A stretch of 33,560 nucleotides of DNA from a virus, in the IMG/VR virus record IMGVR_UViG_3300042879_000585, positions 1-33,560 of that record. One strand, written 5' to 3'. Made by a program: the position numbers and the translations under genes. Below, in pieces: positions 1-33,560 of this stretch; position 1 is the stretch's first letter; the number at the start of each line of letters is the position of its first letter. The notes below the pieces were generated by a model. That model was not told where the DNA came from. It saw only the letters and a program-made list of their open reading frames with translations, and made no database searches.

Positions 1-1
1 T

Positions 2-202
2 TGCCCTAAATGGGTTGATAAACTTCAATTAAAAGCATTCTATCTAATAGCTAAACACTTGACAAATACCACAGGAATATCGTATCATGTTGATCACATA
101 GTACCATTAAGCAATGCACTAGTCTGTGGGCTTCATGTCCCTTGGAATTTGCAAGTGATAGAAGCCACAGAAAACATACGAAAAGGTAACACGTTTAAAT
201 GA
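2..202 (+). CDS. HNH homing endonuclease, C-terminal part (cut by window edge)
   Basis: An open frame runs from the left edge to a TGA at 200-202 and gives 66 residues. It contains YHVDHIVPL (residues 28-36) and then GLHVPWNLQVI and ATENIRKGN. This is the typical end of phage HNH nucleases: the D-H pair supplies the His-metal core and the later Asn residues complete the HNH fold. Such enzymes nick or cut DNA and often spread as free-standing homing endonucleases inserted between essential genes. Bases 1-215 are about 35% GC by hand count, against about 58% in the next gene, which points to recent acquisition. The N-terminus and start lie outside the window, so the full length and any linked intron cannot be judged. 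It sits just upstream of a polymerase gene that lacks its exonuclease half. Confidence 0.85.
   Translation, partial: CPKWVDKLQLKAFYLIAKHLTNTTGISYHVDHIVPLSNALVCGLHVPWNLQVIEATENIRKGNTFK
59..88 (+). promoter_or_regulatory. candidate sigma70-like promoter inside the HNH gene
   Basis: A perfect TTGACA lies at 59-64 and TATCAT (5/6 match to TATAAT) at 83-88, with an 18-base spacer. Transcription would begin near 95 and run into the 108-residue ORF and the polymerase. The surrounding DNA is AT-rich, so a chance match is more likely here than elsewhere. Confidence 0.35.
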
Positions 203-215
203 AACTGAATTACAA

Positions 216-542
216 ATGACTGAAGATGATGCGAGTATCAGGCGCCTATGGGCGAGCGTGATTATCCAAGCGTTGATTGACGCTACGTCCGAACCCAAGA
301 CCCCGGTTGCTCACGTCAACAAACGGCAGGCCCACGCATGGCTTACGGCAGAGTTTGGCACGACCGCCCAGAACTTTGACGAAGTCTGCTTGGCCGCCGA
401 CCTAGACCCCACCCGCGTCAGGCGCTTTGCCAAGTCCTACGAAGGACCGCCCTTGACTCTGCACCTCCTGTCGCGTATGCGAAACACGTTCCTGAAAGGC
501 GAGCCGCGTGAAGATACTGACGGACCTGACCCCGACTCCTGA
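216..542 (+). CDS. small conserved phage protein of unknown function
   Basis: This 108-residue soluble protein has no signal or membrane segment. The middle (about residues 45-75) reads FDEVCLAADLDPTRVRRFAK, a short helical stretch I associate with small phage proteins found near replication genes. I cannot name a function. The ATG at 216 has no convincing Shine-Dalgarno sequence: the bases upstream are A/T-rich and belong to the tail of the HNH segment. The 3' end overlaps the polymerase start by 35 bases, so translation of the two is probably coupled. The start is the least certain part. Confidence 0.6.
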   Translation: MTEDDASIRRLWASVIIQALIDATSEPKTPVAHVNKRQAHAWLTAEFGTTAQNFDEVCLAADLDPTRVRRFAKSYEGPPLTLHLLSRMRNTFLKGEPREDTDGPDPDS

Positions 543-1947
543 AACGCAGGAGATAGTTTACAACTCGCTCGATACCATGCAGACAATGGCCCTCAAAGAA
601 ATATATGATGGGGGCCTTTTGCCTGACTGGGCTGCAACAACTTACCGCTACAGCGAACTGATGCTGGGTCCCATCCTTACCATGATGCGACGTGGCGTAC
701 AGATCGACACCGAACGGCGCGACCGTCTAGTCGAAGGGCTGCGCCTCCGCGCCGACAAGGTGCAAGCCAACTTCGATCTAGTGTGTGAAGCATTGTGGGG
801 TACGACCATCAACCACAACTCCACGCCCCAGCTTACCACCCTGTTCTACGAATTCCTTGCCATCCCCGAGCAAACCAAATCCAAGAAGGGGGAAACCAAA
901 GTAGGAGCAGACCGTGAAATCCTTGAACGCATCACCCGCGAATACCCACGCGGCGCCTTCTTCGCCAACCACATCCTCCGCATCCGCGACCTTGAAAAGC
1001 AGATTGAATTCCTTTCCAAGAAGCTGTCGCCAACCAATCGCTTCCACGCTTCGTTCAATATTGCGGGGACTGAGACGTTCCGACTTTCGTCTAGTGAACA
1101 TCCGTTCCGTATCGGCAGTAACCTTCAGAACATACCGAAAGAAGCGCGCACCTGCTTTGTCGCGGACCCCGGCTACGTACTATTCTATTCTGATCAACAA
1201 GGCGCAGAAGCGCGGATTGTTGCGTATCTTTCGGGAGATGAAAACTACATCGCCGCAGTTGAAGGTGGTGACTCACACACAATGGTCGCTTCCATGGTCT
1301 TTGGCTTCCCGCCTGAACGCGAGTTGGCTGAACGTGAATACTACCGGGGCTATTCATATCGTGACATCACGAAGCGGGGCGCCCACGGAAGTAACTACTA
1401 TGGAAAGCCCTTTACTCTGGCACAGCAGATGAAGGTGGAGACTGCCGTTGCCGAAGCCTTCCAAGCGCAGTACTTCAAGCGGTTTCCTGGCATCAGCGAC
1501 TGGCATGTGTGGGTAGCCCATGAGCTACAGACCAAGGGCTATCTGGTCAGTCCCTTCGGCATACGCCGCACCTTCTGGTCCCGCCGCTGGGACGATGCTA
1601 CCCTGCGCGAAGCCATTGCCTTCGTACCCCAGCACTGTGTCGGCGTTCTGATGAACGTGGGCATCTACCGTTTGTGGGAACGCTTCGAAGGTAAGCCCGG
1701 CGCCGACGTCCAGATACTACTGAACTTACATGATGCCGTGCTTGGTCAGGTCCGCATTGACAAAGCCGACCAGTTGCTGCCGGAAGTTCTTGACTGCCTT
1801 AACTTTCCGTTTCCGATCAAAGACATCAAGGGAATAGAACGCGAAATAGTTATTCCATTCGATGTGGAAATCGGATATAACTGGGGTAAGGCCAGCACCA
1901 GCAATCCGGGGGGCCTGAAGAAATGGAGGTCCAATGGCAAAGCATGA
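508..1947 (+). CDS. family A DNA polymerase (PolA-like), polymerase domain with truncated exonuclease part
   Basis: This is the replicative DNA polymerase of the phage. The 479 residues begin in what looks like the end of the 3'-5' exonuclease domain: YNSLD at 18-22 fits the Exo III motif YxxxD. The thumb, palm and fingers follow. Motif A is YSDQQGAEAR (227-236, catalytic D229). Motif B is RDITKRGAHGSNYYGK (285-300), with His where cellular enzymes have Phe or Tyr. Motif C is LHDA (407-410), with Ala replacing the usual Glu after His-Asp. Full-length enzymes carry about 200 more N-terminal residues for the exonuclease; here that part must be a separate gene to the left or be lost. The GTG start at 508 has a good Shine-Dalgarno (GAAAGG, 494-499) and overlaps the previous ORF. 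The next gene begins inside its last codons. Confidence 0.92.
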   Translation: MKILTDLTPTPETQEIVYNSLDTMQTMALKEIYDGGLLPDWAATTYRYSELMLGPILTMMRRGVQIDTERRDRLVEGLRLRADKVQANFDLVCEALWGTTINHNSTPQLTTLFYEFLAIPEQTKSKKGETKVGADREILERITREYPRGAFFANHILRIRDLEKQIEFLSKKLSPTNRFHASFNIAGTETFRLSSSEHPFRIGSNLQNIPKEARTCFVADPGYVLFYSDQQGAEARIVAYLSGDENYIAAVEGGDSHTMVASMVFGFPPERELAEREYYRGYSYRDITKRGAHGSNYYGKPFTLAQQMKVETAVAEAFQAQYFKRFPGISDWHVWVAHELQTKGYLVSPFGIRRTFWSRRWDDATLREAIAFVPQHCVGVLMNVGIYRLWERFEGKPGADVQILLNLHDAVLGQVRIDKADQLLPEVLDCLNFPFPIKDIKGIEREIVIPFDVEIGYNWGKASTSNPGGLKKWRSNGKA

Positions 1948-2140
1948 CTACCTAAGTGATCGAGCAGCCAACTACAAGCTCATGGCCGACATCAAGAACT
2001 GGTGGCGGAAGCGCGGCTACATCGTCCGCGTGTGGCTTGAGAAGGCAATCGACCCGTCGAATGGAACCAACATCTGGGTCATCCGTTCTAACATTGTGCA
2101 AACCGTATCAAACGCAAGGAGTGGATACAGTGTCGAATGA
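1934..2140 (+). CDS. small hypothetical protein
   Basis: The product has 68 residues and is basic and Trp-rich (KNWWRKRGY and VRVWLEK in the first half). The compact alternation of strands and helices could suit a small nucleic-acid-binding protein, but no family is recognised. The ATG at 1934 has a strong Shine-Dalgarno, GGAGG, at 1925-1929 and overlaps the polymerase stop at 1947. Its own stop overlaps the next gene. This arrangement supports it as a real member of the replication operon. Confidence 0.6.
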   Translation: MAKHDYLSDRAANYKLMADIKNWWRKRGYIVRVWLEKAIDPSNGTNIWVIRSNIVQTVSNARSGYSVE

Positions 2141-2435
2141 AAACGTAGTGCCCTTCCGGGTAATCACTTCCGCTAAGCCAGCGCAGCCAGAGATTGTGAC
2201 CGCCGACTTCACGCCCGAGCAAACCGAGCTGATCCAGTCCATCACGGACATGGTGGAGTTCATGCTCGAAAACAAACATACCATTCGTAACTTCGTGTGC
2301 AGCTTCAGCATGGACGCACCCAACGGCACCGACACTGAATGCCGGGTACTGTCCTCCCCTATCGAAGCCCGCGACTTCGCCTTGCTTATCAAGGTGCTGG
2401 AAAACTCTTTCTTCAGGAATCTTAACGGCGGATGA
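2130..2435 (+). CDS. hypothetical phage protein in the replication operon
   Basis: I place the start at the GTG at 2130, eight bases after AAGGAG (2116-2121), which gives 101 residues. Longer versions of the frame reach back into the previous gene and lack such a site. The protein is acidic, soluble and mixed alpha/beta, with a central helix (about 28-47, TPEQTELIQSITDMVEFML). No motif tells its role. It overlaps the gene before it and the gene after it (ATGA at 2432-2435), so it belongs to the same transcript as the polymerase and the nuclease-like gene. Confidence 0.6.
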   Translation: MSNENVVPFRVITSAKPAQPEIVTADFTPEQTELIQSITDMVEFMLENKHTIRNFVCSFSMDAPNGTDTECRVLSSPIEARDFALLIKVLENSFFRNLNGG

Positions 2436-2887
2436 AACTAGGCTCGCCTGTTGTAGCGCGTCATGCTGACTACATTCCCCAGTTCCCAAAGCAGAAACGC
2501 ACCAAAGCACAGCAGGCGGGTATCTCCTTCGAGCGCGCAGTCCACAAGCGACTGACTGCCCTATACCCGCGCATCGACATATCGCCTTGGCTTTACTACA
2601 AGACGCCCCGGCGTAGCGGTGTCTGCCAGCCTGATGCCCTGGTCTGGTTGGCAGACGACCACATCTGCATAGTCGAAATCAAACTGTCATGGATGCGCCC
2701 CGTCCGCAAAAAGCTGATGGAATTTTATGGCCCCATCGTCCAGGCAATCTATCCCAATGCCACCTTATCTTATTTGCAAGTCTACAAGAACGCAAAAACT
2801 TCTTCCCATAAGAAACCTTTTAGTATATATAAGCTTGAAGATATTCCTCCAACCAAGTACAAGGAATGCCAATGGTTAGGACTCTGA
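2432..2887 (+). CDS. PD-(D/E)XK nuclease-like protein (possible Holliday junction resolvase or exonuclease)
   Basis: These 151 residues have the core of the PD-(D/E)XK nuclease fold: Glu34 in an N-terminal helix (GISFERAVHKRL), then QPDALVW (Asp68) and IVEIKLS (Glu82, Lys84). These are the acidic and lysine residues that bind metal and cut DNA. The length is close to that of T7 endonuclease I (149 residues), and the position between polymerase and dUTPase suits a junction-resolving or replication nuclease, but the family is not settled by these motifs. The start is the ATG at 2432 overlapping the previous stop. The 3' end (2820-2860) is locally AT-rich. Confidence 0.72.
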   Translation: MKLGSPVVARHADYIPQFPKQKRTKAQQAGISFERAVHKRLTALYPRIDISPWLYYKTPRRSGVCQPDALVWLADDHICIVEIKLSWMRPVRKKLMEFYGPIVQAIYPNATLSYLQVYKNAKTSSHKKPFSIYKLEDIPPTKYKECQWLGL

Positions 2888-3330
2888 AATTCAAGCGGCT
2901 CACCGACACCGCCACCATCCCCACCCGCGCCACCTCCGGTGCCGCCTGCTTTGACCTGTACGCAGACGAAGCCCAATGGCTTGACGACATGCGGACCCGG
3001 CGCACCGTCGGCACAGGCATCGCCATCGAGTTGCCGCCCGGCCATGTCGGTCTGGTCTGCTCCCGCTCTGGCCTTGCCGCCAAGGAAGGCATCCACGTAA
3101 TCAACGCACCCGGCGTCATTGACGAAGATTACCGTGGCGAACTGAAGGTTATCTTGGGGCGCCTGCCCTTCTCCCCGCAGTGGCCGTCGCCCGACATCAT
3201 TATGATCGAACAGGGAATGCGTATCGCTCAGTTGATGATCCTCCCCCTGCCACAACTAGAAGTTGCAGAAGTATCTGACCTTACAACCACAGAGCGCGGG
3301 GCTGGTGGCCTCGGTTCGACAGGAGTCTGA
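2872..3330 (+). CDS. dut: deoxyuridine 5'-triphosphate nucleotidohydrolase (dUTPase)
   Basis: This enzyme hydrolyses dUTP to dUMP and pyrophosphate, which keeps uracil out of new DNA and feeds dTMP synthesis. All five trimeric dUTPase motifs are present: ATSGAACFDLYA (20-31), PGHVGLVCSRSGLA (56-69), NAPGVIDEDYRG (78-89, with substrate-ring Tyr87 and Asp84), GMRIAQLMI, and the P-loop-like C-terminal motif RGAGGLGSTG. The length of 152 residues is normal. An ATG at 2866 directly abuts AAGGA, so I prefer the ATG at 2872, which has proper spacing. The gene overlaps the end of the nuclease gene. Confidence 0.96.
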   Translation: MVRTLKFKRLTDTATIPTRATSGAACFDLYADEAQWLDDMRTRRTVGTGIAIELPPGHVGLVCSRSGLAAKEGIHVINAPGVIDEDYRGELKVILGRLPFSPQWPSPDIIMIEQGMRIAQLMILPLPQLEVAEVSDLTTTERGAGGLGSTGV

Positions 3331-3331
3331 C

Positions 3332-3514
3332 ATGATCATATCCCAAATCAGCGCAACAGCCTGCATCTTGTTTGCCGTGGTGGCTTTCGTGACTTCGCAA
3401 TTCGTCACTTATGATTCGCCCTTGAATTGGATCGACCGTCTCGGCATGACTGCTGCAACCTGCACCCTACTTAGCGCGGTTGTTGCGGTCCTTGCTATGA
3501 TTTGGGGGCTGTGA
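3332..3514 (+). CDS. small two-helix membrane protein
   Basis: The ATG at 3332 follows AGGAG (3321-3325) with good spacing, right after the dUTPase stop, and gives 60 residues. A longer in-frame start at 3263 lies inside dUTPase and is unlikely. Two hydrophobic segments (about 5-23 and 38-57) separated by a short polar loop (YDSPLNWIDRLG) predict a hairpin in the inner membrane. It might serve as an early membrane or superinfection protein, but nothing in the sequence fixes this. Its stop overlaps the next start (TGATG). Confidence 0.6.
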   Translation: MIISQISATACILFAVVAFVTSQFVTYDSPLNWIDRLGMTAATCTLLSAVVAVLAMIWGL

Positions 3515-3891
3515 TGGACACCAACCCCAAAACCCAGTATGGCCTAGCCAAACCCGGCTTGAGCAGCGTGCCACCCCTTCCCCTCTTTGCTATCGGTCAA
3601 GTCATGGCAGACGGCGCCGCCAAGTATGGTTCGATGAACTGGCGCAAGGACCCTGTGTCCGCTTCCACCTATTACGACGCAGCCATGCGCCACCTGATGG
3701 CGTGGTGGGATGGTCAGGACCTCGACCCTATGACGGGCCTGTCGCATCTAGCCCACGTCGCTGCCAACATGTGCATCCTGCTTGATGCTGACAGCGGGCC
3801 ATGGCTACAGGACGACCGTCCCCTTGCTGGCTTCGCCAACGAATACATTTCCGATAACACAAGGGAACTGAAGGGAACTGCCAGTTCATGA
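3514..3891 (+). CDS. dATP/dGTP diphosphohydrolase-like protein (DUF5664 / PF18909 type)
   Basis: These 125 residues have the pattern of this family: GAAKYGSMNW (about 34-43), then RHLMAWWDGQDLDPMTGLSHLAHVAANM as one run (about 59-86). Family members are annotated as N-terminal dATP/dGTP diphosphohydrolase domains, related in role to MazG-type nucleotide pool enzymes. Such enzymes are also found in phages that replace adenine with 2-aminoadenine, though purZ is not in this window. The start is the ATG at 3514 overlapping the previous stop, with GGGGG at 3504-3508. Its stop overlaps the phosphoesterase start by ATGA. The family match is by pattern recognition. Confidence 0.75.
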   Translation: MDTNPKTQYGLAKPGLSSVPPLPLFAIGQVMADGAAKYGSMNWRKDPVSASTYYDAAMRHLMAWWDGQDLDPMTGLSHLAHVAANMCILLDADSGPWLQDDRPLAGFANEYISDNTRELKGTASS

Positions 3892-4664
3892 CAAGTAAGT
3901 TCAAGCCCCAGACGGTGCTGCTAATCCCAGACACCCACGCCATGCCGGGCGACAGCCTTGAACGCTTCGGCAAACTGATGGCCTACCTTGATAAGCGTAA
4001 CGCCACACTTGACAAGATCATTCACATTGGCGACCTGTGGGACTTCGCTTCCCTTTGCACCCACGACATGGACTCTCCCGACTGGTACAAGCGTTCCCTG
4101 AACGACGACATTCAGGCCGGGCTTGAAGCCCTCGATTGGATCGTCTCGATAGCCCACGCCTACGGCAAGGCGGAAATCCATTTCATTGAAGGCAATCACG
4201 AGGATCGCTATAACAAATGGATGAAGTCCGACAACCGCCTGCTGACTTCGGGCTTTCCGCAAACTGTCCAGCAACTGCTGAAGAACTACCGACCGCAAGC
4301 GAACGTGAAGTTCCACCCCTTCCTGAAACCTGTTACGCTTATGGGTGCAGTCTTTCAACACTACTTCGTGAGCGGGGTAATGGGGCGCCCGCAAGGCGGC
4401 GAACACCACGCTAATAACCTGCTGAAATCCCAACACGCCTCCTGCATTTGCGGGCACTCCCACCTCCTATCGACGGCCACCCGCACCAAGGCCGATGGCT
4501 CCAAGCTCCACGCCCTAGTGGCCGGGTGCTTCGTCGACCCGAAGGGGGACTTCTCCTATGCCAAGGCAGCCAAGAAGTTATGGTGGAACGGCGTCCATCT
4601 GTTACATTTCTACGCGCCCGGCGAGTTCGACGTCGAGTCTATCAGTCTTGAAAGATTGAACTAA
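3888..4664 (+). CDS. calcineurin-like metallophosphoesterase
   Basis: The 258 residues hold the full metal-binding set of this superfamily: PDTH (14-17), GDLWD (48-52), GNHED (102-106), His158 in FQHYF, and GHSH (189-192). Such enzymes use two metal ions to cleave phosphomonoesters or diesters. Phage members include nucleotidases, nucleic-acid repair enzymes and protein phosphatases, and the substrate cannot be read from the motifs. It ends the first + strand block, which also carries polymerase, dUTPase and the diphosphohydrolase, so a role in DNA or nucleotide metabolism is the simplest guess. The ATG at 3888 overlaps the preceding stop. A promoter for the next block lies over its last codons. 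Confidence 0.9.
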   Translation: MTSKFKPQTVLLIPDTHAMPGDSLERFGKLMAYLDKRNATLDKIIHIGDLWDFASLCTHDMDSPDWYKRSLNDDIQAGLEALDWIVSIAHAYGKAEIHFIEGNHEDRYNKWMKSDNRLLTSGFPQTVQQLLKNYRPQANVKFHPFLKPVTLMGAVFQHYFVSGVMGRPQGGEHHANNLLKSQHASCICGHSHLLSTATRTKADGSKLHALVAGCFVDPKGDFSYAKAAKKLWWNGVHLLHFYAPGEFDVESISLERLN

Positions 4665-4676
4665 CTGTAGTATAAT
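4648..4676 (+). promoter_or_regulatory. strong sigma70-like promoter, predicted leaderless
   Basis: TTGAAA at 4648-4653 and a perfect TATAAT at 4671-4676 are separated by exactly 17 bases, an 11/12 consensus match. The next ATG is at 4683. Six bases separate the -10 box from it, so the expected first transcribed base is the A of that ATG. It opens the lysis and basic-protein block. The same hexamers and spacer recur on the - strand at 28717-28745. Confidence 0.8.
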
Positions 4677-4682
4677 GGGGGC

Positions 4683-4937
4683 ATGGCCAAGACCCCAGCA
4701 TGGCAACGGGCCGAAGGTAAGAATCCCGCTGGTGGACTCAATGCCAAAGGCCGTGCCTCCTACAATCGTGCGAACCCCGGCAAGCCCGGCTTGAAGGCGC
4801 CCCAACCAGAGGGTGGCCCGCGCCGCGATTCCTTTTGCGCCCGCATGAAGGGCATGAAGAAGAAGCTGACTAGCGCCAAGACAGCCAACGATCCCAACTC
4901 CCGCATCAACAAAAGCCTGCGGGCCTGGAACTGTTAA
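4683..4937 (+). CDS. small conserved basic protein (DUF6321-like)
   Basis: This 84-residue, strongly basic protein begins AKTPAWQRAEGKNPAGGLN and continues with GRASYNRANPGKPGLK, RRDSFCARMKGMKKKL and INKSLRAWNC. I recognise this as a small family common in environmental phages, which I believe is DUF6321, function unknown. The family normally begins with the same AKTPAWQ residues, which fixes the ATG at 4683. It is the first gene after the strong promoter, and its transcript may start at the ATG itself. A GGGGG run at 4677-4681 could act as a ribosome site on read-through mRNA. DNA or RNA binding is plausible from the charge, not shown. Confidence 0.8.
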   Translation: MAKTPAWQRAEGKNPAGGLNAKGRASYNRANPGKPGLKAPQPEGGPRRDSFCARMKGMKKKLTSAKTANDPNSRINKSLRAWNC

Positions 4938-4946
4938 GGCCGTGTC

Positions 4947-5411
4947 GTGGAGCTACCTAAGATCACGCCTGTTGTTCAGTTCTTTACGGCTGCTTTCGCG
5001 TTGGCGGTCGGTGGCTATTCTGCGGGTGAAAAGTTTGGCTGGTTCCGCAACGACATTATTGCCTGGGCACCTGAACATTTCCGCATCGTTGATACCAAGA
5101 TCGGCCAGCCTGTGGCTGTCACTGTGGCCCGCATCAAGAAACGCGACGACTGCTCAGTCGAGGATTTCAAGGTTACGATCCGCGACAGTGCCAGCGTCAT
5201 TCATGAAGCCGCCCCCAGCATGACCCGCTTTACAGGCCCCGCTGGCCCCGAAATTGATACCTTCACCTACATGCTTGATATTGCAGACAAAGATACCATT
5301 GCGCCCGGTAGGGCAACCCTTCTAGCGACGATCCGTTACAAGTGCCCCGAAGGCGAACGCACTGTGACGTATCCCCGTCACCCGAACTTGACGTTTGTAC
5401 TGGAGAAATAA
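4947..5411 (+). CDS. membrane-anchored protein in the lysis cassette
   Basis: These 154 residues carry one N-terminal hydrophobic segment (about 9-27, VVQFFTAAFALAVGGYSAG) and then a soluble domain rich in beta strands, with Cys residues in DDCSVED and KCPEG. The likely topology is an inner-membrane anchor with the rest in the periplasm. The gene is directly upstream of holin and endolysin, so a part in lysis (for example as a spanin-like or antiholin partner) is possible, but no lipoprotein signal or coiled coil supports a classic spanin. The start is the GTG at 4947, preceded by TAAGG (4935-4939). The end overlaps the Shine-Dalgarno of the holin gene. Confidence 0.65.
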   Translation: MELPKITPVVQFFTAAFALAVGGYSAGEKFGWFRNDIIAWAPEHFRIVDTKIGQPVAVTVARIKKRDDCSVEDFKVTIRDSASVIHEAAPSMTRFTGPAGPEIDTFTYMLDIADKDTIAPGRATLLATIRYKCPEGERTVTYPRHPNLTFVLEK

Positions 5412-5412
5412 G

Positions 5413-5931
5413 TTGGACGCGCTCCTTAATTTAGTTCGCACTGTTGCGCCCACTATTGCGTCTGCCGTCGGTGGTCCGCTGGCTGGCATGGCTACCCGCG
5501 CCATCTCTGAAGCTCTGTTGGGAAAGCCCGATGGTACTGAGACGGAACTTATGGAAGCTGCGGCCAAAGCTACGCCCGAGCAACTGCTTGCCCTGAAGAA
5601 TGCTGAACAGGACTTTGCTGTACGCATGCGCGAACTGGACATTGATCTGGAGCGGATCGCCAACGAAGACCGTAACTCGGCGCGCAACCGGGAAATCAAA
5701 ACCAAAGACTGGACCCCTCGCATCCTGGCTTGGTCAGTTACGACTGGTTATTTTGGTGTTCTGTTCTACATGCTAACCCATGGTCTTCCAACCACGGGTG
5801 GGTCTGAGGCCATGCTTGTGATGCTAGGCACCCTTGGCACCGCCTGGGGCGGTATTATGGCCTATTACTTTGGCAGCAGCGCGGGTTCCAAAGAAAAGAC
5901 TGAAGCTATGAATAGGATGGCCAGCAAGTGA
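5413..5931 (+). CDS. holin, three-TM gene-transfer-agent-type family (PF11351-like)
   Basis: The holin permeabilises the inner membrane to release endolysin. The start is the TTG at 5413, placed six bases after GGAGA (5402-5406), giving 172 residues. The first third has a weakly hydrophobic segment (VAPTIASAVGGPLAGMATRAI) and then an acidic/basic helix rich in Glu and Arg. The conserved part is NREIKTKDWTPRILAW followed by two strong TM helices and YYFGSSAGSKEKTE at the end. This ending is characteristic of the holin family first named from gene transfer agents. It lies directly upstream of the endolysin, with a four-base overlap. Confidence 0.85.
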   Translation: MDALLNLVRTVAPTIASAVGGPLAGMATRAISEALLGKPDGTETELMEAAAKATPEQLLALKNAEQDFAVRMRELDIDLERIANEDRNSARNREIKTKDWTPRILAWSVTTGYFGVLFYMLTHGLPTTGGSEAMLVMLGTLGTAWGGIMAYYFGSSAGSKEKTEAMNRMASK

Positions 5932-6437
5932 AAGAGAATTTCGACAAGTCGTTGGCTTTGATTCTGAAGCACGAGGGGCTGTGGAGCGACCACAGGGATG
6001 ATCCCGGCGGCGCCACTATGAAGGGCGTGACGTTGGCCAGCTTCTCAGAATTCAAGGGCCGGGCGATGGCCAAGGAAGAACTTCGCGCCATTTCGGATGC
6101 CGACCTTCACGCCATCTATAAGACTAAGTACTGGGATGCGGTACGCTGCGACGAACTGAAGCCGGGCGTCGACCTGTTGGCCTTCGACATGGCAGTCAAC
6201 AAAGGTGTGGGCCGGGCGGCCAAGCTAATGCAGCGGGCGGCAGGCGTCGCAGAAGACGGGGCACTCGGGCCTAAGAGTATGGCCGCCATCAATGCCATAG
6301 ACCCCCGCGACTTCATTGCTAAGGTATCCGAGGCGCGCCGTGACTTCTACAAAAGCTTGAAGACCTTTCCTGTATTTGGCAAGGGCTGGCTGCGCCGCGT
6401 AGACGAAACTGAAAAGGAAGCTTTGCATGCCGCTTAA
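5928..6437 (+). CDS. endolysin, glycoside hydrolase family 108 (N-acetylmuramidase-like)
   Basis: This enzyme degrades peptidoglycan at the end of infection. The 169 residues start with the GH108 signature: LKHEGLWSDHRDDPGGATMKG, where Glu16 is the expected catalytic acid and the DPGGAT loop is diagnostic. A middle helix region (DLLAFDMAVNKGVGRAAKL) leads to a C-terminal putative peptidoglycan-binding domain (about 85-165). The usual length of these phage lysozymes is 160-190 residues. No signal peptide is seen, so it depends on the holin just upstream. The GTG start at 5928 has AGGATGG at 5914-5920. The next gene starts inside its last codons. Confidence 0.93.
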   Translation: MKENFDKSLALILKHEGLWSDHRDDPGGATMKGVTLASFSEFKGRAMAKEELRAISDADLHAIYKTKYWDAVRCDELKPGVDLLAFDMAVNKGVGRAAKLMQRAAGVAEDGALGPKSMAAINAIDPRDFIAKVSEARRDFYKSLKTFPVFGKGWLRRVDETEKEALHAA

Positions 6438-6894
6438 GAAGGGTTCTTCCCAAAAGACCGTCAGCGCAAACATCCGCACTCTGGTTGAAGACTACACCAA
6501 GAGCGGACGCATTGGCACTTCGAAGCCAGCCAACAAGAAGGCAGCCGTCAAGCAGGCCGTCGCCATTGCGCTTCGCCAAGCTGGCAAACCTAAGCCCCAG
6601 AAGTATGCGACGGGCGGATCAGTTACCCGTACATCAACTTCAACGCGGACTGCAAGTCAAACGCGCAACCAGCAGGAAGAGGCGCCGCAGCGTAAGACTC
6701 CCGAGTATCTGCCGCTTCCCAACCAGTCTGGTCAGGTCGAAGATCAGTTCCCCAAGTTCGCGCAGACTCGCATGCAAATGCGTTTTACGCCTGAGCAATT
6801 CGATGTATCTAAAGGGCCAGCGGCAGCAAGACAACGCACTGCTATGCGCCGTGGCGGCCAAGTAACTCTTAACAAGAAATCTAGGAGAAAGTAA
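6427..6894 (+). CDS. basic protein with DUF6496-like N-terminus
   Basis: In these 155 residues the N-terminus (1-55) has the pattern KGSSQKTVSANIRTLV followed later by KQAVAIALRQAGK. I associate this with a short family, DUF6496, often described only as a small basic protein. The rest is low-complexity, rich in Thr, Gln and Arg, and probably disordered. It carries two x-G-G-x-V motifs (YATGGSV and MRRGGQV), which recur in the following genes and in the 921-residue virion protein on the other strand. The gene overlaps the endolysin and is followed directly by the next start, so it is in the lysis/late + strand block. Confidence 0.7.
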   Translation: MPLKKGSSQKTVSANIRTLVEDYTKSGRIGTSKPANKKAAVKQAVAIALRQAGKPKPQKYATGGSVTRTSTSTRTASQTRNQQEEAPQRKTPEYLPLPNQSGQVEDQFPKFAQTRMQMRFTPEQFDVSKGPAAARQRTAMRRGGQVTLNKKSRRK

Positions 6895-8133
6895 ATGGCT
6901 GATGATATTGGTCGTCCAGGCGAATACCCCGGCGACGTAGCCCGTAGGCGCCGCCGTCAAGGCATTCGTTACCGCGCCGCGCAGGCTGCCGCGAATCAAG
7001 GCTCCGGTCCCACAATGACGCCGTCCAACCAGTCGATGGTTCCCTACCAAGAGCGCCTGCCTACTGCGCCTGAAGGTGGTGGCCGTGGCGGTCCACCCGC
7101 TCCGTCCGGTGGTCGCGAAGTCGCCTCGCCCCGTGGCGAAAACCTGCCTGCTGTCCGCCGCGAAGGTATGCCCAGCATCCGTGTGCCACCCGGCGCTGCC
7201 GAAGCTATGCGCGGTGCGATGCAAAGCCCAATGGCCCGCGCGATGGGAACCGGACGGGGTGCTGCAATTGGCCGGGTTGCTGAAGGTGCGATGCGCCTAG
7301 GCGAAGCTGCCCGCCGCGCGTACCGTTCCATGCCTGCGCGCACACCCGACACGGGTCCTGACGAAGGTCCGGCTCGCCCTTCCATGCCGATTCCTAATAA
7401 TTTGCCGGACATGGAGCCACCTCCATACGAAGAAGCGCGGCGTCCCCGTCCCCGTCAGCAGCCTGCGCGTCGTCCGTCACAATCTGAAGCTGATGCCCTG
7501 AACCAGCGTGAGCTTGAGCGTATAGCTCTTGGTGCTGTTTTGAGTGACATGATGAAGGGCGGCTATGAACAGCCCGAGCGTGGGTTCTTCGAGCGCCTGG
7601 GTATTCGTCGCACCAACGAAACTGGCGAAGGCCGCCCCAGCACTGGCAACTTCCGCGAAGACATTCGCGAGCTTGGCCGCACCCTTGGCTTCAAGAAGGG
7701 TGGCCAAATCAAGTCCAAGACCATGATGAAGAAAGGCGGCAAGGTTATGAAGTACCGTGAAGGTGGTCCGATTCGTCAGGGCATGCAATCCCCGAAGGCC
7801 CAAGAGGGTCGTGCGGAAATGGCTGAAGATGTGATGCGTCGTGAACGTGCGCGTGAGCCGATCTCCGACAAGGCGCGCAAGGCTGCTCGCATGGAAGCTG
7901 GCATGGATAGCGGGCCGCTGACAGATGCCGAGAAGGAACGTATGCGTTCGTCTGGCTTCAAAAAGGGCGGCGCTATCAAGGCCCCGGCCAAGAAAATGAA
8001 GTCCGGCGGCAAGGTGCCTGCGCCCAAGAAGATGATGAAGGGTGGTAAGGTTGCGGCCAAGCCAGTCAAGAAGATGATGGGCGGCGGTCGTGCAATGTAT
8101 GCCAAAGGTGGCATGGCGAAAGGATGTAAGTGA
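6895..8133 (+). CDS. large basic Pro/Arg/Gly-rich protein with Lys-Gly-Gly repeats
   Basis: These 412 residues are mostly predicted disordered. Residues 1-200 are rich in Arg, Pro and Ala, and 203-260 may form a short helical domain (ELERIALGAVLSDMMKGG). Residues 266-292 and 355-412 carry eight repeats of the form x-x-G-G-x-V/I/A: KKGGQI, KKGGKV, REGGPI, KKGGAI, KSGGKV, MKGGKV, MGGGRA and AKGGMA. The C-terminus ends in Lys-Gly-Cys-Lys. The high positive charge would suit binding to DNA or to the peptidoglycan or membrane, but no enzyme motif is present. The ATG at 6895 directly follows the previous stop, with a good AGGAGA in front. Its stop overlaps the next gene. Confidence 0.8.
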   Translation: MADDIGRPGEYPGDVARRRRRQGIRYRAAQAAANQGSGPTMTPSNQSMVPYQERLPTAPEGGGRGGPPAPSGGREVASPRGENLPAVRREGMPSIRVPPGAAEAMRGAMQSPMARAMGTGRGAAIGRVAEGAMRLGEAARRAYRSMPARTPDTGPDEGPARPSMPIPNNLPDMEPPPYEEARRPRPRQQPARRPSQSEADALNQRELERIALGAVLSDMMKGGYEQPERGFFERLGIRRTNETGEGRPSTGNFREDIRELGRTLGFKKGGQIKSKTMMKKGGKVMKYREGGPIRQGMQSPKAQEGRAEMAEDVMRRERAREPISDKARKAARMEAGMDSGPLTDAEKERMRSSGFKKGGAIKAPAKKMKSGGKVPAPKKMMKGGKVAAKPVKKMMGGGRAMYAKGGMAKGCK

Positions 8134-8291
8134 TGGCTATGATGCGTTCTAATATGTCGAAGCAGGTTACGCAAGGCCCGATGAAAAAGAAGGCCGTGAA
8201 GATGCAGAAGGGTGGGTTCGTGCCGTGCAAGGGCTGCCCGAATCCGGCTGCATGCAAGAAGGCGGGCGGCTGCCTGATGAAGCGTGGCTAA
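8133..8291 (+). CDS. 52-residue Cys/Lys-rich peptide
   Basis: This is a very short gene starting at an ATG (8133) that overlaps the previous stop as TGATG. The N-terminus is Met- and Lys-rich, then comes MQKGGFV (the same x-G-G-x-V motif as in the neighbours), then CKGCPNPAACKKAGGC with four cysteines (C-x2-C-x5-C-x5-C). Four cysteines in 16 residues suggest a small zinc knuckle or disulphide-linked peptide. No family is recognised. Coding is supported by the tight overlaps at both ends (the next gene begins at 8284) and by a composition matching the adjacent proteins. Confidence 0.7.
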   Translation: MAMMRSNMSKQVTQGPMKKKAVKMQKGGFVPCKGCPNPAACKKAGGCLMKRG

Positions 8292-8466
8292 GACCCCGTC
8301 CCGCGTCAACGAAGCAGGCGTCTACACTAAGCCGGGCATGAGGAAGTCCCTCTTTGAAAACATCAAAGCAGGTGGTAAGGGCGGCAAGCCCGGCCAGTGG
8401 TCAGCCAGGAAGGCGCAGATGTTGGCGCAGCAATACAAGGCGAAGGGCGGCGGCTACAAATCATGA
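8284..8466 (+). CDS. small conserved basic protein
   Basis: These 60 residues start at a GTG inside the previous gene: AKTPSRVNEAGVYTKPGMRK, then GGKGGKPGQWSARKAQ and QQYKAKGGGYKS. I recognise the GNPGQWSARKAQ-like core as a small protein family that is frequent in environmental phages and some bacteria. I am not sure of its Pfam name and the function is unknown. The protein is strongly basic with aromatic residues spaced along it, which suits nucleic-acid binding. It ends in an ATGA overlap with the next gene. Confidence 0.7.
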   Translation: MAKTPSRVNEAGVYTKPGMRKSLFENIKAGGKGGKPGQWSARKAQMLAQQYKAKGGGYKS

Positions 8467-8708
8467 AGGCCCCGCAGAAATCGCTTGTTGATTGGACCAA
8501 GCAGAAGTGGCGAACCAAGTCTGGTAAGCCATCAACTCAGGGACCGGAGGCTACAGGTGAACGCTATCTACCAGAAGCTGCAATCAAAGCTATGCCAGCT
8601 AGTACATATGCTGCGTCGTCTGCTGCCAAAAGGAAGGCGACAAAAGCAGGTAAGCAATTCTCAAAGCAACCCGCCTCTGCCGCCAAGTTAGCCAAGCGAT
8701 TCCGTTAG
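8463..8708 (+). CDS. small conserved basic protein
   Basis: I choose the ATG at 8463, overlapping the previous stop as ATGA, which gives 81 residues. An upstream in-frame ATG at 8397 lies in the preceding gene. The sequence SLVDWTKQKWRTKSGKPS, then GERYLPEAAIKAMPASTYA and KAGKQFSKQP, is a conserved pattern in small phage and bacterial proteins. It may be related to the DUF5872 group, though I am not certain of the name. It is highly basic and no function is known. Its TAG (8706-8708) overlaps the stop codon of the convergent glycan-enzyme gene on the other strand. Confidence 0.72.
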   Translation: MKAPQKSLVDWTKQKWRTKSGKPSTQGPEATGERYLPEAAIKAMPASTYAASSAAKRKATKAGKQFSKQPASAAKLAKRFR

Positions 8709-10849
8709 AACGGATACTCCGTCGGTGCAGTGTAGTTGTTGACGGTCTGCTGCCAGATTGCCGCGCCCGCGCCGTCGCCGTGGAACGTGACGTTGATGCG
8801 GTTCTCTACTAGCCACTTGTTCCACTGACCTAGGTCCTGCATAGCAGCGACCAGTTCGCCCGTAGTCAGGTAGGATTTCTGGTCGGCGCCTAGCGTCACC
8901 TTCATGAAGGATTGCTTGACGTCGTCCTGCTTGGTTTCTTCTGGGTAGAAGAAGTCATAGCCGTAGAAGTCGAAGCGCCGGAAGCCCATCACGAAAGCCA
9001 GCATTGGGATACGGGTGGCGGAGCAGGTGCCGCCCATAACTACCGTGCCAGTGTCGAAGGCCGGGGGCCGGGCCTGTAGCGTGGCGTTAGTGTGTGCATG
9101 CCAGCCGTACAGTTGGGCGCCCTTCCCTTCCAGATAGGTGCGTACTGACGGGTGGGTCATCGTTGCAAACAGGAACTTATCTTCCGACCCGGCGTCAGCG
9201 AACAAGTCGGTTCTGATAATGCCGTGCGTGGACTTGCCGTCGATTGGCCGTGGGTCCAGAATCACGGTCCAGTCGGGGGTGATGCCCGCCTTCTTTAGGG
9301 TAGGGAAGGCATGCTTGACGGTGAAGACAGTGGCACCCTCGGCTTGCCTGCGTTTGATTTCGTCAAGGTATTGGGGAATGGTAGGCCCGGCGCTGACGAA
9401 GATCGCGGTCTTGGTGTGGGCCTGATAGTTACCAATCCACTTCTGGAGGGCCTTCCCGTTTTCAGCAATGTGTTGAAGCTGCTCGCCTTTATCGACGGAA
9501 TCGACAGGCTTGACTTGGATGCGGGTGCGGAGGTCGGGCATTGGGAAACCGGGCCGCACCACAAGCCCAAAGGAAATGGTTTGCTTCAGGCCCGCGTAAC
9601 CGTCGCCGCTAGTGATCATGCGCTTCTGACCTTCGGCTTCCGTCCATGTGCGGATGGGGCCTTCGGGTGCGCCTTCTTCGGGCTGGGCAATCACGTCGTC
9701 GAACACTACGTAGGGGACGTGCATCAGGTGGTGGTAGTCTGACTTGGTGGTTTCGTAGGAGTGGCCGCCGTCAATGTAGGCGAAGGTGGCTTCCTTTACT
9801 ACTTGCCCAGACTTGGGCAGGGTTTCGAGAGTGTTACCTTTTATCAGAGTGTAGTCAAAAGTCAAGCCCTTGCGGGACATGAGGCGGCTGTAGTTGTTAA
9901 GGCGATTGCCCACCAGCCAGGAGTTGGCGTGTGGTTTGGTGTGGCCTTCGTGGTTGCGGTCGTTACCTTCTTCGAAGGTGTCGAAGCCTACATAGGATAC
10001 TTGGGTGGCGCCCGCAGCGAAGGCACACTCGGCCATATGGATGGCGCGGCTACCATTCCACGTACCGACTTCAACGATGTTGGCTTTACCCGTCGCCTTG
10101 ATGGAAGCGGTCAGCAGTTCGCACAGCGTTTCGTAGCGGGCCGGAGCGCCCAGTGCCGGATTGGCGATGGTCTGCTTGTCCGGGCCCTTGTAATGGATCA
10201 TATAGGCGCCCAGGGTCGATTGATGGAACGCATCCAAACCCAAGGCGCCCGGCGACAGGTCCTTCACCAGAAGGCCGTGGGCGCGGTGCAGCAGGACTAG
10301 GCGGTCAAGGACGGCGTTGTCGTGGGCCTTCTTGTAGTGGAAGGCTTCGAAGGAATCGTACAGGCCCCAGTAGTCGGCCAGCAGCGATGCGCCCTTGACA
10401 GTCGCCAAATTAAATGCGAACCATGAGCCTTCGCTTTCCGCAACAGACTTACGGTAGAGGTAGGTGAGATGGACCTTATCGTCAAAAAGTTGCTCCAACA
10501 ATTGGGAGTCGACGTGCCGCATAGCTTCCGTGTCAGCGTCGATGAAGCCAATCCAGTCAAGTTCCGGCGTTACCGAGGAAGCCAACGCTACAGCCTTGAA
10601 GCAGTACTGGAGGGACGGGCCGTCTTTGGCTTCGCTACCCAGTCGCGCTTTGAGCTTATGGAAGGAAGCCGTGTCTTCCAATGCACGGAAGGTGACGCCC
10701 TCGAATGACGGGACGTTGTCGCCCAGGTCATGGTGCCAAATCTCCAGGGGGATGTCGGCAGGCCAAAACTTCTTGTAGGATTCGGCGAAGCGGCGCCCGT
10801 AGGTTTCCCAACCTTTGGGGCCAATGGTCGTGACGATTTTAGCGCGCAT
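8705..10849 (-). CDS. three-domain glycosyltransferase / SAM methyltransferase / MptE-like (DUF115) fusion
   Basis: The 714 residues fall into three parts. Residues 1-230 look like a GT-A glycosyltransferase domain, with WIGFIDADTEA (DxD at 104-106). Residues 235-410 resemble a class I methyltransferase of the small macrocin/Methyltransf_24 kind: NIVEVGTWNGSRA (257-269) for SAM, AYIDGGHSYE (357-366) and VVFDDV (381-386). Residues 475-714 resemble the DUF115/MptE-like Rossmann domain: TAIFVSAGPTIPQYL (481-495), then PDWTVILDPRP (525-535) and a late FYGYDFFY. DUF115 domains occur in flagellin-glycosylation (Maf) proteins and in archaeal MptE. The gene is last in the - strand operon, overlaps the neighbouring glycosyltransferase by 11 bases, and probably works with it to build or change a glycan on the virion or host surface. 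Domain limits are approximate. Confidence 0.78.
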   Translation of the reverse strand: MRAKIVTTIGPKGWETYGRRFAESYKKFWPADIPLEIWHHDLGDNVPSFEGVTFRALEDTASFHKLKARLGSEAKDGPSLQYCFKAVALASSVTPELDWIGFIDADTEAMRHVDSQLLEQLFDDKVHLTYLYRKSVAESEGSWFAFNLATVKGASLLADYWGLYDSFEAFHYKKAHDNAVLDRLVLLHRAHGLLVKDLSPGALGLDAFHQSTLGAYMIHYKGPDKQTIANPALGAPARYETLCELLTASIKATGKANIVEVGTWNGSRAIHMAECAFAAGATQVSYVGFDTFEEGNDRNHEGHTKPHANSWLVGNRLNNYSRLMSRKGLTFDYTLIKGNTLETLPKSGQVVKEATFAYIDGGHSYETTKSDYHHLMHVPYVVFDDVIAQPEEGAPEGPIRTWTEAEGQKRMITSGDGYAGLKQTISFGLVVRPGFPMPDLRTRIQVKPVDSVDKGEQLQHIAENGKALQKWIGNYQAHTKTAIFVSAGPTIPQYLDEIKRRQAEGATVFTVKHAFPTLKKAGITPDWTVILDPRPIDGKSTHGIIRTDLFADAGSEDKFLFATMTHPSVRTYLEGKGAQLYGWHAHTNATLQARPPAFDTGTVVMGGTCSATRIPMLAFVMGFRRFDFYGYDFFYPEETKQDDVKQSFMKVTLGADQKSYLTTGELVAAMQDLGQWNKWLVENRINVTFHGDGAGAAIWQQTVNNYTAPTEYPF

Positions 10850-11606
10850 TGTAAGCGTCCGTGAGTTCGTTGGTCCAGAAATTATCGAAGGGCGTAGGCT
10901 CCCGGTTGGTCATGCCCGGCACAGGCGGCCCGAACGTGAAGTGGACGGCGTCCACCGGAACGGGTTTGTTCTGATCTTCGGCGGCCTGAGCAGCTTCCGT
11001 CGTCGGGCTGTAGTTGGGAATCCAATGCCAGCGTTCAGACAGGTAGCCGATGTCACTGTCGTTCAGCCAAGCAAAAGTATGGAGGTGGTTGCCACTGGCT
11101 TCGTTCACCATCTCGACGGTGGGCAACTTGTTGGACTTTAGGTTCCAAAGCATAAGGGCCGACCACATCTTCCGCTTGTAGCGGGACTGGACTTGGCCAT
11201 CCATCTTGACGGTCTTGTCTGGTTCGAAACGATGTGGTACCACCATCACCGTCTTGCTGCTATCAGCTTCTTGGAGAATCTTATGGATGTCGTTAAGCCA
11301 CAGCCAGTCGCAATCCGTGAACAGCGCCCAGTCAGTGACGCCGTCAAGCTTGGCGACGATGGGCGTGAGGAAGCGGGTGTGGGAGAACTGTACACTGAAT
11401 GGCTTGCCGTCTCGCTCGTCGGTGTAAGTGCCGTCTTCGTTGATACGCCATGGACGGTCGAAGAGTTGACGGCGGCGCAAGTCGATGTGTTCTAAGCGTT
11501 TCACTTCGACAGGCTTGCTGGCGTAGGCACGGACAGACGCCTCGGTAACTCGCAGTGCATCCGGTTCGCGGTGGTCTACGCCAATGTAGTAGGCAAACTT
11601 TGACAT
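10839..11606 (-). CDS. GT-A fold glycosyltransferase-like protein
   Basis: In these 255 residues, the N-terminus AYYIGVDHREPDALRVTEAS is the first beta strand and nucleotide-binding loop of a GT-A (GT8-like) fold. FSHTRFLTPIVAKL and then WALFTDCDWLWLND supply the DxD-type metal site (Asp-Cys-Asp). A late HFTFGPPVP could bind the second phosphate. It would transfer a sugar from a nucleotide donor; donor and acceptor are not readable. The start at 11606 is predicted to be leaderless from the promoter just upstream. Shine-Dalgarno-like AGGAAG is too far away, at about 16 bases. It overlaps the three-domain enzyme, so the two probably act together. Confidence 0.78.
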   Translation of the reverse strand: MSKFAYYIGVDHREPDALRVTEASVRAYASKPVEVKRLEHIDLRRRQLFDRPWRINEDGTYTDERDGKPFSVQFSHTRFLTPIVAKLDGVTDWALFTDCDWLWLNDIHKILQEADSSKTVMVVPHRFEPDKTVKMDGQVQSRYKRKMWSALMLWNLKSNKLPTVEMVNEASGNHLHTFAWLNDSDIGYLSERWHWIPNYSPTTEAAQAAEDQNKPVPVDAVHFTFGPPVPGMTNREPTPFDNFWTNELTDAYNAR

Positions 11607-11612
11607 GCCGCT

Positions 11613-11641
11613 AGGATAATAGTCTTCCTGCGTTTTGTCAA
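11613..11641 (-). promoter_or_regulatory. sigma70-like promoter for the glycan genes, predicted leaderless
   Basis: On the - strand a perfect TTGACA (11636-11641) is followed, after exactly 17 bases, by TATCCT (11613-11618, 4/6). Six bases then separate it from the ATG at 11606, so the expected start site is the A of ATG. This is the same geometry as the promoter at 4648-4676. It lies in one of the few intergenic gaps in the arm. Confidence 0.6.
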
Positions 11642-11654
11642 CAAGTTAGTTAGG

Positions 11655-14600
11655 TCACTGACGCTCGCGCCAGCGGGCTTCTTCGGCAATCCGTGCAGCT
11701 TCTTCACGGGCAGGAACGCGGGTCTGGCGGGTAAGCACGGCGGGGTTGCCCCGGCCAGCGTAGTCTTTCTGCGCCCGGTCAAGGATAGCTTGCGGGTTTA
11801 GGTTTACGCGCTGGGCAACAGGTTTGCTTTCTTGCTGTTGGGCGATTTCAGCGAACCGCTTTTGGTATTCTCTGTAGAAGCGTTCGACGTCTTGTTCGCG
11901 CCCGGCTGCCTGCGCTTCCAAAGCCCGCAGCAGAAGGCGGGAAAGCTCTAGGTTGGCGCGTTCGGTGGGGTCGCGGTTTATACGGCGCAACTCGTCTACG
12001 CGGGTAGCCCCGCGCCGGATGTCAGCAAACTCAGGCGGCACAAAACCAATTGCCTGTTGAATTGCCGGAGGTAAGAAGCCTGTCTGTGATGCTTTGTCTA
12101 CGTCTGCGGGGGAAATCATGCGCTCGCCGCCGCGCGTCCACTGTTCTTTGTTGACTGCAATCTCCGCGCCCTTGGCAATGTTTGCCAAAGCGTTAGGCAT
12201 GAACGACACTAGCGCGCCCCAAGGGTCGCCTTTCTTCCAGGCTTGGAATGTATCTACGGCTTTGCTTGCAAGCCCGCCTACGGGACCGAAGAACGAAAGA
12301 ACATCCCAATCAGAAACGGAGCCTTGGGGTAGCGGGTCGATCTTAAGGCGTGAGTTCAAGCTCAAGGTACCGGAAGCGTGGGGCAAGCCGTAGCTGAACA
12401 TGGACGCCAGGAAGCCGTTGCCGAGGGCGCGTTCCAGTTCCTGTTCGAAGTCGGTGGCGTTTTCAAATGCCAGCTTCAGAATGAATTCGGCAAGTTCGCG
12501 GATGCGTTCTGCCAGTGGCAGCGACCATACACCAGCCAGGGCGACTTGGGTTGAAAGCATGGCAGCAAATTGAATGGCGCCCGCCTTGGCCATGACTGGA
12601 TCGCTTTGGCGCAGGCCGCGAATTGTCTGGGCCGCGCTTCGAGTGTATAGTTCCAATATCTTAAAGACGGGGCCTTGGAACTGAGTGGCGGCTTCAGCAA
12701 TAGGGTGGAAGCGTTGGATCAGGGCACGGTCTTCTTTGGTGCTGCGGAAGTTCGTGTCGCTTGTGACGCCTTCAGCGTAGTCGTAGGGTGTAGCGTAATT
12801 ACGGTTGTCGAGTTTGCTGGCGCGGGCCATCACTTCGGGGCGCGCTTTTGCAAGACGGTAAGCTGCTAAGAACGCAGTCACGCGGTTGGTTTCGTCAACT
12901 GCCGAAAGCATCTTGCCCGACAAATCAAGTATCTTGTTGGCGTTCTTGGCGAAGGTCGTAGCGGACTTGTCAGCAATACCAGCCTTACGCATTTCATCAG
13001 CGGAGAAGGTGCTGCGAAGTTCGACGGCTTGCACTGGATTGATGCGACCGTCTTTCACGGCCCGCCTCAAAGCATTGACTTCGTCGGCAGTCAATACACC
13101 CCGCTCAATTAACTTCTTGGTGTAGTCAAGTTCCTTGCCCAAGGATTTCATTACGTCGAGTGTGCCGTATACATCTTTGGCAGCAGACGCCGAGTAGCGC
13201 AGGGCGCTGGCCCCGGCTCCGTCGCGAAGCAAGCGCGGTACCATCACGGTCGGGTTCTGCGTAAACTGAATGACGGCGGTACTGAAGTTGAAGCCTAGGA
13301 ACCAGAGGAAGGCAAGCGCGCGGCCCGTACCGAAAGCTTCCGTCGGGGTGGATGCGTAATTGAAAGTGTCGTTCCAGTATTGTTTTTCTTCGTTGCTATA
13401 CCCATCTAGTGAATTGTTGAAGTCATCGCGGACGGCTTCACGGGCCTGCAACTTACTGGCTGCAATGATGTAGTTGGGCACTGTATCGCGGATGTAGTCA
13501 GTCGCGTTCTCAGGGGTGACGGCGCGCAGCAAGTCGTTGTTGGGGCGGAACATCCGTTCCATCTGCGCCTTCTTAATTTCTTTGGTCATACGGTCAATGA
13601 CTTGCTTGGCTTCGGCGCCACTGACCTTGCTCAGTTCTTGTAGCCACTGGGCAATAAAGTCACCGTCACGACGAAGGTTGTTGGCGTTTTCGTCCCTTGT
13701 GGCTTCCATGCCCCGCTCCATGACGTAGAAGCGTTTGCTGTCGGGGAACTCTTCACGCAGGCGTTTGACAGCGATGTCTTCGAAGTTGCGCTGTAATCCA
13801 ACAGCTTGCCTGACCCTACGGATATTGCGCGCAGGATCGTAGAAATAGATGCGGACTAGGCGCTTTTTGTTGCCGGGCAGTTTCTCGTAAGCGGCAACGA
13901 AGTGGCTGCCCTGGGCGATTTGCGGGAAGAAGAACGCATCCCGCCGCCTTTCATAACGCTTTACTTCTTGGTGGCCAATGGGTGAGGCTGCCCTAACTTC
14001 TTCATCAGGCATCTCTCCGATAAGGCGGTCGCCCTTCTTGCGCTGGAAAGCTTCGAGGCGCGCACGATCTTCATCAGTCTTTGCCAACGCTGGGTTGAAA
14101 TAGCTTGCTGTAGACGAATCAACATAAAAGTTAAACAAGCTTTGAAAGCTACGGAGGATGCCGTCCATCGCCGCGTTTTCTTCGGGCGAGAAGGCAGCAC
14201 GATCCCACATCTGCTGCCTGCTGCGGGCGTCTTGCAATGCCAAAGCAATGCGGGCCTGCGACTCGGCAGACAAACGTAACGCAGGTTCGTATGCCTCCGT
14301 AGACTGTGTCAAGGCTTGGTGGTTGCGAACATAGAAGCGGTCCAGTTGGTCCGCCGATTCTTTGTATATAGGATTCTTGCTGTAAGTTGCAATAGGGGAA
14401 GCAAACCACTTACCCATGAATCCGCCCCGGAAACCGTCGACAATCTGCTTATCAAGAGAAGCTTGAAGGTTCTTGATTGGTGCATTATCTGGCGGGGAAA
14501 ACAGCGCCTCTTCTACCGTATCGGTAGTCTTACCTGCGCCCGATTGCGGATCAGCAGCAGCGGCAGCAGCAGCAGGCGTATCACCAGCAGGCGCGGACGC

Positions 14601-16559
14601 TGGGGTTGGTTGGGCAGCCGGAGCGGCAGGGGCTTGGCGGCGATTGATGAAATCGTTATAGACTTGGTCGCGCGCTTCGGGAGTGGCTGCCGCGCTGGAT
14701 TGTTGCGCGAAGTCAATGAACTCAGGCCGTGTGAAGGGGCGTTGGCGAATGGCCGCGATGTTGCGAGCCTGCGCTACGAAGGGACTGCGCGCCTGCGGAC
14801 CAGCGTTCAAGGAATAGCCGCGCCATAGAGCAGCTTCGTCTTGTGGTTGAATTGGGGCGGCGGGCGCTTCGGCCCCCATGCGCTGCATGGTTTCAGGTGT
14901 TAGAGTGCCAGTCGCAAGCTGTTCATTGAAGGCAGCGATTTCCTGCTGTACGTCAGTCTGCGTAGGTGGCGCGGGAGCGACGGGTTCGGTGGCGACTGCG
15001 AAAGTTTTGGGCGATAACTTGCGAAGGAAGCCCGCGTCGGCAAGTGCGTTGAGTTGTTCGGATACGGCTTTCTGTTCGGCGCGCGAAGGGCGGCCAGGGT
15101 CGAGATCACGGGCACCGAGGGCGGCGCGAGCAACGTCAGCAGGCGTGAAGGAGTTTAGATTGACGTTGGCAAGTTGCGCGTTTTCCGCAAAATTGCTAAT
15201 GAAGTCAGAGGCTTGAGCTTGGCGGCTGGACGGAGCTACCGTCTCTGCGTCTGCTTCTTGTGGGGGCTTGGCAACGAATTCGTCAATGGCCCGCTGGCGC
15301 ATGTCGGTTGAAGCTTGCTGCCAGTCAGCTACGCGCGCAGCATTGACGAAGGCCACGGTAGCTTCGGGTGTGGCGAGGGGGACAGGCGGCGTGAAGCGCG
15401 GGTTCTCGGCTAGGAAGGCTTCGACCTGATCGACAGAAGCTAACGGTTCCGGGCGCGTCGGCATAGTAAGCGGCTCAAAGCGCGGCGCGGGCGCAGGTTC
15501 AGGTGTAGGTGTGGCTTCTGGGGCGGGCGGCGCGGGGGCAACGCCAACGGCAGGCACTGACCCACGGGGCACGGGCGCAGGTTCGGGCGCGGCTTCTGGG
15601 GCGGGGGCAGCTTCGGGTGTGGGGCGCGCACCGAAAGCACCACGCGCGGCACCACCAAGAACGCCACCAGCGATTGCGCCCCCAAGGCCCGCTTCCAAGT
15701 ATTCGCGGTTGGCTTCGGGGCCTGTGATGGGAAGTCCGGCTTGGTAGCGTTCGATTGCAGCCTGCGGCACTTCGGCAAGGGGTTCGGTTGCGGCGCCTAC
15801 ACCAGCACCACGAAGTAGGCGCTGGCCTAGCGAGCCTGCCGCTTCCGTGACGGGGCGCCCCAAGAAACGACCTGCGCCCAAGGTGGCAATGTCAGCGGCG
15901 CTTTCAAGGGCGACCTGGGGGATGGCGGCAATAAAGGATTCGCCGGGGTTAGGGATTTGCGTGACTTCAGCAGGAGTTACGCCTAGCCGCTTAGCTTCTT
16001 CTTCGACTTTGCGTTGGATGTTGGCGCCTGCCGTGGGTAGGAAGCCCGCGCCTGAAGCGCCAAGGAAGCCGCCGAGTAGGGCACCGCGCGCACCAGCCCG
16101 CGCACCAAGACGCGCACCAGCTAGGGCGCCGCCGATTCCGGTAGCGGTTTGGGGAAGGGAGCCTGTGACGATTTCAGCAGCAGCGCGCCCGACGTCGCCA
16201 GGGCCTTGCGTTTCTAGGATGGGTGTGCGAAGAGCCTGGGGCTGGGCAGCTTCAGCTTGCAGCGCCTGTTCAATGCGGCCCTCGCGCCCGAATTGCTGAA
16301 GGCTCGGCATGTTGAGCGATTGGCCCAGACCTTCGGCTGCTGAATATAGTTGGCCTTGGAATTCGTCGACGGCGCGGGAAGCACCTTGCGTGATGGAACT
16401 GCCCAAGCCTACTTGGGTGCGCCGCCAGCTTTCAAATTCTTGTGGGAACGCAGACCGAAAGTATTCGCGGGCGCGGGCTTGGACTTGCCGCTCGACGCCG
16501 GGAGGTCCTTCAATTTCTACGATAGTGCCGTTAGGTAACGGAACTTCATATAAGGGCAT
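11655..16559 (-). CDS. very large internal virion / DNA-ejection protein
   Basis: The 1634 residues make it the largest protein here. Residues 1-100 are a short mixed domain (EVPLPNGTIVEIEG near the start). Residues 130-310 are Gly/Ala-rich zipper-like segments (for example GARLGARAGARGALLGGFLG) that could insert in membranes. Residues 313-362 and 643-675 are Pro/Ala linkers. The C-terminal 950 residues are mostly helical, with RNIRRVRQAVGLQ and ALAFLWFLGFNFSTAVIQF as recognisable stretches of large phage ejection proteins. I see no transglycosylase ESxxxxSA-type motif and no nuclease motif. In podoviruses such proteins sit in the capsid core and leave with the DNA to bridge the envelope. It lies downstream of the tail genes and begins in a TAATG overlap with the 214-residue gene. 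Confidence 0.75.
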   Translation of the reverse strand: MPLYEVPLPNGTIVEIEGPPGVERQVQARAREYFRSAFPQEFESWRRTQVGLGSSITQGASRAVDEFQGQLYSAAEGLGQSLNMPSLQQFGREGRIEQALQAEAAQPQALRTPILETQGPGDVGRAAAEIVTGSLPQTATGIGGALAGARLGARAGARGALLGGFLGASGAGFLPTAGANIQRKVEEEAKRLGVTPAEVTQIPNPGESFIAAIPQVALESAADIATLGAGRFLGRPVTEAAGSLGQRLLRGAGVGAATEPLAEVPQAAIERYQAGLPITGPEANREYLEAGLGGAIAGGVLGGAARGAFGARPTPEAAPAPEAAPEPAPVPRGSVPAVGVAPAPPAPEATPTPEPAPAPRFEPLTMPTRPEPLASVDQVEAFLAENPRFTPPVPLATPEATVAFVNAARVADWQQASTDMRQRAIDEFVAKPPQEADAETVAPSSRQAQASDFISNFAENAQLANVNLNSFTPADVARAALGARDLDPGRPSRAEQKAVSEQLNALADAGFLRKLSPKTFAVATEPVAPAPPTQTDVQQEIAAFNEQLATGTLTPETMQRMGAEAPAAPIQPQDEAALWRGYSLNAGPQARSPFVAQARNIAAIRQRPFTRPEFIDFAQQSSAAATPEARDQVYNDFINRRQAPAAPAAQPTPASAPAGDTPAAAAAAADPQSGAGKTTDTVEEALFSPPDNAPIKNLQASLDKQIVDGFRGGFMGKWFASPIATYSKNPIYKESADQLDRFYVRNHQALTQSTEAYEPALRLSAESQARIALALQDARSRQQMWDRAAFSPEENAAMDGILRSFQSLFNFYVDSSTASYFNPALAKTDEDRARLEAFQRKKGDRLIGEMPDEEVRAASPIGHQEVKRYERRRDAFFFPQIAQGSHFVAAYEKLPGNKKRLVRIYFYDPARNIRRVRQAVGLQRNFEDIAVKRLREEFPDSKRFYVMERGMEATRDENANNLRRDGDFIAQWLQELSKVSGAEAKQVIDRMTKEIKKAQMERMFRPNNDLLRAVTPENATDYIRDTVPNYIIAASKLQAREAVRDDFNNSLDGYSNEEKQYWNDTFNYASTPTEAFGTGRALAFLWFLGFNFSTAVIQFTQNPTVMVPRLLRDGAGASALRYSASAAKDVYGTLDVMKSLGKELDYTKKLIERGVLTADEVNALRRAVKDGRINPVQAVELRSTFSADEMRKAGIADKSATTFAKNANKILDLSGKMLSAVDETNRVTAFLAAYRLAKARPEVMARASKLDNRNYATPYDYAEGVTSDTNFRSTKEDRALIQRFHPIAEAATQFQGPVFKILELYTRSAAQTIRGLRQSDPVMAKAGAIQFAAMLSTQVALAGVWSLPLAERIRELAEFILKLAFENATDFEQELERALGNGFLASMFSYGLPHASGTLSLNSRLKIDPLPQGSVSDWDVLSFFGPVGGLASKAVDTFQAWKKGDPWGALVSFMPNALANIAKGAEIAVNKEQWTRGGERMISPADVDKASQTGFLPPAIQQAIGFVPPEFADIRRGATRVDELRRINRDPTERANLELSRLLLRALEAQAAGREQDVERFYREYQKRFAEIAQQQESKPVAQRVNLNPQAILDRAQKDYAGRGNPAVLTRQTRVPAREEAARIAEEARWRERQ

Positions 16560-17203
16560 TAGCGCGGTGTGCCCGTTAGCGGAACTTGTACGCGCTGGCC
16601 GGGACCTTGCTGCGGCTGCGCTGGTTGCGGCGTTGGCAGTTGTCCGCCTTGGATTTGTGCCGCCCCTTCCAAAAGTTGCTGGAGACGCGCGTCCCGGTAG
16701 CGTTCCCGATTTGCAAGGCGTTCTTGACGCGCCGACTCAGATTCTGGCATGCCGGGCGCCGGGTCGGGATATTGACGCCGGGCTGCTTCTTCTGCTTGGT
16801 TATACATCGTAGCATACTGAGCAGGAGATACGCGCGAACGATTGGCGGCCCCGGCGCCAGCCATTTCGGGGCGTTGGCGGTAGTAGAAAGCTTGGGCTTG
16901 GCGCAGCGCACTGATGTCGGGGTTGCGTTGATCTTCTTCTTTAAGGCGCATCTCTTCGTCGCGGCGTGCGATTTCAGCTTCGAGTTCGGCGGCCTTGCGG
17001 GCTTCTTCGCGGCGCGCAGCCATAGCCTGATTTTGTGCGCTAAGACCCGCGCTTAGGTTGTCAAGCAAGCTACCACGATTGGAAAGGATGCCGCGCCCCA
17101 TTGCTGCCAAGCGTTCATTCGCAGACATTTGCGGCGGTGCAATATCTTGTTGAAGACGTTGCCGCAGTTGTTCAAGCAAAGATGGTTGCATTGTTTCGCC
17201 CAT
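16559..17203 (-). CDS. small internal virion protein, helical
   Basis: In these 214 residues, after a short N-terminal helix (LLEQLRQRLQQDI) there is a Gly-Asn-Leu patch, then a long charged helix (about 60-95, rich in Ala, Glu and Arg), and a Pro/Gln-rich disordered tail. No enzymatic motif is seen. Position between two probable ejection proteins and the low-complexity helical make-up suggest a core or ejection component. The ATG at 17203 has AAGGAA about nine bases before it. A second ATG at 17191 is possible but lacks a good site. The stop overlaps the start of the 1634-residue gene. Confidence 0.6.
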   Translation of the reverse strand: MGETMQPSLLEQLRQRLQQDIAPPQMSANERLAAMGRGILSNRGSLLDNLSAGLSAQNQAMAARREEARKAAELEAEIARRDEEMRLKEEDQRNPDISALRQAQAFYYRQRPEMAGAGAANRSRVSPAQYATMYNQAEEAARRQYPDPAPGMPESESARQERLANRERYRDARLQQLLEGAAQIQGGQLPTPQPAQPQQGPGQRVQVPLTGTPR

Positions 17204-17215
17204 GGAATTAGTTCC

Positions 17216-18226
17216 TTAAGAAGCGGGATTGTAGATGCCAAGCTGCTTGCCAAGTAAGCGAAGGTTATCAAGGAAAGCAGGGCCTTGCATGATGCCGCCA
17301 GCAAGAGCGGAGAGGAGGTCACGGCCCGGCGCGGTTTCGGTTTGCTGCTGGCCGAGGCCGAGGGTAGCAGACGGCAGGCCAAGGGTAGAACGCAGGGCCG
17401 AGATGCCGCGCAGCGGATAGTCACGCTCTTCTTCGAACTGCTGGCGCATGACGTCTAGTTCGGCCTGTTCGCGCGCTTGTTGGAGGCCGCCCGTCGACAG
17501 GAGAGGATTGACCATGGAGCCGAGGGCGTTTTGGGTTTGCGAAAGGCCCGTGCCAAGCTGGCCTTGGGCTGAAGCGTATAGGGCCGGAATCTTTTCTTGA
17601 TCTTTGCGGAACTGATCGAGAGCTTGATTGTAGGCAGCGGCGCGTTCCTTGGCGGAGATGTCACCAATGTTACGCTGGGTGCCGCGCTCCAATTCACTTT
17701 CTGCAATGGCTTGACGGGAGCCGCCGAAGGAACCAGTGCGGGCGGACTGCTGACCGAGACGAAGACGTTCCTTAGCGGCGCGCTCTTCAATGTCACGGAT
17801 CGCCGGGTCAAGGACCGCCTGCGTGTAGGGTGACATGTAACCGGAAAGGTCGGTTTCGGGCAGGGTGGTGGCGAGGCCCGTAGTAGCGGAGATGCCTTGC
17901 GTTGTAAGACCGGGTGTCAGGGCGCTTAGGCCGCCAGCTTGCGTAGCAAGACCGCGCGTAGCTTCGAAGGCCCGCTGCTGGTCAGGGGTGAACTCGGCAA
18001 CGCGCTGAACGGGATTGCCTTGGGCGTCGACGTAGGGTTGGAAAGGTTCGGCGGCAAAGCCACGAGTGCGGGCAAGCAGTTCCTCGCGCGTGTCGACAAC
18101 GGATTGCGGCGTGGTTGGGGTCGTAATCCGGGAGGTTTGCGACGGACCTACGCCAAGAAGACCGCTAAGCGCACCTTGCGTGGTGGCGGGGGCACCTCCC
18201 AAAATGGAACTAAAAAAGCCGCTCAT
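17216..18226 (-). CDS. conserved virion protein, probable ejection or tail component
   Basis: Typical of a virion protein conserved in podoviruses, the 336 residues hold PFQPYVDAQGNPVQRVAEFT and then YMSPYTQAVLDPAIRDIEER, followed by LGQQSARTGSFGGSRQAI. This central block is the most recognisable part. The rest is Gly/Gln-rich with amphipathic helices (about 195-300). No signal peptide or enzyme motif is seen. The gene starts in an ATGA overlap with the 921-residue gene and ends 12 bases before the 214-residue gene. It therefore lies in the block of probable internal virion genes, and a candidate promoter lies about 320 bases upstream. Confidence 0.65.
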   Translation of the reverse strand: MSGFFSSILGGAPATTQGALSGLLGVGPSQTSRITTPTTPQSVVDTREELLARTRGFAAEPFQPYVDAQGNPVQRVAEFTPDQQRAFEATRGLATQAGGLSALTPGLTTQGISATTGLATTLPETDLSGYMSPYTQAVLDPAIRDIEERAAKERLRLGQQSARTGSFGGSRQAIAESELERGTQRNIGDISAKERAAAYNQALDQFRKDQEKIPALYASAQGQLGTGLSQTQNALGSMVNPLLSTGGLQQAREQAELDVMRQQFEEERDYPLRGISALRSTLGLPSATLGLGQQQTETAPGRDLLSALAGGIMQGPAFLDNLRLLGKQLGIYNPAS

Positions 18227-20988
18227 CTCATAGTCCTTTCAAGAATCTTGCCGACCTGAAGTGGGCCTGCCTGCCGGGTCGTGCCTGTCTTGTGTTGGCG
18301 TACTTGCCTGACTAGATCATACAGGCGCTTTGACCCGGCGTTAGTTGACCCGTCGCCCATCATGGACACTACGTCAGCGGGGATCACGAACTCACCGTCG
18401 GATAGGGCCGCAGCCCGTCTACCGTCGATTGTAGTTGGGATTAGGTCATCAAGGCCGCCGCCCGGTCCCTTGGCAATTTTGCCACCACCCGGCAACGGAA
18501 TGATACCCCCGCGCGCGTAGCCTTCAATGTCAGGTAAGACTCCTTGGCTATTGTCATTATACATGGAATCGCCGGGTAAATCAACTAGGCCGCCCTCTTG
18601 AAAACCAAAGGCGCGGCTAATAGACCTAATGGGGTTGCTAATAGCTCTGCCAATCGCACCTATTGGATCGCCGCCAATCGCCCGCTTGCCTGTCCAGCTA
18701 ATGGCTTTGTCTACACTCTTTGCAGCCCCGGCCACCGCGTCATTGATGGGGCTTTTGTAGCCAAGGGCGTCAGAAAGGAAGGAGTCAAGAACAATGGCAG
18801 CCGCAATAGCCTGACCGACACCTGGCATTGCAGCAAGAGTCGCAACGACATAAGCTTTGGCGGCTTCAGCAGCAGCGGTGCCCGCACTGCCACCCTGTGC
18901 CAAGGAAACTAGGGCAGCACCGACTGGCCCAGCAAAGTCCCCAGCCATACTGCCAAAAGCCTCGACGGCAGCATCACCACCAACAGCTTGTAAGATTGCC
19001 TTGGCACCTTCTTCACTGATGTTTTGGGCAACCACATTAGCTAGGCCGCTATCAACAACCTTGGAAAGTACGCGGTTTACTGCGTCAGGAGACGGCGGCT
19101 TGCTTGGATTAGTAAGTGCTTGCAGGGCATTAGAGCCTGATTGCAGGGCCTGCTCGCGCGCGTAGTCCGGGTTCTTAAGAATTTCGTCGACATTGTAATT
19201 CTTAAGGGTATTGTCAAGAGATGTGTATCTTGCCTGAAGATCATCAATTACTGTTTGGGGAATTGGCGGCGCACTTTGACGTTTAAATTTATCAACCTTA
19301 TGCATTCCTACTACGCGCTTCGCTTCGTCAAGTGCATTCTTGATGTTGTCGCGTTGCTTTATTGCGTTTGCAATATCAGATTGAAATTTGGTTGTTGCTT
19401 GATTTACAACGGGGGCCGTCTTAGTTTGGATAGTGGCTATGCGTTGGCGCTCAGCTTCTGCGGCGGCGGCCTGACGTTGGGCTTCAGCTTCTGCGGCGGC
19501 TTGACGTTGGCGCTCAGCTTCAGCAGCAGCTTGACGTTCTTCTTGAGCTTTTGCGGCAGCTTGACGTTCAGCTTCGGCTTGGGCGGCGGCTTGACGATCT
19601 GCTTCAGCTTGGGCTGCTGCACGACGTTCAGCTTCGGCTTGAGCGGCAGCTTGACGCTGTGCTTCTTCAGCCGCAAGTTGACGTTGGCGCTCAGCTTCAC
19701 GCACAGCTTCTGCCTGACGTGCTTGCTCCTCGGCAATACGACGTTGTTCTTCTTGACGTTTAGCTTCTTCGGCAGCTAGACGTTGTTCTTCCGCGATGCG
19801 TCGCTGCTCAGCAAGTGTGCGGGCCTGCTCTGCTTCTGCCTGTAGTCTAGCTTGTTCGGCAGCCACGCGGGCTTGTTCATCAGCTACACGCTTACGTTCA
19901 GCTTCAGCAGCCGCAGCCTGTCGTTGAGCCTCTGCTGCTGCTGCTGCTGCTGCTTGTCGATCTGCTTCGGCTTGAGTATCGGGCGGAGGCGGCGGCGACG
20001 GTGGCGGACTAGGAGCTACCGAAGTGGGTTCAGTAAAAAAATCTGGGAGGCCACCCCCTACGGCCTCGTCAGAAATATTGGGATCATAGATCGGGAAGGA
20101 ATCGGTAACGGTGGTGACGCCGACTACAGAAGTGTAGGGCGTGACCGAAGTCGGGACAGTGCTGGTGCGTACAGAAACGGATGGACTGACGCTAGTAGTG
20201 CCTGTAACCTGCTCAAGGATTTGCTGAAGTGTGGAACGCGGCAAGTTACGGATGTAGTCCATGAACGAATTAGAGAAGTCGCTTGTATCAAAATCAGTGT
20301 CGGTCTGGTCTTGAAAGCTGTCAAGCCCGCCGCCCTGCGACTGCTGCTGGTTCTGGGTCTGCCCTTGCGTCTGAGTTTGGCTGACGTTGATGTTGGGGCT
20401 AACGGTATTGACATTGCTAATGGTCGGGCTGACATCAATGTCGGTGTCAACCGTCGGAGTAAAGGTATTGGTCGGCGTGAAGACGTTGGAGATGTTGACG
20501 TCTTGAGTCTGAGCTTCTAGCTTCTTGAGGTAGTCGTCGTAGGCGCCCGACCAATCCATGCCGAGCAGGCCACCCATAAGCGCCGCGTCTAGGTTGCCGC
20601 TGTCATACTTGGGGAGGGGCTGTTGATAGACGATCTTGTTGGGATCGGGGCCGGGCGCGGCTCCTGCACCAGAGGGCGTGTAGGCACTGCCGCTAGGGGA
20701 TACGCCTTGGAAGCTCCGGGTAAAGCGCAGATCAGTCAGGCCAGGAGTATATTGTGGGCGGTTCTGGCTACCCGGATAGAGTTGGGCAAGCTGGGCAGCC
20801 GACCCAATAAAATTGCTAAGATCAACAGGAGACGCCTTGGGCAAAGTATCCAGCCCACCCATTGTGTAGTTGGTGTCCTTATCAGGATTTTCGGGCGGCG
20901 GATTGGCAAAGTTATCCAGCCCACCCATCGTGTAGAAGGTGTCCTTGTCGGGATTCTCGGGTGGCTTGTTGAAGAAGGTTTCTGACAT
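18223..20988 (-). CDS. large virion protein with TolA-like helical stalk
   Basis: The 921 residues show five parts. Two near-identical 22-residue repeats (7-28, 29-50; core PPENPDKDT and YTMGGLD) open the chain. A Thr/Val/Gln-rich low-complexity part (150-300) and a Pro run follow. Residues 338-518 are almost only Ala, Glu, Gln and Arg, a TolA-like uninterrupted helix or coiled coil. Residues 620-770 include Gly/Ala-rich hydrophobic segments that may enter membranes. The C-terminus has QEGGLV, ARGGII and ALSDGEFVIPADVVSMMGDG (861-880), a pattern I know from phage virion and ejection proteins. A stalk or ejection role is inferred. The ATG at 20988 has GAGAGG seven bases upstream and its own promoter. 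Confidence 0.7.
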   Translation of the reverse strand: MSETFFNKPPENPDKDTFYTMGGLDNFANPPPENPDKDTNYTMGGLDTLPKASPVDLSNFIGSAAQLAQLYPGSQNRPQYTPGLTDLRFTRSFQGVSPSGSAYTPSGAGAAPGPDPNKIVYQQPLPKYDSGNLDAALMGGLLGMDWSGAYDDYLKKLEAQTQDVNISNVFTPTNTFTPTVDTDIDVSPTISNVNTVSPNINVSQTQTQGQTQNQQQSQGGGLDSFQDQTDTDFDTSDFSNSFMDYIRNLPRSTLQQILEQVTGTTSVSPSVSVRTSTVPTSVTPYTSVVGVTTVTDSFPIYDPNISDEAVGGGLPDFFTEPTSVAPSPPPSPPPPPDTQAEADRQAAAAAAAEAQRQAAAAEAERKRVADEQARVAAEQARLQAEAEQARTLAEQRRIAEEQRLAAEEAKRQEEQRRIAEEQARQAEAVREAERQRQLAAEEAQRQAAAQAEAERRAAAQAEADRQAAAQAEAERQAAAKAQEERQAAAEAERQRQAAAEAEAQRQAAAAEAERQRIATIQTKTAPVVNQATTKFQSDIANAIKQRDNIKNALDEAKRVVGMHKVDKFKRQSAPPIPQTVIDDLQARYTSLDNTLKNYNVDEILKNPDYAREQALQSGSNALQALTNPSKPPSPDAVNRVLSKVVDSGLANVVAQNISEEGAKAILQAVGGDAAVEAFGSMAGDFAGPVGAALVSLAQGGSAGTAAAEAAKAYVVATLAAMPGVGQAIAAAIVLDSFLSDALGYKSPINDAVAGAAKSVDKAISWTGKRAIGGDPIGAIGRAISNPIRSISRAFGFQEGGLVDLPGDSMYNDNSQGVLPDIEGYARGGIIPLPGGGKIAKGPGGGLDDLIPTTIDGRRAAALSDGEFVIPADVVSMMGDGSTNAGSKRLYDLVRQVRQHKTGTTRQAGPLQVGKILERTMR
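18556..18584 (-). promoter_or_regulatory. candidate promoter inside the 921-residue gene
   Basis: On the - strand TTGATT (18579-18584) and TATAAT (18556-18561) are separated by exactly 17 bases, a 10/12 consensus match. It would start transcripts near 18549, about 320 bases upstream of the 336-residue gene, and could boost the ejection-protein genes. It lies in coding sequence, so it needs experimental support. Confidence 0.4.
20839..20970 (-). repeat. two tandem 66-bp direct repeats at the start of the 921-residue gene
   Basis: Units 20905-20970 and 20839-20904 encode two nearly identical 22-residue modules (PPENPDKDT, then YTMGGLD). Differences are largely at third codon positions, so the duplication is not brand new and its protein sequence has been kept. 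Confidence 0.85.
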
Positions 20989-21007
20989 TTAGGTGCCTCT
21001 CGATGAC

Positions 21008-21016
21008 ATTATATCA
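21008..21016 (-). promoter_or_regulatory. extended -10 promoter for the 921-residue gene
   Basis: The - strand reads TGATATAAT, a perfect TATAAT (21008-21013) with the TG of an extended -10 element. No good -35 box is seen at 16-18 bases (the best is TTTATT). Transcription would start near 21001-21002, leaving a leader of about 13 bases that begins with the GAGAGG ribosome site. It lies in the 50-base gap after the 90-residue gene. Confidence 0.6.
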
Positions 21017-21038
21017 TGGATTTCATTGAAAATAAACC

Positions 21039-21311
21039 CTACTTCACGTCAACGAAGTTGCTAGAATTAAGGGCTTGCAGCAGCTTGCCAACCACGTTGG
21101 TGAGGACAGTGACGGAGGGGCTATTCATGTCAAGGGTGGTGGGTGCGCTGACGGTGCCCTGAATTATGAACTCGGGGCGGGTGCGGCGGCCCTGGTCAAA
21201 CAGATCGCTTTGCTGTAGCACGGTAGTAAGTGCGTTCCAGGCAGCCTTGGAGGATTCGTCCCACTCATAGGGGGCCGCCGGAAGGGTGCGTGAGGAGATG
21301 CGCCGGGTCAT
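21039..21311 (-). CDS. small conserved tail-region protein
   Basis: I start it at the ATG at 21311, which overlaps the stop of the nozzle gene as ATGA, giving 90 residues (MTRRISSRTLPAAPYEWDES...). A longer frame back to 21359 would run into that gene. The middle SKAAWNALTTVLQQSDLFDQ is a helix, and the C-terminal half is beta-rich with small residues. It is probably a structural accessory protein, on the basis of position between nozzle and stalk proteins only. It is the last gene before a promoter that starts the next transcript. Confidence 0.6.
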   Translation of the reverse strand: MTRRISSRTLPAAPYEWDESSKAAWNALTTVLQQSDLFDQGRRTRPEFIIQGTVSAPTTLDMNSPSVTVLTNVVGKLLQALNSSNFVDVK

Positions 21312-23164
21312 CGTAGGCCGTCCGGTTCGATAGCCATGCGGAATTGCCCCATCCGCCACGGTATATTTGACGAAGTCGAGGATTGGATTTGAATGGCAAA
21401 CTCCCGCCCGCGTAGGCGCGTCGATACTTTCTGGGTGGTGCCCGTCACGGCGAAGGGGCCTTTGGTTGTGACGGTGCCGCCCGGATACTTGCGTGCTTGC
21501 AACGAGATGTTAAGGGTGCCGCTGTAGGGTGTGTTGTCGGAAATGTTGCTGAAGTCGGGCGCAAATTTGTTGGCGAACATGATGGTGTTGCCGTCGTTCG
21601 TGTCGAAGTAGGCGCTTTCAAGGGTGGCAGCCAGGGCCGACGTGTCTGCCGTATAGCCGTATTCTTGATAGTAAAGGTCGGAAGGTACGGTGCCGAGGGC
21701 CAATGGGTAGTTGAAAGTGCCGCCGTCTTCCCACACCGTGCGGGCCATGGTGCCAATAGACCAGTGCCGCTCGGAGGTGTTGTAGATTACGTAGCGGTCA
21801 TTCTCGCCGTCGGGTGAATCTATGGACGGATAGAACCACATGATTTCGTCGAACGTGGAATTGACTGCTGCGTAGATTTTGTCTATGTTGTTTTGATCTA
21901 GGTTGTCATAGATGAAGCGCAGCACCGTGCAGGGAAGTGGCTGGACGCGACCATTGTATTGGTAGAACTGACCGTTGTTTGACATCCAATAGAGGGTGCC
22001 CCGGTATTCGATGGCCGCGTTGCGGGCAATCACGCCACATTGTTCGCCTGCCGCAACGAAACCGAAGACGTCATTGCCGCCAATGTAGGATTGGATGTAG
22101 AGGTCCGAGTCAGTCAGGATCGCGGTCTTATCGCTGACGCGGTTGACCGCAAGGATTTCGGAGCCACGGCTTGGTAGTGGGTAATCGCCTGCGTTGTTGA
22201 TGCCAGAAGGCGTCCAGTCTGTGAAGTCTTCTTGGCTGCACCACCGGATCAAAAGCGGATCGTAGCTGCCGCTAACGTCGTGGGTTCCGTAGAGTAGGAC
22301 GTGACGGGCTTCCGAAGCCACGCGCACAATCTGGTTAACTGAGGGGGCCGCCGTAACGATAGTCATTGGGGATATGATGCCCGCGCTGGTATTCCAATAC
22401 ATGAGCGGACCCTTGGATGGAACTACCAAAAGATCAGTGCCCCACAGATCGGCGGACCATGTGCGGAGGGGCGAGTTTACGGTACCGCCGCTTCCATTCC
22501 AGCCAAAGTTACCGCCCCACACGCCCGTTCCCCAGCCCACTAATTGGGTGGTATTTTGGGTGCCAGCGTTGTAACAGAAGCCGATGGTGATGTTGCCGCC
22601 AGTAGCAATCGAAGTTGCCGCCGCTGTGGTGCCCGTGTCGATGGCGAAACTGTTGATGTCTATGACGCTTACATCAAACATGGCAGATACAGATGATATT
22701 GTGTTGACTTGGACGTTGCCACCAATGGTTGCAGCAGCCGAAACAATTTCTACTAGGGTGCCGTCGGTTAGGCCATGCGAAGATACGGATACGATTACGT
22801 TTGTCGAGCCTGCCGTCGTCGACAGAATATTGGAAGTGGCAAGAGTTGACACGCGCGGAGTAATGTTGTAGAAGGTAGAAAGCTCGCTGGAGAAGGCGCC
22901 TTGGTGTGTGGCAATAAACGCGGCTGCTTGTCCGAGGCGATTGCGTAACGTGTCTAGAAGGCGGGGAACTCCCACGATTTTGTCGTTCTGTGAAGGGTCG
23001 ATAAGACGCTGCCAACCGCCCATGAGTTCGGGACGCCCGAAGCGGAAGCGAATTTTGTCAGCGTCAATCCAGTGGCCAGAGGCGTCCAGTTCGGTGTTTT
23101 CTTTAATGACACCGACTTTGAAATTTAGTTCCGAGAGGCGCTGGTCTTGGAGCGTTGCCGACAT
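21308..23164 (-). CDS. tail nozzle / DNA-stabilisation protein (P22 gp10 or T7 gp12-like)
   Basis: The 618 residues are beta-rich throughout. IDADKIRFRFGRPELMGGWQ near the N-terminus and WRMGQFRMAIEPDG at the C-terminus are the most recognisable signatures of a large family of short-tail proteins that close the head and hold the DNA (packaged-DNA stabilisation or nozzle proteins). The middle has repeated blades such as RHVLLYGTHD and RYVIYNTSERHWSIG, in keeping with a beta-propeller. An inserted Ser/Thr/Val-rich stretch (about 105-195) looks like an extra immunoglobulin-like or Ca-type domain. It follows the adaptors and fibre-like gene in the operon, which fits a neck and tail-tip role. Confidence 0.75.
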   Translation of the reverse strand: MSATLQDQRLSELNFKVGVIKENTELDASGHWIDADKIRFRFGRPELMGGWQRLIDPSQNDKIVGVPRLLDTLRNRLGQAAAFIATHQGAFSSELSTFYNITPRVSTLATSNILSTTAGSTNVIVSVSSHGLTDGTLVEIVSAAATIGGNVQVNTISSVSAMFDVSVIDINSFAIDTGTTAAATSIATGGNITIGFCYNAGTQNTTQLVGWGTGVWGGNFGWNGSGGTVNSPLRTWSADLWGTDLLVVPSKGPLMYWNTSAGIISPMTIVTAAPSVNQIVRVASEARHVLLYGTHDVSGSYDPLLIRWCSQEDFTDWTPSGINNAGDYPLPSRGSEILAVNRVSDKTAILTDSDLYIQSYIGGNDVFGFVAAGEQCGVIARNAAIEYRGTLYWMSNNGQFYQYNGRVQPLPCTVLRFIYDNLDQNNIDKIYAAVNSTFDEIMWFYPSIDSPDGENDRYVIYNTSERHWSIGTMARTVWEDGGTFNYPLALGTVPSDLYYQEYGYTADTSALAATLESAYFDTNDGNTIMFANKFAPDFSNISDNTPYSGTLNISLQARKYPGGTVTTKGPFAVTGTTQKVSTRLRGREFAIQIQSSTSSNIPWRMGQFRMAIEPDGLR

Positions 23165-23166
23165 GG

Positions 23167-23766
23167 TTACTCGATGATACGAATGTTCAAGGCGTTGACG
23201 GCGCTGACTAGAGCAGACACGGCGTTGAGTTGTACTTGCAGGGCGGAGGTCTGAGCAGATACGCTACTGACCCGGACTTCCAAGGCAGACACTACGTTGT
23301 TGGCAGACGTCAAGGCGGCGGAGACGGCATTCACTTGGACCTGAAGGGTAGAGACGTTGGCCGTCAAGCCGCCGATAAGACCGACGCAAGTAGCGGAAGT
23401 GCAAATGACAATTTCGTTGCCGCTTGGCGGGAGGGTCGCGCCCGTTCCGGCGTTCTTGACGACGATGTCGAAGGAGCCAGTGGTTTGGCGGACGACCGCA
23501 TAGGTCTTGGGTGAGGAGGGTACGATGATATTGGCGTTGCCAGTCAGGGTGCCTTGGACTAGGAGGATGCCTGCGCGGGCTTGGTCGGTTGCCGCGTTGG
23601 CAGTCGAAAGGGTTGTGTCACCCGATGAGACGCTGACAATGGCTGTGCCTGCGATTGCGGTGGCAATCAGGTCTAGGTTGTTGTTGGTCTTGGTGCCCCA
23701 GGTGGTGGCGTTTTCGCCAGTCGCCTGAAGCTCAAGCCTTAAGAGTGGATCGTATGTAGAGGGCAT
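23167..23766 (-). CDS. fibre-like tail protein with C-terminal coiled coil
   Basis: The 199 residues begin STYDPLLRLELQATGENATTWGT (read as two halves), a start I know from phage tail-fibre-type proteins. Residues 10-125 are beta-rich. Residues 130-195 show heptad-like repeats with Val/Leu at regular spacing (STLQVQVNAVSA and SALQVQLNAVSA are near copies). A trimeric coiled coil is likely. The fold suggests an attached fibre or spike, but it has no evident receptor-binding tip and may be an adapter onto which another protein binds. It starts in a TAATG overlap with the gene before it. Confidence 0.65.
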   Translation of the reverse strand: MPSTYDPLLRLELQATGENATTWGTKTNNNLDLIATAIAGTAIVSVSSGDTTLSTANAATDQARAGILLVQGTLTGNANIIVPSSPKTYAVVRQTTGSFDIVVKNAGTGATLPPSGNEIVICTSATCVGLIGGLTANVSTLQVQVNAVSAALTSANNVVSALEVRVSSVSAQTSALQVQLNAVSALVSAVNALNIRIIE

Positions 23767-24026
23767 TACTTGCGCTCCTGAAGGATTCGTGTTACTTTAT
23801 CGTCGATTCTATTTAACACAATTGTTAGCTTATTTTCAAGATCGCTCACTACCTCGCGCGTTGCAAAGTCCTTGTTGACTTGGGCTACGTGCTGATGGTG
23901 CTGGTCGTGTAGCTTTTCAATTCGCTGTTCCATGGTCTTCAATTCCTTGTGCAGATAGGCAGCATAAGCTAGAGCTAACGGCAATAGAACATCTGAAATG
24001 AATTTCCACATAGCAGAAAGTTCCAT
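23766..24026 (-). CDS. small membrane protein with coiled coil
   Basis: These 86 residues carry one hydrophobic segment near the N-terminus (about 8-23, FISDVLLPLALAYAAYL) and then a charged helix to the end (EQRIEKLHDQHHQHVAQVN and DLENKLTIVLNRIDD) with heptad spacing. The topology resembles spanin- or holin-like accessory proteins. The gene is in the tail region, however, far from the holin and endolysin, so an envelope-interacting tail or ejection role is equally possible. The ATG at 24026 and the one at 24011 both have weak GGAA sites; I keep the longer form. Stop and next start overlap as TAATG. Confidence 0.6.
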   Translation of the reverse strand: MELSAMWKFISDVLLPLALAYAAYLHKELKTMEQRIEKLHDQHHQHVAQVNKDFATREVVSDLENKLTIVLNRIDDKVTRILQERK

Positions 24027-24030
24027 GGCT

Positions 24031-24342
24031 TTATTCCGGCGAACTCATAGACGGATTCCATTGAACGGGCGTCACGAGTATGTAATTGTTGTCTTCGGTC
24101 AACAGGAACCCCGCATCTTCTTTGGCGAGGTACGCATCTAGATTTTGCAGCGGGCGCCCATCAGGAACCTTCTTGGATTCTAGGCGGGGCCGGGGCGGCT
24201 TGTTCTGCGGGTGGCGCTTAAGATCGTAGGCGCCGTCGAAGCAGGACGAACACACCACCAAGTTGGTGGACTCGCGGCGCATCTGCCGCCTGTAGTACTT
24301 CTGCCCGCACCTATCACAAAGCGACCATACATCCATACGCAT
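24031..24342 (-). CDS. zinc-ribbon protein, paralogue 2
   Basis: In these 103 residues, VWSLCDRCGQKYYRRQMRRE holds the first Cys pair (C-x2-C), then VVCSSCFDGAYD the second pair, followed by LKRHPQNKPP. Four cysteines in two C-x2-C pairs predict a small zinc ribbon. It matches the preceding gene almost part by part, including the spacing of all four Cys and the HPQN motif, so the two are tandem paralogues. This one has about 30 more residues at the C-terminus (EDAGFLLTEDNNYIL). A role in head-tail joining is suggested only by position beside the adaptors. Confidence 0.7.
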   Translation of the reverse strand: MRMDVWSLCDRCGQKYYRRQMRRESTNLVVCSSCFDGAYDLKRHPQNKPPRPRLESKKVPDGRPLQNLDAYLAKEDAGFLLTEDNNYILVTPVQWNPSMSSPE

Positions 24343-24344
24343 GG

Positions 24345-24563
24345 TCAGGAACCATAGTTGGTCTGGTCTGGCCGGGCGTCGGGAACTGGCTTAAGTTCGC
24401 GCCGGGGTTTAGCCGAGTAGTTCTGCGGGTGACTTTTCTTGTCGAAGCGTCCGTCATAGCAAGCCATGCAGACAACGAAGTTGGTGGTTTCTTTGCGAAG
24501 GTCCCGGCGTTTGTAGTCGAATCCGCAGCGGTCACAGACCGACCACATATCTAGGACTGACAT
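24345..24563 (-). CDS. zinc-ribbon protein, paralogue 1
   Basis: These 72 residues show the same plan as the next gene: MWSVCDRCGFDYKRRDLRKE and VVCMACYDGRFD with two C-x2-C pairs, then KKSHPQNYSAKPRRE. Zinc binding is likely from the cysteines; function is unknown. It lies between the adaptor gene (overlap TAATG) and its paralogue, which begins three bases before this gene's stop region. The pair probably arose by tandem duplication. Confidence 0.7.
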   Translation of the reverse strand: MSVLDMWSVCDRCGFDYKRRDLRKETTNFVVCMACYDGRFDKKSHPQNYSAKPRRELKPVPDARPDQTNYGS

Positions 24564-25216
24564 TAGGGCTGCCCTGCCAGCGTGTTTTCTGGTGAGCCTA
24601 GGTTGCGATTGGAAGAGTCGGAACGCCGGGCGCGGGTGTATTCGATGTTCAGGACCGCCAGTTCTTCGTCGGCCAGCCCCTTCCAGATTTGGACGGCACT
24701 TGCGTTCTTGGTCCAGGCATTGGCGTACATCATGGCGGCTGCGAAGAAAGCCGAGTCCGCCCGCTCCGAGAAGTAATTGGTTGGGTTAGCGGAGCTAAGG
24801 ATGGTAACCTGTGGAATGTATTCGATAAGGGCCGTGGTGTTGGCCGGGGGCGTGGGCGCTAAGAAGATGGTGGCGTTGTCCTTGGGCGCGTAGTATTTGG
24901 TGGGCGCGCAAGAAGTGTAGTCCGGCCAATAAGCTGTGAGGAATTCGTTGTTCTGCTCAAGCAGGTTAGTCCAGCCGCCCGTCGCACACACTTGGATGGA
25001 CTTCAGGACTAGCAGGTTGGTAGGCAGCGACAGGGTACGAGTGGAGGCGCTAACCGATACTTCGGTAAAGCGGAACGTGTTGATGGGGTCTAGGCGGCGT
25101 TGGAGGTAGCCTTGGGCGCGCTCGACAATCGCGGGCAGGGCAGAGATGAACTCAGCCGAGTCCTCTTCCATGTTGGCTTGAATGTCGGCTATCAGAGTGC
25201 TATAGGTGTATCCCAT
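24563..25216 (-). CDS. head-tail adaptor-like protein (P22 gp4 / SU10-adaptor type)
   Basis: In these 217 residues the N-terminal helix YSTLIADIQANMEE and RAQGYLQRRLDPINTFRF, then the strands LPTNLLVLKSIQV, PTKYYAPKDNATIFLAPTPP and YIPQVTILSS, and a C-terminal helix (SAFFAAAMMYANAW) match the pattern of phage adaptor proteins that dock below the portal. The usual length is 160-230 residues. Together with the 221-residue protein upstream it would form the neck of a short tail. The start overlaps the previous gene as TAATG. Assignment is by pattern recognition. Confidence 0.72.
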   Translation of the reverse strand: MGYTYSTLIADIQANMEEDSAEFISALPAIVERAQGYLQRRLDPINTFRFTEVSVSASTRTLSLPTNLLVLKSIQVCATGGWTNLLEQNNEFLTAYWPDYTSCAPTKYYAPKDNATIFLAPTPPANTTALIEYIPQVTILSSANPTNYFSERADSAFFAAAMMYANAWTKNASAVQIWKGLADEELAVLNIEYTRARRSDSSNRNLGSPENTLAGQP

Positions 25217-25881
25217 TACCGCCTCCCAATCCTAACCAAGAAGGGGCCACGCTCGCGGTCTTCACGCATTGCTTCTTTCAGTTGGGCTTCGTACTCGGCC
25301 TTCAAAAGGACAAGGCGGTTCTGGTCCACGCGGGTGCCGCGCCGCAAGCCGATCCAGTAGGCAAGGCCATAGGTGACGGCAGGAAGGAAGCGCCGGGGCA
25401 CGTCAATGTTATCGAAGGCGCGGAGCGTGTCTTCAGCATTCTTTTGAATTGTCAGTACGATAGTGTAGGATTGGTCGGGTAGCGGCCACAGATTTAGGAT
25501 GTTGGAAGTGCGGCGTCGATCCCACCAGTAACGAGTGGGGCGCCCGGTCTGGGACTTGGTGGGGATTTCCGCCCAGCGTTCGTAGCCGTCGCGGTCCATT
25601 AGAATGTCGGTGGTGCTGGTGCGGGTGCTGGCAGAAAGCACGTCGGAAATGCTAGGACCAAAAGTTACGGTGCCCTCGGAAGTTGTGACGGGCACGGTCG
25701 TGGTTTCGATTTTGTGGAGAAGGACGTTCTGGTTCTGGATGGCCGTCAACATGTAATCGAGGCCGCGCCGGGCGCTAATCAGTTCGTCAGCAAGAAGGGG
25801 ACCGCCGCCAACCATGGCAGCAGCATCCTGAAGTATCTCGTCAAAGGTGGGGTCGAAGGAGGCTACGCCGCTGGTTGCCAT
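25216..25881 (-). CDS. second head-tail adaptor-like protein (P22 gp4 / T7 gp11-like)
   Basis: The 221 residues begin DPTFDEILQDAAAMVGGGPL and include an N-terminal helical pair, strands around ETTTVPVTTSEGTVTF, then PTRYWWDRRRTSNILNLWP, YTIVLTIQKN and a C-terminal helix bundle (RRFLPAVTYGLAYWIGLRRG). This order of elements is like gp4/gp11-type adaptors. A second protein of the same kind follows directly, so the two may be distant paralogues, or this one may be the true neck connector. The ATG at 25881 has GAGGAA eight bases upstream. Confidence 0.65.
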   Translation of the reverse strand: MATSGVASFDPTFDEILQDAAAMVGGGPLLADELISARRGLDYMLTAIQNQNVLLHKIETTTVPVTTSEGTVTFGPSISDVLSASTRTSTTDILMDRDGYERWAEIPTKSQTGRPTRYWWDRRRTSNILNLWPLPDQSYTIVLTIQKNAEDTLRAFDNIDVPRRFLPAVTYGLAYWIGLRRGTRVDQNRLVLLKAEYEAQLKEAMREDRERGPFLVRIGRR

Positions 25882-25893
25882 TGGCGCGATTCC

Positions 25894-26208
25894 TCAGACG
25901 ACTCCGTAAATAGTTACGAGCGGGCCGCCGCCAGCATAGGAACTGCGGACGTAGGGAACGTCGAAGATCACTTGCACAAGGGTCGTGGTGACTGCGGCAG
26001 TGACTTCAGCGAACGCAATCCACGGGCCAGTTTCGAAGGGTGCGGCTTCCAAGAAAATGGAGGGGCCTGCGGCGGCGCTCTTCTGGACCCAGAAGCACCG
26101 GGAGGGCGAACCGTCAAAGCGGTAGTCAAGGTCAATGGGGTCGCTCGTCGTAGTCGCGGATGTGCTGACTTGGAAGGGGACGACGCGAATAGTTTTGATG
26201 CCGGGCAT
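25894..26208 (-). CDS. small beta-rich structural protein
   Basis: These 104 residues are predicted to be almost all beta strands (for example CFWVQKSAAAGPSIFLE and TTTLVQVIFDVPYVRSSY), with no enzyme motif. It sits between the 147-residue capsid-region protein and the adaptors. A decoration or neck role is a guess from position. The ATG at 26208 follows TAGGAGC, and a hairpin lies just upstream of that site. Its stop lies 12 bases before the next ATG. Confidence 0.6.
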   Translation of the reverse strand: MPGIKTIRVVPFQVSTSATTTSDPIDLDYRFDGSPSRCFWVQKSAAAGPSIFLEAAPFETGPWIAFAEVTAAVTTTLVQVIFDVPYVRSSYAGGGPLVTIYGVV

Positions 26209-26230
26209 GGGAAGCTCCTAAAGCAAGTAA

Positions 26231-26260
26231 GGCAGACCCCGCCCGAAGGAGGAGCCTGCC
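26231..26260 (-). terminator. UUCG-capped hairpin, possible partial terminator
   Basis: On the - strand GGCAGGCTCC pairs with GGGGTCTGCC through ten pairs (two of them G-U), then one mismatch and two C-G pairs close a TTCG loop. Downstream comes TTACTTGCTTT, a broken U-tract, and then the ribosome site of the 104-residue gene. It lies in the 59-base gap after the 147-residue gene. It could reduce read-through into the neck genes or stabilise the capsid mRNA. Confidence 0.5.
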
Positions 26261-26267
26261 AAACTTG

Positions 26268-26711
26268 TTAGCCGATCACAACGTGGACAATGACGGAACC
26301 CGCCGCCACAGTCGAAGTAGCAATAGACACGATGGCCTGGACCGTGGTATCCGCCGCCAGCACAATGCTGTTAGTGGAAACTTGGGCAGCAGAACCAGCG
26401 TAATCGCGGCGACCTGCGGTGTTCACGGACGTAGCTGCGAACAGGGTAGCAGGGTTGGCCGAGGTGCCGACGGTAATCTTGGTGTCAAGGTTATCGTAGG
26501 CGGTCGTAATGTCAAGAACACATTCGTAGAAGTTAGAGCCAGCCGGAGCCACGAACAACGGGATGGTGGTCGCACCAACCGCCGTGCCTGACTTGGCAGT
26601 GTTTACTACTACGGAGTAACGGCCCGGAACGCGGGCTTGCGTCAAATCGACAACGGAACCGGAAGCGGGTTCGTGATTGGCGATGTTGACAGGGTAGCTA
26701 AAAGTAGTCAT
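26268..26711 (-). CDS. beta-rich capsid-region protein
   Basis: In these 147 residues, strands such as PGRYSVVVNTAKSGTAVGA and SNFYECVLDITTAYDNLD, with many Thr, Ser and Val and no charged clusters, suggest a beta sandwich. It lies just after the major capsid gene and is bracketed by two UUCG hairpins, so it may be a highly expressed decoration or capsid-fibre protein, but there is no recognised family. The ATG at 26711 has AAGGAG six bases upstream. Confidence 0.65.
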   Translation of the reverse strand: MTTFSYPVNIANHEPASGSVVDLTQARVPGRYSVVVNTAKSGTAVGATTIPLFVAPAGSNFYECVLDITTAYDNLDTKITVGTSANPATLFAATSVNTAGRRDYAGSAAQVSTNSIVLAADTTVQAIVSIATSTVAAGSVIVHVVIG

Positions 26712-26736
26712 CTGATTCTCCTTAAGGATGAGGGAA

Positions 26737-26754
26737 TGGGGGCCGAAGCCCCCA
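26737..26754 (-). terminator. perfect UUCG-capped hairpin after the major capsid gene
   Basis: The - strand reads TGGGGGC, TTCG, GCCCCCA, a seven-pair GC stem with a TTCG tetraloop. It begins six bases after the major capsid stop codon. Only a weak pyrimidine run (TTCCCTC) follows, so it may act as an mRNA-stabilising or partial terminator element rather than a full stop. Confidence 0.5.
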
Positions 26755-26759
26755 AACCA

Positions 26760-27674
26760 TTAGGTTGAACCAGAGGAGCCGTACCACTGACGCCAGTCAG
26801 ACCAGCCGAAGCTGTAACGCTCGCGGGCCTTGTAGCGCATGTTGCCCGTCAGGAAGTCCACATCGTCCTTGGTGGCCAGCGGCGCACGGATAAACATCTT
26901 GGTACCATTCGGCACATCAGTGCGAATGAACCAGCCGTTCGTGTCCGTGAAGCGGTGGTTGACGGTGTAGCCCTTCGAGAACAGGCCCATGTCCTTCAGA
27001 GCGTTCGTGTCGTTGTCAGCCGTACCGACGCGCAGGTCAGAGAAGAGGATACGGTGGGCAACGAACTGAAGCTGCGGAGGAATGTGCAGGCTCACAGCGC
27101 GGGCGCCGATCAGCAGGCCACGGTCATCCTTGGTCAACGAGATGTTGATCAGGGCCGACTCAAGGGCAGTTTCGGACAGGTCCGAGCTAACCTTGTTGGA
27201 CTGCGTACCAGCCGCCAGCGTGGGGTGGTCGGTAGCGAAGAGAGGCTTGCCATCGCCACCAGCGTAGAGGGAGCTAGTGGAGAAGCCGTTGTTGAAGACG
27301 TTAGCGGCCTTCACCTGCTTGGCATTCGCCATCGCACGGCCCATCGCATTCGCCTTCATCTTGCCCGTCGTGCCATAGAGGTTGTCCTCGATAGCTTCTT
27401 CGGTGATGGCGAAAGCCATGGCAACGGTTTCATGGGTAAAGCGGCTCGTCCAAGCTTCGGAGGCGGTGTCGAAGAACACCTGATCGCCTTCGTCCTTGAC
27501 CGGGGCCGTACCAAAGCCCGTCATCAACACTTCTTCTTCGAACGACCGATCAGACTTCTCGATGTCGAACAGCGGAGTGTGTTCGTTGTCGATGCTCTTA
27601 TAGGCAGTGCCGAAGATAGCGTTAAGGCCGGGAACAAGCTGCTTCGCAAATTGTGCGCGAGTCAAAATAGTCAT
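26760..27674 (-). CDS. major capsid protein (Mu gpT-like HK97 fold)
   Basis: This is the main shell protein. The 304 residues carry FNNGFSTSSLYAGGDGKPLF (127-146) and then ATDHPTLAAG, characteristic of Mu gpT-like major head subunits. SETALESALINISLTKDDRG and later IPPQLQFVAHRILFSD complete the pattern. The N-terminal half has the E-loop-like acidic stretch EVLMTGFGTAPVKDEGD. The length is within the usual 300-330. No long N-terminal delta domain is seen, in keeping with the separate scaffold gene. It is preceded by a decoration-like gene and followed by a stable hairpin, as expected for the most abundant transcript. Confidence 0.9.
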   Translation of the reverse strand: MTILTRAQFAKQLVPGLNAIFGTAYKSIDNEHTPLFDIEKSDRSFEEEVLMTGFGTAPVKDEGDQVFFDTASEAWTSRFTHETVAMAFAITEEAIEDNLYGTTGKMKANAMGRAMANAKQVKAANVFNNGFSTSSLYAGGDGKPLFATDHPTLAAGTQSNKVSSDLSETALESALINISLTKDDRGLLIGARAVSLHIPPQLQFVAHRILFSDLRVGTADNDTNALKDMGLFSKGYTVNHRFTDTNGWFIRTDVPNGTKMFIRAPLATKDDVDFLTGNMRYKARERYSFGWSDWRQWYGSSGST

Positions 27675-27690
27675 TGTCTAGTCCCCCCTA

Positions 27691-28281
27691 TTATGCCGCA
27701 GAAACTTGCTGGAGGATTGGACCGTTCAACTTCACGACCACAATCGGGAACGGATCGCCCCAGTTGTTGTCGACAATGTTGGCCAAACCCACAAGCTTCA
27801 GCGCAGTGCCAATAGCAGAGGTACGGGTAGACGCATCCAGCGTGTAGCGGGAAACACCGTATACTGCATCAACATCGCCGCCAGACGCGGTCACGTCAAA
27901 GTTCAAGCCGAGGTCGCCCGCCGTAACGGAAGCGTCAGCCTGCACAATGAAGAGCGCGTTGGGATTGTCAACGACGTAGGCCGCCGGACGGTCGGAACCG
28001 TTATAGAGGCCAGCCGAAGACGTATCTGCGGGGATTGAGTTCTTGAGTTGAGGCTGCTTCGTGGTCGGGTCGATCCACGCGAAACCAGCAGCAACACCCA
28101 GCAGGGGGCCACCACCAGTACCAGCCGAAACAATTACGCCACCCGACAGCTTGACCGGAGAACCCTTACCGAGGTCCGGGCAGTTAGCGCCGTTGGGAAG
28201 CGGATAAGCGCGGAGTTCGTTACCATGGGTGCCAAGGGCAGCCACAGCGCGAAGACCGAAGGGTGCGAAAGATTGGGGCAC
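27691..28281 (-). CDS. capsid decoration-like protein
   Basis: The 196 residues are Gly/Ala/Val-rich and beta-dominated. FAPFGLRAVAALGTHGNELR at the start and PVKLSGGVIVSAGTGGGPL after it, then PNALFIVQADASVTAGDLG, resemble decoration or head-stabilising proteins of phages with gpT-like capsids. It lies directly upstream of the major capsid gene, in the usual place for such a protein. It starts with GTG at 28281, seven bases after AGGAGG, an excellent ribosome site. A candidate promoter lies about 430 bases upstream. Confidence 0.7.
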   Translation of the reverse strand: MPQSFAPFGLRAVAALGTHGNELRAYPLPNGANCPDLGKGSPVKLSGGVIVSAGTGGGPLLGVAAGFAWIDPTTKQPQLKNSIPADTSSAGLYNGSDRPAAYVVDNPNALFIVQADASVTAGDLGLNFDVTASGGDVDAVYGVSRYTLDASTRTSAIGTALKLVGLANIVDNNWGDPFPIVVVKLNGPILQQVSAA

Positions 28282-28302
28282 CTTTTATCCTCCTTCTGTG
28301 TG

Positions 28303-28794
28303 TTATCCAAACGAGGGACGTCGCCCTCTGGAAAAGCGTTTTGAACCTTCATTGGCAAAGCGTTGTGCCCGGCCCATATTGTCATCGTAGCTGATTGTCT
28401 TCAGATCGAAAGCCTGCTCTGCTTGAATGGCCCGATCTTCAGACCATTTCTGGATGGCTTCCGCTTTCCGTCGAGGCAGCTTAGCGAAAACAAGGTCGCC
28501 GTTAATAGCCGCGCCTGCCAAAGCAGAAATCTTACTTTCGAGTCCAGGGAAAACGTAACCGTCGGGAACTTCCCCGATTGGAACGAATGCCCACCCTTCT
28601 CGCATACGCTGAGAGATGTTGTTGAAATCATCTTGGTCCCCTACCCGGAAACGAATCCACCTATAGATGAATGCGTCACTGTCAGGCATTGGGGGGATTT
28701 CTAGCGCATTGGGAGGATTATACTCTGTTTCCAGAGAATTTTCAAGTGCTTCGTCGATGGCGTTACTTGGGGTCGCGAAAAGTTTGTTTTTCAT
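28303..28794 (-). CDS. conserved hypothetical protein between scaffold and capsid genes
   Basis: In these 163 residues, the centre [20 protein letters not shown] and [17 protein letters not shown], then [17 protein letters not shown], form a pattern conserved in phages at this place (an Arg-rich start, a GW motif, and a helical end rich in Gln, Ala and Arg). The function is not known to me. The start is the ATG at 28794 overlapping the scaffold stop as TAATG. It holds a near-consensus promoter near its 5' end that could feed the downstream capsid genes. Confidence 0.62.
28717..28745 (-). promoter_or_regulatory. intragenic sigma70-like promoter upstream of the capsid genes
   Basis: On the - strand TTGAAA (28740-28745) is followed after exactly 17 bases by TATAAT (28717-28722), the same 11/12 pattern as the + strand promoter at 4648-4676. 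Transcripts would begin near 28710, within the 163-residue gene, and lead to the decoration-like and major capsid genes. This would suit high late expression. Confidence 0.55.
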
Positions 28795-29795
28795 TACAGA
28801 ATCTCCGTGTACTGGCTGGTGGTCTGCATGGCACGTTCCGTCTTGGCTTTCTCGCGGGCGTACTGTTCCACGCTAATGCCGAGGTGGTTAGCCATTTCCC
28901 GGTCGGCTTGCGTGATAGTTACGCGAACTTTGCCGGGGGCCGGAGCAGGGGCAGACCTGTTCTGGATGGTGGGGTTGTTGGCAGGCGGACGACCGACGGG
29001 GCGCCCCAGTTTCTGGGGGAACTCCCTCTGAAGCCGCTTGTCCAGTTCGTCAAAGTAGTCGGGGTCGGTGGGCGCGAAACCGTCGCGAACCATTTGCTGG
29101 TCAATGACTCGGGCACTGGCCGTCATCACCGCATCCTTGTTGAACCATTCCTTATTGCGGTCATACCATTCGACGGCAGCCGGGCTGGGGGTACGTCTAG
29201 CTGGCGCAGGCTGTGTCTGCTGGGTCGGCTGCGGGGCTGCCTGTCCAGTAGGTGCCTGCCGCGTAGGGATCGACCGCCTATCCTTTTCAGCCTGGGCTTT
29301 GGTTGCCGTGATGGTGGCAATCTGCTGTTGGATTTCAAAGATTTTGTCGCGGTCGCCAGCATCGTAAGCTGAATCGAAATCCCGGCGCAAGGCTTGCATC
29401 GAGGTATCGAGTTGCTTAATGTAGAGGTCGTAGCCAATGGCGGCACCCTCGTTAGCTTCAGCTTCAGCCCGTTGGGCGCGGGTTTCTAATTGCGCTAGGC
29501 GGGCTTGCGCTTCAGTTAGTTGTCTGGCATAAAGGTCCCGTTGGTTCTTGAGGCGCTGGCTACGGGTTAGGCGCTTTCGATCAGAAGGGGAATCGTCGGA
29601 TGTCGAACCGTCGTCATCGTCAGAATCTTCGGAGGGCTTGGAAGCGGCTGCGGGTTCCGGTTCGGGCACCGGATCAGCTTCTGGAGGTGGCGCAACAGAA
29701 GATTCTTCCACGATTTCAATGTCGGATTCTTCTGAAGCGTTTGGCGCTTTGCCTGGATTGTCGAGGTCGATTTCTCGATAGCCGGATTCGGACAT
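28794..29795 (-). CDS. scaffolding-like protein
   Basis: The 333 residues are highly charged. An acidic N-terminus (about 1-75, many Asp, Glu, Ser and Pro) is followed by a coiled coil (75-170, [20 protein letters not shown] and [18 protein letters not shown]), a Pro/Gln/Thr linker and a C-terminal helical part ending [20 protein letters not shown]. Helical, soluble proteins with disordered acidic N-termini between portal and capsid genes are scaffolds in P22-like phages, and this C-terminal pattern is frequent in them. No protease motif is seen. It starts four bases after the GroES-like gene ends. Confidence 0.75.
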
Positions 29796-29798
29796 GAT

Positions 29799-30215
29799 TT
29801 ATTCCTTGAAGTTTGCGTCTAGGTATTCGGGTTTGTCTACGACCAACTCGATGCTAGAAGCCTTGACCAAGAGGAGCTTCACGCCCTTCCACCAAATCTT
29901 CTGGCCTGCGAATTTTGCGTAAACGATATAGTCACCGGGCTTGACCCATGGGCCTTTCCGGTATATATCTTCGTCCACGAATGCGAGTTCGCCCAATGAA
30001 AGGACGCGACCCACAGTGTTCAGGTATTCCCGATCCTCACGAAACGTGTCAGGAAGTAGGACCCCGCCCGCAGTCTTGCGCCGGATAGGCACAGGCCGGA
30101 CAAGAATCCCTACGCCAGGAATCCTAGGCAGTGGAGTCGGATCAGGAATTTCGTCCTGTGTGACCCACTGGTCGTTGGTAATGGCCCCGTCAAGAGCCGA
30201 GCGGGCAGTAATCAT
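29799..30215 (-). CDS. GroES-like co-chaperonin
   Basis: In these 138 residues, LVRPVPIRRKTAGGVLLPDT holds the GroES core strand and mobile loop (AGGVLL aligns with the AGG-IVL of GroES that docks on GroEL). VGRVLSLGE, VKPGDYIVYAKFAGQKIW and VKLLLVKASSIELVV follow in the same order as in Cpn10. An extra 30 residues lie at the N-terminus. I choose the ATG at 30215 (TAATG overlap; GGAAAGGGA before it) over the longer frame to 30299. It sits between portal and scaffold genes, so it probably helps host GroEL fold the capsid protein, as T4 gp31 does. No GroEL is seen here. Confidence 0.82.
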   Translation of the reverse strand: MITARSALDGAITNDQWVTQDEIPDPTPLPRIPGVGILVRPVPIRRKTAGGVLLPDTFREDREYLNTVGRVLSLGELAFVDEDIYRKGPWVKPGDYIVYAKFAGQKIWWKGVKLLLVKASSIELVVDKPEYLDANFKE

Positions 30216-30406
30216 TAGTCCCTTTCCTCTGAAGGTGTTGATTGAAAAAGGTCTTTTAGGATTTCCAGGGCAAGACCCATGCCGCTGATAACGCCGCACT
30301 TGCGAGCGTATTCGTCGTAGGAGGTCGCAGACCCCCTAGCTAGTGACTCTTTTTCGCGTTCTATTCGCTTCTGTACTTCTGCTACGTAATCTGATAGTAA
30401 CGTCAT
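30215..30406 (-). CDS. small helical phage protein
   Basis: Two helices are predicted in these 63 residues: LSDYVAEVQKRIEREKESLA, then YDEYARKCGVISGMGLALEI. It is soluble and charged. I recognise the general shape as a small protein often found beside the portal gene, but I cannot name a role. It begins in an ATGA overlap with the portal gene and ends in a TAATG overlap with the GroES-like gene. A candidate promoter lies about 40 bases upstream. Confidence 0.65.
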   Translation of the reverse strand: MTLLSDYVAEVQKRIEREKESLARGSATSYDEYARKCGVISGMGLALEILKDLFQSTPSEERD

Positions 30407-32742
30407 TGAATAGGATTATTTGCCCTTTCGGCAAGCTGTTTGGCTTGAATATCCGCTAGTTTAGCAGAGTTGTCAAGTATTTTACCAGAAGCTGAGATTT
30501 GATTCCTTTTCTGCTTCTCTTGGGCATCGAGCAGCATAGACGTTTCTTTTAGGTCAAGCTCGCGTTGCTTAAGGGCAATCTTGGCTGCCTCGCGGGTATC
30601 TTGGGATTGGATACGTTCGCCCGCCATCTGAAGCTCTTGTGCCTGTAACTGGAGCGTCTGTTGTTCGATGCTGGCCTGCTGCTGCTGCGGATTGCTGGCC
30701 GCCGAGATTTGCACAAGCTGGGTGGCGATTTGGGCTTGGACGTTTTCGTCTTGGATGGGCATACCCATCTGCTGGGCCAACTGCATAGCCTGGGCCACGA
30801 ACATCAAGACCTTGTGTTCAGCAATGTTAGCTGACAGCACCTGTTGGCCCAAAGCAATGGTCGGGTCGTTGGCGCCCTGCATTTGCGGGGCTTGCAGGAA
30901 GGCCGTCTTGACGGCGATGTGAGCGGCGTGGTTCTGGCCAAGCTGGGCCTTGATGGGTTTGCCTTTCATAGCCAATTGGATTTCGGTCAGGGGGTCGGCG
31001 CTCTTAGCTTCGGCTTCCGGGTTGGTCAGTAGCTTGTCGACGGACTCGGTGCCTAGCGCCACGTAGTAACGGCGTAAAGCTTCGCGCATGTCGTGGAATT
31101 GGGGGAACTGCTGGGCCACGTTCAATTCGATCTGCGCCTTGGCCACACGTTGTGATTCGGTCAGGGCGTTAGGGTCCGACGCGGGAATAACGTCAACAAC
31201 CTGCGGATCAAAGTCGGTACGCTGAACGTATTGGTTTTCGGCGCCCACCACAAAGTTGACGGTGTCTGGCAGGTTCTCGTAGTTCAGTTCCCCAATCAGC
31301 TTGAGGAATTCGCCCTGCGACTGATGAAGGCGCTTGTGGATGGAGGAGTAGAACCGCTGTGAAGCTTCAAGCAAAGCTAGGGTAGTTGCAGCCGGGCCGT
31401 AGTTTGTGCTGTTGGCCACGACCTCATCGGCGGAGTCAGCGAACTTCTGACCCGATTCCACCATGAACTTCAGAAGCGAGAAGAGCGTCTGGTTTGGTTC
31501 TTTGGAGGGAAGCGGCAAGAAAGCTTTCTGGAGTTCTTCGGGCGCGAGGTTTACGTCACGGAACTCGCCAAAGCCGAGCGGTGTCTCGGAGTCGGAGAAC
31601 TTGGCGTCTTGGGATTTGAAGCCCGCCGTCCAGTTAGCATACTGGCCCGAGTCGACAAGGGCGCGCAGGGCGGCACTGGAAGCAGCGGCCAAGTCACCGA
31701 TCAGGTGGACGTAGCCCAGCGAATAGATGCCAAAGGCCGGGATGAATTGGTCGATGGTGTACCACTGGCGCTTGACCATGGCGTCGTCGTCTTCACGCCA
31801 GTTGCGGCGGATCGAGTAGATGTTGCCAGTCTTGACATTGAAGTGAACGATGTAGGGCGCCATGCCGCCTTCGGGCAGCAGCGGGTCGTCGCCGTTCAGG
31901 TCGAGGTAGCAGTGGGACTCGCCCACCGTAAAGCCCTTGCGTTCAAGGGACATGTCGAAACCCTGGGCATTGGCAATGGCTTCCGTGATTTCGTTGGTGT
32001 CGAGGACTTCCTCGGAATCGTTTTCGGAAATGTCGCGGAAGGTTCCGGCCAAGATCAGGTTGTCCATCTTGCGGGTGGACAGTTCCATAACTTCGATATA
32101 TTCTTCGGCGTCCTTCAGGTGGGAGACGGAAGGATCGACGTAGAAGTTCTCGGCGTAGATGATGGTCGGATCAGGCGCGGCAGTTGTGCCGTTCCAGCCA
32201 GCCTTGCGGATGCCGATGCCCATGAAGCCCACGCGGAACAGGTTGCGTTCAAGGTCTGAGTAGAAGCCGGGCACCTGTTCGGTAAGCTGGTAGTTCATGT
32301 AGGTGCGGACGCGCTGGGCCACCTGCTCGCGGGGAGCATCGACGTAGCCACGGACTTTGGTGCGGACGGGACCGCGCGCGGGCCACAGTTCTTGGATGGC
32401 CTTGGCTTGGAACTTGACTACGTTCTCGATCAGCAGGGGGTGGACTGCCGTGCAGGCGCCTTCGACGTCACTGTTGCCTTCGCCGTCGGTGTTCAGGCCA
32501 AGCCACTTGATGCCCTGCTTGATCTTCTCTTCCCACTGCTGGCGGGAGTTCTTGATGTTTTGAAGGGCGTCTTGGCGGGCCGAGCCGATATCTGATAGGA
32601 TGGCGTCTTCCATGGGCAGGGCTAGGTTGGCGCCAAAGGACATGTCGACTTCCACGACTTCTTCGGGAACCTCGATTTCCAAGGTATCTTCCGAAAACTC
32701 AAATTCGATGTCGGGCGTAGCTTCTTCGAGATTATCGGACAT
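30403..32742 (-). CDS. portal protein (podovirus type)
   Basis: The portal forms the twelve-subunit ring through which DNA enters and leaves the capsid. These 779 residues are as long as the largest short-tail portals. An acidic N-terminus precedes SARQDALQNIKNSRQQWEEK, then FQAKAIQELWPARGPVRTKV and RVRTYMNYQLTEQVPGFYSD, a recognisable portal block. The central part has wing and stem elements (YAENFYVDPSVSHLKDAEE). The last 150 residues are Gln/Glu/Ala-rich helices (LQLQAQELQMAGERIQSQD), the barrel that projects into the head. It starts in an overlap with the terminase end and ends overlapping the next gene. Confidence 0.87.
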   Translation of the reverse strand: MSDNLEEATPDIEFEFSEDTLEIEVPEEVVEVDMSFGANLALPMEDAILSDIGSARQDALQNIKNSRQQWEEKIKQGIKWLGLNTDGEGNSDVEGACTAVHPLLIENVVKFQAKAIQELWPARGPVRTKVRGYVDAPREQVAQRVRTYMNYQLTEQVPGFYSDLERNLFRVGFMGIGIRKAGWNGTTAAPDPTIIYAENFYVDPSVSHLKDAEEYIEVMELSTRKMDNLILAGTFRDISENDSEEVLDTNEITEAIANAQGFDMSLERKGFTVGESHCYLDLNGDDPLLPEGGMAPYIVHFNVKTGNIYSIRRNWREDDDAMVKRQWYTIDQFIPAFGIYSLGYVHLIGDLAAASSAALRALVDSGQYANWTAGFKSQDAKFSDSETPLGFGEFRDVNLAPEELQKAFLPLPSKEPNQTLFSLLKFMVESGQKFADSADEVVANSTNYGPAATTLALLEASQRFYSSIHKRLHQSQGEFLKLIGELNYENLPDTVNFVVGAENQYVQRTDFDPQVVDVIPASDPNALTESQRVAKAQIELNVAQQFPQFHDMREALRRYYVALGTESVDKLLTNPEAEAKSADPLTEIQLAMKGKPIKAQLGQNHAAHIAVKTAFLQAPQMQGANDPTIALGQQVLSANIAEHKVLMFVAQAMQLAQQMGMPIQDENVQAQIATQLVQISAASNPQQQQASIEQQTLQLQAQELQMAGERIQSQDTREAAKIALKQRELDLKETSMLLDAQEKQKRNQISASGKILDNSAKLADIQAKQLAERANNPIQ
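30448..30476 (-). promoter_or_regulatory. candidate promoter for the small protein and GroES/scaffold genes
   Basis: On the - strand a perfect TTGACA (30471-30476) is followed after exactly 17 bases by GATATT (30448-30453, 4/6). It lies in the end of the portal gene, and transcripts would start about 35 bases before the ATG at 30406. It could drive co-chaperonin and scaffold expression separately from the portal. Confidence 0.4.
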
Positions 32743-33559
32743 GGGTCATCTGGCTCCAATAGCTTTTGAAAGATCGACGGCGGGAGAACTGCTCTGGTTG
32801 TGTTACCGTCTCTTGCGTTAGTTCGTAGCGGCGACGCAGATACAGCAGGGCCATGACCATGGTATCGACGGCGTCATCGTGCGCGCCCTTGGGAAACTCT
32901 AGGGCTTCCTGTAGGAGTTCGGCGGCGAACCGCTTCTTCAGGGGAAGCCAGACGCGCTGCCGTTCTACTATACCGCTGACGGCATGGGCACGGGCTACTT
33001 TATCACGATCTGGCTGAAAAGGCAATACGGGCAACTTGTTAAGGCGCAAGTCCTGCAAAAGAGATTGACCAGATGCTTTGTTTTCGATAATGATTCGGTC
33101 GGGTTTGTACTGGGCGTATTGCTCTTTGGCGGCTGCCCGTAGCTGAGGGAAGGACCAGCGACCCCGCACTTGGTTGAGGAGAATGGCGTTAGGCTCTTGA
33201 TATTCATAGCCTTTATCGTCAGTATATGTCAGATGGAAAATACCCCAGGTCTGGATAACTGAGAAGTCGGCCTTGGCTTTGGTGGAGAAGGCCGTGTCCA
33301 TGGTCTGAATAATTTCGTCACATTCGGGCGGGTCGTCATCTTCCCAGTCTTGGAAGTCGTCCTTGTTAAAGACGTTGCCATCCTCCCCGGTCGGGGTCTG
33401 CATGTACAGGGCGCCCCAATCTGCCCGTGACAGGCCCTCGCGCGTAGCGATAAGGTCATCCATGGTAATGAACTCGGGCCAGTAGGACTCGCCTTCGGGC
33501 AGCATGAGGTAGTCGGCTGAAGGCTTGTCAAGGATGGCAGGAATGGATATGACTTCCCA
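32732..33559 (-). CDS. terL: terminase large subunit, C-terminal part (cut by window edge)
   Basis: This fragment starts beyond the right edge, and 275 residues are visible. WEVISIPAILDKPSADY and GLSRADWGALYMQTPTGEDG are the link between the ATPase and nuclease domains. QTMDTAFSTKAKADFSVIQT has the first catalytic Asp of the RNase H-like nuclease, DRIIIENKASGQSLLQDL the second acidic site, and FPKGAHDDAVDTMVMALLY the last Asp pair. The ATPase half with the Walker motifs must lie outside the window. It packages DNA with the portal protein, which overlaps its end. The first visible ATG (33505) is internal, not the real start. Confidence 0.93.
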   Translation of the reverse strand, partial: WEVISIPAILDKPSADYLMLPEGESYWPEFITMDDLIATREGLSRADWGALYMQTPTGEDGNVFNKDDFQDWEDDDPPECDEIIQTMDTAFSTKAKADFSVIQTWGIFHLTYTDDKGYEYQEPNAILLNQVRGRWSFPQLRAAAKEQYAQYKPDRIIIENKASGQSLLQDLRLNKLPVLPFQPDRDKVARAHAVSGIVERQRVWLPLKKRFAAELLQEALEFPKGAHDDAVDTMVMALLYLRRRYELTQETVTQPEQFSRRRSFKSYWSQMTHVR

Positions 33560-33560
33560 C

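Follow-up and report, generated by a model that had tools for sequence, protein, structure and literature searches.

A recurrent two-gene cassette of uncultured viruses encoding a predicted glycosyltransferase and a glycosyltransferase-methyltransferase-Maf-like fusion

The window analysed here, a 33,560-base stretch of viral DNA that is its source IMG/VR record in full, carries two adjoining genes, P2 and P1, which, as judged by sequence comparison, are a conserved unit that recurs in many uncultured bacterial viruses. P1 joins a GT-A glycosyltransferase, a SAM methyltransferase and an MptE/Maf-like domain in one polypeptide, and P2 is a second, predicted glycosyltransferase. We suggest that the two proteins are a cytosolic enzyme pair that builds a methylated glycan, with a virion protein as the likely acceptor, a reading to which we give an even chance of being right. 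We found no published account of what P2-P1 cassettes do.

Organization of the locus

The features of the locus, with the evidence for each, are as follows.

8705..10849, minus strand: P1, 714-aa fusion of GT-A glycosyltransferase, SAM methyltransferase and MptE/Maf-like domain (ORF, Pfam, AF2 model and fold matches, dN/dS)
10157..10849, minus strand: P1 domain 1, residues 1-231, GT-A glycosyltransferase, DAD at 104-106 (fold matches, residue conservation)
9545..10156, minus strand: P1 domain 2, residues 232-435, class I SAM methyltransferase resembling sugar O-methyltransferases (Pfam, fold matches)
8747..9511, minus strand: P1 domain 3, residues 447-701, MptE/Maf_flag10, PF01973 (Pfam, fold matches)
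10839..11606, minus strand: P2, 255-aa predicted glycosyltransferase of a GT8-like family, TDCD (D98, D100) (phrog_28018, family Pfam matches)
11613..11641, minus strand: putative sigma70-type promoter TTGACA-17-TATCCT before P2 (conservation)
11655..16559, minus strand: internal virion protein-like gene, 1634 aa, phrog_11358, adjoining P2 upstream

The 714-aa ORF of P1 is uninterrupted and in the window overlaps that of P2 by 11 bp. Comparison with 18 relatives of 64-98% identity gave dN/dS ratios of 0.05-0.19, indicating that P1 is a real gene under purifying selection. No segment of either protein is as hydrophobic as membrane helices typically are (maximum KD19 of 1.39 and 0.93 for the two proteins). 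A BFVD search with our first AF2 model returned UniProt A0A6J7X5Q0, a 714-aa protein of an uncultured Caudovirales phage that is 82% identical to P1 and is named 'Methyltransferase domain containing protein'; P1 is therefore not a previously unseen protein.

The strand that carries P2 and P1 also holds, between 33505 and 11655, the genes for terminase, portal, capsid, adaptors and an internal virion-type protein, and the pair forms the end of this virion operon, where a preliminary description of the sequence had placed it. A 921-aa protein encoded within the operon (18223-20988) has 14 Ser/Thr residues within a 25-residue segment and might be an acceptor, an observation that is suggestive only.

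The three domains of P1

Full-length P1 was modelled with AF2 on 39 diverse homologues (mean pLDDT 85.6, pTM 0.51); at this pTM the domains are confident and their relative placement is not. An earlier, weak model (mean pLDDT 65.1) drew on 19 close homologues; it was used in the BFVD and first PDB searches and was then superseded. The later model supports all three folds that the preliminary description had named in the fusion, and Pfam agrees for domains 2 and 3. The motifs read from the sequence at that time are also in place (DAD at 104-106, VEVGTWNGS at 259-267, IDGGHSYE at 359-366, VSAGPTIPQYL at 485-495 and PDWTVILDPRP at 525-535).

The first 220 residues of P1 had no credible Pfam match, so the GT-A call for domain 1 rests on structure. 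Residues 1-231 of the AF2 model matched two structures at Z 15.1, glycogenin 6eql (194 residues aligned, rmsd 3.4) and the PBCV-1 capsid glycosyltransferase 2p6w (183 aligned, rmsd 3.2), and Foldseek matched LARGE1 and alpha-1,3-galactosyltransferases (E 5e-8 to 1e-7). A domain-1 profile run against PDB sequences retrieved nothing up to E 1. Domain 1 of P1 has both the fold and the DxD of a GT-A enzyme. The first aspartate of the DxD is present in 62 and the second in 60 of 63 representatives, and the full motif is missing from 3/63 GT-A domains. The VIA fold-match lists consisted mostly of methyltransferases, so that the lack of other folds there carries little weight.

Domain 2 matched Methyltransf_24 at residues 259-377 (E 5.7e-9), scoring 37.2 bits against a cut-off of 26.3. 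The same profile matched 31 of the 39 homologues with an E of at most 0.01; four of the 39 have no such domain. The sugar O-methyltransferases CalS11 and SpnH (both Z 16.8), MycF (16.6) and NovP (16.2) headed the methyltransferase rows among fold matches to the AF2 model. TylF (PF05711) was matched by 8/39 homologues at E 0.01 or better, and P1 of the window fell below its cut-off (14.2 vs 23 bits). Judged by fold, D360, D384 and D385 may be the counterpart of the Mg-binding Asp triad of MycF and NovP. All three are present in the window and in 50, 56 and 50, respectively, of the 58 representatives that have domain 2, with at least one missing in 10/58.

Domain 3 is the most conserved part of P1, its VKH, DPR, STH, GGT, TGEL and QD motifs being invariant in 63/63 representatives. 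PF01973 (MptE-like) matched residues 458-637 with E 5.5e-16 and 59.2 bits against a gathering cut-off of 34.6, and each of the 39 homologues was matched with an E of at most 0.01. In sequence searches, bacterial Maf (E 1.8e-4) and archaeal MptE (M. jannaschii HPPK; E 2.3e-4) were about equal, and the match to the NCBIfam model of PseD, a Maf (NF050051), was confined to the central residues 468-640 and scored 35.9 bits against a cut-off of 670. For these two reasons we call domain 3 Maf-like and not a Maf, which refines the tie to Maf proposed earlier for this MptE/DUF115 domain. A flagellin gene was absent from 17/17 viral records.

P2 and its promoter

P2 belongs to phrog_28018 (E 4e-50), a family of unknown function. 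The window P2 itself has no Pfam match, whereas Glyco_transf_8 (PF01501) was matched by 3/8 members of its family (best 4.9e-9), and D98 and D100 do not vary among the 11 close and 8 diverse members compared. P2 is a putative GT8-like glycosyltransferase, a prediction made from sequence. Its homologues occur in 18 phage records.

P2 had been thought to have a promoter of its own, and conservation argues for one: of 18 aligned sequences, the window among them, 16 retain TTGACA-17-TAT[C/G]CT, and column conservation reaches 0.97 and 0.93 within its hexamers, compared with 0.58 for the spacer and 0.59 for the upstream region. A plain promoter scan of 8000-12500 gave 2 promoter-like sites against 1.4 expected, no excess by count, so the case for the P2 promoter is made by conservation and not by the number of sites. 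Only 6-7 nt (6 nt in the window) separate the end of the -10 box from the ATG, a spacing from which it appears that the P2 transcript may be leaderless. A promoter of its own would also be expected of a host-modifying gene.

Distribution of the P2-P1 pair

At least 573 IMG/VR stretches, counted with any redundancy among them, encode a relative of domain 3. Among the matches listed in a domain-3-seeded scan we kept 80 loci, which tally as 18 near loci, L105 and 61 distant loci. By the domain-3 seed alone, and again among the matches listed, 51 of the 61 distant loci are complete; P2 lies directly upstream of P1 in every one of these 51, and 50 keep all three P1 domains. At 90% identity the complete loci fall into 30 clusters; single-linkage clustering gave 12 at 70% and 8 at 50%. 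P2 is present in 25/25 near loci with a complete P1. With all seeds pooled, P2 seeds included, the end of P2 and the start of P1 either overlap or are no more than 60 bp apart in 90 of 91 loci, a tally in which some overlaps are overlong because P1 starts are partly first-start-codon calls. The seed sets share contigs (for example L101/L273 and L120/L280) and so are not fully independent. The preliminary description was therefore right about the overlapping second glycosyltransferase, a pairing which is conserved, and the three-domain order that it had singled out was found in many other viral contigs.

Several cases needed separate handling. An antisense ORF masked P2 in L266, L267, L285 and L291, and a partial P2 lies at the start of L296; a six-frame search found all five. 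The fetched DNA contained no MptE-like ORF in 39 of 78 distant P2 loci, several of which stop soon after P2; these 39 include L117, L118, L131 and L146, where the gene caller also missed P2. L152, whose C-terminus is cut, was counted among 28 fusions and excluded from the alignment.

No fused copy was found by tblastn in 50,697 phage records, nor did domains 2 and 3 alone match any of these records at E 0.1; among distant fused queries, L154 retrieved only two GT-A-domain records and L161 none. GTDB genome contigs accounted for 0/303 stretches with the close alignment, in a short-pattern scan that divergent cellular relatives may escape, and for 2/91 with the diverse alignment, also by short-pattern scan. 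Both of the latter are phage-like contigs: that of L249 carries a holin, terminase small subunit, endolysin, ribonucleotide reductase and virion protein, and that of L250 a holin and ribonucleotide reductase.

Gene neighbourhoods and unfused relatives

An internal virion or virion structural gene precedes P2-P1 in the window, L119 and L102, and in the distant locus L119 a phrog_11358 gene again lies upstream of P2; in L145 a portal gene follows the pair. The cassette adjoins ribonucleotide reductase in L113, L161 and L249, so its link to virion genes is not universal.

In some relatives the parts of P1 are separate. L145 has P2, then GT-A, then a methyltransferase-MptE gene, and L132 has P2, GT-A, methyltransferase and MptE as individual genes. 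The cluster of phage CcrColossus comprises a tail gene, an MptE-like gp126 (31.8 bits, just below the 34.6 cut-off), the P2 homologue gp129, a methyltransferase-like gp130 (25.3 vs 27 bits) and a GT9 gene, and DLP_6 has consecutive genes for a methyltransferase, a P2 homologue and a GT29 sialyltransferase-family protein.

A mannose-6-phosphate-isomerase-type cupin motif was found in 20/78 distant P2 loci and a nucleotidyltransferase motif in 4/78, and Pfam confirmed five such genes in three loci. Neither motif occurs in the near family (L002-L037) or in 50 GT-A-seeded loci. By these neighbours, sugar metabolism is linked to part of the family. We also considered a lysogenic conversion module and set it aside, as no integrase was found in 14/14 viral records, window counted, although these may be fragments; the only integrase-positive entry among the 14 records of one search was the bacterial assembly holding L250.

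Proposed function and alternatives

We infer the enzyme activities, the order of steps, the sugars, the acceptor and the benefit of P2 and P1 as follows. The two proteins, probably translationally coupled, would act as a cytosolic glycan assembly line of a tailed virus. P2, as a GT8-like enzyme, would add one sugar, the GT-A domain of P1 would add another, and the central domain would O-methylate a sugar, like TylF-type sugar methyltransferases. The Maf-like domain would be a glycosyltransferase that transfers a sugar, perhaps one of nonulosonate type to Ser/Thr of a protein, as bacterial Maf does. The most likely acceptor would be one of the virion proteins, which are produced in the same cytosol by the operon whose end P2-P1 form, and the outcome would be a methylated glycan on the particle, which might shield it from receptors or proteases or improve adsorption. 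The active-site residues lost from some methyltransferase and GT-A domains suggest that some lineages can do without the second or third step.

In the literature consulted, few phages have been shown to glycosylate their virions with enzymes of their own. The present cassette would be tied to protein O-glycosylation through its Maf-like domain and to glycan capping through its methyltransferase. Should the proposal hold, particles of many environmental phages would carry methylated glycans, with consequences for adsorption, grazing and neutralisation.

In the next most likely reading, though one that we think rather unlikely, P2 and P1 would instead act in the cytosol on host flagellin or on a glycan of the host surface, for instance in a superinfection block, as the preliminary description had suggested, or in decoy receptor shedding. 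Bacterial Maf proteins O-glycosylate flagellin (PMC11339370), and some relatives of the cassette lie beside sugar-nucleotide genes. The conserved sigma70-type promoter of P2 points the same way, since with it expression need not follow the late operon. However, no membrane helix is predicted in either protein, and in the window the pair ends the virion operon. Glycan-based host conversion is, moreover, mostly a trait of temperate phages. The lack of integrase in the 14 viral records stands against such conversion, as reported for temperate phages in PMC12619734.

Domain 3 might also be a pyrophosphokinase like archaeal MptE, in which case P1 would make an activated small molecule and domain 3 would transfer no sugar. 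PF01973 bears the MptE name, the M. jannaschii HPPK sequence matches as well as Maf does, and the structural match of HPPK (8sd5) to P1 447-691 (Z 16.1, 196 aligned) is tighter than Maf's, with an rmsd of 3.1. Yet Maf tops the structural matches, the NCBIfam match is to the flagellin-modification protein PseD, albeit below cut-off, and in complete P1 proteins, encoded beside P2, domain 3 shares the chain with a glycosyltransferase domain and in most cases with a methyltransferase of sugar type. We consider the pyrophosphokinase reading improbable.

The classical DNA glucosyltransferases of T4 belong to the GT-B and not the GT-A fold, and DNA glycosylation is not known to involve a sugar O-methyltransferase or a Maf-like domain; both points count against a cassette that glycosylates the phage's own DNA (hypermodified bases). 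This we regard as highly improbable, for although DNA-glycosylating phage glycosyltransferases exist (PMC12619734), no thymidylate-synthase-type base hydroxymethylase was found in 21/21 viral records (window counted; these may be fragments).

Comparison with known systems

By analogy, the nearest functional counterparts would be PBCV-1 A064R for the cassette and bacterial Maf for domain 3. The PBCV-1 major-capsid glycosyltransferase entries 2p6w, 2p72 and 2p73, which match P1 1-231 with Z about 15, are presumably A064R domain 1, as judged by their title and year. A064R acts as a rhamnosyl-, rhamnosyl- and methyltransferase on the glycan of the PBCV-1 major capsid protein (PMC9614988). Like P1, it combines glycosyltransferase and SAM methyltransferase domains in one viral protein, and it completes a methylated capsid glycan (PMC9614988). 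The domain orders differ, however, A064R being GT-GT-MT and P1 GT-MT-MptE/Maf-like, so P1 does not have the A064R arrangement; the second domain of A064R is described as a new GT family (PMC9614988), and the system is an N-glycan of an algal virus.

Among phages, CcrColossus, Pelagibacter phage Mosig and Stenotrophomonas phage DLP_6 have P2 homologues (32-41% identity) near methyltransferases, partnered by an MptE-like gene in CcrColossus, a GT29 gene in DLP_6 and a GT-A gene of the P1 domain-1 family in Mosig. Unlike P1 these clusters are unfused, and their genes are annotated as hypothetical or putative. Mycobacteriophages Che8, Corndog and Myrna encode glycosyltransferases that modify their own capsid or tail tube (PMC12363180); those enzymes differ from P1 and P2, and the available text of that paper mentions no methyltransferase/Maf-like fusion. 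Two further papers were discarded: PMC12839542, a prefix match to DUF115, treats another domain, and PMC6811365 concerns host genes.

Domain 3 shares its fold with archaeal MptE/HPPK 8sd5, but the latter is a pterin enzyme of about 240 residues, whereas the context in P1 suggests glycan transfer. In Maf, the PF01973 domain resembles the sialyltransferase Cst-II and follows a degenerate Rossmann domain whose similarity to methyltransferases is weak (PMC11339370). Maf residues 16-502 (5mu5) align with P1 215-701 (VIA, Z 20.7, 343 aligned), pairing a methyltransferase and an MptE-like domain in the same order; the rmsd of 13.4 over these 343 residues shows that the pair of domains does not fit as a single rigid unit. 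P1 differs from Maf in its apparently intact methyltransferase, its extra GT-A domain and its score below the PseD cut-off. A tentative and, in our view, doubtful extension is that a tandem of sugar methyltransferase and glycosyltransferase is ancestral, that P1 keeps it in active form in viruses, and that its methyltransferase decayed in bacterial Maf and again in some viral lineages; phages would then carry a Maf-like O-glycosylation machine together with GT-A enzymes, and would methylate the glycans of their particles. Such a link would offer a route to the former role of the orphan N-terminal domain of Maf.

A conserved gene pair closes the virion operon

The virus record is 33,560 bases long, identical with the window. 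Its minus-strand virion operon begins at the terminase, continues with portal, capsid, SU10-type adaptors and a 618-aa virion protein, and goes on to DNA-ejection-like and 1634-aa internal virion-type proteins. It terminates with P2, a putative GT8-like glycosyltransferase, and then P1, a fusion of a GT-A glycosyltransferase (domain 1), a SAM methyltransferase (MT, domain 2) and an MptE/Maf-like PF01973 domain (domain 3).

33505-32732, minus strand: terminase, start of the virion operon
11641-11613, minus strand: promoter TTGACA-17-TATCCT, in front of P2
10839-11606, minus strand: P2, 255 aa
8705-10849, minus strand: P1, 714 aa

P2 and P1 overlap by 11 bp in the window, and neither shows a membrane helix. 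The P1 motifs and coordinates of the preliminary description, which had proposed this fusion beside a second glycosyltransferase, proved correct against the open reading frame (ORF). Nearby, a 412-aa protein (6895-8133, plus strand) without a PHROG match has a high content of Lys, Gly, Met and Arg and repeats of KKMMKGGK/MKKGGK-like stretches; the adjacent ORFs at 6427-6894 and 8397-8708 look basic as well.

The only exact match to TTGACA-N17-TATNCT in the window is the P2 promoter. Allowing at most one mismatch gave 2 matches against 0.27 expected, a number equalled in 3 of 100 shuffles. A plain promoter scan of 8000-12500 returned 2 sites against 1.4 expected, and the halves of the window held 9 and 12 promoter-like sites compared with 6.5 and 6.4 in shuffles. 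An alignment of 18 sequences shows TTGACA-17-TAT[C/G]CT in 16, the exceptions being L023 (TTGACT...TATAAA) and L062 (TTGAAG...TAAACT), and the hexamers are much better conserved than the spacer or upstream flank. Near-family loci (close P1 relatives) with an exact match have a single one each, at P2. The end of the -10 box lies 6-7 nt from the P2 ATG (6 in the window), which suggests that the P2 message is leaderless.

P1 combines three recognizable folds

Both Methyltransf_24 and MptE-like matched P1 above the Pfam cut-offs, with nothing credible N-terminal to Methyltransf_24; Pfam gave no match in P2, and NCBIfam returned a partial P1 match to the flagellin-modification protein PseD, far under its cut-off. 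A first structure model of P1, from 19 close homologues, was poor. With 39 diverse homologues, mean pLDDT rose to 85.6 with a pTM of 0.51; thus, the model can be relied on for the individual domains but not for how they are arranged relative to one another. By VIA-align, residues 1-231 are a GT-A fold, matching glycogenin and a PBCV-1 capsid glycosyltransferase at the same Z of 15.1 (rmsd 3.4 with 194 aligned and rmsd 3.2 with 183 aligned, respectively). Residues about 230-435 matched CalS11 and SpnH (both Z 16.8), MycF (16.6) and NovP (16.2), and residues 447-691 matched archaeal HPPK (Z 16.1, rmsd 3.1, 196 aligned). The top row was Maf 5mu5 (Z 20.7 over 215-701, rmsd 13.4, 343 aligned). Foldseek agreed, ranking Maf first (E 1.9e-9), with LARGE1 at 4.8e-8 and alpha-1,3-galactosyltransferases at about 1e-7. 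The fold assignments made earlier from sequence were right. Profiles run against PDB sequences found Maf (E 1.8e-4) and HPPK (E 2.3e-4) about equally for domain 3, weak matches for domain 2 (best MeT1, E 0.015), none for domain 1, and one weak match, WbbM (E 0.067), for the P2 family.

The P2-P1 unit recurs among uncultured viral contigs

Scanning IMG/VR with P1 found 36 loci, 71-98% identical. The P1 gene is complete in 25, all 25 of which have P2; the remaining 11 start inside the gene at a contig end. L062 is a further relative, 64% identical. Between the window P1 and 18 relatives, dN/dS was 0.05-0.19.

A P2 profile incorporating distant phage homologues found at least 581 relatives among 600 stretches. 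Among the best 80 of these, 78 were distant. A three-domain P1 directly follows P2 in 28 of the 78 (L152 being cut at its end) and is interrupted by the contig end in 2 more; 4 lack the methyltransferase but keep GT-A and MptE-like, 1 encodes GT-A and MT-MptE in two genes, the MptE-like ORF is farther away or weak in 4, and no such ORF was seen in 39. These three-domain homologues are 27-35% identical to P1, with E as low as 3e-121.

Domain 3 alone found at least 573 relatives among 599 stretches. In the best 80, 61 were distant, 10 of them cut at the contig start. The 51 complete loci (30 clusters at 90% identity) have the GT-A/MT/MptE-like order in 50 cases and GT-A/MptE-like in 1, and P2 lies upstream of P1 in all 51 (46 by gene call; a six-frame search added 4 behind an antisense ORF and 1 partial). 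Pooling all seeds, the two genes overlap in 72 of 91 complete loci; a gap of no more than 60 bp separates them in 18 and one of 564 bp in 1, with P1 starts partly first-start-codon calls. The P2-P1 unit is real and widely recurrent among uncultured viral contigs.

Conservation was read from 63 representatives (90% identity) of 92 full-length proteins. In domain 3, VKH 511-513, DPR 532-534, STH 540-542, R546, GGT 606-608, R613, G622, D632, TGEL 663-666 and QD 671-672 are invariant in 63/63. Domain 1 lacks a complete DxD in 3/63, and at least one of D360, D384 and D385 is lost in 10 of the 58 representatives having domain 2; these three Asp may form a metal site like that of MycF and NovP. On this pattern, domain 3 and P2 look like the core, with the methyltransferase optional. 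Seven loci (L158, L161, L166, L172, L173, L174 and L249) have lost methyltransferase catalytic residues with domain 3 intact; L166, L172 and L249 have also lost the GT-A DxD.

Related parts occur as separate genes

In phage CcrColossus, a tail gene is followed by MptE-like gp126 (31.8 bits, slightly below the 34.6 cut-off; annotated sialyltransferase-like), gp127, gp128, the P2 homologue gp129, gp130 (Methyltransf_23 at 25.3 bits, below the cut-off of 27) and a GT9 gene. Mosig clusters two FkbM methyltransferases, homologues of P1 domain 1 and P2, a sulfotransferase and a protein with weak similarity to DUF6716 (17.5 bits, cut-off 27). DLP_6 has consecutive genes for a methyltransferase, a P2 homologue and a GT29 sialyltransferase-family protein (31.8 versus 23 bits). 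L132 and L110 combine P2 and methyltransferase(s) with cytidylyltransferase-like and mannose-6-phosphate-isomerase-type domains; GT-A and MptE-like are separate in L132 and joined in L110. These neighbouring genes favour a shared sugar pathway for the parts.

A motif search of the 78 distant P2 loci (among the best 80) found cupins in 20 and nucleotidyltransferases in 4; neither motif occurred in 50 GT-A-seeded loci or the near loci L002-L037, which thus have no sugar-nucleotide genes detectable this way. Cytidylyltransferase-like and/or mannose-6-phosphate-isomerase-type cupin genes lie close to the cassette in L106, L107, L110, L132 and L250. In L106, L115 and L250, where the methyltransferase domain is missing, a 230-304-aa gene without a Pfam match comes next.

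The virion is the most likely acceptor

As a coupled pair with one sugar methyltransferase and two or three glycosyltransferases, P2 and P1 would most likely build a short glycan, onto which the P1 methyltransferase domain would place methyl caps. According to PMC11339370, the central PF01973 domain of Maf resembles the Cst-II sialyltransferase; because P1 has a Maf-like domain, a role for domain 3 in protein O-glycosylation is plausible. The most likely acceptor would be the virion, the nearest cytosolic protein target, since no membrane helix is seen in the pair, which stands last in the virion operon, and 14 viral records, window included, yielded no integrase. Counting against this, some relatives adjoin ribonucleotide reductase. 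Glycosylation of DNA by the cassette is unlikely: a thymidylate-synthase-type gene was seen in none of 21 viral records, some or all of them possibly incomplete.

The 921-aa tape-measure-like protein (18223-20988, minus strand) has a Ser/Thr/Val/Pro-rich stretch, with 14 Ser/Thr in 25 residues from residue 264. It is conceivable that this stretch is an O-glycan acceptor.

Comparison with known systems

At tblastn sensitivity, fused P1 occurs in none of 50,697 phage records, two of which have a domain-1 homologue. GTDB genome contigs gave two P1 matches, both on phage-gene-bearing contigs inside metagenome-assembled genomes: L249 (PAKP01000072.1) and L250 (PANU01000007.1), binned as Sneathiella and Flavobacteriaceae genomes. 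Both carry a holin and ribonucleotide reductase, and L249 also a terminase small subunit and endolysin; we read them as phage contigs, or prophages binned with their host. UniProt contains A0A6J7X5Q0 from an uncultured Caudovirales phage (714 aa, 82% identical to P1, generic name), and listed alongside it are further uncultured-phage proteins, MptE-like and 540-700 residues long. The matches listed in the phage glycosylation, MptE-like/DUF115 and FkbM literature, covered mostly by title and abstract opening, include no description of the GT-A/MT/MptE-like fusion or of the two-gene conservation.

A bolder reading comes from Maf, in which, according to PMC11339370, PF01973 is preceded by a degenerate Rossmann fold that weakly resembles methyltransferases. 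VIA-align places Maf 16-502 on P1 215-701 in the same domain order. On this reading, P1 would be Maf's tandem with a working methyltransferase, and the loss of catalytic residues in the seven loci would parallel a loss that Maf may have undergone; since the rmsd is high and Rossmann folds are widespread, the likeness could be coincidence.

Virus-encoded glycan machinery as a kind is already known. PBCV-1 has eight glycosyltransferase genes, expressed early, and the three domains of its A064R extend the capsid glycan by two rhamnoses and one methyl group (both from PMC9614988). A064R is thus a precedent for the glycan building and methylation proposed here for P2-P1.
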